Below, piece after piece: positions 1 to 64,000 of a stretch of 64,000 nt of DNA. This DNA is from Hypoxylon rubiginosum (taxonomy: Eukaryota > Ascomycota > Sordariomycetes > Xylariales > Hypoxylaceae). The notes beneath the pieces were generated by a model. The model worked only from the letters and a program-made list of their open reading frames with translations. It searched no databases and was not told where the DNA came from. A program made the position numbers and the translations under genes. Each line of letters begins with the position of its first letter. Position 1 is the stretch's first letter. The stretch lies in contig CADCXA010000024.1 of the NCBI GenBank assembly GCA_902806565.1, positions 310,001 to 374,000 on the forward strand. The letters run 5' to 3'.

Positions 1-507
1 GATTTTAAAATTTTATAATTTTTATTTATAAAAATATTTAAGTTTAAAATTATTTTATATAAAGTTTTATATAAAATAATTTTAAACTTTAATACTTTTA
101 TAAATAAAATCGATAAAATTATAAAGTAAATTTTAAAACCTTTTTTTAGTTATAATACCTAGTTATATATATAAAATTATATAAAACTTTTTATATTACT
201 TTATAATTATATTATTATTTTAAGTTTATATTAAATTTATATTTATATAAATATTTTTTTATATTATATTTATTTTTTTTTTAATAAAAATAATAATCTG
301 GGAATTTTTAAAAGTTTAAAAATATATTAAACGGTTAAATATTTATTTAATATTAATAAGTAAAATATATAGTTTTTAAATCCGTTAAATTATTAATAAA
401 TAAAAAACTAATAAATTTAATATAAAAAACCATTTAAATAAAAATCCTTATAATTAAATAATAATTTTAATTTTATTAATTTAACGTTTATTAAATTATT
501 TAATTAT
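1..507. other. AT-saturated RIP-type DNA left of the retroelement
   Basis: This stretch is almost entirely A and T, with no open reading frame of useful length on either strand. It is continuous in composition with the RIP-hit retrotransposon to its right and runs off the window edge, so it is probably another repeat or a neighbouring element mutated in the same way. I cannot assign a family to it. Confidence 0.7.
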
Positions 508-696
508 TGTTTTTAAAGTTAAAATACTATAAAAAATATTATTTATATTTTAAATATTTATATGGTTTATATATTTAAAGTAATTTATATTTTAAAAAGT
601 TTTTAACTCGGTTTTACACTTAGTTTAAATTCTTAGAAACTAAATTTTCTATATTATTTTTTTATATTTATATTATTTTTTAAGTAAATATAATAA
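508..696 (+). repeat. 5' LTR, heavily RIP-mutated
   Basis: Positions 545-696 align without gaps to 6461-6612 at a fixed offset of 5916. By eye every difference is a transition, and nearly all have A or T here where the right copy has G or C. That is the signature of RIP on both strands. The segment 508-544 is placed by a weak TGTTTTTA match to the start of the right copy and includes an indel, so the left boundary is uncertain. Confidence 0.82.
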
Positions 697-3600
697 ATTA
701 TACACTTTTTATAATATTTTCTTTATATATTTTTAACAATTATTTTATATTAAAATATATATTAAACTTAAAATAATTAATTTTATTTAAATTATAGTAA
801 TTTTACATTAAATTAACAGTTTATTATTCCTTTTAATAGTAAAATTTTTAACTTTAAAAAATTTATAATAAAAATTTAATAAAATATTAATTTATAAATA
901 TTAATATATTAAAATTTATATATAAAATTATAAATTAACAATTTAAATAAATAATATTAAACTAATTAAAAAATTATAAATTTAATTTACTATATAATTT
1001 AATATAAGTTATTAACTTTTTTTTTATTAAATTTAAGATTTTTAATTTATTATATTTTTTTATTTTAACTATTAAAAATTATTGTTAAAATTTTTAACTT
1101 TTAAAAAAAAAAAAAGTATCTTTTTTTTTTATATTTATTAAATTAAACTTATAAATAATTAACTTATTTAATTACCTAAAAATTCTTATTTATATTAAGT
1201 TATTTATTAAGTTTAAAATACTAATTAAAAGCTTTTAATTTAAATACTTTTTATATATTAAAATAACATTTATTTTATAAATATATAACCTTATATTTTA
1301 TATAAAAAACTAATAAAACAATAAATAATAATTTTTATAAAATTTAACCGTAAATTTTAATAAATTATTTTAATTTCTAATAATTTTCTTTAAGTTAATT
1401 AAGTAATATATATATATATAAAATTTCTTAAAAAAAAATATTTAAAAAACACCTTAAAAATATATATTAAACATTAATATTTAAAATAAATATAATATTA
1501 TAATAATAAATATTATATAATTTATAAAATATAATATAAATAAATATTATAATATTCTTAAAAAAACTAAAAATAATATATTTTTTTATTTATTTTATTA
1601 TATTTATTATTTATTATAGTTAATTTAAATTTCACTTTTTTTTTTTTTTTTTTATTAAAAAACAAATCCAATTTTAAAAAATAAAATTATTTACTTTATA
1701 TTATTATAATTTATATAAATTATATAGGTTTTATTAAAAACATTAAAATAATACCTAAAAATAACATTAAAAAAAAAACTTAAAAATAATATTAAACTTA
1801 TTATATATAAGTTTTTTAAATATTTTTAATAAATCTTTATATTTAAACCTTACTTAAAACTATAAGTTATAAAAAAAAAAAAAAAAATCTTTATATTTTT
1901 TATAAATAAGTTATAAAATTTATATTAAAAAAATTTAAGTAATTAATTTCTTAGTTATATTATAAAATTTTTTATATTAAATTTACTAATAAAATTCCTT
2001 TTAAAAAGTTTTAAATAAACTTTATTTTTATAATTAATCACCTTAAAAAATTTAATATTAAAATCTTATTTAAATTTAAATTTCTTATTATAATTAATAT
2101 TATAAAAAGTTAATATTTTAATTAATATAAATTTTTTAAATAAAATTTTATTAAAAAACTTTTAATTTAAACTTTATTTTAAAATAAACTTATTTAATAT
2201 TATAATAATAAGGAAATTTACATTAAAACTTTTTATAATAATATTATTATTAAATTTAATAAAAGTAAAAACTTAAATAATAATTTTATTTTAATTAACA
2301 TTAAACCTAAAATTATTAATTATAAAGTTAAAAACTATATTTATAAATATTTTAAGAATTTCCTTTAATGTTTTTATTATAAAAAACATTATAAAAAAAA
2401 CAGCGATAAATATTAAATTATTTATTTAAAGTTTAAGTTTAAATAAAAAAAAAATATTAAAAATAATAATAACAAGCCTTTAAAATCTATTAAAATATTT
2501 AAAAGTTTTTTAATAATTAACATTAAAGTTTTTATATATTTACCACCACTTTAAATTTATTTTATAAATTTTTACGTTTTAAATAATTTTTTTAACTTTA
2601 ATATAAAATTAATTACGTTTATTTTTAATATTAATAATATTTATATAACTTTATAATTTAACATTTATACTTTTATAATTATTAATTTTAATTTACATTA
2701 TTATAATTTTTTATATAATATTTATATTTTTAATTTAAATTATTTAATATATTTAATTAATAATATTAAGTAACTTATAAAATACTATTTATTTTTATAA
2801 CTTAAAAAAATATTTAAAATAACCGGCGATAATATTAAAATCCTTAAAATTAATATTATATTAATAAAAATCTATTAAAATAATAACTTAATTATTATTT
2901 TTTAATATAAAACTTAATTTTATTTTTCTTTTTTAATTAATCTAATTAATAATAATTAACTTAAAGAAAAAAAAATTATTTATAATAATATAAATAATAT
3001 ATTTATCTTTAAAAGTAATTTTAAAAAAAAGTTTATTAAAATAAATTAATATTATAATTTTAAAATTTTTAAACTAATAAAAATTTTTAATTTTATATAT
3101 TAATTTTATATTATATATATAATAATTAACATTAAACTTATATATAAAAAATTTATATATATAAGTTTTAATAAAATTAAAAAAGTTTATTATTATTATA
3201 ATTTTTATTTAAAAATTTTAATATAATTTTCTTTTTATAATATTTATATATAATTAAAAATTAAATATTAAATATATTATTAATTATTAATTTTAATATA
3301 TTATTTATTATAAATTATTTTTATAGATATTTTCTTTTATAATATTAAAAAACTTATTAATTTTAAATATATAGTTATTTTTACTAATAGTTATATAAAC
3401 TATAAATAACTTAAATTTAAACGTAAGAAAAATTAAATCTTTATAATTATTAAAAAATTTATCGCTAAAATTAAACTATAAACTAGATTAAAAATTTAAA
3501 TTATATATATTAATAATAATAAAAAGTTCCTTAATAAAAATAATATTAAAAATAAATATTTAAATTATAGTATTTATTTTAAAACCATTATACTTAATAT

Positions 3601-6403
3601 ATTAAAATAAAATAGTTATATAAAAAAATTTAATTTTTTTATAATTACTTTTTTTAAATTAACTTTAATTAATTTTTAGTTATTTATTTTTTTTTAATTT
3701 TACGTTAAAAAAATAGTTATTATAATAATTAATTTACTTTTTATTAAAATAAATAAAATATAAAAATCTTTATATAATAAATTTTATAAAATATTAAACC
3801 TTTATAAAAAAACTTATTAAAACCATTTATTATATTTTTATATTTTTAATATTATTATTTAAATTTATAATAAAAAAGTTTTTAAAAATATAAAATATAC
3901 TTTTTACGTTTATAAAAGCTTTATAATCGGTTATATTAACTGTAAATTTAAAATCTATAAAATTTAAATCTTTTTATTTTATAAAATTATTAAAATAAAA
4001 AACATTATTTTTAATAAATAATTAAAATATTAAAGTAATTTAAAAAAAGATATTAAATATAACATTATTTTTAAAAAACCTAACTATAAAAAAATTAGTT
4101 AATTTTAAATTAATATTCGTAATTATAATATTTTTTTAAAACCTTATTTACTTATAAATAAATTTAAATTATTAAAAATATTAAATAAATTAATTTAATA
4201 ATTTAATAATTTTTTATTATAATATAAAAATAACTATTAAAATTTAATTTATTTTACACTTTTATTTAAATATATAATTAATATATTTTAATTAAATATA
4301 TTTAAAACCTTTACTTATTAAATAATTAAAAAATAATTATTTAAATTAACACCTAAAGTTTTTCCATTTAATTTAAATAAAAAAAATTTTAATAATATTT
4401 TTAAAAATTTTATATTTAAAAGCTTTTTAAAATTAAACGTAAAAAATAAATATACTTTTTCTTAATAAGCCTTAATTAATTAATTAAAATTAATATAAAA
4501 TATTTCTTTTTTTATTATTAAAAATTTTAATAAAAATATTAACTTAATTAAAAATAACACCGATTTAATTAAATAATTTTATTATTTAACTTATTAAAAA
4601 TTTAAAATTAATTATAATATTATTTAAATATTTTATAATTTAATTAAAATGATTTTATTTACTTTTATTAATGTAACTTTTTTAATAATTAACGAAAAAT
4701 AAAAGAAAATTAAAACCTTTATTTTAACCTTTTTTTAAATTACTTTTATTTTAATATTTCTTTTTATAAAATCTTTTAAAAAAACTTAAAGTAACTTTAA
4801 ACTTTAAAAAGTTTAAAAACTGGTTTTTAACGTTTAAATTTAAAACCTAATTAATTATAAAACCTTTAAATTAATTAATTTATTTTTTAAAATTAAAATC
4901 TTATTTATTAAATAAATATTAAATTAAAAGTTTAATTTTAATAATAAATAAAAATATAATTAAACTTAATTTATTATTTATAATAATTATTAATTTAAAA
5001 ATTATTAAATTATATAAAATATATATATAATTATAATAAGTTTAATATTAATTAAAATATTCCTTATTATTATAACTATTAAAAATATTAATTATAAATA
5101 ATATAATATTAAAATTATATTTTTTTATAACTTTATTTTTAATAATATTATTATTTATTATCGCTAGTTATTTAAATATTAAAATAAAATTAAATAAGTT
5201 TAAAAATTTTTATAAACCTTATATAATTTTCATGGTTTATTTTTATAATAATTTAAGATTTTAATTAAAAAAATAATTAAATTTAGTTTTTATAATATAA
5301 TAATAAAATATTATTTATTTAAACATTTATATATAAATGTTTTTATTTTTATTTATATTAATAATTTATTTATTATTAATAAATATTATTAAAATATTAT
5401 TAATATAATAAATACTTTTAAAAAAGTTTTTAAATTAAAAGTTATAAATAATATAGTTAAATTTTTTAATTTTTATATTTAACGTAATAAAAATATTTAT
5501 TAAATTTTTATTAATTAAATTATATTTATTAAAAAGATTTTTAATAAATTTAACATTAAATCACTTAAAAATATAAAAACTTTTTAATATTTTAACATTA
5601 TTATTTTTATTATTTAAAATAAAGTAATTAATATTAATAATAAAAAATATTAAATAAAAATTAATTTTTTTAATTAATTAGTTATTAATATTTATTTTAA
5701 TATTATAAAAATAATTATAACATTTTATAAAATAAATATAAAACTTAATTAATATTATTTTAATTTAATAAAATATTTTTAATAATATTTTATTTTAACT
5801 AAAAATTTTAATATTATTTTTAATAAAAAATATTTTATTATAAATATATATTTTATAATCTAAATAAATATAACTTTTATTAATAATTTAAATTTTTAAT
5901 AATTTATAAAAACTTATATTATTACACTTATTAATAATTTAATATATTAATAGTTAAAAAAATAAATACTTATTATATTTAATAATATAAAAATAAAATT
6001 TATTAATTTTATTTTAATTAATTTTATAACTATATAAATTAATAAATTATTAAAAAAATTAAGCTATAAATAACCTAAACCTTTTATTATATATATTAAT
6101 TTAATTAATATTAAAATTATTATTTTTAACTTTTTTAAAATAACTTATATTTATTATTTTAATATATAATTTAAATAAATTATTAATTGTTATTAATATA
6201 ATAATTTTAAATTATAATATATTAATATAATTAATATAATTATAAATAAATTAATAAAACCACTTTTTAAAAAAAATTATTATAAGTTTATATATTAATT
6301 AAAAATAAGTTCTTACCTTTAATAATTTAATAAATTAAAAAAAAATTATAAATAATCTAGTTTAAACCATTAAATTAGCCTTATTTATAAGTTAAAAAAA
6401 GGA

Positions 6404-6616
6404 TGTTTTTTATAAATAAATAATTCATAATAACCTTATGCCTATTGAGCTAACAAGGGTATATTCTAGGCACTTACATGGTTTGTGCATCTAAAGTGGT
6501 CTGTACTCTAGAAAGCTTTTAGCTTGGCTTCGTACTTAGCTTAGATTCCTAGAAACCAAGCTTTTTACATTATCTTTTTACACCCATATTGTTTCCTAAG
6601 TGAGTGTAATAGTTTA
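6404..6616 (+). repeat. 3' LTR, largely spared by RIP
   Basis: This is the direct-repeat partner of the left LTR. Composition changes from AT-only to ordinary within about 30 bases of its start, so the internal region and 5' LTR are saturated with transitions while this copy is nearly intact. It starts with TG, as LTRs do. The terminal CA is not evident at the right end, and no target-site duplication could be identified because the left flank is mutated. Confidence 0.75.
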
Positions 6617-6751
6617 TGATATTGAAGTTGACATGGTTTAAGTCTTATCTTACACTTCGACCTCGGAGTGTTTGTTTTCGCAGTGAAGATGGTGTCGTGG
6701 ATGGATAGAGAAGAGAGATGATATTATTGCTTGCTTTGAAAATGGAAGCTG

Positions 6752-6965
6752 ATGATTAGTAGGCTTAATCGGGTGCAAAACACTAGGCTCAAGCCAAATA
6801 CAGGACAAGAGGCCGATTTTAAAGTGGAGGATAACCCTTTTGCGTTCAGTCCTGGACAGCTCGCAAAATGCAAAGGCACAAGAGCTTGTCGGCGTTCTAT
6901 TCCCTTGGAAGTCTACGTGGCTTGGAAAAGGGACTGTCCAGAGACTACTCCTCTGCCTTCCAAAC
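6752..6965 (+). pseudogene. Frameshifted N-terminal fragment of a PMCA-type Ca2+-ATPase
   Basis: The frame from 6752 carries EADFKVEDNPFAFSPGQLAK, which matches the conserved N-terminus of fungal vacuolar and plasma-membrane P-type calcium ATPases just before the first membrane helices. After about 6870 the homology continues in another frame, with KSLSAFYSLGSLRGLEKGL encoded from 6880. The gap between the two halves is 11 nt where the family normally has 12, so a single-base deletion is the simplest explanation. No ATPase core, membrane segments or P-type DKTG motif follow, so this is a truncated relic beside the retroelement. The GTAAGT after 7013 could suggest a splice site, but nothing recognisable lies downstream. 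Confidence 0.6.
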
Positions 6966-7154
6966 TTGATATCACTGCCATGTACACCACGCACGTCGAT
7001 CAAATTCTTACTAGGTAAGTCTTGAGGGGACAAGCGAACTTCAAATCCAGCGCAATAATGGAATCGTGGATTTAACTATAGGATAAAACTATAAACCCAG
7101 ACACGCATCCTGACTATGACTCTTCAGAACGCTCACACTTCCTAGATGATTCTC

Positions 7155-7397
7155 TTAATAATCGGGGTAAATGACTTTTGCATCCTCGTCGGAGCTGGGG
7201 ACGGTTGCTGCGCGGCGGTAGTCGGGGTAGATGACTTTTGCGTCTTCGTCAGAGTTGGAGACGGCACGGCCTGAACAATGAATATTAGTTGGAAGGTTAC
7301 GTATGAAGGATATGAGAATCAACGTGCCGCTGTTAATAGGCGCGGGAACGCACATGGCGCAAGTAGTGAGGATGGCGAGAGAGAGGATAAACCGCAT
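7155..7397 (-). CDS. Dikaritin-type RiPP precursor peptide (secreted, two core repeats)
   Basis: This encodes 80 residues. A signal peptide (about residues 1-18: a basic start, then a run of Leu, Ile and Ala ending CVPAP) is followed by a short leader. Two copies of SDEDAKVIYPDY follow, at residues 49-60 and 69-80. An RR pair, a Kex2-type site, directly follows the first copy, and the second copy ends at the stop codon. The two 36-nt blocks differ at six positions, all synonymous. This layout (signal peptide, acidic spacer, Tyr-containing core, dibasic site, repeat) is that of precursors such as UstA of the ustiloxin pathway. The three UstYa homologues, methyltransferase and P450 next door support the call. 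VIYPDY is my core proposal; the true ends are unknown. I chose the inner ATG because it starts the signal peptide. A CTAAT..TTCAG acceptor-like pair lies near 7272-7290, but no in-phase donor sits at a normal distance, so I left the gene unspliced. Confidence 0.72.
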   Translation of the reverse strand: MRFILSLAILTTCAMCVPAPINSGTLILISFIRNLPTNIHCSGRAVSNSDEDAKVIYPDYRRAATVPSSDEDAKVIYPDY

Positions 7398-8162
7398 CGT
7401 GGATTGAGGTATAAGAGTACAAATAGACTTTATAATATCTAGATAAAATGTACGAGTGCTATTAAAGCAGGCAAATAATGGCATGCACGTAGTTATAGCA
7501 AATAGAAAAGAAACCAGAACCGTCCACGGATTCGTCCCCCATCTACCCTTTAAGGCCGCTTTACGCCCCTACAATATCTCATCTACCAATACATGCATGT
7601 TCTGGTCGAGTCTGCCATCCTCATCACACACCTTCCTATACAACCCCGCCGAAAGATATCATTTTGCACCTCGCAGCGGCACAGAAACATGCATAGCAGC
7701 GTGGTGAAGGAGAGCCAACGCATCGCAACGCAACGTTACCATCCAAGGGCGTGAGACGCCATCTTCGCCCTGCTTGTACGAGGACACACATAAAATCCGC
7801 ATAAAGGCAAGGATCAATATGAAAGGACACCCAGAACCGGCTTCCGGCAGCCGTGTCTTAACCCAGCGTCTATAGCGTCCGCTTGAAACCTCCCCGGACG
7901 CCTTCCAAGATGGCGGTGTACGGGGCGGGGAGGTTGTGTAATGTGGAAAGTCTATTATCACCTTAATGTAACACCGCAGCCAAATTGAGAAAGATGAGGC
8001 TCGCGATAATAGACGAGTAAATTAATAAACTTAGACCAAATCCTTGGACGTGATCCCTGCTCGGTAATACCCCTTTTAGGTAGGTGATCCAATGGTGTTA
8101 CGGGTATGCAGTCATCACCGCTTTGCTGACCTGACCACTCGCCCACACCCCTTCACATCTTG
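7398..8162. other. Intergenic, precursor to first UstYa gene
   Basis: This holds the promoter side of the precursor and the 3' side of the first UstYa gene. Only short overlapping frames without family resemblance are present. I see no repeat or RNA gene. Confidence 0.5.
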
Positions 8163-9176
8163 TCACTCACTCACCTCCCCCTCCCCCCAGCGTCCCCCTT
8201 GGTCATCCAACCCCTTCCAATACCGCGGCAAGGAATCCATGTCCCTTGGTCTCTCCTCGAACCAATCCTGGGTATACCCAAAGTACTTCCGCATAGGGCC
8301 AAGCATCGGGCTGCCCCGCGGACAGTATCTGAAGCGCTCGATAACGGCACCGACGCCCTGCGTCTCGTTAACGTACGCAAAGCACGCCGTGTTCTCGTCG
8401 GCCCATTCCGTCAGGCGGTCCCAGCTGCGGCACATGCGCGTCTGGCCGAGCCCCGTGGTGATGTTGGACGTCGTTGACGTGTAGAAGGGCGTGTCGTCGG
8501 CTTCGCAGATGATGTTTTGCATCAGGTGGTCCATGCAGTGCACCAGGTGTATGTACGAGTCTAGCTGCGGGCGGCCGTAGTTGTAAAGAACGATGGCGCG
8601 GCGGACCTTGCGCTGAGAGGTCGAGTTTAGCAAACTTCGTATAAGGCGAGGTGGGAGGGAGGGAGGGAGAACATGTTTACCATGCAGTGTAGGCTGTGGT
8701 GCGCGTTCAGCAGATAGATCTGGCGGCCTTCGTCCCAGAAGAAAGGTGCCGACTCTGGTAGGTTGTGTCTATCTGCCCATTCTTTGTCTAGGCTGATCTC
8801 GCCCGCGCTCGAGTCCATGCTTTCCCATGCGATTGCTCGCTGCTCTTCAGTGGTGCTCCCTAGGCCAAAGGGAGACTGCGAGTTGTAGTTGGTTGGGACA
8901 TCTCGAGGTAGGTGAGCTATAGGTAAAAGTCAGTATCTTGACAGACAGAGAATATCTGGAAGGGGGTCTACCGTATGGTGAGAAATCCTGCCGTGCGTCT
9001 ATTTTTTGCCAACCATTTACTACAAGGCCAATGTTCAATATTATCGAGACCATGAGCAGAGCAATGACAAACTTCAATCTTTGAGATGATCCATGTTTGG
9101 GTTGTGAAAATAGCTCTGCCTCATTGTTCAGCGGTTCAATCTCTTCGGGCGAACACGCCTCACTTTGGTCCTTCAT
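8163..9176 (-). CDS. UstYa-family (DUF3328) oxidase 1
   Basis: This encodes 296 residues in three exons (9176-8972, 8916-8681, 8612-8163); introns of 55 and 68 nt have clean GT/AG ends and agree in phase. A short cytosolic N-terminus is followed by one membrane helix (about residues 35-55). The lumenal domain carries the paired family motifs HSLHC (142-146) and HLVHC (169-173), the latter followed by MDHLMQNIICEAD. In this family the HxxHC histidines are thought to bind copper and drive oxidative macrocyclisation of RiPP cores through Tyr. The gene is co-directional with the precursor and the second UstYa gene. A G-rich polypurine tract lies just upstream of the start, and the second intron contains GGGA repeats. 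The family call is firm; the exact bond it makes is inferred from relatives. Confidence 0.88.
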
Positions 9177-9516
9177 GGTAAGACTGTGCGCAAGACCAGA
9201 CTGGGGGCCGGGGGAGGGGGGAGGGGGAGAAGGGGAAAAGAAAAGGGGAAAAGGAAAAAGGCAGCATCGACAGACGAAAGACCGAAATTAAATCTCCCAA
9301 TATGGTACAAGTCTCTGGATAATTCTTAGTACAGGCGGCCAGTCAGGCCGGGGTCGGTTTGAGTGCGCGGGTGTGTAAGTCTGCATATCCCCAGAGTACA
9401 CGCCACCCCATCGATATCGGTCGTCACAGCCGTTGCTGGCAAGGTTTAAACATTCAGGCTACCTAAATTCTTATTTACTTTGTTATCTATATATTTTGCT
9501 ACACGCCGCTTGCTAT
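9177..9516. promoter_or_regulatory. Upstream region of UstYa 1 with G-rich polypurine tract
   Basis: About 9205-9261 on the + strand is an almost unbroken purine run with several G4-G6 blocks, immediately before the start codon of the minus-strand UstYa gene, so the transcribed strand is C-rich. It could form triplex or quadruplex structure or act as a pyrimidine-rich promoter or 5' UTR element. No function is shown. The rest holds nothing recognisable. Confidence 0.4.
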
Positions 9517-10461
9517 CTACATGCCGTCTGGCGCTAGGTTTGGATTTGTCGACACTGCCATATCGGCGTCGCTGACCCTACGCGATTCTACCTTTTCCAT
9601 CAGGCCCTTCCAGTCCACACAAACATGTTCGGGAGACTCTAACTTGAGCATGGGTTCTCGTTTGTCCGCTGCCCAGTGGAAGGTCATTAGTGACGTGTCT
9701 GCACGACACATCAACGCCTGCCGGATCAGATCCAGGCAATGATCTGGAGAGTAAAATTAGCCCGTCCTGGGGAGCGAGCAGTGACAACTCTATTGTACTC
9801 ACCAATATGCAGGAGCCAGTGTGGTGTCTCCTCAGGGCCGACTTCTGGATGATAATGGTCACGGTAGATCCACTGGCGGAGATATTTCTAGAGGATGTTG
9901 GTGATAACGCCTAAGTTGGGGGAGCGATGGTCGGGCAGTAGCTACCTACTACGCAGTGCAACTGGTGACTCACGTCCATCCAGACTAAAGAGCCCTGCCC
10001 GCTGGGCAGCTGAACCGAAGTTTGGTTCGAGGACGCAAGTTCTCTGTCAGATGCTCGGAGGTTGACGTGATCGAGCAATTTCGCCCATGCTCGATCGATG
10101 TCTTTGCTGGGCGGACCTGCGTATGGGCTCTCTTCAGAGAGAACAAAACGCTGCCAGCGAAGTGCAAGAGGCTCACCGCTCAAGGCTAGAATGCTCGATT
10201 AGAAAATATCGAAAATGCAGAGAGTGAAGAATGCTCACTTAGTGTGTTCAGGCGTGGAATACTACTGTGCAATGGGTATGCAAACAGAACGATTGCGGTA
10301 AAGCAGACAAAGAGAATGAAGAAAATCGTGTGCAAGAGTAGAGTCCGCCGGGGCCGATGCTTGCACGAGCTCGGATCATCGTCGTCGTGATGCTGCAGAA
10401 ATTGCTCGTTCTCTTCGTTGTCGCTGCCATCCATCAGAAAATAATTGATGCACCTGGCCAT
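9517..10461 (-). CDS. UstYa-family (DUF3328) oxidase 2
   Basis: This encodes 256 residues in four exons (10461-10239, 10185-9950, 9887-9803, 9743-9517); the three introns are 53, 62 and 59 nt and the phases close. An acidic N-terminus with DDDD is followed by a membrane helix (about 41-62). The lumenal domain has ESPYAG, then HQLHC (148-152), YRDHYHPE (161-168) and HIDHC (180-184) with LDLIRQALMCRAD. This is the textbook UstYa/UstYb motif series and the most canonical of the three copies. It is divergent from UstYa 3 across a 312-bp promoter. It probably acts in the secretory pathway on the peptide cut from the neighbouring precursor; that role is inferred from the family and the cluster. Confidence 0.9.
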
Positions 10462-10773
10462 GTTGAGTGGTGATATGCCGAATCTTTAGTTTGCCTTTGC
10501 TCAGCGCGGGATCCCTCATCATTCCCCTCCCACCCCCATCATCGACCGGTGACCACCAACATGCCTTACATATATTACCTACATTTGTACCTCATACAAG
10601 GTATGTATGTAGGACAGCTTGGGCCCTAACCGTCGTGCGAGCCGCTCCTTCGGCTAGCATCAACAATGGCGGATGATACTTATACCCAGGGTTTTACATC
10701 TATTATGTATTAACAACCGTCCATTGCGAGAGACACAGACTCCTCGACGCATTCACAACCTTCGTTCCCGAAA
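10462..10773. promoter_or_regulatory. Bidirectional promoter between UstYa 2 and UstYa 3
   Basis: This short divergent intergenic region should hold control sites for both genes. It contains a perfect inverted pair AGCCG-N6-CGGCT at 10640-10655 (a CCG-N6-CGG everted site), of the kind bound by Zn2Cys6 regulators. Whether it is used is unknown. No cluster regulator is visible within the window's RiPP segment, so control may be by a distant factor. Confidence 0.3.
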
Positions 10774-11676
10774 ATGAACTTACTTGCTTGGCTTGCTCCC
10801 AAAGGAGACGTTTACAACCTCTTGCCCGGCGACAATGTCGGTAAAGGCTCGTCCACGCAGACTTCAACTAGATACTCGTTCCGAGGCTCGTTTCTCAAGA
10901 CGGCTCTAGTTGGCTTGCTTGTACTTTCCAGTTTTTTTGCAGGCAGGCTTTCGATGAGTGTGCCAAGCCCTGAAAGAAACAAGGTGTTCGGACGTGAGTC
11001 TGACCAAGACACTTTACCTTGCCTTACCTACCGAGCCCAGAGTGTTGACATAAAACTCCCTAGTCGAGACAAAAGACCAGTTGTTCAAGTACAACCGCAC
11101 TTTTGGAGAGACACCATCCAATGCAACCGATGCTGCATGGGGGTCGTTATTCCCTCAACATGGAGGATTTTTTGTACACCCTGAATTGGCTCCGAAACGT
11201 TCCGCCTTTTCTGTGTTCCATCAGCTGCATTGCCTGGTAGGCTTGAGTTCACTTGGCGCCAACAACATAACACAGCTGACGCTACGTAGGACGAGCTGCG
11301 GCATGGATTCTACGTGCTCCACGATCAAGTCATAGCATACTCAGAAACGATCGGCAGTCGTCAGACAAGGAGTCAGAGCGACTGGGCAGAGCAGGGGAAG
11401 CGGGCTCTGCAGGAGCACTCGCTGGGTCACATCCGCCACTGCATCGACTTGTTACGGCAGAGCCTGATGTGTAATGCTGACCTGACAATAGAGCTGAAGA
11501 ACGAGGAGTTGGGGGGAGTGACCGGATTTGGCACGGTACATCGCTGCGTTGACTGGCCGGGCCTGTTGGAATGGATCCGGCCGTACGAGGGAACAAATGC
11601 TTCACCTATTCCCCAGGAACATGACCACATAGGTCGAGGAGAGGTCTTGTCCAAACCTGTTCCGCTCAACAAGTAG
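10774..11676 (+). CDS. UstYa-family (DUF3328) oxidase 3
   Basis: This encodes 259 residues in three exons (10774-10993, 11064-11236, 11290-11676) with introns of 70 and 53 nt. It has one N-terminal membrane helix (about 40-60). The lumenal part carries HGGFFVHPEL, HQLHC (126-130) and HIRHC (178-182) with IDLLRQSLMCNAD. This is a third paralogue, so the pathway has enough UstYa-type enzymes for more than one cross-link or oxidation. About 115 bp separate its stop from the methyltransferase start on the same strand, which suggests co-regulation. The family is certain from the motifs; the specific reaction is not. Confidence 0.9.
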
Positions 11677-11790
11677 CATACTTCACTCGGTAGGTAACTA
11701 GTATGTAGCAGTACAGAATCATATTTCAATAGGGACAGCACATTGCAGCACATTACAGAATACTACACTCCTGTCCTATGCAAGATCAGA

Positions 11791-13222
11791 ATGGCAACAT
11801 CCCAAGTAATTGACGCCGTAGAAGTATCTCAACTAGAACGGCTGGCCCAAGACATCGCGTCCAGGACGCAGGAGTTCACGGCAGTGCTGCGCAGAAACGG
11901 CTGCGCACTGCCGTCGCACGACCCGGACACTCCGAGGAACGATACCCTCCCGCTGGAAGGGACGATTTTGCAAAGCACATTGATGGAGCTCACGACGGAG
12001 CTACAGGCTCTTGTCCAGGGCCCAAGATTGCATATGCACAACCAGATCCTGGCGGTGAGCAGCCCCTTTCTTTGCCAGCGGGCAGCTGTAACGTAACGGT
12101 TGATAAAACGATAGCTGACGACGCTTAAGCATGTCAACCTGGTCAATTTCCATGCCATTTACAGCTTCAGACTCCCGGGCGTCGTTCCCGCGGAGGGCAG
12201 CATCAGTTACGCAGAGCTGGCCGGAAAGGTTCAAGCGAGCGAGGATGTGGTTCGCCGCATTGCACGATATGCCATCACAAAGCACATCTTCCGAGAGGTC
12301 GACGGCGGCGGCAGGCTCGCACACTCGGCCACGTCCAAGATGCTTGCCGAATCGCCTATGATGATGGAATGGATTGGAATGGTCTGCGAAGAGATGTGGC
12401 CTGCCGCAACGCAGGTGGTTCCAGCCCTAGTAAAGTGGCCCAGGTCGCAGGAGCCGCAACACTCGGTAAGTTGGCACGATGTATTGAATCTAGGGGAGCT
12501 CGCGGCGGCTCACAAAGAAACTGTAGGGGTTCGCCCTCGCGCATGGGCTGGAGACGCACGTCTTCGACATGCTGGTGGACCAGCCCGAGCGGGCGGCGCG
12601 CTTCGCCAACGCCATGGTCTACTTCAACTCCAACGCGGACCTTGCGCCGCACCACATATGCGATGCTTTCGACTGGGAATCCGTCTCGCAGGTCGTCGAC
12701 ATTGGCGGGTCGGCGGGCTCCACCGCGGTGGCTCTCGCGACACGCCTGCCGCAAGTCAGCATCGTCATCCAAGATCAAGCGGTCCTAGAGGATCAGGCGC
12801 GACGGTCGATCCCGCCCGAGCTGGCAGACCGCGTCTCCTTCGTCGCACACGACTTCTTCCAAGACCAGCCCGTGCGCGACGCGGACGTCTACCACTTCCG
12901 CTGGATCTTCCACGACTGGCCGGACCGGTACTGCCTGAAGCTCCTGCGGGCGCTGGTGCCGGCGCTGAAACCGGGCGCCAGGGTCGTCGTGTCGGACTAC
13001 GTCGTGCCCGAGTCCGGGACGACATTACGGTACAAGGAGGGACTCGTACGGGGCTTTGACCTGGCCATGATGGAATTGTTCAACGCCCGCGAGAGGGAGC
13101 AGCGGGACTGGCAGAGGTTGTTTGATGAAGCGGATTCCCGGTTCAGGTTCGAAGGCATCAGGACCGTGCCTGGCGCCGATCTGGCCTTCATTTCAGCCAC
13201 TTGGCAGCCGTCAGATATGTAG
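11791..13222 (+). CDS. SAM-dependent O-methyltransferase (COMT-like)
   Basis: This encodes 436 residues in three exons (11791-12054, 12115-12465, 12527-13222); all introns are phase 0 and 60-61 nt. It has the usual fungal O-methyltransferase plan: a helical N-terminal and winged-helix region with SFRLPGVVP, then a Rossmann domain with the SAM loop DIGGSAGS (Asp263). RWIFHDWPD follows, with His334 at the catalytic-base position, then LKPGARVVVSDYV. In this cluster the likely acceptor is a Tyr phenol, an Asp carboxylate or the N-terminus of the modified peptide. Phomopsin-type clusters also contain methyltransferases. The substrate is inferred. The first acceptor could be GATAG at 12114 (used) or a later AAG; the former keeps more conserved sequence. 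Confidence 0.87.
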
Positions 13223-13679
13223 CTCGGTGAGTTTACGAGCCTCGCGAGATCGAATTAGGATATTTTTCCTAATTCATAGAAAATATGAAATCGAATGAGA
13301 CTAGTTCTATCAATGAGGTATACTAATTGATAGATATTATAAGAATTATGAATATGTATAGAATTCTATGAAATTATCTTTGCGAGTCCATCATTTCGCG
13401 ACATATAATTAGATTTTTTCGTAACTAAAGCGGCTGAGCCGCCTCACTAATCTAGTAGCTTGGGCGCATGTGACGCTGTGTTACAGTGTGTTACAGCGCT
13501 ATTCTAGCAAACACAGGCGCATCAGGTGGTGCGCACGGGCCATTACGAGGTGGTCTACTTCCCTACTTCCAGTCCCAATCCCTTAGAAAATCACCTACAA
13601 AGGAGTCATCACCCTTCCCCCTCTCTAGGATGGAAGCACACTCGCCATCTTACATCTTCCCAACCATACCAAAACCACC
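13223..13679. other. AT-rich intergenic with small hairpins
   Basis: This region contains two perfect short inverted repeats: GAATTAGGA with TCCTAATTC (13252-13275), about 30 nt after the methyltransferase stop, and CTATCAAT with ATTGATAG (13307-13333). The AT-rich part ends near 13430, followed by the P450 promoter. The first hairpin could sit in the 3' UTR. The region may be a degraded small element; no terminal repeats were seen. Confidence 0.45.
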
Positions 13680-15308
13680 ATGACTGCCGTGTCGCTGCTG
13701 GCGCTGCTGGCGTCTTTTGTCGCCGCTTTTGCCGCCTATCGCCTGTATCTAAACTACACACTGCGACTCAAGGCCCAACAGCATGGATGCCTGCCCGCAG
13801 CCCGCTACAAGCATAAGGACCCCGTATTCGGTCTGGATATCTTCCTACGAACCGGAGATGCTATCTCCAAGAACCAATTCCTGGTCGAGCACCAGCGGCG
13901 ATACGATACATATGGCCATACGTTCGAAAGTCTGAACTTCGGTTCGCATGGCATATCCTCTATCCACCCAGAAAACCTACGGGCGGTCTTCTCTAAAAAT
14001 GCTGCAGACTGGGGCGTTCAGCCTCTGCGGCTACACAATATGAGCCCATTCTGCGGCAAGGGATTCATTACGACTGACGGCTCTGACTGGAAGGTCTCCC
14101 ACGACCTACTCAAGCCCGGCTTCCACAGGTCCAATATTTCCGATTTTGGTCCCCTTGAAGAGCATCTCAATATCCTACTAGGACAGATCCCAAAGGATGG
14201 CTCTAAGTTTGATTTACAGCCATATCTCTTAAAACTGGTTTGTGTTGTGAATCCCCGCCCACGCTCCTGGCGCACTAACGTATGTGCACCAGTATCTTGA
14301 CTTGAATACGCTCTTTCTATTCGGAGAGTCTATCGGAATGCTTTCCGGCACGCCTCCATCACATGCAAAAGGCTTTTTGGATGCATTCCAGGCCGGCTTC
14401 AATGGCTGCGGAATACGCATCGCCCTGGGACCTCTGAGCTTCTTGATGCCAAAGGGTTCCTGGCTCAAGGCATGCGACAAGGTTCATAAATTCGCCGATA
14501 TATATGTTGATAGAGCTATCGAGTACCGTAACAAAGTCAACTCGGTCGGAAATAGCCAAGACAAAATAAAGCGACGCACTCTACTTTTCAACATGGCACA
14601 AGCGACGGCTGATAGGACCGTTCTACGGAACCAGGTAGTGCAGGCCATGATGGCAGCAACCGAGACAACCGCTTCTCTGATCAGCCATGTTATCCGGAAC
14701 TTGGCCAGCAATCCTACTATAGCTGCCCAAGTGCGAGCTGAAGTTCTGGCCGTGGGTGACAAGCCGCTGGATTTCGACCAGTTACCGCGGATCAAGTCCC
14801 TACAACATGTTATCACTGAAAGTATGGCTGCTAATATTTGGCTCTATATTGAAAGTTATCGCTAACGTGATGACTAGCCCTCCGTCTGTACCCTGTATTT
14901 CCGCAGAATAATCGCGTTGCTTTGAAAGATACAATTTTACCTACCGGAGGAGGCTTAGATGGCACCGCTCCAGTGTTCGCGCCAGCTGGCACTCTATTCG
15001 ATACTTGCTTCGCTACGCTCCACCGCGATCCGAAAATTTGGGGTCCCAATGCTAATGAGTTTTGTCCCTCCCGCTGGGAAAATGATTATAGCCCTCCCCC
15101 ATTTACATTCATGCCGTTTGGAGCTGGGCCTCGACAGTGCTTGGCACAGCAAAAGGCGACTATGGAGGTCTCGTATATAGTATCGCGAATATTGCAAGAG
15201 TTTAGCGGAGTCAAGAGCGAAGACGAGAAACCCTATCAGGCACAGGTGGCTCTAACGGCAAAGAGCGCTCACGGGTGTCCTGTATCGCTCACCCCAGCCA
15301 CAGGATAA
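13680..15308 (+). CDS. Cytochrome P450 monooxygenase, CYP52-like
   Basis: This encodes 505 residues in three exons (13680-14237, 14293-14821, 14878-15308), with introns of 55 and 56 nt. An N-terminal membrane anchor (about residues 3-21) is present. The I-helix region reads AATETTASLISH in place of the usual AGxxTT. The ExxR pair is Glu362 to Arg365, split by the second intron, and the heme-binding loop is FGAGPRQC with Cys450. The overall look (FDLQP, ETLRLYPVFPQNNR, PFGAGPRQCLAQQ) is that of CYP52-type hydroxylases. At the end of the RiPP gene run it probably hydroxylates or oxidises the cyclised peptide, as P450s do in ustiloxin-like pathways. A primary role on fatty acids is the alternative. 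Confidence 0.88.
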
Positions 15309-16549
15309 ATTATACAGAGTATACAGAGGTTCATTTCAAAAGTCCGACAGACTGTCACATATACCTACTGTCAACGGGATTCTCCACAAATTAACCACCT
15401 TGCAACTATCTCCACTTTGACCGTTCCACTCATGTTCGATTCCGCATCTGATTCCACATGGTGATCTTCTCCATCAGACCATTATTTTGCTAGGAAATTC
15501 ACCCAATCTCCGTTCTCATGCCAAAGGTACCCTCATAACACCAGATTTGCCTTCAGAGGCCCAGGAGATAGCCCAGATACACAGCGATCTTAGAATGTCC
15601 TTTTGCAGCACACACACCTAATGCGTTATTGTGACCTACTTTGCCGTATCAACAGCTTTACTGACGATTCCCCCAGATGCCCAGGCGCCCAGATGAAGGG
15701 AGTGGAGAGTCTACCCCACCCTCCCTAGTAGTTGGGTCTCACATTTTGGCCAACCAGGTGCGAGCCTCTCAAATGTTGCATGCATAGCAACCCTAGACCC
15801 GGTCGGTCGGGTCCTTCAGATCCTTCATGCACGTCAGTTCCAACCAACGCCAGGTAAAACAGACTTCCTTCCGGGAAGTTAGTCCAATTAAATACCTATA
15901 CCTAAACCATGTTAGTTCCCGTATTAATAAATGTCGTACTCCTACATGAGAATTCCCTTGCCTCTCACCGCGCACTTCTTCGATGAGACACTTCTTTCGA
16001 TGAGACGCGCCGCGCGGTTCGTACAGTGTTGGTGTCGCCGAATACGATGGCCTCATAGCGGTGAGATGGTCGCACAGCAGCGGCTTGCCCACGCTTCCGA
16101 GAATTGGGACCTTGGACAAGTGGTAGGTATCCGACAGAGACCACAGAGACCGAATAGACAGGTGACACTGGCTTCCGAAAGGCAGCATCCGATGTATTAC
16201 CATACTTTGTAGCACAAGATCTGTAGGCGACCCTACGGTGTACTTGTAGCCCTCGCGCATGTGTGCGGGTGGGCGGCGATGCCTTCCTCCTGATCACAGT
16301 CTAACTTCTGTAAATTATGCTGGCCTTGCTTCTGGTGATTGCGTCTGGTTTCGTCTTCTTCGTCTTCCTCTTCTTTTTCGTCTTCTTCTTCCTCTTCTTC
16401 TCTTCTTCTTCTTCTTCTTCTTCTTCTTCTTCTTCTTCTTCTTCTTCTTCGTCGTTACCGCCACCGCTAGCGGTCGCTTTGAATGGCTCTATTTCCGCAC
16501 AAACAGACTTACACCCGCCCGCCTCGCACTTTTTCGATGCCCAGGTAGC
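15309..16549. other. Intergenic with a CT/TTC-rich tract
   Basis: A minus-strand frame of 155 codons (15793-16260) starts with a true ATG but resembles no family I know and overlaps no splice structure. From 16337 the sequence becomes pyrimidine-rich, ending in the TTC microsatellite. Otherwise nothing is recognised. Confidence 0.4.
16337..16450 (+). repeat. TTC microsatellite
   Basis: An imperfect TTC/CTC tract passes into a pure TTC run of about 16 units at 16402-16450. It lies about 100 bp upstream of the SAT4-like gene start and probably sits in its promoter or 5' UTR. Frames through it give poly-Phe or poly-Ser and are not real proteins. Confidence 0.9.
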
Positions 16550-17955
16550 ATGTACTCGTCGTACTCCGTTGCTGCTGCCGTGTGCAGCTGCGTATTCCCA
16601 ATCTTAGGTATTGTTGCCGTGGTGTTTAGGCTGAGGGCGCGCCGGGTGCAACAACTGAAGCTGGCGCTGGATGACTGGCTTATACTCGTTGCGCTGGTAA
16701 GCACTGTATCCTATTTCGATTATACAAGATATGACACTAATTGTCTTTTCTGTTCGGTAGGCACTTGCGTTCTCATACTGCTGCCTTGTTCTCTATGGCT
16801 CATTCAACACAAGTATTGGACAGGATTTGAGGTTTGTGTTGGCTCTTGAAAATCGGGCTTCCGTTAACCGTATGGGTAGTACCATTACCCCAGACGAGTA
16901 TACCAACTACCAAAAGGTCAACTGATATATATGAAGGAAGAGAAGCTTAAACTGACTATATGAAATAGCACTTGTATTTTGGCGTTATCATTGCACATTT
17001 GTCCTACGGCTTCGTCAAGCTCGCCGTATTGCAGTTCTACAAGCGCATTTTCGCAGTTCCAAGCTTCGTTCTCTACGCGAACATCATCATTGCCATCGTA
17101 ATCCTGTTTATGGTAGCCGCGACGTTTGTAAGTCAATCTCAGAGGTCTTTTTCTCATAATGTTATCATACGCTTACTTCCCGCCCTACAGACCCAGATAT
17201 TTTCTGCTTGGCCCATCTACAACTGGTGGACGCTTGGCGAGACTTATACCATCAACTACGGCGCATTCCTTACCTCATTTGCGGCCATCGATCTCGCCCT
17301 CGACATCGTCATCTTGTGTCTTCCGATACCGGTCATTCATAGCCTGCAGATGAATAGGAGACGGAAGTTCCTGCTTCTGGGTGTCTTCTGGATGGGCTTT
17401 TTGTAAGATTCTTGGTGTATTATACCAGAGAAGTAGAAACTAACGTGAATCTTAGCTGCGTCGTTGCAACTTCTGTTCGACTTTATTTCGGATACAAGCT
17501 GAGCGAGGCTGGATCTGGGCGGCCCGTGTCCGACGAAGAGTTCTCCTGTAAGTACCAGCCGCCACCACCCCCAACCTTTAACTCAATGGAACCACATTCA
17601 CTGACTGATACCAGACGTTTCCGTAAACAACGTAATCTGGGCTGAATTGGAAAGCTGCTGCTCCGTCATCGCCGGTTGCCTGCCTACCTATGGTCCGCTT
17701 ATACGCTCCTTTTCTTTCACTGAGTTCGTCACTAGCATGTTCAACTCGCTGCTTAGCTCGTTGAAACGTAAAAGCACCAATCAGTCTAGCAAATGCGGCC
17801 AGAAGGATACATGGCACCCGATTTCGGAGAACCATGGCAATTCAACCACTGTTGAGAACAGTAGTGAGGTTGGACTAACTCAAGACGATGGCATCCACCT
17901 TCAGCGGAGTTTTGTTATAAACGTTCAAGGAAAAACTACGCAGGTTTGGAAATAA
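16550..17955 (+). CDS. SAT4-type (rhodopsin-domain) integral membrane protein
   Basis: This encodes 368 residues in six exons (16550-16696, 16761-16916, 16969-17127, 17191-17402, 17456-17547, 17615-17955); five introns of 52-67 nt all agree in phase. It has several hydrophobic helices. Family signatures include LALDDWLILVALAL after the first helix, FVKLAVLQFYKRIF, the NWW..LG loop, a DLALDIVILCLPIPVI helix and the CCSVIAGCLPTYGPL segment. A hydrophilic tail of about 90 residues ends the protein. The family includes many fungal cluster genes and PTH11-like receptors; the biochemical role is mostly unknown. It lies 1.2 kb after the P450, so it might belong to the RiPP cluster, but this is not certain. 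The start is chosen so the first helix begins near the N-terminus, as in relatives. Confidence 0.85.
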
Positions 17956-18924
17956 ATGTAGCAGCATTTAGGTCTGGTTAGAAGGCTGCTATGAAACTGT
18001 TAATTAAAAGTGACTTTGCCTCCAAAGATGGAAATATTTTTTTCTAAATAACCAATCGCTCGGTTATGGAACATAAAAAATGCCATTTTTAAATCCCAAA
18101 ACTCCCAGTCTTAAACGCTTCTCTACCATATAGGCATCATTTCTAGGCAAAATAACTTAGCTTCGTTGGATCCGAGTGTTTTTTCATCGACGCGCAGCTT
18201 GGCCCTAAGCTGAATTAACTAGACGTTAAAATCGAGGGGGCTTGGATGATAGTTTCGCCTCTTAGGTTGCCGAGAAGTCTCAATTCCTATACCTTCCTAG
18301 AACCGGTCAAAACTCCAAAGAAATTGATGACATAATATTATAAATGCCCTATAACTGCCCTATAATACAGGGACCTAAGTGCTGGAAGTCGCTCAACAAT
18401 GGCTCAACAACGGCTCAGCAACGGCTTTGTGTATAACCAAATGCGTAATAGAATTAATAGAAAAAAATTATAATTCAATTTTAATTGAATTGCAATCGAA
18501 TTACACTACATGTAGGTAGAAATGAACCAGATATGTGGTAAAAGGTTAAGTGTTCTATAGGGCCCTTAAACCGTGACTGTTGCAACCGTGGCTCAGCTGT
18601 GCTGCTATAAATGCCCTATAAATACAAGGAGTTTAGTGTCGAGCCCGGCTATAATTACAGTGAGTTATAGCGCATACGTTATAGCGCATACCTTCTATAA
18701 CTCAAGATTATGTCATCGATTTTCGGAGTTTTGGCAACTATCGCCAAGCAACCGCCTCCTTTCCTCTCTCCTCCAGAAGGGCAATAACCCTATACGAGCC
18801 TCATATCGCACTGAAATGGTTAAACCAAGTCACATTGCACCCAAGAACAGACTTTCGGCCATAATTTATTGATTAAGCTAGCTACTTGACGGAATTCACG
18901 TCGAACACTAGACTTGCGTTTCGC
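17956..18924. repeat. Degenerate inverted-repeat element in intergenic DNA
   Basis: Segment 18307-18342 (with GATGACATAAT) has a mostly complementary partner at about 18696-18735 (with ATTATGTCATC and GGAGTTTTG), giving arms about 430 bp apart. Inside are three 11-nt tandem units of GCTCAACAACG type (18391-18425), a central palindrome AATTCAATT-TT-AATTGAATT near 18472-18492, and a direct repeat TATAAATGCCCTATA (18339 and 18606). This resembles a decayed non-autonomous DNA element (MITE). No coding potential was seen. Confidence 0.45.
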
Positions 18925-19803
18925 CTACTCGAACTGAGAGAAGAAGTTCCACGACTCCGCCGCAGCGAAAGTCGCCGCTACCCCCCTGTCCATAGGCTGG
19001 GGAGTGTGATCGCCGTCGAACGCAACCCAGACGACGGGGTAGTCGGGGTCGCAGCCGGCGTACGTCGTCTTGATGTGCGTACCGCTCCCCGACGCCGGCT
19101 CCGGCGGTTCCTGCGGCGCGCACCCGTTGTTCCGCACGAACCGATCCCGCATCTCCCTGCCGCCGGCGATGGGGAGCACCGCGTCGCCGACGCCGTGCTC
19201 GCCGTAGTACGCGACGGGCTCGGCCCCGCCGCTGCAGCCGCTGATCATGGGGTTGCCCGACAGCGCCGCCACGGCGCGGATCTGTTTCCCGAGGGAGCAC
19301 GCGAGCGCGTAGGACATGGCTGCGCCGTAGCTGAAACCGGTGGAGAAGCGGAGGGTCTGGTCTACGCACAGGTCGCCCTCGACGGCCTGCATGGCCTTCT
19401 GGAGGAAACCCACGTCCTCGCCGTCCTGGTTGGCCCACCCGTTGTTGAGCCCGTCGGGCGCGATGTAGATGGCGCCGACGGTGTCGTTCATTTGGTCGGG
19501 CAGGCCGTACCAGGGTAGGTAGCCACCGATGCCGAGCGTCACTTGCTCCGCGGTGCCCATCAGAGCGTGGAGCGTGAGAACCAGGCGGTATGGATGGTTC
19601 TGGTCGTAGTCCGCGGGCATCTTGACGTAGTACTGTCGCTCCTTATTGTTGTGCGATAGGGTCAGCGGTGTGGTGGCTGCACCCGGGGTGATGAGTGTTG
19701 GGGGCTTGCCACAGCCGGTAGAGGGCGCCGCGGCCGAGACCTCGCCGACCATCCCCGTAAGCGGGAATGCCAAGAAGGCGAGCTGTCGGAGCAGCCAATG
19801 CAT
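18925..19803 (-). CDS. Secreted CE1-type esterase (feruloyl esterase/PHB depolymerase-like)
   Basis: This single exon encodes 292 residues. The signal peptide is residues 1-25 (hydrophobic, ending VSAAAPS). The alpha/beta-hydrolase nucleophile motif is GFSYG with Ser158. Other family marks are YVKMPADYDQNHPYRLVLTLHAL, APDGLNNGWAN and SGNPMISGCSGG. Asp207 and His266 (in FDGDHTPQP) are the likely rest of the triad. Members of this family release ferulic acid from plant cell-wall xylan or split related esters outside the cell. There is no carbohydrate-binding module. The high GC of the coding strand gives long antisense frames, which are shadows. Confidence 0.85.
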   Translation of the reverse strand: MHWLLRQLAFLAFPLTGMVGEVSAAAPSTGCGKPPTLITPGAATTPLTLSHNNKERQYYVKMPADYDQNHPYRLVLTLHALMGTAEQVTLGIGGYLPWYGLPDQMNDTVGAIYIAPDGLNNGWANQDGEDVGFLQKAMQAVEGDLCVDQTLRFSTGFSYGAAMSYALACSLGKQIRAVAALSGNPMISGCSGGAEPVAYYGEHGVGDAVLPIAGGREMRDRFVRNNGCAPQEPPEPASGSGTHIKTTYAGCDPDYPVVWVAFDGDHTPQPMDRGVAATFAAAESWNFFSQFE

Positions 19804-20925
19804 CTCTTCGAATGAACTGTCGATAGGTAGATAGATGAGCAGATGGTGTAGCGAAGGAGCGTGTTCAAGAGACTCGTTTTTGTGGAGGAAGTTCGTCCTA
19901 TAAAATAACTGAACGTCCGTTCTAATTTGTCTTTCTTCACCTGCCCATGGAATCGTCTATCAGGGGCGATAGAGCGGAGTAGAACACTCAGCCTGTTACC
20001 AATTCCTTAGGTTGCATTCGGTATTTCCACGTGGCACTGCCATCCGGGTATGAGAAGGAGACCCGCCGACAGCTCCGAACCGAGCTTGACTCGGCTATTG
20101 TGCTACCATTCCAGCCTAATATCAAGTCTCTTCGTGCGAAAATCACCGATTTAGTGAGACACGCCTCGGTTGAATTAGAGTACATCTTCGTGAACGATGC
20201 CAACGCCAAGAGCCGGTGATCGCCTGATGCGGTCAAGACAACGTCCAGCAGCTCGCACTTCATCTTTCAGAATCTGGCGCCGGGGGTCAGAAATTGCCAC
20301 CACCGTGATGGGATAGTTATGAGGTGACTGCACATGATATTAGCTTATACTTTTTAATATAAGTGAGTGCCTGGGGCTTTAGATAAAACAAGTCCTATAA
20401 CGTTTCCTGCGGCGGATAACTTCCAAGTTACTTATGCATGTTCACGACCTCTCCAGTCTCTAGTAGATACGGAGTATAATATCCTAAGCGTCTCACCTAT
20501 TTCACAGAGTGACGGCTGCACTGGTACATACCCAGCTTCATTATTTAGTATGAGAATCCCGAACGCTCAGGATTTCCCCTGACAGAACTTCCTTAATCGT
20601 TTCTAGTCAAACTTCACATTCTATAACACGATTTTCTCGAATATCCTATTTATCATTTCCGTACAATTATCGTGTATGGAGACTTCTGTTGTTATCTGTT
20701 GTATTTTCTTTGTTAGAACAACGCCTTGTCAGGCTTAGGTTCGGCTTAGTGCTATTGTCGTTCAGATGGTATTATAATGATGCCAGCTCCCGCCCTCTAC
20801 AATGGAAGATTATCATTGGCTCGCTCAGGCAGCCTTTGTATCAAGTTGCAATCCCCAGATATAATTGGGTCCACTGTCAACGCATCGCCAAACGGTCTGT
20901 TTCTTCTATCTTGTCTCTCGTGACT
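19804..20925. other. Intergenic between esterase and RING gene
   Basis: Short frames near 19988-20263 (minus) and 20031-20219 (plus) overlap each other and show no family features. The rest is the promoter side of both flanking genes. No repeat or RNA gene was recognised. Confidence 0.4.
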
Positions 20926-21774
20926 ATGACTGATCGGGCCCCACGGCTCGGGGAGATATATTATGCGCCAGTTGATGATATTATGTCCCCAGGAGGAGCG
21001 GGGGCTCTCCCTGGGGACAAAACTTACGTAGTACCAACTAACCTACCTCCTGGAGTGTCCGCAGACAACCATCATGGCTTGCCAACCGACCCTCCACCAG
21101 GCCTCGTGCGTGTTATGCCACCCGTACCAGCAGACGAACACGAAGTCTATAAACAAGTAACTACGCGTGTTTTTACCGAGGGAGATATCGTCATGTTCGG
21201 TGAAATGGCTAACTACTTATCGGGCTTTGATATAGAGGGGAACCGCATCGTTTTAGACCTGACCTGCCAGATATGCGGTGACCTCAAGCTAGATGTCTCT
21301 CCCAGGACCGCGCCTGAACAGAGCGCCCAAGACCGTCAAGAATCCGAACCTTTCACCGTGCTGCCGTGCGGTCACTTCTTCGGCGACCACTGTCTCCGCG
21401 AGTGGTTTTGCACAAGGGAAGACAACGAGCTCCCGCGCGACTGCCCGTACTGCCGATACGTGCTCGTACATGAACGTTGCGGCCACAACATGAAACTAAG
21501 ACAGTTCGACCCGCGTTTCCCCCGCGACGGCCAGACGCCCCTGACGCTCCCCGAAGGCGGCGTCGTGTCTCTCGACTGCGACACCTGCGCCAAAGAGGCA
21601 CTAGAGTACCTTGCCTCCAAGTTGGTGCTCAGGGTGTTTCCGGAGGTTCGCGACGCGGCCTTCACGGATCCCGACGAATGCAATAGCGCGACTTTCGAGG
21701 CTTTAAGGAACCGTATGTGGCAGGACATATTCAAGTGCTACGGTTGGGGTGAGCAACAGTTCAACTTTTGGTGA
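20926..21774 (+). CDS. RING-finger-like protein lacking the fifth zinc ligand
   Basis: This encodes 282 residues without introns. I start at the only in-frame ATG (MTDRAPRLGE); the frame is open further upstream but has no ATG. The N-terminal third is proline-rich and probably flexible. The RING-like centre has C114-x2-C117, then C148-G-H150, C156, and C173-x2-C176. The position expected for the fifth ligand is Gly153 instead of His or Cys, though His155 and other Cys nearby could replace it. A second CDTC pair (about residue 219) and a C-terminal helical part follow. It may be a ubiquitin ligase or a pseudo-RING scaffold. Partners are unknown. Confidence 0.7.
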   Translation: MTDRAPRLGEIYYAPVDDIMSPGGAGALPGDKTYVVPTNLPPGVSADNHHGLPTDPPPGLVRVMPPVPADEHEVYKQVTTRVFTEGDIVMFGEMANYLSGFDIEGNRIVLDLTCQICGDLKLDVSPRTAPEQSAQDRQESEPFTVLPCGHFFGDHCLREWFCTREDNELPRDCPYCRYVLVHERCGHNMKLRQFDPRFPRDGQTPLTLPEGGVVSLDCDTCAKEALEYLASKLVLRVFPEVRDAAFTDPDECNSATFEALRNRMWQDIFKCYGWGEQQFNFW

Positions 21775-22162
21775 GCGATAGAGCGATTGCCCACGAAAGG
21801 GGGTGTAGACAGACGTATGTGAATATTGGGAGACTGAACCTTTTCGACGGAAGCGATATCATTGGTGGCATAAATCATGCCAAATTGCACGAACATCTTT
21901 AAAGGACGCTTGACGCATAGAGACCCGCGCCTTGCGATCCTTCTACCATATATGAAATTATTTTGCTGGTATCTGTTTAGATTAAGTGGACAGCGTCCTG
22001 CCTGGGATACCTAGGTGGTTAATTAAGTACATATCTGAAATAGAGAATGTTGTCACTTAAAGACATTTTGAGTTATATGACAAAGGAGATGTTCTATACC
22101 CTGTTTGACATATAAGGTCCTACCAAGCGTAGGTATAATTACAATCTACCCCTTTCCAACAG
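21775..22162. other. Intergenic, convergent gene ends
   Basis: This region lies between the 3' ends of the RING gene and the SDR gene. I see nothing in it beyond ordinary AT-leaning sequence. Confidence 0.4.
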
Positions 22163-23200
22163 TCAGTGTTTTTTCATTGACTCCAAAATGCCACTGACAC
22201 CAGCAAACTCCAGTTCACTCATAGTCTCCTGCCACAACATATCGGCGGCAGCCTTCCCCTCAGGGGTATACATGAATGAATTATATGGCGTGACCTTCCA
22301 ACTCATGAGGAAAGACCCGTGCGATTCCTTTCCCTTGACAAAAGCCGCGTCTAAGTAAGTCGAGGCGCCATCGGTCACGTTCCTTGCGAAAATGGCACCG
22401 AATAGAATGCCCAAGGGTTTCAGCAAGATGTGGACGTCACGGCTTAGGTCGGTCCCCTTTACATAGCCCGGACACACCAGGTTGACAATGACGTCGTCCG
22501 CAGATACGTAATCGACGAGCTTGTAGGCGAACATCTCGGCTAGCACCTTCGAGGTATTATACTGCTTGTCGCCTACAAAGTTCTTCGGGTCATCCATAGC
22601 TCCCAGAAGGGTTTTATGGCCTTTCAAGATTGGTAGGGGAGCGACGAGAGAAAGAGCGGCGTGGACGATAGTCAGCCGCCCAGGTATACCGGGCGGTGAC
22701 TTGCGCTTGAGGATGGGCAGTAGCAAAGTGGCGAGGAATACGGTAGAGAGGTAGTTGATCTGGACGTGTTGTTCGTGGCCGGTGCTAGGCACCGTCTCGT
22801 ACTTGAACTGGAAAATGCCGGCGTTGAGGATGACCATGTCGATGCGCTGCAGCTGGCTGTCGACACGCCGGGCGAAATCTTGGATAGAGCTGTACTGGCT
22901 CATATCTAGGAGCATGACCTCGATCGTTGCCGTTGGATACTTGGCTCGCAGTTTAGCGGCAGCGGCTTCTCCTTTTGCGTTACTCCGAACGGCGAGGATC
23001 AGATGCGATAGTTTTAGCTCCAGCATCTGCCTCCCCGCCTCATATCCCAGGCCAGTGTTTGCTCCGGTAATGATGGCGACTTTGCCGGAAAGGTCGGTGG
23101 TTTTGGGGGGCCTTTGGGGCCTGGTGCGGAACTGATTCTTGAAGAATACATTAGGGAAGAATGGAACGTCTAACGGCGGTAGATCTTTTGAAGTGGCCAT
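22163..23200 (-). CDS. Short-chain dehydrogenase/reductase
   Basis: This single exon encodes 345 residues. The classical SDR layout is present: the cofactor loop TGANTGLG (45-52), the NAG motif (about 125), a serine in the VHAALSL strand, and YNTSK as the catalytic Tyr-Lys pair, followed by CPGYVKGTDL. The size and N-terminal extension match the fungal retinol-dehydrogenase/WW-oxidoreductase-like group, often found in metabolite clusters. It is NAD(P)-dependent; the substrate is unknown. It is convergent with the RING gene and about 8 kb from the P450, so membership of the RiPP cluster is not supported. Confidence 0.88.
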   Translation of the reverse strand: MATSKDLPPLDVPFFPNVFFKNQFRTRPQRPPKTTDLSGKVAIITGANTGLGYEAGRQMLELKLSHLILAVRSNAKGEAAAAKLRAKYPTATIEVMLLDMSQYSSIQDFARRVDSQLQRIDMVILNAGIFQFKYETVPSTGHEQHVQINYLSTVFLATLLLPILKRKSPPGIPGRLTIVHAALSLVAPLPILKGHKTLLGAMDDPKNFVGDKQYNTSKVLAEMFAYKLVDYVSADDVIVNLVCPGYVKGTDLSRDVHILLKPLGILFGAIFARNVTDGASTYLDAAFVKGKESHGSFLMSWKVTPYNSFMYTPEGKAAADMLWQETMSELEFAGVSGILESMKKH

Positions 23201-23990
23201 GGTAAATCTTGATTGATAGGTACCTGGTAACTAGGTATGTTATGGGATTAATATAGGAGACAATATTGCGAATATGATATTACATTGTTGTCTTGATTTG
23301 GGGAGTTTTGGTGGCATGCTGAGATAGACACAACATGACGGGTAGCGCTTTATATTATAGACATATGAGATATAGGGGGCAACCCTACCACTTTGCCTTC
23401 TCGTGTATTCGTAAGCCATTTTGTGAAATATTATTTTTACATTGTTAAGGCTAAGTTGGAGTCTGGATCTGGTGATGTACATGCGAACTTCGAGGCAGTG
23501 ATGTATACAACATAATACATGTACGTACCTACCTGGTACAAGGATACGCCCCTTGGCATTAGTCTGGTCCAATAAGAGCTTGCCCTCGTCTAAATGTAGC
23601 ATACCCCATAGTCATGCATCTGAGGCTATACCTAAATCAGTAAACAATCTCTATATGAGTCTAGCCCCATATAGTCTAGCGTTCTCTATACGGTGGAGAG
23701 TGCCGTGCACTTGCGTAGACTCTTAGACTCCATAGTACAAGTTTATTCGAGTCGACTCCTGAATACTCACATAAAACACATATTCCCGAACTCTCCTTTC
23801 TAGATTGTTTTCCCATCTAGGCAATCAATCTTGACTGGCGTCTTTGAACTTGTTCTTCGGATGTTGTGCTCATTAGGCATGCAATCTTGTAGTCGTACTT
23901 CATAGCATACGACGCTCCACAGCAGCAGCCTACACTTCATGGCTGATCAAGTCAGGCTACGCTATCATCGATTTGGATAATAAAGTCATA
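23201..23990. other. Intergenic, divergent promoters
   Basis: This is the shared upstream region of the SDR and the regulator. Short frames in 23240-23602 lack features and I see no repeat. Confidence 0.4.
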
Positions 23991-25720
23991 ATGGCGCCAA
24001 CCAGTAAGAGCTCAGGTAAGACTTTTAGTACCTAACCTAGTTCCGGCAATGAAGTCCTTACGTTGATGTCTGTATCGAGTAGGTGACATGCTCTTCGTAG
24101 TATCGACTGGGACGAAGAAGCCCGACCCTGAAATGAGGAGGCTTATTAGGAGCACCGTAATGATTGGCAAAAACCGCGGAAAGACTCTAATTCCGCGAAA
24201 GAAGAAATCAATCGGTTCAAGTACCGTGGTTGTTTCAAATGGCGATAAACCGAATACCGGTCATGAATGCGCCAAGGCCTCATTGGCTACAGCCACTCTC
24301 GATATCATCCCTCGAAAGGTCGGCTCGGACCTATCGTTCATCCGCTTCGCAGACACGATAGATGAGTCGGCCATAGGAGTTATTCTACAGTGTAAGTTGC
24401 CTACAACTTGAAGAATCTCCTCTCTCTCCCACCCTCCAAATTCTTGTAGCTGGCGGAGCGCTAAGTTTCATACCATCCCCACCTACCTAGTCTCCAGCAT
24501 CGCCAAGAAAGCCCTCTTCCCACTAGAGGCATGTATCAACTTCGGTGTCAAAGAAAAGGCGTGGATGGAGGCGTTGACTCTCGATGCCGCCTATCTCCAC
24601 GCCATGGCCTTCTCGGCGCAGGACTACTTCGACCTGTTGCCAGGCCGCCCGGCGCACTGTCGTGACATGGCCGCCCGCATGGCCGCCCCGCACGTCATCA
24701 AGACACTTCAGCTACTACGCGAGAGGCTCGAGATGTCGAGGGGCGACGACGTGAAGATGATAACGGGGTCGTTCAGCACCGCCGCCGTGGTGCTGTGTCT
24801 CGCCTTCCACGCGCACATCATGGGCGAGCAGCAGGCCGCTCTACACCATATGCAAGGGCTTCGGAAGATAGTCGATTTAAACGGCGGACTGCCGGGTCTC
24901 GGAAACAATATGAAACTCATGCTCGAGGTATTGAGGTGAGCTTGTGATGATGTTCTGGGAGCTACAGTAAGGCCCCCTTTCCTAACCGTGATATAGGTGC
25001 GACGTAGGCATGGCTCTGTACTACGGGACCAAGCCCCTATTCTTCGCCAACCTCGCGCGAGAACCCTACTGGCCGTATCCCGATTTCAGCTCCCATTCGC
25101 CAGTCCATAATCCGTCCCCAGAATCCTCTAAATTCATCAGCGGCCTAAATCCCGAGTTAGCCCTGGCATGGGAAGTAACGAGGCAGTTCAGCGCTCTCGT
25201 CAACCACGCCGCCTCCACGCATCAGAAGTTGCCCAAGGAATACCTCTTCGACACCATGGTGTCCGTCATGTATCCAATCCTCCACATGTCGTCTGATTAT
25301 TTCGAGCGCGGCTCGCTTGATGAGGCGATCCGCCTAGGCCTCCTCGCCTACTGCTCCAGCGTCTTCCTCCAGTGGGCAGGCGTGCGGCTCCCGTACATGC
25401 ACTTCCCGGCCATGTACCGAAACTGTCTCGTCAATTTGCAGCTGCCAGAGCTAGACGTAGACAGTGATAGCTCGTCGTCATCACCGCTACTGCTGTGGCT
25501 GCTGATGATCGGTGCCGTTTCCGTGTTTGGCGACTGCGATGACTGGTTGAAGCCCTGGCTACGCGTTAACATGGAACTGTGCGGAGTGAGCGATTCGTGG
25601 GACGCGACGCGCGACGTGTTGAACTCGTTTATGTGGATCGGGCTGATACACGACGTTCCCGGAAAGGCCGTCTTCGATTCGACCTCGGCGCTAGATGTGG
25701 ATTTAGGATTTCATCAATGA
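23991..25720 (+). CDS. DUF3468-type fungal regulator without DNA-binding finger
   Basis: This encodes 500 residues in four exons (23991-24015, 24083-24391, 24491-24935, 24997-25720). The first exon is only 25 nt (MAPTSKSS) and joins to GDMLFVVSTGTKKPDPEMRR and KLIRS-like sequence, a start I recognise from fungal regulator-like proteins that lack a Zn2Cys6 cluster. FSSIAKKALFPLEACINFG and DAAYLHAMAFSAQDYFD follow, typical of the Fungal_trans_2/DUF3468 region, then a helical C-terminal half. For intron 2 I used the acceptor at 24490 because it restores F-SSIAKKALFPLE; an earlier TAG at 24449 leads to a stop. It probably acts in transcription or as a co-regulator, but no DNA-binding domain is visible. 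Confidence 0.75.
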
Positions 25721-26166
25721 AGATATTTAATACCGATGCTAGATTTGCATCAGTGTAAGAGTGGTTCAGGATCTAAAGGTTCGAGGGGCATGGAGTTCAG
25801 GATGGAGTTTTAATCACGCATTCGAGTCTCGTAGCAACATGAAGGAGGATTTAGTAGTAAGTCAATATCCAAAAACATCTGCTAGCACTAGCAAGTGACT
25901 CTTAGGCGCTCTACCCTCCACGCGACTTGGCTGGACAACAAGGTCCCTTAGATACCTAGGTAGGTTGGATAAACGACTGGGTACCTAGGAAAAAGCACAT
26001 GCAGTTGCAGCAGTCATCCTAAGTAAATCTTTTTTTTTCGCTTGATCAAGTTGCCTGGCAACTGTTCAGCTGCTTCTTTTTATTCCTCACCTCTACATAC
26101 TACCTAAACATTCCACTACATAATTTGTTCATTGCCACCTTACTATGTCCTACATCACCGTTCACG
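25721..26166. other. Intergenic
   Basis: This holds the 3' end of the regulator and the promoter of the coiled-coil gene. It includes ACCTAGGTAGG and TACCTAGG words common throughout this genome's intergenic DNA. Nothing else is seen. Confidence 0.4.
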
Positions 26167-26846
26167 ATGGATCGGACACTCTACCTTTCATACAGCCCGG
26201 CTGACGGTGACTCTGCTCCTGCCGAGCCTATCAATGACCACGAAGCTAAACATTCTGCTTCGTTTCCTACAACTGAGAAGCCCGTCTCCCATCATGCCTT
26301 CCTAGATGCAATGCAGCAGCTAGTTAAAGAGGCTGATCTTTACCACGGCCAGATGACAGCCAAGGAAGATCAGCTCTGCCGTCGAGTCTCTGCCGTCGAG
26401 AAACAAGTCGCCGATCCCACGGTTTCCCCATCTTTCAACGAGAAACTAGAGCAACTCGCGGCTTTCCACAAGACACAATCCGCCGAACTCATGGCTCTCC
26501 ACAAGAGTCAAGCACTTGAACTCGCCGCCCTACACAAGAGTCAAGCAGCCGATATCTTGGCCCTTCTCACGATGAAAGGTGCCGACCCCGTGGCTTCCCG
26601 CGGGACTTCTACGCCGGTCGAAACCCCCCCCAAGACTCCTCTGGATCTACAAAAGACACCGATAAACCCACGGAATCGAATCTAAATATTTCCCCACTGC
26701 AGGTCGTCGATGCCTGCAAGAAGCCAAAGGCCAAACCCGAGTATTCTCGTAAGGATCGTGCGTCGGCTGGCGGATTCGTGAACTCAGAACTTGTAGAAGA
26801 GTTCAACGCCGCACGGGGTCCTTTGGAGTATTTAGACCTTCATTAA
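26167..26846 (+). CDS. Coiled-coil protein with 11-residue repeats, frameshifted at a C8 run
   Basis: The frame from ATG 26167 runs 172 codons and stops at 26685. It is hydrophilic, with a predicted coiled coil that includes three 11-residue units of the form ALHKSQALEL. At 26624-26631 there is a run of eight C. Moving to the next frame there opens a continuation of about 70 codons through VVDACKKPKAKPEYSRKD and GGFVNSELVEEFNAARGP to a stop at 26846, which reads as a natural C-terminus. So either the assembly lost one C or the gene carries a real indel; the intact product would be about 226 residues. I do not recognise the family. Confidence 0.5.
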
Positions 26847-27689
26847 GACACGGGAACAATCAACCCGCCGCGTTATGGCCCGCACATCTTTTAGGCAATA
26901 GGAAAATAGCATGGTTCTAGCGACCCGTGCCCGCTGAATGTATGCTGATTTCTTTCTGTCATCGCCGCGCCTAAGGGACCTACAGCTACCTCTCGCCCCA
27001 GTGGTTCATCTCTCTCTCTATCTCTCATCTGCTCCGTCTCGGTAAGACCCTCGCGCTCCTAAAACCTCCAGTCCGCTAACGCGCGTAGAACACAACACAG
27101 ACGCTTCGTCCGTCTTGACTTAAACGTACGCCGCACATAAGTGTTTCCCCCGTCTACTCCGGCACCTCTCTCCCGCGTGGCAAGGCTTCTCCGGGACGCT
27201 GAGGGGAAAGGAGAGCTCATACGAACTACGGTAGGAAGAACAAGGACACGTTGGCAGTGAGTTGGTATCAAAGGCAGAAAAGGATTGTTGCAAATCGCAT
27301 GTAGGAATAGTTGCCTCCCTCGGGGCTTAGCAGAATAACCAAGATCGTTGATGGAAAATTATTTATGAAGCACTATCTGCTATCTGGAGTCTCTCGGTGC
27401 GAGGCAGACTAGGTAGGTACCTACTCAGGGTACCTAGGGCAGGTAGATGCTAAAGCTGATACATCCACCACCCATCAGGGTCTGACGGGCCAATATGCAA
27501 TTCCATGATCCAGTTGTCAATAACTCCTAGATTGCGCCACTTTACGAACCTTCATCCCGTAACGTATTATTTTAGTCTCTCGCTAGAAGATCGGACAGAA
27601 TTCCATTTTCAATCCAAAAGACAACGCTATACGCAATGCGATCATCTCAAAGCAGTCAAAATTCCCGCCCAGCCGTTATATATGTGTTG
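26847..27689. other. Intergenic
   Basis: A TCTC-rich patch (about 27008-27032) and CCTAGGTAGGTACC-like words (27408-27446) are present. No gene, RNA or repeat family was recognised. Confidence 0.4.
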
Positions 27690-30183
27690 CTATCGCTCAT
27701 ATCTCGGCAGTTGCTCCGATCCCGCGGCGTGCCCTGACGAAGGGCCGGCAATCTCGTGGTAAGGATCGGGACTGCCGTAATCGTGGTCGTCGTGAAGCAC
27801 CGGGGCTGTCGGCTCCTGTGCCGGGTTTAGAGGCGGTGCCGACGGCTCCCCGCCGTCATAGTCTTCAGGGACCTCGGGCGGCGCGCTGGCTTCCTCTAGT
27901 AGCCGCCGGCGTTCGAGCTCCTGCTTATCGTCGGGGTGGCGCGCCGTGGGTCCCATTAGTGTCAGATCGTCGAGCGGAGGCGCTGACGGCCCTTCCCCTG
28001 CATCGTCTTCCGGCCCCGGTAGTGAGATGTGACTATTAGTGGCATAAACATTATTCGCCGGTTGCGTAGGAGCTGCACCGGGTGCGGATGACTGTGAAGG
28101 TCCAACCTCTGGTTCAAAAGCCTGCTGCGGCGGCTGGCTGGGTAATAATCTCTGCTCAGCTTGCCGTACACGCTCTTTCTCCGACAGCTCATTCTCTCCA
28201 GGGACTTCCGGAGGTGGTATATAAACTGGAGCGTGAGGCTCACGATCTTGAAAATCGTAATAGGATGTTTGAGGGGACGCGCCTGGTGGGAAGTAAACCT
28301 GGGGCAAAGGACCAAGCTGTTCAGGGGGGTATTCTTCGCCATAGTTGTTTTCGGCGCTGTATTCGTTTTGCCAGGTGTAGTTAGGCTCGCCCTCCTCGGC
28401 GTTAACACCTTCGGCAGTAGGCGGCTGCACCGTCAGCGCCGGGCGCACTACAGACTTGCCCCGTGAGCGAGTAGAGTCCACAGTACCGACCACAACCTCA
28501 AATGATACGGATATAACCCCCTTTTCCCGTCTCAGGTGATCCGTGTCCACTACTGTGCCATTCCAGTTCGCAAGTCGCTTGAGATCGTATGCTCCGGCTG
28601 CGGAAGACGAACTTCCAGCCGGAACGCCTACAGAACCCACCCGATTTGTCTGCTGTGAGGTCCCTGTCGATTGGCCGGCAAGCTTCCCGCCCAGATCGAG
28701 GACAACCTCGACGTGATATTTAAAACTGATTAACCCCCCCGGGACGTTCTTTATACTCGGAAACACATCTTCTGGGACTCTCACCGACGTTGTGATATTG
28801 GCCGTGAGAGAAGCAGGATCGATAATAAGCGGCGCGACGGCTTGGGAGAGATCCTTTCGGAAGACGCTACATGAGCCGGCCGAGGATAATGATAGCCCTC
28901 CGAGGCCGGTTCTCGACCTTGGATAATAATCCTCGCGCTCTAGTCGCTCAGCTTCCTCTTTTGATAGTTCCGTAGTGAACAGAGATATCGGCGGTGAGTA
29001 GTCGACGCGGCCCTGGCGGTAAAGTGTGACGATAATACCGTGCATGCTCTTCATGCGGCGGTTATGCTCAACTCGAATTCTCACTGGCAATATGTCTCCA
29101 GGAAGACAACCCCCTTTCAGCAGCTCGACTGTAGCAGTGATCTCTCTGTCATCACTACCTGACGCTCTACTCCCAGCGACGGACTCGGCACTTGCATCGG
29201 CGCCCCTAATGCTATTAGAGCCGCTGTTATTACTCACAGCACTCTCGCCACTGATTTGGCTTTGCAAGTCGCCCGGTATTAAATCGCTCCGTAATGGACT
29301 TCGCGGCAAATTACTTCCACCTGGCGTTACCTCGCTAAGACTAACGGAGCTTCCGTTCGAGTTTTCAAGTACCCTCGTCGAGTCCAGGTCCGACGATGGG
29401 TCCTGCGCTTCCGTCGGTACCGAACCCCGCTTAGTCGCCGACGCGACCGTCGGTACTGGCTTCTTTCTCTTTTTTGCCCGCCTGCGTAATGTTTGCATGC
29501 ATACCTTTCGCTCTCGTGGTGGAACAAGCAAGCCGATATCTACTTTCTCGACGAGTGCCACCTTTGTTTCGCAGCTCGAAGTTGCTGCTATGGAAGTCGG
29601 CCGTGTTAAAGTGGCCGTGACCATGTAAGATATAGTTCCCCTTTCGAACTACACGACATCAACGTTAGTACGGTTCAGCAGAAATATAGGTCATCGCGAG
29701 GTAGACGGATCGTACATCGATACTACTTGGTAGTCCCTTGGAAGGAAAAATTAGGTCGAATTCGAATTCGAATCTCGTGGGCTTGAGCCTCCCCTCGCCA
29801 CAGAGGACCTGCTCATCCTGGAAGAGCGAGGCAAGTCCGTTACCGAAATATCTGACATTCTTGTTCCGATCGTGAGATATTACGGCGGGGTTGACAGGGC
29901 TAAGCTGTGCGCCGGCGCCAGCATGCTTGTAGACGCGAACGAATCCGTGCAGAGCGACGGTCAGGTGCGTGACGCGAATAGGCTTAACGACGTAGAGGAT
30001 GACATGGCCCTTGACATGGTCGCCAGCGGAATACTGGCGGTGCGGTTCGTGAAGGCGAATATGGAAATCGGCAAGATTACGTGAGCGGGATCGAAGGGGC
30101 GATGTCAGACGAGAGAAGAGGGACGGCTTAGACGGCGGTTCGTCGAGCGGCGTGTTGTGCGCTTTGTCGGCGTCGGAACCCAT
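27690..30183 (-). CDS. Arrestin-related trafficking adaptor
   Basis: This encodes 808 residues in two exons (30183-29716, 29648-27690); the intron is 67 nt with the branch site TACTAAC. Exon 1 carries the arrestin N-domain (DFHIRLHEPHRQYSAGDHVKG, LTVALHGFVRVYK), and the join gives LPSSIDFERGTISYMVTATL, a hallmark of the fold. A basic insert and a second arrestin domain follow (ATVELLKGGCLPGDILPVRI, FPSIKNVPGGLISFKYHVEV). The C-terminal third is acidic and proline-rich. The family recruits Rsp5-type ubiquitin ligases to membrane transporters for endocytosis. I see no PPxY box, but the protein ends LPRYER, an LPxY variant. It probably works at the plasma membrane or endosomes. Confidence 0.87.
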
Positions 30184-33100
30184 CTATTCGGCTTGACTCA
30201 ATTGACAACGGCGTGCGTGTCTAGCATGACACCACACGAAACCCGTCGTCGACCGTCGTGGGGGTATAAGGTCGAGGAGAAAGAGAGGGGACGTCGATCA
30301 CGCGCGGAACGAACGACTCGGACTCGGGGGGCTGCGCGTTGATTCAGGAGCTTTTTAGTGGCAGCGACAGCGGTCGCGGTTAGGCCGTAGTCGGCGGACG
30401 AGACTGGCGGGGGTTGGTCACGACGACAATAGCAATGTCGAGGACCCCTTATTAGGGAGTCCTAATACGTAGGGCGCCGTGAAGGTAGGCGAAGAAAAAA
30501 GTCCAAGCCTTTAGGAAAATAGGCCGTCGGGATTGACTTTTGGAGGGTTCACCAAGATCTTGGGTGTTGCATGTGCCAAGCTGTGGGAGAGGCTTGGTAA
30601 AGGAATTGAGTTGAGAAACGGCTGCCAAGAGATGTCCTCTAGCTTTTATTAGGTATTATTAATAGGTTCCCCCGTTGGTTATAATGCTAGCAGGCTTGGG
30701 TACTCAGGGTACTGTAAGGGGTCAGCATCGGTAGCGTTTGGTAGCGTTGGGGTGTCTGGGTGTTTGGGGACCTTCAGTTTGAGAAGAAGGAGGGGTGGAT
30801 TTCTAGGGCCAGCACTAAAAAGCAGGCTTCTTACGTGCATATAAGTACGTGGTAGGCTGCCGGCTGCTTAAACCTTAGGTACATGTACCTAAGCTAGGAA
30901 CGTCAAAACGTTTTACTCCGTGCCTGTAAGAGTATGTCAAAACTAAAAACTGACTCGTGTTAAAAGCTCGAGCCCGAACCTTGAACCTGGAAAACTGGAT
31001 CCTGAATGTTTATAGAGTTGTTCACCTTAAGAAGTCGTCCCAAGATTCAAAGTCAATCGTCAATTATAACGTAAGGTACAAAGATATTGGGACCTAGCAG
31101 AAACTTAGCGTCGTGGGAACCTTGGAATCTCGGATGAAATCCGTATCGGCAAGGGAACCCTCAGGGTTAATATATAGGTAGATGAAAATACGTAGGTAAA
31201 TAAAATAAAGCGTATCCAACATAGGTATGTCAGCTTCCATTCTTAAAACTCCTACCTACTACCTTCATGTAGGTACGTTGTCACTCTGTATCACTCTGTG
31301 TTACTTGTGTACCTTGTCATGAAATTATGTTCCCGGTCCGGTCGAAACTCGAAACTCGGTCATGTGGGTGTGGCGCGCTGGCGCATTGGCGAAGTGTCGT
31401 CTTGCGTCTTGCGTCACCGGCTGACGGCTACTTGCAGATACACGGCCATACCCAAGTTCTTGGTATTGCTTGAGTCGACGACAGCCAGGGGGACCTTTTC
31501 CAAATTGCTAATTACTATTCATATCGACAACAAAAATAAACGGCGAGTCTCCCGTTCGGGTAGGCTACTGCCGCAAGGGATAGAGCAAGCCACTCTTGGG
31601 TTCTCGTGTAGCCAGCCTTAGCCACTACCGGGAACTATTCAAGATCCGACGACGTCTAGACCCAAGCTACTAATGTACCTATAGACTCGAGGGCGCTGCC
31701 ACTAGCGCACATGGTACATTCCTACATATACACAAAATACAAAATGCAAAATGCACGATGCCCGAAACGAAACCATCATTCGGCAGAAGGAAAGTTCGTT
31801 TTTGTGACGGGGTGACATCGGATGAATGTCGGAGCTCTCCCTCTTCCATGTGCCAGAGGTGTGCCAGAGGCGTTCTCTTTGCCGTTGTGCCATGCTGCGC
31901 TGTGCCGTGCCGAGTGTGCTCGTACCATCAACTCTTGCTATACCAATCAGTTGCAAGTCATGGCAATTCCTAAACAATATGTTACAAATTGTAATAGGAC
32001 ACGAAATACAGGGCTTATCCATCCGAGAAGACAACAGATCGGTTAAATCGGCCCCCATCAAACGAGCAAGAAAAGGGGAATGAAACTGTTCGAGGTATGG
32101 TTATGCGATTACGTGTAAATCTCATAGATGCGTCTCAGGATATGCTATCCGGCTGTCGGTATGCTTCGTGATCCAGTGGACCGGCCGGCATGGGGGAAAA
32201 ACGACAAACGACGTGCTTATTTGGCACAGCCGCGTAAGAAATACGAAGGCGCAGCAAACTTGCGATGCTATTCTATGCTCTAACGGTATAGCTGTGCGTA
32301 TACCTACGTGATGGGCGGTCATTGTGTTTGCACGATTCGCTAACCGGACTCTGGAGTTTTATTTTCGTCTCTTAGGTGCCGGCACATCTTTTCCTCATAT
32401 AGAGGGCCGCCTCTTCTCACGCGTGGTCAGTGATACGTATAAATAAAAGTTGACGTGGTGCGGTCTCTCTGCACCTCCTCCACATGGTGATGATCTCCGT
32501 TTCCGCGCATGCTGCGAATATATCGAAAACGGTCGTCGTGGCTTAGAGGCGGTTGGGCGCTAACGGTGCTCCACACGGTTGGAGATCTCAGGTCTAATGA
32601 TACCTAGGAAGTGATAAGAGACCGGGTTGGGTGAATTCGGTATATTCTGAAGCGAAAATGTTGATTATAGAAGTGTGAAATTCTTGTTTTTACGTGCCTA
32701 GGTAGCTTAGAGACGAGCGGAAGTCCTACAGTCCCGCCCAGAGCCTATGAGGATAGTCTAGATCCCATCTAATTTCATAGTATCTCTGGTGAGGTCAGAC
32801 GAGCCAGCGAGCTTCCCGTCCAAGTAGGGCTTAGCTCGCCGGCACCTAGCCGAAAGTGTGGCCTGTGCACTAGCTCCCCGGAACGCCATCGAGGCGGCGA
32901 GGTCTAGGCCCAAGGAAGTTCGGCACCTAAGGGGTACATATGCACTTAATCAGTCCAGTTAATTGCATGTGTGTAGTTACACTACATACTACATTCTAGA
33001 CCTCATGTTGTATTTATATTATACCGTTCCAAGGTTATGTAGCCTTCCGTGAGGTTAGTAATCAAGTAGATGAGGGGAAATCATGTGCCTTTATATTTGT

Positions 33101-33393
33101 CTGTATCATACTGTATGTTGGAGAGATGAGGGTATACCTGGCAGTCGTAAGTACCAAATGTATCGTGACACCAGACACCAGAGACGAGCAAGGTGCAATG
33201 GTGGAAGATGATGTGAATCATGCCCATATGGTATCCATTGAGCTATATCTAACTGACAGGTTCTTTAATACATTACTGTCCGAGGATATATCCTCGTTCG
33301 TGTCGGTGGCTTCTCTACCCAACCGTTTAGTATTCCCCCACAAACGCCAGCAATGCAACGCCGTCTTCATGCAAATCCCCGTATCTCAAATCT
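30184..33393. other. Long gene-free region
   Basis: This is 3.2 kb without a convincing gene on either strand; frames are short, overlap on both strands and lack family features. A short imperfect dyad AGGACCCCTTATTAGGGAGTCCT lies near 30441. A GC-richer patch at 32785-32930 is unexplained. The left part is the promoter of the arrestin-like gene and the right end is the 3' side of CDC6. Confidence 0.4.
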
Positions 33394-35351
33394 CTAATCT
33401 AACGCCTCGCCGCTCAGAATGCTCTTCAGGATATCAGCACCGAGTCCTTCTACGGCTTGCTCTAATTCTTTCTCTCCTACGCAGCTCGCCACCCTCTTTT
33501 CGTCCGCCAATCCGATACCAGAAGCGAACCCGCTCCTCTTTCCCCTCTTGCTCGGTGTCTGCAACATGCCAAGAGATCCCGTCTTGCCATCCACGGCAGA
33601 GACCAAAGACAATGTCTCCAAACTGCTTATGACCTCCCGAAACTCCGAGCTAGACAATGGATGCAGCACCGACTCCCGAGTGCACAGTACGCAATACGTC
33701 TCGTACAATAGCTTGATACTCGGAGCAATAGTTTGAGACTTGGACGGCGTGGCGGGTGTTGATGAAATTCGGGATGCTCTATTTCGCTTCTCGAGTGCCA
33801 CTAGGGAGCAGAGCGCTGCCTTCTGCTGTAAATTCAAGGTCTTAAGTCGCTGATTTGTCCCGTTGCTGAAGGCAGCCGCCGTAATCTTGTTAAGGTGACC
33901 TATGCTCACGCGAGGTGCCGTCTCCACTGTCAGGCTGCTCAACGACTTCGCCAGCATCGCCGATGGGCTTCTGTCCGTTGCTCGCTTCGAAGGTGAGGAC
34001 AAGTTTATATTCTCTCCCAGGGGCTTCCGGGATGGCGTAGCCAGGAGTATCTTTTCCTGAATCTCGGCCTCGTGCTTCTGCTTGGTTTCCATCTCCACAA
34101 GGTCAATTGCTCTCCGACATATTTCGAAGGCTTTACGCAAGTCGCCTGTCTGACTTGATACCTTGCGGGAGCAGAGCTCGACGGCTGCCGGGTGAATGAA
34201 CGGCAGGGAGCTACCTTCCGGCACTAGGCTCTTAAGACGGGTAGTGATAATTGTCTTGATCTGTGCTGCTGAGTACGGTAAGAACGGGAGGAGATCGGGC
34301 TTTAGGTTCCGAGACTTCAGGCGTGGGAGAAATCGATCTGTCAAATCCAACGCGTTTGCAATACCGACCAGCACGAGACGAGATGACTTTTGCATGGACC
34401 ATTCGAATAACCGGTATAGACTTTCCAGATCCAACGTGAGAATGTGGTCAATCTCGTCCAGAACAACCAGGTAGACCTCAGTCGACTTCTTACGGGATAT
34501 GAAGAGTTTCTGGGCGGTTGTGGCTGCGTCACCCTCAATAATATCCGACTCGTCGCAGACTTGGTCTAAGAGGGTGCCGTAGAGATCCTTCGATGATTTT
34601 ATGCTCATGCAATTGATATAGGCCTTCTTTACTGTTCCCTCCTCGGCTAACTCTTGAGTAACTTCATTTACCATCGCACTCTTTCCCGTTCCCGGCGGTC
34701 CGCTAACGTAGATGCATCCGCTAGGGTTCGGTTTTGAGCATCGCTGTAGGAAACCCTTGAGCTGCGCGCGCTCATCGTCTCTCCCAATCAATTGACCGGG
34801 AACGGCACTTCGGGAAAAGAGCTGGCGCGCGTGGTGATAGACCGTTTGTACGGCTGTAGGTGTGAGTGGTGTCGTTGGGAAAAGTCGCTTCGATATTTTG
34901 CCAGCAGACATAACCCGATGACGAGGTGTGACGGGCACTTTAGAAAGAGCATCTCGGAAGCGAGGCGTACTCGGGGTAAGCGGAGTGCATTCCACTGCTA
35001 TTTCAATTAGACAATGTTCTTCGTTAGTATATAGAGAGCACTTTACCCTTTTTCCTACTTTCCTCATCGCGAGCTCGTCGAGAAGGAGTCGTCTTGATCG
35101 GTAATTCCTCCGGAATGTCTACCACGCCAGTGTCGCAATGGGACTCGTCTTTAACAGTAACTTCCTCCGGATCAACGTTTTCGTCGTTCAGTAAAGCGCT
35201 ACGAGTCTGTCTTCTTGTTCGTTTCGAAGGGAGATCGGTCACTTTTGGGTTCGGAGTTAGTAGCTATCCCCTAGGACAAGAAACCAATTTTTTCGCTCTT
35301 ACCTAGCTCATCTGAACCCCTAGTTCTTTTTCCGAGAGCAGACCGTGCCAT
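33394..35351 (-). CDS. CDC6: Replication licensing ATPase Cdc6/Cdc18
   Basis: This encodes 615 residues in three exons (35351-35303, 35241-35047, 34997-33394) with introns of 61 and 49 nt. The basic N-terminus (MARSALGKRTRG, KRTRRQTRS) holds several Ser/Thr-Pro sites (TPLTPSTPRFR, VTPRHR, FPTTPLTP), the usual CDK targets. The AAA+ core has Walker A GPPGTGKS (about 181-188), Walker B VVLDEID (about 259-265) and sensor 1 GIANALDLTDR. A C-terminal winged-helix part follows. Cdc6 loads the MCM helicase onto ORC-bound origins in G1 nucleus. The first intron ends in AAG, a less usual acceptor, chosen because it joins the frames and gives the expected basic start. Confidence 0.93.
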
Positions 35352-36207
35352 CTCGATTGCAATTGTTGGCTCTTTCAAGGAAAGTATGAAGCTGTAAAGG
35401 GTGGATTGGTGGGATGTGAAATAATTGTTCTTTGTGCAAGAATGATGGGAGGGATTGATTCAAGGTAAGATGGAGTCGGAAGTTAGGTGGACTCAGGAAA
35501 TTGGAATGGAGAAAACGACGCGAGTCTACAAAAAGACGCGACACCTCAAAGTCGCGTAAAGTGGTTTCGACGCGACCCACTCTATTTGCCTAAGGACTGG
35601 AGGACTCGCGCAGTCGCGCTGAAATGTGGCTGGTTAGTGGGGCTCGAAGGACCTTACAGACTCACTAGCCTCCCCCACCTTTCGTCTTAGCAAACCCAAG
35701 GGGCACGAGTTTAAAAGGGGGGGGATAGGTTCGATTCCTATCAGCGCCACCTAGGTATTTGGTATCCCCCTCTTTTCTAAAGGGGCATCATCTAATAAGC
35801 TAATAAGCTTAAACGTGCATGACTGATGACTGGAACAAGGCGATCTCCGAACAGCTGGAATGCCTTTTATCTCTTGGCCCACCAGCTGCCGGGCAATACA
35901 CCACTGACAAGGAATTGATTAGTCAAGCGTATCTGCAATCTGCAACCGGTGACCGTCGGGTATCTATCTGTATGCGCCTACCTTACACAGTCGCCACATC
36001 ACTCGGATCCCACTCTTGGGGTCATACCGTATACCGTATACCGTGATGAATTATGTGTGTTTCCCAATCTCGTCTCTGACTGGTTGTTTTGCTATTTTCT
36101 TTTATAACTTTGTAATTGTGTTAATGTCATCCCCAAGCAAATCCATGGTTCGTGGGTAGGACGGCTTTTATGTCTAAGTCCGGACTTCTCGCTTTCACAT
36201 CATCGAT
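35352..36207. other. Divergent promoter region, CDC6 and Moco sulfurase
   Basis: This contains CGCGACACC/GTCGCGTAAAG stretches near 35515-35580 on the CDC6 side. Such ACGCG-type words resemble MluI cell-cycle boxes (ACGCGA appears at 35517 and again at 35536), which would fit CDC6, but this is only suggestive. A tRNA-like B box (GGTTCGATTCC) at about 35728-35738 lacks a matching 5' half. Confidence 0.35.
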
Positions 36208-38740
36208 ATGATGGACGCTGGTAACACCGCGTACGATAACCGTATCGAGTCGCTTCGACAAGATGAGTTTCCCGTGCTACGAGGCAAGTTTTACCGATAG
36301 CTCTTTTTTGCAAGTGTATGTTAAATTAACAGGCTTCACAGATCAAGTCTATCTCGACCATGCCGGGACAACGCTATATGCGAAGTCTCTCATAGACAAG
36401 TTCTCGGCTGACATGACGTCGAATCTCTTCGGCAATCCTCATTCAGCTTCTTTATCTTCACAGACTTCCACTTCCCGGATCGAGGACATTCGGCTCCGCG
36501 TTTTGCAATTCTTCAATGCCGATCCCTCCGAATTTGATCTCATCTTTGTTGCCAACGCAACCGCAGGTATTAAGCTTGTGGCCGAGGCGTTTAGGAGCAA
36601 TCCTCTAGGTTTCGATTACCTTTACCATCAAGCGTGTCACACTAGCTTAGTAGGCGTTCGAGAAGAAGCTACGAATAGTTTATGTCTAGACGACTCTGCC
36701 GTACTACAATGGCTTGGCGGCACCAACCTCATCCCCGAATCTGGACATTATGACAGACCGGCCCTTTTCGCCTACCCAGCGCAGTCCAATATGGACGGCT
36801 GTCGATTTCCACTGGACTGGTCTGATAAGCTACGCAGAAGTGCATTAATATCAGGTCGTCCAGTTTTCACGTTGCTTGATGCCGCTGCATTCGTCGCAAC
36901 GTCCCCATTAGATCTTGGCAACTCGGAGACCGCGCCAGATTTTACTGTGCTAAGTTTCTACAAGATATTTGGATTCCCGGATCTTGGTGGTCTCATTGTG
37001 AGACGCCAAGCGGCGCCAGTCTTCCAATCTCGAAAATACTTCGGAGGCGGCACGGTTGATATGGTAGTCTGTCTCAGGGAGCAATGGCATGCCCCCAAAA
37101 CGCAGGCCTTACATGAGTCGCTAGAGGATGGGACGTTGCCAGTGCATAGTATCGTCGCTCTAGACTCTGCCCTTGATGTTCACCGCCAGCTATTCAAATC
37201 CATGGGAGATGTCTCATTCCATACCTCTTTTCTGAGTCAAAGACTACACGATGGGTTAACTGCTTTAAGACATGGTAATGGCCAGCCAGTATGTACCATG
37301 TACTCACAACCGTCATTAGCATCGAAGAGACTAGATTCCCCATTAGGAAATGGTCCAGTCGTGGCCTTCAATTTACAAAATCACCTAGGAAGTTGGATCA
37401 GTCTAGCTGAGTTTGAGAAGCTAGCAGTGCTTAAACAATTTCATGTCCGCACGGGAGGGCTTTGCAACCCAGGTGGAATTGCACGCTCCCTTGGTCTAGA
37501 GCCGTGGGAAATGAAAAGAAATTTCTCGACTGGTTTTAGATGCGGAACTGAAAACGACATAATGGGTGGAAAGCCGACGGGAGTTATCCGTGTAAGTTTG
37601 GGGGCCATGAGTACAATTTCAGACGTGGACAAATTCATTGCTTTCGTCGCCGAGTTCTACAGGACCGAGAGTATACATGAACCCGCGCTTAGGATTACAA
37701 CTCCAGTCCACCAGGATCTCCCAGGTCTATACGTGGAAAGCATCACAATATACCCAATCAAGAGTTGTGGCGGGTTTCGCATTCCCACTAGGACAACATG
37801 GGAAGTAAGAACAGAAGGACTAGCATGGGATCGGGAGTGGTGTTTGGTTCATCGAGGCACGGGACAAGCCTTAAGTCAAAAGCGTCACCCCCGTATGGCT
37901 CTCATCCGCCCGGCAATTGACTTTACGAACGGGCAGCTACAGGTTTCGTACCGAGGACCTTCAGAGCAAGGTTTGGCTGAAATATCGGTTCCCTTGTCAG
38001 CAAACCCAGGTGTCTTTCAAGCAAACACTACGTCCAAGCCGATGGCGTCTAGAGTCTGTGGTGAAGAGATATCAGCGCAGATATATACGTCCAGCAAGGT
38101 CAACGACTTCTTCTCGACTGCTCTCGGCGTACCATGTGCACTAGCCCGCTTTCCGCCAGGTGGCTTAGGGAAGAACATGCGGCATGCTAAGGCTCACCTA
38201 CAAAAGCATCAAAAGGTTAATAGGAAGATACAGAACAAAATGCCTTGCCAGTTCCCAGGAATAGATACGCCTCCGGACTCGGATTCGGAATCCGAGAGAC
38301 AACGGATCCTGCTATCAAACGAAAGTCCTATCCTCGCCATCAACTTGTCCAGCCTTGAGGCGTTGAATCGTCACATAGTCGAGCAAGGAGGGAAAAGGAT
38401 CTCTGCAGAAGTATTCCGTGCTAATATCGTCATCGGCTCGTTAACGTCAGGCCCGCAACCATTCGCGTATTCAGAAGACCATTGGTCCAGTTTGCGAATC
38501 GGACAGCAAGATTTCAAGATGCTGGGCTCCTGTCGAAGGTGCCATATGGTATGCATAGATCAGGAAACGGCCGAAAAGAGTGAAGAGCCATTCATTACTT
38601 TAACCAAGACAAGGAGGTTTGATGGCAAGGTGTTCTTCGGGACGCACATGTGTCATATTCCCTCGTCGAGTACAGGCACCAAAGAGGCCCAATTCCCTAC
38701 TGTGACAGTAGGAGACAGCGTGCTGGTCGACCCTACCTAG
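36208..38740 (+). CDS. hxB: Molybdenum cofactor sulfurase
   Basis: This encodes 827 residues in two exons (36208-36283, 36333-38740). The N-terminal part is a cysteine-desulfurase-like PLP domain (YLDHAGTTLYAKSLI, LFGNPHSAS, the PLP lysine in SFYKIFG at Lys236, RTGGLCNPGG). The C-terminal part is a MOSC beta-barrel region (YPIKSCGG, WDREWCLV, CRRCHMVCIDQ). It moves sulfur from cysteine to the cofactor of xanthine dehydrogenase and aldehyde oxidase in the cytosol. The intron is of GC-AG type: the donor AG|GCAAGT is otherwise perfect. Without splicing, the frame would start MSFPCYEASF and lose the conserved EFPVLRG..VYLDHAG join. The length fits fungal homologues. Confidence 0.93.
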
Positions 38741-39299
38741 GATGGCTAAATAGGACCTATCTGCAGATAATAACAAACTATTCTTTTGCATGCATCTTAA
38801 TTCCTTGAATCATTCCAGGATACCGCCGGCTAATAATCATGGATCAGGAGTTCCTGGATAATTTGATTTGACAGGACCAGGTACAGTCAGGGTTGTCGCC
38901 GTGGCGGTCTCCCAGTGAATTTTATCGTTACCTAGGTGCTCACTAACGTCTCGATGCAACTTCAGAGAAACCTTGAGTATCCAAACTTACGCAGGAGCCC
39001 CAATTCTTCATTTATCAAAAATTCAACATGTTGCAAACCTTCCCCGCGGACAAGTGAAGGTACATAATTCACGATTGACAGATAGCCAACTCGGTTGGCT
39101 TGGGCAACTGGACTTTTACTGTGCATATCGAATTTTGTCGACTACGACTAATCACACTACGACTAATCACCACCGCTCGACTGCACACCAACACTCAATC
39201 ACTCACCATCTCCATACACTCAACTGCCCACCACCTTCATCCAACCCAAGTCAACACAACCCATTTCAAAAAATTTCTATTACCTACATCATCAGCAAA
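38741..39299. other. Intergenic
   Basis: This is the promoter of the next gene. It holds a short tandem of ACTACGACTAATCAC (about 39140-39170) and a C/A-rich leader up to the start. Nothing else is recognised. Confidence 0.4.
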
Positions 39300-40509
39300 A
39301 TGGGTCGTCACTCTAGCCTCCTAAAGAAGGCTACGCAACAAGCCAAGTCTAGGCCTAACACACCTTCTTCATCCCAGCCGAAGCAGGCAAAGCACATAAA
39401 GGCGCAGAACAAATACAGATTCAAATTCGACCGTAACCATGTCAAGAATATCAGACTGAAGCTTCCTTCCAGAAAGGTATACTCATGTCAACTGTCACTG
39501 TCAATCATTCTGTACGCACGATCTGTCGACACCCTCCGCATTATCCGCCACGACGACGACCTTCGATCTATCGAGGCCGAACACCACCAAGATAGCATTT
39601 CTTTTCTCGACCTCTTCTTGGATGGAGATTATTCTCCCATCCCAGTCACCCACCTAGACATGCTCGAGGAGCGTCTTGTCACAGCGCTTTCCGCCCTACA
39701 CGCCAACAGAATCTTCTATCCCATCTCCGCCAGACAGGTCGGGTTCTTACAACCCTGTCAAGGTACTCCAGATGGCACCGAGCCACGACTCTATCTTCAA
39801 TACAACAAGAAGGCCAAATGGGCTTCCAACAAACTTCCCGAGACGTGGCAGGCTGATCAGCTTTCCCACGCTAGATGTCTCTTCCGCGTCTTGAAGGCAA
39901 GTATCTGTCTAAGAGTTCCTGTAGATTCTTATGCAAGTCAAGGAAATCTAATTGTTTTCGCAGTTGCTTCTTCGGCTCAGCACTTCGTGCCAAGAACGCA
40001 TCTCGTTCAATCTTCAAGAACAACGGGATCTCGAGACCTACATCAGGAAACTTGGCCCGCCCTCTCACCATATCGACCTAATCATCAACTTCGCTGGCCC
40101 TATGACAGCACGGCTGGCGTCCGAAGTCATGCTATACCTGGTGAAGAATTCGAAGACGGGGAAAGCTTGCGTCTTCTTCAATTCCCTTTTCGGAGCATGC
40201 CTGCCTTTGGTTGGACCTAAGGCGTCTCCCGACGCCATCTGCGAGTTTTACATACAGCAGCGGCTCGACCAGTACAAGGCCAAGAGCGGCGTGGTGGTAG
40301 ACAAGGACTTGGAGGATGCGGTGGTACGCTTCACACCTGCCACACTAGCAGTATTCATTTGCTGCAGGGCCGAGATCGCGTCAAATCATGACGATTTTGA
40401 CAAAGAGCAATGGTGGCTCATGGCGAAGAACTTTACGGGTACTTGTGGCCCCAGGGATGCATGGAAGAAGGCCCGAGGAGGTAGGGATAGCTGCCTCGGA
40501 CTGCCATGA
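39300..40509 (+). CDS. Unassigned fungal protein with GC-AG intron
   Basis: This encodes 380 residues in two exons (39300-39896, 39964-40509). The N-terminus is basic (MGRHSSLLKKATQQAKSRP, KQAKHIKAQNKYRFKF), followed by mixed alpha/beta sequence; there is no signal peptide or membrane helix. The donor is AAG|GCAAGT, a GC-AG intron of 67 nt with a CTAAT branch and CGCAG acceptor. Both sides are phase 0, and the join gives CLFRVLKLLLRLSTSC, whereas reading through leaves an unrelated tail. I do not recognise the family. The start is the first in-frame ATG after a long C/A-rich leader. Confidence 0.65.
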
Positions 40510-41616
40510 TTTTCGAGTTGGATGGCGACATAGCAAATTATCAGATCAGCAGGGCTGATCCAGCGATGCCTTTAACATAAGCATATAAACTGCCTCCGAT
40601 GAGGTGGTACTACACAATTGCGAAATTATTGTCGATGCATAATCATGAACCCATCACGCTATTATATTACACATTACTACATCTTGATTTTGAACATACT
40701 TGGGTAGCCTATGGCTTCCGCTTTATTAACTGGTCTATATAGTGCCCAAGCCTGAAAGATTTCTTATCGTAGCACCCTCACCTCTAATGTCCAACCTATA
40801 CAGATCGATTCCCTACAAAAGCCAACTCACGTACAACCGTATATCCTATATGCCAACCCTATGTTTAATTCCTATCATAACTTGAGCCCCATTTCTCTAA
40901 GTAGACCCGTCAGACTGCTTCTAGAAGACATTTCATCCGGTTACAGTTCCGGTTGCAGTTCGTAAGAGCGTGTTAAACAAGTAAACAGGAACCTATCCCA
41001 ACTAAGAGATAGACGCAAAATAGAGTGCTCAAGGTCACCATAGGACTTATAACAATACTATGAACATTACTATCCACAGATTAAAGACCTGAGGATTAGG
41101 ATAAATTTATATACAACTTACTTTACACCTCTTCCCTGGTTTCACTTACCTAACCTCTTTATTGCATCCATCAAATTTACTAGGTATGGATGCTCATATT
41201 ATCACTCTAGTGATAACTTTTAGGAAGGTACCTGGATAGATTGGCGAGCAGTCGAGTTTTGGACAAGTACGTCGAGGGTCTCTCGAGCGATAACCTCGAA
41301 GCAAGCTTGGTTACGAGAGGGAAGGAGTGCGGTAGAGACGACGTTACCCAGCACCCCTTGGGGCATCTATCAGCTCCAATATTTTACAGAGAAGGAGCAG
41401 TTGCAGCAAGAATTTTCTACACAAGTCAGGATTTATTTTATTTATTCGTCTCTCACCTACCAAATCAGACGGACATGGGAGAGTCAGTACACATTAATCC
41501 TATCATCAAAAGTATTTATTATTTATTTCTTTACCTCATACCCTCCTACTAACAAGTTAATTAATTAGATACCTAATCTAACCACAACCATCGCCATTCG
41601 ACCAAACTATCTCAAT
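40510..41616. other. Intergenic
   Basis: AT-leaning sequence with only short frames lacking features (for example 41241-41552, which has no ATG start). I see no repeat or RNA gene. Confidence 0.4.
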
Positions 41617-43014
41617 ATGGAGCCCAAACCCAGAAAATCTCAGATCTTTCGACAGGCTCTCCGTCTTCTAGATGGACTAGCTTTCCAGTCAGGCCTCAAC
41701 GTGGCCAAGGACTCGGGCGATGTTCTGTTGCCCCTCATCGCGACATCGAGAAAGGAGCTTACTCCTGAAGAGGCTCGAGACTTAATCCTCGAGCGAGTCC
41801 GCCAAGCATTCCTCTACTCCGTGAAGTATGAGGATGTGTATCGCCGCCTGAACGGCAACAAGGCGTTCTGGTATCTGATCCTCGCGGATTGGAACTCGGT
41901 CCATGATACCTCTCCATTCCCCCCGGCTTCCATAGAGAAGCTCATCTCCTTGTTCGTCGGCGCCCGACGCCGCTATGAGGCAGAGCCCTCGCCTTCCGGT
42001 AGTACTGCCAACGTCCGACTCACCATGTTCATCGATCGATGGATCACAATAATCGATAATGTCAACGTCGCAATGGTTGAGCGGGCTTCTAGACGCCCTG
42101 CCAGCTTGAAGCCCCCGAAGAACGTCGACGCCTCGACCCTTGGATCGCGCACTTGGCCACCCGCACATTTCGGCGCTCTCGATGTTGCCATCATCGGCCA
42201 AGCCGCAATTCGTGAAAAAGTCTTCGACATTGACTACCTACACAAGGTAGAGGACGAAAACATGCCGGTCTATCCTACAGACCAGTCTCCTCCCTTGGAA
42301 GTGCGCAGCTACCTCAGTTGGATGGCTCTTGAGGAAACGAAGCCGAGATCACCTATCGCACTCTTTCCTGCACCTGTCGCCTTCATGGGCGACAAAGAAC
42401 GCTGCGAGTGGTACCTGCCCACAGGGCACAAGTCTCGCTTCTACGCCACGGTCAATGAATTCATTGACTACGCTCATGATGAGTTCAAGACTACCGTAGC
42501 GGGTACAATGCAAAAAAGGCGCCATGTGATCGGCCTCCTCACACCGTGGTTCTTCGAGAAGGAGTGGCTCGCAGCCACCGCCCAGGAGAGAGACCAGTCG
42601 ATCCCAACTGTTTGGCAAGGATCATGTTATCGTGCTGGTATGATGATCGCCCTAACAAGACTTAGACGCCACCACAATCGCCAGACTTGTCGCTTGGTGA
42701 TATTCAAGCCTGGCCAACCTCATTACTGGCGACCATCCCAACCATCGGAACGAAGTGAGAAGCAGAACGCCTGGGTGGAGGACCTTGTGGAGAAACTGAG
42801 ACACCACTTCCAGCTTGCAGAGGGCTGGATTGGCGGAAGATCCCAGCATCACTACGGACCTTCGCTTGACGAGCGTTCAGTTACCGCTGACTCGGTCGAA
42901 AGTTCCTCGGAAATCATGCAGGAAGTAATGCTCAATGTCAGCACTCTTCCTACTACGGAAGAAAAGCTTCGCGAGAGAGAATTCGAGCGTATGAACCTTC
43001 CGGATATCGATTAG
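41617..43014 (+). CDS. Unassigned fungal protein, 465 residues
   Basis: This single exon encodes 465 residues. The ATG follows an A/C-rich leader in good context. The sequence is soluble, without a signal peptide or membrane helix. The N-terminal half is helical (FRQALRLLDGLAFQSG, RDLILERVRQAFLYS). The middle has conserved-looking aromatic patches (GDKERCEWYLPTGHKS, LLTPWFFEKEWLA). The C-terminus is acidic and helical. Codon use is like the neighbouring genes, so the frame is real, but I cannot assign a domain. It is on the same strand as the unassigned gene upstream. Confidence 0.7.
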   Translation: MEPKPRKSQIFRQALRLLDGLAFQSGLNVAKDSGDVLLPLIATSRKELTPEEARDLILERVRQAFLYSVKYEDVYRRLNGNKAFWYLILADWNSVHDTSPFPPASIEKLISLFVGARRRYEAEPSPSGSTANVRLTMFIDRWITIIDNVNVAMVERASRRPASLKPPKNVDASTLGSRTWPPAHFGALDVAIIGQAAIREKVFDIDYLHKVEDENMPVYPTDQSPPLEVRSYLSWMALEETKPRSPIALFPAPVAFMGDKERCEWYLPTGHKSRFYATVNEFIDYAHDEFKTTVAGTMQKRRHVIGLLTPWFFEKEWLAATAQERDQSIPTVWQGSCYRAGMMIALTRLRRHHNRQTCRLVIFKPGQPHYWRPSQPSERSEKQNAWVEDLVEKLRHHFQLAEGWIGGRSQHHYGPSLDERSVTADSVESSSEIMQEVMLNVSTLPTTEEKLREREFERMNLPDID

Positions 43015-46000
43015 AGAAACATCGGCGTTGTGAAGTTTGGCGCCTGGAGGGGTAATTAAGGAGGGCGCCCAAGATGGAAGGACTGTGGAGGGAGGTATTT
43101 AAGCAATTCCCAACTTTTACACCTTCATAGCATCCTTAATACATATCCTTCTTTTCTGCCCAAGCTCATGGCAGATGACCGTCAATAATTATTGCGACTG
43201 TCCATAAAGATCAAGACCATAAGGCCATTGGCCTCCGTAGCATTATTTGCGTATGAATTTCAAGATGAATCAAAACAAGGCTTGGTTTGTTTACGTAAAT
43301 ATTAATAAGTATGTTATAATTGCCCGTAGAGTCGAGGGACGTAAAAAACGTGTTGGTGTGCATTGGTTTTCGGACTGAGGTACATGCAAATAAACGACTA
43401 GATCTTTTCGACTTAGGATTGAAAATATATTATCCCCATCGCGACAGGTATGTATTGATCGATATAGAGAATTGCTTCAAAGAAACGTCAAAATTAAAAG
43501 GGCTAGAAGGGGAAAAAGACTACAGCAACACGATTCGAACCCACTACCACTGGGGGAGTAAGTAGCCAGTCGATATGGAGGCTGCCTGAAGAAGCAACAC
43601 TAGCAAAACAAATACAAAAAAAAAGAAAAAAAAAAGGTCCCTAGTTCTTGAATCGCCGGCTGGCCATTCGGTCAGCAGCAGCCTCCGAACAGCCCGAACT
43701 CCATGAAACAGACAAAGCCGATGGCGGGGATCCGATAGTGAGACTGCGCACCGACCAGCCAGCAAACCCAAGAGGTTCGGAAGTGGTACCACTGAGCCAA
43801 CCCGCAAGCCGGCTCGTGAAATTTACTTCTGTTGCTGGGACATATAACCTTTACCTACCACCGGGTGGGAGATTTTCGGGTAATCTCTGCCGCGCCCTGG
43901 CAGCAGCTGTTGCCCAGCGCAACACAACCGCTACATTAGGCAGTCAGGGCGTCCCCCTCAGTGCATTAGAAATAAATATAAGTACCTACCGCATGTTCCA
44001 ATCTCTCTATCTACCGGCACTCCCATTCTACACATGCCCACACAGCCCCGTTATCTCAGTCCATGACAGCTCACTGACAAATTCAACTTGGTAAATTTAA
44101 TTCCTACCAGGCGATTCATTTTGGTGACTACCTGGGTAATTTAGCTGTGCCATCTAGCCACCACACGAGAACACGTTACTTATCTACACGGGCAGATCAT
44201 GTTAGCCATACATCCTTGGAACTGCCATCAACCTCCTTATTAACAAATATCGCCTACGCTTACAGTCTCTTCGAAATAGTAGCCATTTTTCCTTAATTTC
44301 CCCAGTCTTATTTCACCAACCCGCATACCATTACTTGAGCAAGATGTCTACTCCATTTATAAGCCGTTACGACACGTACTAAACGGCGCAAACCAAATTA
44401 TGTTGTTCCGTAGGGAAGTAATAATCTAACTGCAAAGCGCTGTGTATTTGAGGCCTTTTGTCGTCCCCCCTAACTCAGTCCCCTTATCCGGGCTAATAAT
44501 CTAACTTCTCATCCAAAGGGCCAAATGTTAAAAAGAGACAAGCTCGATACATTTTCGTCTAATAGCCACTTCTAAAACGCTCTAATCGATTAAACCTAAC
44601 CTAATAACACGAATGTGACAGACTTGAAGTGTAACCCCCCTATACGCAGCCCCTTATTAGGTAATCAACCCCCCTTTTCTTAGCGTCAAACGTCGTCGTA
44701 AGTGGATCACTTCTATTTGAGCCGCATAACCTTAGTCAGACGGGCTTGGAAGAATGTAGCCCGAGGATTACATAACGCCAAGTGGGGGGGCCCCCTTAGG
44801 GGATTTTGTCTTTAGGCCCCGGGCCACCGTTAACTTGCCCTTCTCAACATCCGTTATCGAAATGGCAGAAACACGCATCTTCCACATTCTAACGGCTACC
44901 AACGCGTACCCTCTCTGTTTATCAGGAGAGAGCCAAGTGATGAATTCGTGAGAATGAATCCTACGGGGATCTTCGAGCTACATCCGCGAGTTATGAGCTC
45001 GCGGACGTTCCTGATTATCCCGGCATCATGACCTCATACATCAGGAGATTAGACAACAAAACGCAAACGTCTTCCTAAGTAGCAGGTGTCTCCTCTCTTA
45101 GGGATATCCAACCAAGTCATGCCCTATACTTGAGAACGTCGACTTATCGGATCGGTAAGCTTTACATCTTTCCATTAGCTTTAGCCTCGATGTTCTATTC
45201 TATAGCGATGCACAAGCTAACACAATCTACCTTCAGATACATCTGTCCAGAATCTTCTCAACTGGAACCTATCGCAGGCTTTCCATCCATTTCGACGAGA
45301 TGCATGTGGTGATGTGAAGCATAGTGCCACTCGAGATTCGATTCGTTCCGGCGGTGTCGTCATGGGCAGTGACGTTAAAAGGCCTCAAGTAGTCGTGGGA
45401 TGCATGGTTCGATTCCCGACACAGATGGTCCTAGGCATGACGTAATGATAAAAGGCCTTCTGGATGACTACGGAACACTGTTTGGTCCTGGCATCATGTT
45501 TAGTCCTGGGCATGACGCGTAAACTGCCCCCGCGTTGCATTGGCGGCGTTGCGTTAGTTTCGCAACAACAATCACGGATGTACGGCTACTACGGAATGCA
45601 TGAGCATAATGAATTTCTGGCATGATTCTTAGGTTACCGGCATATAGATGGCGTTTCTCGTCATGTACAGTACGCATTACTCCTTTTACTTCCTCGAACC
45701 CGGAACACTAGCTTACGAGTTGTGTTGAGCAGATACGATCTAGAGGACTTCTACGTTCGGCAAAGTTCTAGTTCAAGTTCGGCGCGTCAGGTACGATGAT
45801 AATGGTAATGTACCATCTAGCACCACGGCGACCTTGCATAGGATTGATCATGGAGTGGCAATTTCATTCTCTGTATGAGCAAGCATTCGAGGCGTTTTCC
45901 AAGGTCTTGGCGCCTCTCAAGCGCTACTGTTGTGAGTGCTACTCGACAAAATGTTATACCCTACACCCATACTAATGCCATCTGCAGCGATGAAAGGGGC

Positions 46001-46065
46001 TCCATGGTCGTCATCGTCCTAGGCACGACGGTAAACGGCCTTACTCGCTCTGAAATTCAGAGTAA

Positions 46066-46091
46066 CATGTTGGATGAATACATCCAACATG
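46066..46091. repeat. Perfect 11-bp inverted repeat
   Basis: CATGTTGGATG and CATCCAACATG are separated by AATA. It is a strong hairpin in gene-poor DNA, 25 nt after a copy of the GTCCTAGGCA motif. Confidence 0.85.
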
Positions 46092-46248
46092 CTAACCCAG
46101 ATAATGGGATTCATTATTTGGAAGTACCTAATAGGTAAAACATAGAGTCAGGGAGCCTGCTCTATGAAATGACCAAGGAGTGCAGTTCGTAAATTCATTG
46201 ACGCCGTGCGTGGTGACTGCAATTCGAGAAGATCGTCGCAGGCTATAT

Positions 46249-46288
46249 CCCCTCTCGACATCGGATCGCGACATGATGTCGAGAGGGG
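46249..46288. repeat. Perfect 14-bp inverted repeat
   Basis: CCCCTCTCGACATC and GATGTCGAGAGGGG flank a 12-nt loop. A perfect 14-bp stem is unlikely by chance here; it may be the end or core of a small mobile element or a structured RNA. Confidence 0.85.
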
Positions 46289-47101
46289 AGGCCTAGCGTT
46301 CTCGAACACTGCGCGCTCGTATGAACAATATCGTTGGATACGGCCACGCACGCCTGTACTAGTCGAATTTCGCAGCCCAGTTAGCCAGTTCATAGCGGCT
46401 CTGGGACTTCTTTTCTTTGTTGTCATACCTTGTGGGAAAGGGGATCCTGACTACCACATGCTGTTCGAATTTTTTTCAATCGAGCCGATACGTACAACCA
46501 AGTGTGCCTACAGACTGTATGCTGGCATCTTGGGACAACTCCTTGCGGCCGCGCGCAGATTGGGACGGTAGTGGATCCGTACCGATTCCCCTGGCGACGG
46601 CTCTCGGTGAGGTCAGTACCTCCATAAGCTCGGGTTCTTTCTGAAGGAGATAAGCGCGATAGTAAGGGCAATATGCCGGACCGAGAGAGGAATGAACTTA
46701 TCCACCCTTCTCTTCATTTCCCTCTCGCGACCGTCGGCAGAAGCTACTTTGCTCCGGAGCCAGCATCTCGGACTAGGCCGAGGAGAACCCTGCCCACGCT
46801 GGCAATCTGCCTCTTCGCACCTCCCGTTTCCGGTTCGACGGGCCCTTACCCCGGGGCCCGAAAAGCCGGCGGTGCGAAGCCCTCCCGGAGGCGTGGGCGA
46901 GAGCTTTGGAAGATGAAAAGGGTCAGCGAGAGGCGCCCGCGGGAAAGTATTTTCCGTTGGGCGTTCCGTTCGTCTGCACCTGAGGCTGGGGCTGGTCGCG
47001 TCTCCCACGCTTGGCAGGGTCACCGCGGGTTCGCCCGTCCTGCCACGAAGGCCTCCGGCTCGGTTGAGTTAAGAATTACACGATCCGGGAACGTAAAAAA
47101 G

Positions 47102-47140
47102 CAGACACGACCGTTCTTGAGTCACTCGCCGTCGTGTCTG
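47102..47140. repeat. Perfect 10-bp inverted repeat
   Basis: CAGACACGAC and GTCGTGTCTG flank a 19-nt loop, just after the GC-rich patch. Confidence 0.8.
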
Positions 47141-47871
47141 AGGCAAATTTTCAATTCGGGATATGCTGAGTTGAAAATAACAAAAAAAATTTAATAATCG
47201 ACAACGGGGGCAGCTGGTGGGGGGTTTCTATCCAAGTAAGGGATGTCGCTTTGGATTCTCTCGCTTGATGTATATTAGCTGGATAGCTCAAATTCAAGCC
47301 GGACATTGCCTCCAATTGCTATGAATCTTTTCTATCGTGACATTAGTACGGTCTATACTTAAGACGTTATGTTGTAAGTCGTTGAACGTAACTTGGTCTG
47401 GATTTACCTAAAGTTGAAACCTCAAAGACATGTGTGCAGTGATCAGGAGTTCGCATCTGAGGATAGTCTCTACCTCAGAAGACCTATTCAATGACACGCA
47501 ACATCATGTAGCGTTTGGCTATCTACAAGTGCATGCATGACTTTACACAAGCATGAGAGATGGTTGAGCTTAATTCATGAATTTCTGAACTTGTAATTGT
47601 TATCGTCAATCGTGCTGTCTGCCTAATACCAATATGATACACTACTCATACGCCGATTGTCTTTGTTTCCTGACTACCGCAACGGAAGTAGACAATTTGT
47701 GTCTGTACATGTGACGAGACTCCGCCAGTTTCTTATTCTGGGGGCCTTGCTTATTCCCCGTCTCATAATCAGACCATAACAGTTGTGAACGCCATGTTTT
47801 CATTCGCGCGTATACTTTCAGGTCATCCGCGTACCCCGTCTCTTTTGATCTCTTATTCAACGGGATCCGGT

Positions 47872-48302
47872 TTACTTCGTTGGGCTCTGTGGGCCACGAG
47901 TAAAGCTGCGAGGGGTTTGCGAGTCAGCCCGTCATGTTCCAACAATATGGTCTTCTTCATATCGAAGACACAGAATATTCAAGCTAAGGACAGGACAGGT
48001 TAACTTACTTGTGCCACATCTGTCCGAAGAAGCCTGCCTGGGGCTTCTGGTCGTGCAGGCTGGCCCGTCTGGCCATGGAGCTGGGGTCGCTGGCACGCTT
48101 CTGGTTCATCAGGCCGTCGAAGGTTGGTCCAGAGCCCTGGAGGTGATTGTGTTAGTGACTATATAGACAAGACATTATGACAAGAGTCCTCTTCGTGAAA
48201 AGTGACGACTATGAAGAGGCAGAAAGACGGGATAGTAGTACGTACTCTTCGTCGAAAGGGGCTGGGTGGAGATTGCGAGTTCCTTCCTTTGGCACTGTCC
48301 AT
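47872..48302 (-). CDS. Small conserved fungal protein, three exons
   Basis: This encodes 72 residues in exons 48302-48246, 48136-48009 and 47905-47872, with introns of 109 and 103 nt. No single open frame shows it. The spliced product starts MDSAKGRNSQSPPSPF, continues GPTFDGLMNQKR and SMARRASLHDQKPQ, and ends GFFGQMWHNFTRGPQSPTK. The join WH-N-FTRG across the last intron (AA + C) rebuilds a C-terminal pattern I recall from small, widely conserved ascomycete proteins. Reading through would stop at WHK. It is basic, Ser-rich and probably disordered. The function is unknown to me. It is the only supported gene in about 8 kb. Confidence 0.7.
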
Positions 48303-51274
48303 GTTGGATAGTAGTATGTGTGGTTTAGAGGTTTGATATGTTTGGCGTTATTGGTTTATTGGATACTGATGTGGTTTCACAAGGTGATACTCTCTGGATA
48401 CAAAGGTGTGGGATGTCAAGAGGAAGTGGATAGGATAAACGCAAGATGTTGGGAGATGGAGGGTGAGTTCTCTTTAAGTAGGATCTGAGTATCTATACTA
48501 GTAAGTAGGTATCTATCAGACCACGCGACCTTTCGATTCAAACGGCGGGCATGATGTCTCCTAAAGGAGATAAGAGCAATAGCTATGTAACTTGCCCTAT
48601 CTGCTACGGCGCTACTGCATATTCCCATTGTCTTGACGCGGACTGATTGATCGGCGAGGCAGCTTCCTACCCACCTAACGATCGGGGAAAGTCCACTAGG
48701 AAGAAGGGCATCCTTGATGACTTCACCAATAAGGTAGGACATCGGGATGATCTAGTGCATATTCCGTCGTCCGAGCCAGTACGGATTTATGTATCTCGCA
48801 CCTGTGTTATACATCGGTCGGCGACAATCTCTACCGCGTACACTATCAAAGAGACACGATGACAGGAGGTCGATCGGTAAGCGACGGTACTTCTGCGTCC
48901 GGAGGGTGGCAACGTCATAGCGAGGTATAGCTCTTATCCCTTGCCCGATAGGGGAAGATGTACACGCCGCGCCCTCGGGCTTCTCACCCAACGTCTTTCT
49001 TACCCCGCAAAGAAACGAAACAAGGAGATCGCAGAGGCTGATATGGTCGGTCGAATCGGATGGCCTCGATTGTCATGTCCCGCTGCCTTAATGAGTCGCA
49101 TGAGTATGACAACACTTGGGTCTAAGGGTCACTCTTTGTCCAAGAGATATCAGTTCAGTAATACAGCACTGTAAGGTGGATTCCTATGCTGTAGAAGATA
49201 TGAAATTAAATCGAATTGTATACAATGGTATATACAGTACACATCATACGAGACCAATGGAAATTCCAATCTCCTCATATTTATTTTAAAAGATTCCGTA
49301 GCTCAGTCCGATGCAATAGCATCGCTGAGTAAGGGACAATCGAGGTAAGACGTGTGGGGTCGATGATGTAACACGTTGATAGGGTCTAGACCGGTCCACC
49401 GACTACCGGTTGCACGACCCACTTTCCCCAGAAAATCCAGCCCGACGGTCTTCGCGCCTAGCCTAGGCTCCGATACCTTTGGTAATCACCGACGCTCTAG
49501 AGTACACGATGTACCTAGTAGATGTGAGGATTATAGAACGTAGCGAGACAAGTGGCACTATTAACAATCATTATATTGTGACTAATAGAGTCATGTATCA
49601 ACAAACTAGCTAGACTATCCTTCATGTAGCTCACAGCGAAGCTGCTTAGAACTAGGCTATCGAACCTCAAGCCTCGACTCCTTACACTGAGAAAGAGATC
49701 TTGCGACATGCGAGCTACTGGAAATACGTTAGCCAGTTGAATATAATTACCTAGTCTAATAACGGCAAGTATTTGAATAGCCTTTTCAGTTCTCCAAGGT
49801 GAATGGTATATATCTCGTCATGAAGAACTCTGACAGTATGTAGGAAGTATATCATCCGTAAGGCTCTCCATCAAAACAGAAAAAATAGACTAACCTTCAA
49901 CGTGAATCTCCTATACGCTAAGTTACGGAAATCTAGTATTACCTAGTGTCGCAGCCAAGTTAGCGATGTCGACAAGCGCATACAAATAGCAAAGCGTATG
50001 AAAAAGCTATCAGCCTACTTATATGTTAGCTTCCAACACTCCAATGGTTGACATAGGGATATGTCCATACCTCATTAAATCAGATTTTTTGGAATGTTCA
50101 TTTCCAAGCCCAGTGGACAGGATCAAACAGTGTGAATAATGTTCATCATATTGCGTCAGGAACCAAGTAGCTAAGAGAGAAAATAATACCTGTCGAGGTT
50201 CGTTAGCCATGTCCCAAAGCCTCGTTTTGAAGTAGCGTGTAGCTCGACAAGACACAATCAGCTGACGAATTCTCAACAAGAAATCCCCGTACACCTCCTC
50301 CCACAAGGGTTGTACAGCCTCGCTTTGAACGAGAAAAGGGACGAGGGTTCGTTTATGTCCGCCCGTTCGTTCAATATATCCTCACGTGAATGTCATGGAG
50401 TGCTTGCAGTGGAAATATGTACCTATTCAAGCCAGCGAGTTAGCGATGTATACCAGCATACATGATTCAACAGGAAGAGGAAAAGTTTGTGAGGTCAGAC
50501 AAGGCTGAAACTAAACAAATCTACATAATATATTCTGAATGAGGAATTCCCTAGGTTTGTCGGTTTCTTCATCACCCCTCGGCGGAAGTCCACCAGGATG
50601 TAAAATTAGGAGATAGTACATACCTTTTGTAGAATGTGAAGGCGTATCGAGCAACAGTCGGTGACACCGTCAACAGCGACCTATTCTAGTTCCAGTCAGC
50701 CTTCTATCGATCATGACAGCGATCTTGCAACCATATGCGTAAGGCGCTTGCTCAGTCTAATTTTAGACTATTATCCCCATTGCGTTGTAAGATTTGGATT
50801 GTTCAACTTTTTTTTCTTCGTCACAGCAAAGCGAGACGCGGGAGTAGCAGAAGATAAGGCTGTAACTCACATTGCGGATTGAAAAAGTGTTCGGTGAATA
50901 CCAATAAAGGTGTTGAAGGAAAGAAACGAAGCTTGAAGACTGGGAATCTAAGGGCTTCAATGTGCAGAAAAGAGAAATCGTTTGGGGAGGAGAGAAAGTT
51001 TTATGGACGCGAAGAAAATAAAAATTGCTTAGTGGAGACCTCAAAAATTTAGGGCCACTTCGGAAATTTCCAACTAAAAGCTCCGGCTTCTTACCTAATG
51101 AAAAGTCCCAAAGTGGCGAGTGCTGCGCCACAAACGCTTTACATAAGCAAATCTTATCAGTTTAAGGGATTCGTCATTGCCCAATCCATCCTCTCCATCT
51201 TCCCTCCAACAGATCACAACTCTCTCCTCTTCGCCCCGTCCGCCGCATATAGCGACGAACAAAAGTGAAGAAAC
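48303..51274. other. Gene-poor DNA with one compound hairpin
   Basis: No gene supported; frames such as 48416-48742 (minus) start with ATG but lack features. A compound hairpin at 49302-49329 pairs CTCAG with CTGAG around CGATGC-AATA-GCATCG. The last 300 bp are the promoter of the next gene. Confidence 0.4.
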
Positions 51275-52660
51275 ATGGTCGCCCCTCTAGGTGGCATATG
51301 GGCCCCCGCGGCACTGCGGGTGGTCCGTAGCGCCGCTTACAAGGCGAGCAAGCTGATCCGGGCGAAGCTCGCCGACGCCGCCCGCCCCGTCAACACCGCT
51401 CTCGAGCCCGTCCTCGTCCGCAGCACGCACCACCCGCGCCAGCCCGTCCACCCCTCCGCCTTCCTGCGCCAGCAGCAGAGCCGCCGGTGGCACTCCACCA
51501 CGAGCAAGCGCGCGTCCGCGTCCGCGTCCACGACGTACCAGAACATCCACGCCGCGGTCCGCCGCTTCATGAGCACCGGCCGCCTCGACACCGCCTCCGC
51601 CTCCGCCCGCCTCGACCGCGCCAAGTTCCTCAACACCAAGACGGGCCGCGCCGTCGCCCAGCTCACGGGCCGCGCCCCCTTCGCGAGCGCCCTGCGGCCG
51701 AACCTCACCGGGGGCGCCCTGCCTCGCACCGCCGGCGGCTACGGGCTCGGGTCCGGGCGCGTCGGCGGGGCCCGGTACTTCTCGCACGCGCCCGCGGCGC
51801 AGGCCCAGGTCGTGCAGAACGTGTCGGCCGCCGTGCGCGCGTTCTGGGTGTCCGGGCAGAAGGCGCAGTTCGACGGGCTCAGCGCCCGCGGCGAGCGCAA
51901 GTACCGCGCCGTCTCGGCGCTGCAGGACGAGACCGCGCGCAAGATGGCGGCCGCGTCCCGCGTCGCCCCGGGCGCCTACATCGACTTCCGCCTGAGCCCG
52001 ACCGTCACGGCCCTGAGCCCCCTCGCGGCCGCGTTCCCCTACCCGTCCGCCGCCGGCTTCAAGGCCGTCCCCGCCCTCGACGCCGCGACCCTCAACACCG
52101 ACGGCTTCCTCGACGTGCTGTCCGTGGACTTCGCCCGCGCCCTCAAGGAATTGACCGCGACCCTGACCGACATCAAGAAGCTCTCCTCGCTGGGCGACCT
52201 CCCTATCCAGCTCGAGAAGGGGAACGTGATTCGAGTCCGTTTCCCAGGCGTCGATGCGGAGACCGTCGAGTCGCTGTGCGACGACCTCGGGCTGACGAGA
52301 GGCGTCGTCGCCGAGGACCCCGACTTCGAGGCCGAGACGGGCGTGCGGATGGCTCTCAAGTTCCCCTTCGCGCCCGGTGCTGAAAACGGCAGCGCCGCGC
52401 GGACCACGACCTCGCCCGGCGGCTCGCTGCGGTCCCAGGACAGCTTCTTCGCCACGGGGGAGGAGCTGTTCTACTACGAGGACGGGCTCAGCGAGGCGGA
52501 AGATAACCCCTGGCTGTCGCTTCCCGAGGAGACGGAAGAGGGCTACGAGAGCATGTCGCCGCCGATCAGCTCGGGCGAGCACTGCTCTGAGGACTTTGAG
52601 GGCCTCGAGGGCGTTTACAGGTTCCTGGAGGAGTGTGATCGCGCTCGTGGCGGATTTTGA
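51275..52660 (+). CDS. Mitochondrial-type conserved fungal protein (CKB2-like annotation)
   Basis: This single exon encodes 461 residues with strikingly high GC at third positions. The Arg/Ala/Ser-rich N-terminus (ALRVVRSAAYKASKLIRAKL, SRRWHSTTSKR) looks like a mitochondrial presequence. Further features are RRFMSTGR, GARYFSHAP and a conserved block with YIDFRLSP. A coiled-coil-like stretch follows (DFARALKELTATLTDIKKLSSLG), and the tail is acidic. I recall homologues annotated as casein kinase II beta 2 subunit in Sordariomycetes, but I see no CK2-beta zinc finger, so that name is doubtful. Antisense and +1 frames are long only because of the GC bias. Confidence 0.72.
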   Translation: MVAPLGGIWAPAALRVVRSAAYKASKLIRAKLADAARPVNTALEPVLVRSTHHPRQPVHPSAFLRQQQSRRWHSTTSKRASASASTTYQNIHAAVRRFMSTGRLDTASASARLDRAKFLNTKTGRAVAQLTGRAPFASALRPNLTGGALPRTAGGYGLGSGRVGGARYFSHAPAAQAQVVQNVSAAVRAFWVSGQKAQFDGLSARGERKYRAVSALQDETARKMAAASRVAPGAYIDFRLSPTVTALSPLAAAFPYPSAAGFKAVPALDAATLNTDGFLDVLSVDFARALKELTATLTDIKKLSSLGDLPIQLEKGNVIRVRFPGVDAETVESLCDDLGLTRGVVAEDPDFEAETGVRMALKFPFAPGAENGSAARTTTSPGGSLRSQDSFFATGEELFYYEDGLSEAEDNPWLSLPEETEEGYESMSPPISSGEHCSEDFEGLEGVYRFLEECDRARGGF

Positions 52661-53075
52661 GAGAGCGCACGCGCCACAGGAATGAATTGCAAAGGCGTAC
52701 GGTTGTTTTGGGGGAATACTTGTTTAGGATAGGGCACCACACTCATTGTATTTGGAAGCTGAAGGATTACATAGCCAGTGCGTCTACTAGTCGCACATGA
52801 AATTCCATATGTTTTATATATCATCTGTGCCACGTGTGCGAATTGAATAAGTGAAAAGGGTATCTGTCATTGATCTTGTAGAAAGAGTATAGAAAGCCAT
52901 CATTGGCATAATCTGATCAATGGATTTTTGTTCAGGATAAAAGAAAAAAGACGAGATCTCAAATTACCAGAGAACAGGCTTGAACTGACGTGTCGCTGAT
53001 CATCCTTCCCAGCCCATTGGAACATAGAAATCCCCATGAGGGATCCTCATAGATCGAGTCACCACAGTATGGACT
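52661..53075. other. Convergent intergenic
   Basis: This lies between two 3' ends. I see nothing in it except AT-leaning 3' UTR-like sequence. Confidence 0.4.
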
Positions 53076-54032
53076 TTATGCGTCAAATCTTGTTTTCCGC
53101 TTTCCAACGCTCTGCTTAGGCGCACTCCCTTGCGAAGAGCCTTGCTGTGCCGCACCCTGATCACTCCCACCAGCCGTAGCCGTAGCCGTACCCGAAGCCG
53201 AAGCGGCCACAAAATCTACCGGCGCCCCCTTCCCCCTGGCCCTAGCCTTCTCGATCTCGATCTGGCTCTGCCGGAGCTGCTCCCTGTACGCAGCCCTAGG
53301 GAACGCTTCCGGGTCCCAGACGTCGGCGGCGAGCGTGGTGCGGTACTGGTCGGCTGGGCTACCGAGCTCGACGAAGGCGAGCAGCTTGTCCATGAGGGCC
53401 GGGTTGCCCATGGACGGGTTCTGGGCGACCTTGGAGTTGAAGTGGACGCCCTGCTTCTTGAGCTCGAGGAAGCGCTCGAATTTGGCGCTCGTCGCCGGCG
53501 GCGGCGACCGGCCCGGCGGCGACGGCGGGATCGCCGTGTTGGGCAGCGGCGGGAGCGTCAGGTCCCGCAGGAGGGCGCGGGTCGCCGTGTAGGGCGACCT
53601 GGGCGGGAGCCCGGACCCGCTGCCGCCTTCTTCTTCGTCATCCATAGGTGCTTCTTCCAAGGGAGGGAAGCTAGGTCCAGCGGCTGGGGTTGGACCTATC
53701 TGGGGCCCGATGATGGCTGCTGGTTGCTCCGGCTCGACTTCCTTCTGTGACGAGGCATCGGGTTTTGCTGGGGCGCCTGTTCACTAGTTAGAAGAGACAT
53801 ATATCTACTCGAGTAGAAGAAGAAATAGCACGGCCTACTTACTTAGTTCTCGGTTCACGACGACGGTAGTATCTTGATTTTGTTTCAGTGACTGGCCTCA
53901 GTAGAATCAGTGCTGTCCAGTGCCTACCCGTGCGATGTCGTATTTTCATCTCATGTTCTCATTTCATACCTTTGGTTTTGGCTGTGGCGCAATCTCTTCG
54001 TCGCTACTCTCGTAGCTTACAAGGCCGGCCAT
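53076..54032 (-). CDS. HCNGP/SAP30BP-like transcription regulator
   Basis: This encodes 270 residues in three exons (54032-53970, 53891-53843, 53776-53076). The start MAGLVSYESSDEE is the signature opening of this family. The 49-nt middle exon (SLKQNQDTTVVVNREL) closes the phase. The HCNGP domain follows: KFERFLELKKQGVHFNSKV, NPSMGNPALMDKLLAF, DQYRTTLAADVWDPEAF, then a basic end KRKTRFDA. The human homologue binds SAP30 and has a role in transcription and splicing; the fungal role is little known. It would be nuclear. It is divergent from the proteasome gene across 506 bp. Confidence 0.85.
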
Positions 54033-54538
54033 CTTCCACTATGGGAGTGAAATGATGTTGGAGTTTTTTATGTATTTCAAGCAGAAGATATAAGATTCCT
54101 GATGATAATACAATTTTCGGGATTGGGTGAGTTGCTCGAATCAAAAAGTGAGTATTTGCTCGTCTATCAGGTAGGTTATATTGTATTGAAGGTATGTAAG
54201 TATCCAGTAGTATGTTAAGGTAATATGTGGGTCAACTTGCCATGCAAACACAGCTGGTGGCAGACTGGCAGACTGGCAGGGTACGTACCTCTACGATAGC
54301 CTGGGAAGGCAGAACTGACGCGCAGCTACAAGCTCCCAGTACAGCTTCCGTCCATCGTCAATCGGCCATCGGTCATCAGCCTTGCAACCATTTCTTAGCA
54401 AGTTACAACTCAATATTCACCAAACCGCCATCTACAACACCACAGCGGGACATCGGTACGACGATCTCTCTTCGAACCGATTTTACCTCAACCTTTCTCT
54501 AGCGAACTCTCATCCGTTCCGATCAGATATCAATCAAC
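54033..54538. promoter_or_regulatory. Divergent promoter, HCNGP gene and proteasome beta-7
   Basis: This region should drive both housekeeping genes. It contains CAGACTGGCAGACTGGCAGG tandem words near 54260 and no clear proteasome element (GGTGGCAAA) on inspection, although GGTGGCAGA occurs at 54255, one base off. Confidence 0.3.
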
Positions 54539-55574
54539 ATGGACCACAGACCGCAAGCTTGGGGCCGTGTAAGCAACCGTCTACTTCCTTCCTAGCTGAG
54601 ATCGGGAATGAGAACAAGATCTAATTAAATAATCTCAACGTATACAGCCCAGAGACGATGTCTACGGCGCCTACGATGCCTCCTACATGCAGGGCAACGG
54701 CCCCAACCAACATACCCAATCCCCCATCGTGACGGGAACGTCGGTGGTGGCAATGAAGTTTAAGGATGGCGTTGTGATAGCTGCTGATAACTTGGGTACG
54801 CCGTTTATTCTAGCTGGCCTTTAGTCTACCCTTTCTATCTCTATTCCCCCGTTCTTCCCGCTATTGCTTTCCTTGCCCCTACCTTTGCCCCTTCTCACAT
54901 ATAGCAACCAACGTTAACGTATCCCTTCTTTCTTTCTTCGACCGACAGCCTCCTACGGCTCCCTAGCGCGCTTCACCGACGTCAAGCGTCTCCGGACCTT
55001 CGCCGGCTCCTCCGTCGTCGGCTTCGGCGGCGACGTGTCCGACATGCAGTACCTGGACCGCCACCTGACGGAGCTCGCCATCGACGAGGCCTACGCGCAG
55101 TCGTCGACGTCTACCGGCTCGGCCGCCCACGCCCTCAACGCCCGCTCCCTGCACAAGTACCTCTCCAAGCTGCTCTACCACCGCCGGTCCAAGTTCGACC
55201 CCCTCTGGAACCACCTCCTCGTCGCCGGCGTCGACGACGACGGCCTCCCCTTCCTCGCCGCCGCCGACCTGCTCGGCACCGTCTTCACCTCCCCCTCGCT
55301 CGCCACCGGCTTCGGCAGCATGCTCGCCCAGCCCATCATGCGCAAGTACGTGCCCGACGAGGCCGCCGTCGCCGGCGTCACCCGCGAGCAGGCCGTCGAG
55401 GTCATCCGCGAGTGCATGAAGGTGCTCTTCTACCGCGACGCCCGCTCCCTCGACTCGTACTCGCTCGCCGTCGTCACCAAGGACGGCGTCGACCTCTCCG
55501 AGTCCGAGAAGCTCGAGAAGCAGAGCTGGGCCTTCGCCGACCGCATCAAGGGCTACGGCACGCAGACCGTCTAG
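54539..55574 (+). CDS. PRE4: 20S proteasome subunit beta-7
   Basis: This encodes 267 residues in three exons (54539-54568, 54648-54795, 54949-55574), introns 79 and 153 nt. The first exon is 10 codons ([10 protein letters not shown]). The propeptide ends at [20 protein letters not shown], and [13 protein letters not shown] is the beta-7 (PSMB4/Pre4) signature. [25 protein letters not shown] and the C-terminal tail fit the family. Pre4 is part of the proteolytic core but is itself not catalytic in yeast. It acts in cytosol and nucleus. Third exon codon use is strongly GC-ending, like other highly expressed genes here. Confidence 0.92.
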
Positions 55575-56673
55575 AGCGCGCGCACCCCCCAGGGTGCGGG
55601 TCCTGCTGCCGATGCTGGTAACCGCTGTGCCCCCTACTACGCTCTCTCCCTTCCTGAGCAGGCTGGGCCTATATTATCGCCAGGATCCTCTACCCAAGTG
55701 TCAGCAGATAGGTTAGGTTAGGTACGTGGTTAACTAGGCGGTTGTTGCTCAGGGGCTGCTTATCTACAAGGAGGTCTTGGGGGTTGGTAATTTTCCATCG
55801 GTACCAATACCGCAGCTCAGGCAGGAAGTCTTATTATATCTAACTAAAAAGAGAGAATAAATGGGAGACACTATCCTTCCACCAAAGTGCTCTGCTTTTC
55901 AGAGGAGAGGCACAGGGTAGCAGGAAATGAAATTCTGTAATAATAGACAAGACAGACAAGCGCGAATGTCGACTACAATAAAGACTACTTCTTGCCTGTA
56001 GAAAGCTGTGCCAATGTAAAATCCCTCTCAGTACATCATATTTATCATACATGTTAAGCATTCAATCAATTAGGTATCGTAGGCGTAGCATATGTCAACA
56101 GCATATATCAATTTACCATGAACCTCATTACGTATGCCAGAATTCCACGACGACCATAAATTACCCACGTTCTACGGTCGCAGCCATTGTCTAAAATCAG
56201 AAGGTGACATTAGCAGCATATTACCATGATATCTAAAGCCAAGCGTACAATATGTAAGCGATCAAGTGCATCGTCAAAATGTTTAATAACTCTTCGCTGG
56301 ATTCTCCCGGCTTCTCTACTAGATCGACGTTGCCGACGCGCATACGACGCTCCCCCTATCTATCTATTACTGCTGGCTGCAGTACTCGTGTCCCGCATCC
56401 AAATGGACGTGGGGGGCCAATATGGATAGATCATAGGGTAGTATGGATGGGGAGGGGGGAAAGGTAGATAGCAAATAGCAATTCTCTCCTCACTGCAAAC
56501 CTCCTTATCATCCCCCATTCCCGCAGTCATGTTGTTATAAGATATTGACGCTGAAGAATCATCCATAAAAACCAACCACTCATCCTGACATCGTTTTTAT
56601 ACTAACTTGAATCCTGTATCGGGTACCGAGTAAATCCGCCCAAGGGTGTCACAATCGTACAAACCATCTGAGC
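55575..56673. other. Convergent intergenic
   Basis: The 3' sides of PRE4 and GFA1 face each other here. Only short frames lacking features are seen. Confidence 0.4.
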
Positions 56674-59247
<2,574 letters not shown>

Positions 59248-62200
59248 CTTGCTTGTCTCTAGCTAAGTGTAGCAAAAAGTAAGAGTGCGCTGGGTGTATT
59301 CTCTGGCCTAGAACTACACAGTATTGTATTCTCGTCTCTATGGGTGTTGAAAGAGTCCAAGGGTATCAATGATAAACGAAAGTCAATGGCGGTGAGCTTG
59401 CGGAGAGGAGAATTAGGGGAAGAAAGGATAGAGTTTCCAGAACTTGTTTGGTGAATTGGGGAGAGCAAAAGCTGGGACTTTTTAAAAAAGGTAAAAGGGA
59501 CGTCTGGCTTTTTCTATGGAAAGGAAAAGAGAAAAAAAAAGGGTTCCAGCTCAAACTCAGGCTTTGGTCTTTTTAGAACTTGGTGTCTTGGTTCGTTACC
59601 AGTACCAGGTGAGGCAGCGCGTGCAGTACGGGGATGTAGCTTCTTGGTACGTACCGTAGTACACACCCTACGTACCCCTCTCCCTCCTCGTAGTTGGCAT
59701 AGTGGGCGATAGAACCTAAGAGGAGGTACATAATAGGAGGGGGGAGGGGTTACCAGGGCCACCAAGGTCCAAGGGCAAACAGGGGGGTGTAGTGCGGGCA
59801 GGGTACATACATGTACATTTCCACGATCCATTCATTGAATTCATTGAATTCATGCCTTACTCGTGCAAAGTACGAGCAAGGTACCCGTCAGCATGAGATC
59901 CCCGGCTATCGTAACCTATGAGATACCCAGCAATATCCACCATATACCTACGATATTACAGCCCCTACTTACAGCACATGTACCCTCCCTTCTTCATGCA
60001 GTTGATGCAGTTGTAGTGAGGTATTGATGACACCGCAACCTCACAAAATAATTGCTGCGTGCCGTTTAAAAAATAAAAGTAAAAGTTGATCATTTTCATC
60101 ATTTTCTCTTACGTCCATTGGACTATTAGGCTTTCTATTTTCTCGAGTCCAGAACCAATTCGACCCCTTTAATTCATCACGTTTTTTTCCATCATTCTTT
60201 TTCGTCTTTTCTAGCCTTTCCTACCTTTCTAGCCTTTCCTACCTTTCTAGCCTTTCCTACCTTTCTAGCCTGTATGTGTGCAAAGTGCTGGATACTATGT
60301 AGCGGGTATATGGTATGTATATCCCCAGACCCCTTACAAAGTCCCAGCTTTGCCAGCTTTGCCCAACGTGCCAATCCCAGTCTCGCAGTCTCGCCATTCT
60401 ATTTGCTGCAGAGGCGGGATCCAGCTGTCAGCCCTTGTTTTAGAATATATGGTTGTTTGGTATCGCCGTTTCTTTGTGCCTCCATGTACCACGGGTTACA
60501 CATTGCCTCCATGTAAATTCATCTCTCCTTTTTCGCGGTCGATCCGGTGCTCCAGACCTATGCAGCATCCCGAACCTTTCATTGTCTAGGCAATGTCTAC
60601 CTTGCCGATACGATTACAATTGGTCCTATTTTTAAGTCTAGAAAATGCAAGATCCGTATACATACAATTGACTACAGTCGACCAAATCACTACCTACTAC
60701 CTCATACTACCTCTCGTAAAAAGATATTACAACAAAAGTCGTCTCGCAGCGAAATCTCATCGAATATACCAACCGATGTGTCTGCGCCACCACCCGATGG
60801 AGTGTCAACGCCATTCATTGGTGTCTTCGTGTTCAATGAAGATCGATTTACAACGTGCAGGGCTGGCCGGCCGTTCGCTGGATCACCCTGGCTGCGGCCC
60901 CTTATTTTGGGGCTGTACCTGAGCTCAATCGGCTTGGCCATACATATGAGGCTTGGCCCAAGTCAGCCAGAATGCTACCCTCCACTCCGAGCTCCTCGTT
61001 AGCTTGTTGGAAGTCCCGATATCAGAAACAAGCCAGCATCCGAACACGACCTCTTCTGACGACATTCTTGAAAAAGGGGCCAGCGGCCGACCGACGACAA
61101 TGACGCGGCTCCCTTTTCGGCTTGCAATGCCGTTGTCACGGCAATATAAGAACTCGTATGAGCGCGTCCGGATTTTCGGAACAAGCCGTACACAATGCAA
61201 CGAACAGACAGACGTCTTGATCCAACTCTCAACTCTAATGGCTACGCAAGGAATGTCGCCATCATCCTTGATGACAACCAGCGACTCTATCCGAGCGGCT
61301 GAACTCCAGTGGAGCGTTCATTGTCAGGCAACCAGATCTTTTAATCTTTTAGCCTAGTTTACCGATCCTCTCATCAGAGAAAAGTACCCTTATTATCCTG
61401 TCAGCATTAGCATTCCTTTACTATCTAAGTTGGTAAACACCGACAGGAACTTGTCGCTATAAGCCGTCGTATTTCATTATTTCATGCTTTCTCATCTCGT
61501 CCCGGTCGGTGAGGATTCTCGGACTCGTGCCGTATAGCTCCTCCTCCAACGTTACTTCATATTCACACATCTACAATATTACTCTCTTCCTTGTCATATG
61601 ATTCGAATCGGCCGCCTTTCCATCTATAATCCAGGATGTAGCTCCGCACAGCTGAGGGCGCCACTACGGGGAGTACCAGCCACTAACACCTAATAACAGT
61701 ATCGTCGCCCACGCCGGTCGTCTAGCTAGCGACTCGCGCCTTTGCGCGCCTGACAGGGTTACCTAAGAATAGCAGCGCCCCCACCCAATAGGAGCCCCCC
61801 CTGCGAGGCTCACGCCTGGCCTCCGGCTACCAATCCATGCAAGCTTGCCGGTAACCCACCCACCACTCTGATGTCAGACGAACAGGGGATTCTCCTGCAT
61901 GACTTTTATCCCGGCCTACAAGTCGTGGGAGTCCGAACGCGTCGTTTCAATGCAACTCTACCTACCTAGAGATCACACGTGGGAAACACATAATATTCTG
62001 TTTTCGTAATATGATAGGTAGAAACCCTCGTTGCCAACAGCTGTTTAGCTAATTGACCTGTAGCATGTCGTACCCAATACAGTACATTTCTCGTCTCAAC
62101 TTTGTTGTAATTGCGACTCAACAATCTGCAAAGGTACCTACTTACGTGATTCATACGATTCGTGCTCCCTTTGCCGATGAGTTCGATACATCATAATGAG

Positions 62201-64000
62201 GAACTAAGTTCGACAGTTCAGATATAGGTTATGAAGCTTTGAGCCAACTAGCCAGCCAGCCAGCTTAGACACAACCACCATGACTAAGTAGATAACGTAC
62301 ATATTACACGAGGCACGGTTTTAATACGATAGAAAACTCATGTATACTGACACGCCTCATCCATCAAGTTCCAATCACATTTTCAACTGGTGATAATATG
62401 ATTCTGTGTGAGACAGAACTAGACAAGTCAGTCCTGCAGACGACTATATCTGTGTAACCGCAGCCAGTTAACCGACGTTGTTGTATCCATTAATATACCT
62501 CGGTATCCGGTCCAGCAGATTGAAGTTGTGATCGCCCAACCTAATAGGCTATACGCGTATATGCATTATCGACATCCAACTTCTTCGGTTGTGGGTATCT
62601 TCCGACTCATGGATTGGAGCTTCGGGGAGGACCCATTCGTTGCAAGTTATGTCAGAGCCAATTGACCAGGAGAATACTCCAACATCTCTTCTCGACGACC
62701 AGCTTAGCCCTGTGATCCCGTCTGGATTCCGCCACGGCCAACGTAGAGATAGCCTAGTCATATCAGCTTACTTACCTGACGACAATCCTCCAAAAGGACC
62801 CTGCGGAGCAGTAAGAAGCTAGGTCAGCTTGCGGCTCATCTTTGAAGGATTTCCAGGTAAGCTATCTCAAAGGAGAGGCTAGCTTCATGTAGGTCAAAGC
62901 TAGGTGGTAGTCCTAAGCTACCCACCTTAGCTACCGTACGTAGCCAGCTATCAGCTTAGCTTCCATATGACTCGCATCTTGCTAGACAAGGTTTTCGCCC
63001 GGCTCCCGGTTACATAGAGCATAAGTACATCCCGTCGGGTTATCTATAGCGCCGTGGAGCACAGCGGCTCATTGCTCGTCATACGAGTATAGTAGGAATA
63101 TATGCGGTGCTGTTCCTGCGTAGAGGCGGCAGAAGTTGCATGTCTTAGGTATGCATGGTCATATCAAGGGCAGAAGCCATTCCGGGTTTAGCTATTGTTG
63201 CAAGCATATAATCAAAAGAGACGTGAGATGGTAAGACGATTGTCCGATTACAGCTAGTATTACTAGGTCCCTGGCCCACGATCCGAAATAAATAAGAATC
63301 ACAGATGAAGGACTTATTAGTAATATACACCTAGGTATACAATATATCAAGCTGCCTACCCCGGTATATAGAGAAACTTAACCCGACATGCCAGGAATCT
63401 CAATACAGCGGTAGTCCACTAATTGTGAGTACCATACTACATACCGAGTTGAAGGCACGGGAGGCTGGTTGATCCCTTATATGCAAATCCGGAAACGCGT
63501 GATACCAGTCCTACAACAGCGATCACCACTAGCCTTTCTGCTGAAGTATCGACAAAGGATTTCGTTAACACCGTGGCAGGGACGAATGTCCCTACCGCCC
63601 TTTGCTAAGGGAGGCTTTAGCAAGGGTCCGGGTCTCCTGACTAGAAAAAAGGGAGAGAGAAAAGGAAAACCAAACTCGAGTGCCTCTACCAATATTCAAA
63701 CAGATCTCCGAGGGCGGATAAAAAGAGGATTAAAGAAGTAGGAGCGAGGCTCTGCGGTCCTTGGTCTCGTTATTTGGTACGGTCACCGAATCCAATACGG
63801 TTAGAAATAAGGCATCAACGTAGAACTATGTTGTCTTATCCACGTCGACCGTATGAAGTTCTAATTTACGACCGCAACATAAGAAATATCAATGTGTTCT
63901 GATGAGCTGTCGAGTGATTCTAGTATATGACATATGGTACTGTCGTTATAGCTGGTATGTTAAACATAAATGTTGCCCTTGATCGAATATATTCCCTTCA
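59248..64000. other. GFA1 promoter and long gene-free end region
   Basis: The first 700 bp are GFA1 upstream DNA with purine-rich and GGAGGGGGGAGGGG tracts (about 59730-59750). Beyond this, frames such as 60547-61002 and 60953-61357 overlap and show no family. There is a GC-rich patch at 61650-61870, AGCT/TAGCTTA-rich sequence at 62240-62275 and 62860-62965, and a short dyad-rich CCCTTTGCTAAGGG segment at 63598-63630. I find no gene I can support. Confidence 0.4.
60211..60270 (+). repeat. 18-bp minisatellite, 3.3 copies
   Basis: The unit CTAGCCTTTCCTACCTTT is repeated three times exactly, plus six bases of a fourth copy. It gives a KVGKAR-type repeat in the minus frame, which is a by-product, not a gene. 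Confidence 0.92.

Follow-up and report, generated by a model that had tools for sequence, protein, structure and literature searches.

The window analysed here, 64,000 nucleotides of contig C24 of Hypoxylon rubiginosum, holds six genes that are present and open within about 8 kb, as read from reading frames and splice signals. On the reverse strand lie a repeat precursor (7155-7397; frame reading, with no Pfam family matched) and two oxidases of the UstYa/DUF3328 family, UstYA (8163-9176; 3 exons, 296 aa) and UstYB (9517-10461; 4 exons, 255 aa). The forward strand carries a third such oxidase, UstYC (10774-11676; 3 exons, 259 aa), an O-methyltransferase (11791-13222; 3 exons, 436 aa) and a cytochrome P450 (13680-15308; 3 exons, 505 aa). 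The five predicted enzyme models give open frames after removal of GT-AG introns of 53-70 nt, with splice sites picked from the sequence alone. Pfam scores for the UstYa family are 66.9 bits for UstYA, 141.7 for UstYB and 91.6 for UstYC (cut-off 25), the methyltransferase matches PF00891 (Methyltransf_2) at 107.5 bits and the P450 matches Pfam p450 at 180.1 bits. Each oxidase contains two HxxHC motifs, namely HSLHC and HLVHC in UstYA, HQLHC and HIDHC in UstYB, and HQLHC and HIRHC in UstYC. Both the six-gene set and the paired motifs had been proposed in an earlier sequence-only reading, and the open frames, Pfam matches and motif positions agree with it. No 7-, 8- or 9-mer recurs in at least four of the five promoters of the cluster, and five shared 6-mers were counted against 5.3 expected.

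The precursor has a signal-peptide-like N-terminus, judged by hydropathy only, and just two repeats with a single RR between them. The first repeat, DEDAKVIYPDY followed by RR, lies at 7218..7250 on the minus strand (C24:317218-317250), and the second, DEDAKVIYPDY at the C-terminal end of the protein, at 7158..7190 on the same strand (C24:317158-317190). Read through, the protein has 80 aa; taking out a 57-nt in-frame intron with GC-AG borders would leave 61 aa. Such an intron is probably present, because a Xylaria cubensis protein lacks exactly that segment. A hand count gave no frame-keeping GT donor of usual length for a GT-AG intron. Only one precursor gene was found in the whole genome, and the protein search suggested in the sequence-only reading, for further SDEDAK..DY repeats, returned three relatives whose precursors have the same repeat in 3-4 copies each. 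Across the four precursors VIYPDY is invariant in 12/12 repeat copies and the junctions between repeats are RR in 8/8. The two 12-codon repeats of the window precursor differ at 6 of 36 bases, all of them synonymous; random simulation reached such an outcome in 5 runs of 200,000, or in 93 of 200,000 when only transitions were allowed. The repeat is therefore not a product of chance, given both the synonymous differences and its presence in three relatives. One published survey required at least three repeats for a precursor, a number reached by the relatives and not by the window precursor. This low number, the GC donor of the candidate intron and a GC content of 4-7% over the first 6 kb of the window, an AT-rich block adjoining the precursor, would suit a decaying or silent relative in which the machinery is intact and the precursor has shrunk to two repeats beside degenerate DNA. 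Such decay is unlikely, since all six genes are open and the exclusively synonymous differences indicate continued selection after the divergence of the two repeats.

The sequence-only reading took VIYPDY as the candidate core, with a linear mass of 768.37 Da. The mass (768.3694 Da, linear and neutral) stands, while the boundary of the core is not established. Each core in the ustiloxin precursor is flanked by ED and KR according to PMC6514808, and the likely core of a second precursor in the same genome, on contig C18, also comes straight after ED. Under this flanking rule AKVIYPDY (967.5015 Da) and KVIYPDY (896.4644 Da) are candidate cores alongside VIYPDY, and conservation gives no separation of the three. 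The VIYPDY or DEDAKVIY repeat has no mention in the open-access literature searched, whose scope excludes supplementary tables that may list the precursor (PMC7329392 Table S2, PMC8403587 Fig. S3). The lone literature match to IYPDY is an unrelated signal-detection paper. Within that literature the cluster, earlier called undescribed, apparently is so, and it is intact.

It is highly probable that the cluster produces a small cyclic peptide released from the repeated precursor. The precursor would enter the ER, Kex2 would cut after RR and Kex1-type trimming would bare the C-terminal Tyr, whereupon membrane-anchored UstYa proteins would oxidise the peptide. The most likely result would be at least one ring linking a Tyr phenol to a beta-carbon, whether in Val, in Ile or in the second Tyr, and the remaining UstYa proteins could add further oxidation in the form of a second ring, a double bond or a hydroxylation. 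The P450 and the O-methyltransferase, whose linkage to the pathway is read from this window alone, would decorate the peptide, and the acidic SDED part would be removed by peptidases encoded elsewhere. UstYA has a hydrophobic stretch close to its N-terminus and about 75 aa C-terminal of its Pfam match. The His and Cys residues of the HxxHC motifs are invariant or nearly so in 25 UstYA and 64 UstYC-type sequences, and neither the UstYB sequence nor a UstYC-type profile matched a solved structure. To our knowledge, the chemical mechanism of UstYa proteins is still open. Three UstYa copies need not point to more than one cross-link, as the sequence-only reading had suggested, because in phomopsin the double bonds are attributed to three DUF3328 proteins (PMC10880069), and for asperipin a single UstYa homologue has been proposed as the enzyme that closes the rings one after another (PMC6514808).

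It could be asked whether the precursor yields only a linear, unmodified secreted peptide, such as a pheromone or signal. In the survey of PMC7329392 only 1,758 of 7,878 Kex2-processed repeat proteins have a DUF3328 neighbour, so most such proteins are found apart from these oxidases. The present precursor, however, lies beside three UstYa genes and its repeats contain two Tyr each, and in the same survey DUF3328 neighbours were seen for only three precursors of pheromones or mating factors, which makes a linear product highly improbable. The survey also describes a peak of DUF3328 genes beside repeat-precursor genes (PMC7329392). The locus is best explained, at a probability of about 0.82, as a UstYa-dependent fungal RiPP cluster, that is, a dikaritin cluster in the broad sense. 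The broad criterion given in PMC12048977 is a DUF3328 protein with two HxxHC motifs; here there are three such proteins, each with both motifs, together with a precursor of the secreted Kex2 type (hydrophobic N-terminus by hydropathy, RR junction and repeats). Measured against the definition in five parts that PMC12048977 attributes to Ding et al., the locus has the precursor with leader and repeated core, a methyltransferase and multiple DUF3328 proteins, and lacks a tyrosinase on contig C24, although the genome has 24 PF00264 matches elsewhere. The earlier description of the locus as the gene set of dikaritin pathways is thus right for the precursor, the UstYa proteins and the methyltransferase, whereas the tyrosinase is missing, an MFS search that scored 9 of 493 candidates gave no transporter for it, and the S41 peptidase family has no match on C24.

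Known systems resemble the cluster in different respects. Like ustiloxin and phomopsin, the dikaritins in the sense of Ding, it combines a signal-peptide-like N-terminus and repeats having dibasic junctions with several DUF3328 proteins and a methyltransferase, and it shares with ustiloxin an ED flank (PMC6514808). It differs from them in that its contig has no tyrosinase or S41 match, its methyltransferase belongs to the Methyltransf_2 family and Tyr is not the first core residue. Asperipin-2a (aprA, aprY, aprT, aprR) is likewise made from a repeat precursor with a UstYa-type oxidase, no tyrosinase is among the four genes described, as at the window cluster, and its reported core FYYTGY, like VIYPDY, places Tyr at positions 3 and 6 (PMC6514808). 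Its core is nevertheless a different one, and it has one UstYa protein against three and a reductase and transporter in place of the methyltransferase and P450. With regard to AprR- and AprT-like genes beside the precursor, the five enzyme genes between 7.1 and 15.3 kb are the three UstYa genes, the O-methyltransferase and the P450; a short-chain dehydrogenase lies at 22.2-23.2 kb of the window. The epichloecyclins (gigA), compared by description only, also have a repeat whose internal Tyr is preceded by an aliphatic residue and a few-repeat precursor of Kex2 type (PMC9233826, PMC6514808), with KR junctions where the window cluster has RR. The C18 locus of the same genome, separate and classical-looking, similarly combines UstYa matches with a repeat precursor bearing Kex2 sites, and differs in having tyrosinase and S41 matches and a likely core that begins with Tyr. 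According to a survey of Hypoxylaceae, RiPP clusters resembling that of ustiloxin occur in H. rubiginosum, H. pulicicidum and every Hypomontagnella species (PMC8403587); these may include the C24 locus, the C18 locus or neither.

Linkage in other fungi bears on whether the precursor and the enzymes belong together, where sharing a contig is deduced from the same organism and equal contig size. In Hypoxylon sp. NC1633 the precursor (P0001) and UstYA (P0124) are both on a contig of 309,210 and hence apparently on one contig, while in X. cubensis they lie on different contigs (37,539 vs 144,459 bp). The X. cubensis arrangement would agree with a scheme in which the UstYa trio, methyltransferase and P450 act on another substrate, be it a polyketide, a non-ribosomal peptide or a different precursor, with the repeat protein as an unrelated secreted peptide lying nearby by chance, and DUF3328 proteins do also serve polyketide and non-ribosomal peptide pathways (PMC12048977). 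A search for a polyketide or non-ribosomal peptide backbone nearby placed none of the genome's 109 ketoacyl-synthase and 25 condensation matches on C24. With the apparent co-occurrence in NC1633 and a precursor whose layout, including two Tyr in each repeat, fits a UstYa substrate, a different substrate is very unlikely.

UstYA and UstYC apparently share a contig in seven other species among the matches listed. At least nine UstYC matches reach 57% identity or more (P0004-P0012; 120 of 163 matches listed), and six of these are apparently on one contig with UstYA; the two lie on different-sized contigs in Nemania sp. FL0916, and for another two of the nine the organism's UstYA is not among the matches listed. 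The seventh pair is from Trematosphaeria, in which UstYC is a fragment of 51% identity. Three gene models from Seiridium join UstYB and UstYA. The UstYC of NC1633 or X. cubensis is absent among the 120 of 163 matches listed, and a search covering proteins of about 44-140 aa found no precursor in species having UstYC. UstYA of the window fungus is 65-85% identical to that of five Pleosporales, which belong to a different class (the two highest values are from fragments), and this identity suggests that the fungi making the product benefit from it. A more tentative and rather doubtful proposal is that the tyrosinase-free UstYA-UstYB-UstYC cassette, with UstYA as a distinct, unusually conserved clade bearing a C-terminal extension of its own, is a machine of great age or horizontal spread, dedicated to a single cyclic peptide and retained across Xylariales, Hypocreales and Pleosporales, while relatives of UstYA also occur in Arthoniomycetes and Lecanoromycetes. 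If so, the cassette would form a separate fungal RiPP subclass in which each of three homologous oxidases takes its own defined step, one after another, on a core with Tyr at positions 3 and 6.

On the best reading, the cluster adds a new member to the UstYa-dependent RiPPs of fungi, a field in which a 2022 review reports five dikaritins (PMC10512285) against 1,758 repeat precursors accompanied by DUF3328 (PMC7329392). With an invariant repeat and only five enzymes, the oxidation due to each UstYa protein could be assigned gene by gene. A crude hydropathy scan of the window to the right of 6400 gave three frames with at least two hydrophobic stretches: that of the precursor and a pair at 16.2-17.4 kb, of which one has a fungal rhodopsin match. 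About 28 kb to the left of the precursor there is a match to a sugar transporter.

The six genes named in the sequence-only reading were all found in place, with open reading frames, in the window (bases 310,001–374,000 of contig C24) of the 48.3-Mb assembly of 70 contigs. The secreted-type precursor with DEDAKVIYPDY repeats (7155–7397, minus strand) lies beside three UstYa (DUF3328, PF11807) oxidases, UstYA (8163–9176, minus), UstYB (9517–10461, minus) and UstYC (10774–11676, plus), followed by an O-methyltransferase (11791–13222, plus) and a P450 (13680–15308, plus). The precursor has no family match in Pfam; all five enzymes, modelled from splice sites, are backed by Pfam. All three UstYa oxidases carry paired HxxHC motifs and a hydrophobic segment close to the N-terminus, and the UstYB and UstYC genes diverge from starts that are 312 bases apart. 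The cluster is taken as 7.1–15.3 kb, and no promoter motif shared among its genes backs or limits this extent. It is apparently undescribed, as the VIYPDY precursor repeat is absent from the open-access literature searched, including the covered passages of fungal RiPP papers. A published survey already lists 838 repeat-protein types (PMC7329392), so a repeat type beside DUF3328 genes is one more addition; this cluster is lifted above that by its invariant repeat, by the recurrence of the UstYa cassette and by the clade to which UstYA belongs.

The precursor has a signal-peptide-like start and the C-terminal end RAVSN-SDEDAK-VIYPDY-RR-AATVPS-SDEDAK-VIYPDY. The six base differences between its two 12-codon repeats are all synonymous, an outcome obtained in 5 of 200,000 trials with six random substitutions and in 93 of 200,000 with six random transitions. 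Across the assembly it is the single precursor gene of its kind found. The protein search for further repeats suggested by the earlier reading returned three relatives, from Hypoxylon sp. NC1633 (four repeats), Xylaria cubensis (three) and a 3.3-kb contig (three). Among the four precursors VIYPDY is unchanged in 12 of 12 copies, preceded by DEDAK in 11 and DGDAK in one; RR occupies all eight inter-repeat junctions, and every protein ends with its last repeat. A segment of 19 residues shared by the other three is missing from the X. cubensis precursor; in the window this segment corresponds to an in-frame 57-nt stretch from GCACGT to TTCAG. A GC-AG intron of 57 nt is therefore likely in the window precursor, and the reading frame is unaffected whether the stretch is spliced or kept.

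The ustiloxin core is flanked by ED and KR (PMC6514808). In a second repeat precursor of this genome, on contig C18, the likely core comes directly after ED; in the window precursor AK comes after ED, ahead of VIYPDY. Kex2 prefers two basic residues, so the lone K ahead of V gives little ground for placing a cut there. VIYPDY (768.3694 Da) thus remains a candidate core but not the sole boundary, since the ED rule also allows KVIYPDY (896.4644 Da) and AKVIYPDY (967.5015 Da).

Dibasic sites are cut by Kex2 and cyclisation is carried out by UstYa proteins in described pathways (PMC6514808; PMC9233826; PMC10512285). By analogy, the precursor would enter the ER, be cut after RR and be trimmed to its C-terminal Tyr; the three UstYa proteins would then oxidise the peptide, methylation and P450 oxidation would follow, and the acidic flank would be taken off by peptidases encoded elsewhere. 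In asperipin-2a, with the reported core FYYTGY, Tyr side chains are ether-bonded to beta-carbons (PMC6514808). Because Tyr occupies positions 3 and 6 in both FYYTGY and VIYPDY, asperipin-2a offers the best pointer to how the rings may be laid out, short of proof. The three UstYa copies had been taken to suggest more than one cross-link; this need not follow, as UstYa gene number gives no ring number. Double bonds in phomopsin are ascribed to three of five DUF3328 proteins (PMC10880069), and a single UstYa homologue is proposed to close the asperipin rings in sequence (PMC6514808).

UstYA gave 29 matches at E <= 1e-5. Its closest relatives are Xylariales of the family Hypoxylaceae, namely Hypoxylon sp. 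NC1633 (88% identity), Annulohypoxylon sp. FPYF3050 (86%) and Hypoxylon texense (86%), and identity is 65–91% to the named sequences, fragments among them, from Xylariales, Seiridium, Stachybotrys and Pleosporales. C-terminal of the Pfam match some 75 residues (about 222–296) are conserved as a block, in which NETQ, one Val and one Cys are invariant among the 25 aligned sequences reaching it; no description of this stretch was found in the available text of the literature searched. UstYA-like proteins also occur in Alyxoria varia (Arthoniomycetes; P0142, 57%) and a Xanthomendoza (Lecanoromycetes; P0148, 44%), groups known as lichens.

Parts of the cassette recur together in other fungi. The precursor and UstYA matches of Hypoxylon sp. 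NC1633 each lie on a contig of 309,210 bp, apparently the same one. Those of X. cubensis lie on contigs of 37,539 bp (precursor) and 144,459 bp (UstYA), a difference that may reflect either a break in the assembly or a real separation. Among the best 120 of 163 UstYC matches, UstYA and UstYC are on equal-sized contigs, hence apparently linked, in at least seven named species of Amphisphaeriales, Hypocreales and Pleosporales: Seiridium cardinale, Stachybotrys elegans, Pleosporales sp. CAS-2024a (locus tags 004743 and 004741), Lentithecium fluviatile, Bimuria novae-zelandiae, Melanomma pulvis-pyrius and Trematosphaeria pertusa. In Nemania sp. FL0916 the two contigs are of unequal size, and the same 120 matches include no UstYC of NC1633 or X. 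cubensis. Three gene models, from S. cardinale (two) and S. cupressi (one) (P0133, P0135, P0136), fuse UstYB with UstYA, ordered and oriented as in the window; these fusions are probably annotation errors and serve as evidence that the two genes adjoin. A search reaching proteins of about 44–140 aa found no precursor in species with both UstYA and UstYC, and the O-methyltransferase and P450 are candidate members of the cassette from their position in the window.

By gene content the cluster is a dikaritin in the broad sense of a repeat precursor with a UstYa homologue (PMC10512285) bearing two HxxHC motifs (PMC12048977), with cyclisation predicted. The dikaritin gene set proposed earlier thus stands under the broad definition but not under the five-part one (PMC12048977), as a tyrosinase is missing. 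Genome profile searches for ketoacyl synthases, condensation domains, tyrosinases and S41 peptidases had no match on the window's contig, C24, and the precursor is therefore the only backbone candidate found there; the S41 search and a transporter search that scored 9 of 493 MFS candidates found no transporter or peptidase for the cluster. At the separate C18 locus (about 36–77 kb), several matches to UstYa accompany tyrosinase matches, which reach 77 kb, and one to S41 peptidases; a repeat precursor frame (61706–62014, minus) there has Tyr-first likely cores after ED and Kex2 sites between them. It looks like a second dikaritin locus of the genome, of the classical type.

To the left of the cluster, about 6 kb have 4–7% GC, rising to 27% in the kilobase 6–7 kb. 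This AT-rich block (window 1–6400, perhaps from just left of the window) adjoins the precursor, and with TpA/ApT of 1.09–1.20 over its first 6 kb it looks like extreme repeat-induced mutation. Directly left of it is a trichothecene 3-O-acetyltransferase-like ORF (C24:306917–308017), which could be a cluster member or unrelated; over the 30 kb beyond the block, six of eight frames scanned hold ordinary families, including acyltransferase-like and caspase-domain proteins. An 88-aa open fragment at 6752–7015 (plus) has no Pfam match, is 51–58% identical over 33–37 residues to parts of two long frames at other places in the assembly, resembles a fungal calcium ATPase N-terminus and is probably a relic. 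To the right, Pfam matches occur in 7 of 20 reading frames scanned (a fungal-rhodopsin-like and an arrestin-like protein, a RING protein, a short-chain dehydrogenase, a Cdc6-like ATPase, and one protein each of the MOSC/aminotransferase and SIS/glutamine-amidotransferase kinds). At 51269–52723 and 53040–55673 long frames of the two strands overlap; the four that were scanned gave no Pfam match. A perfect 18-bp tandem repeat of 3.6 copies lies at 60208–60271. Genome-wide, a count by eye gives 55 UstYa (PF11807) matches at exon level, spread over about 18 contigs, which suggests that H. rubiginosum may hold several further UstYa-type clusters.
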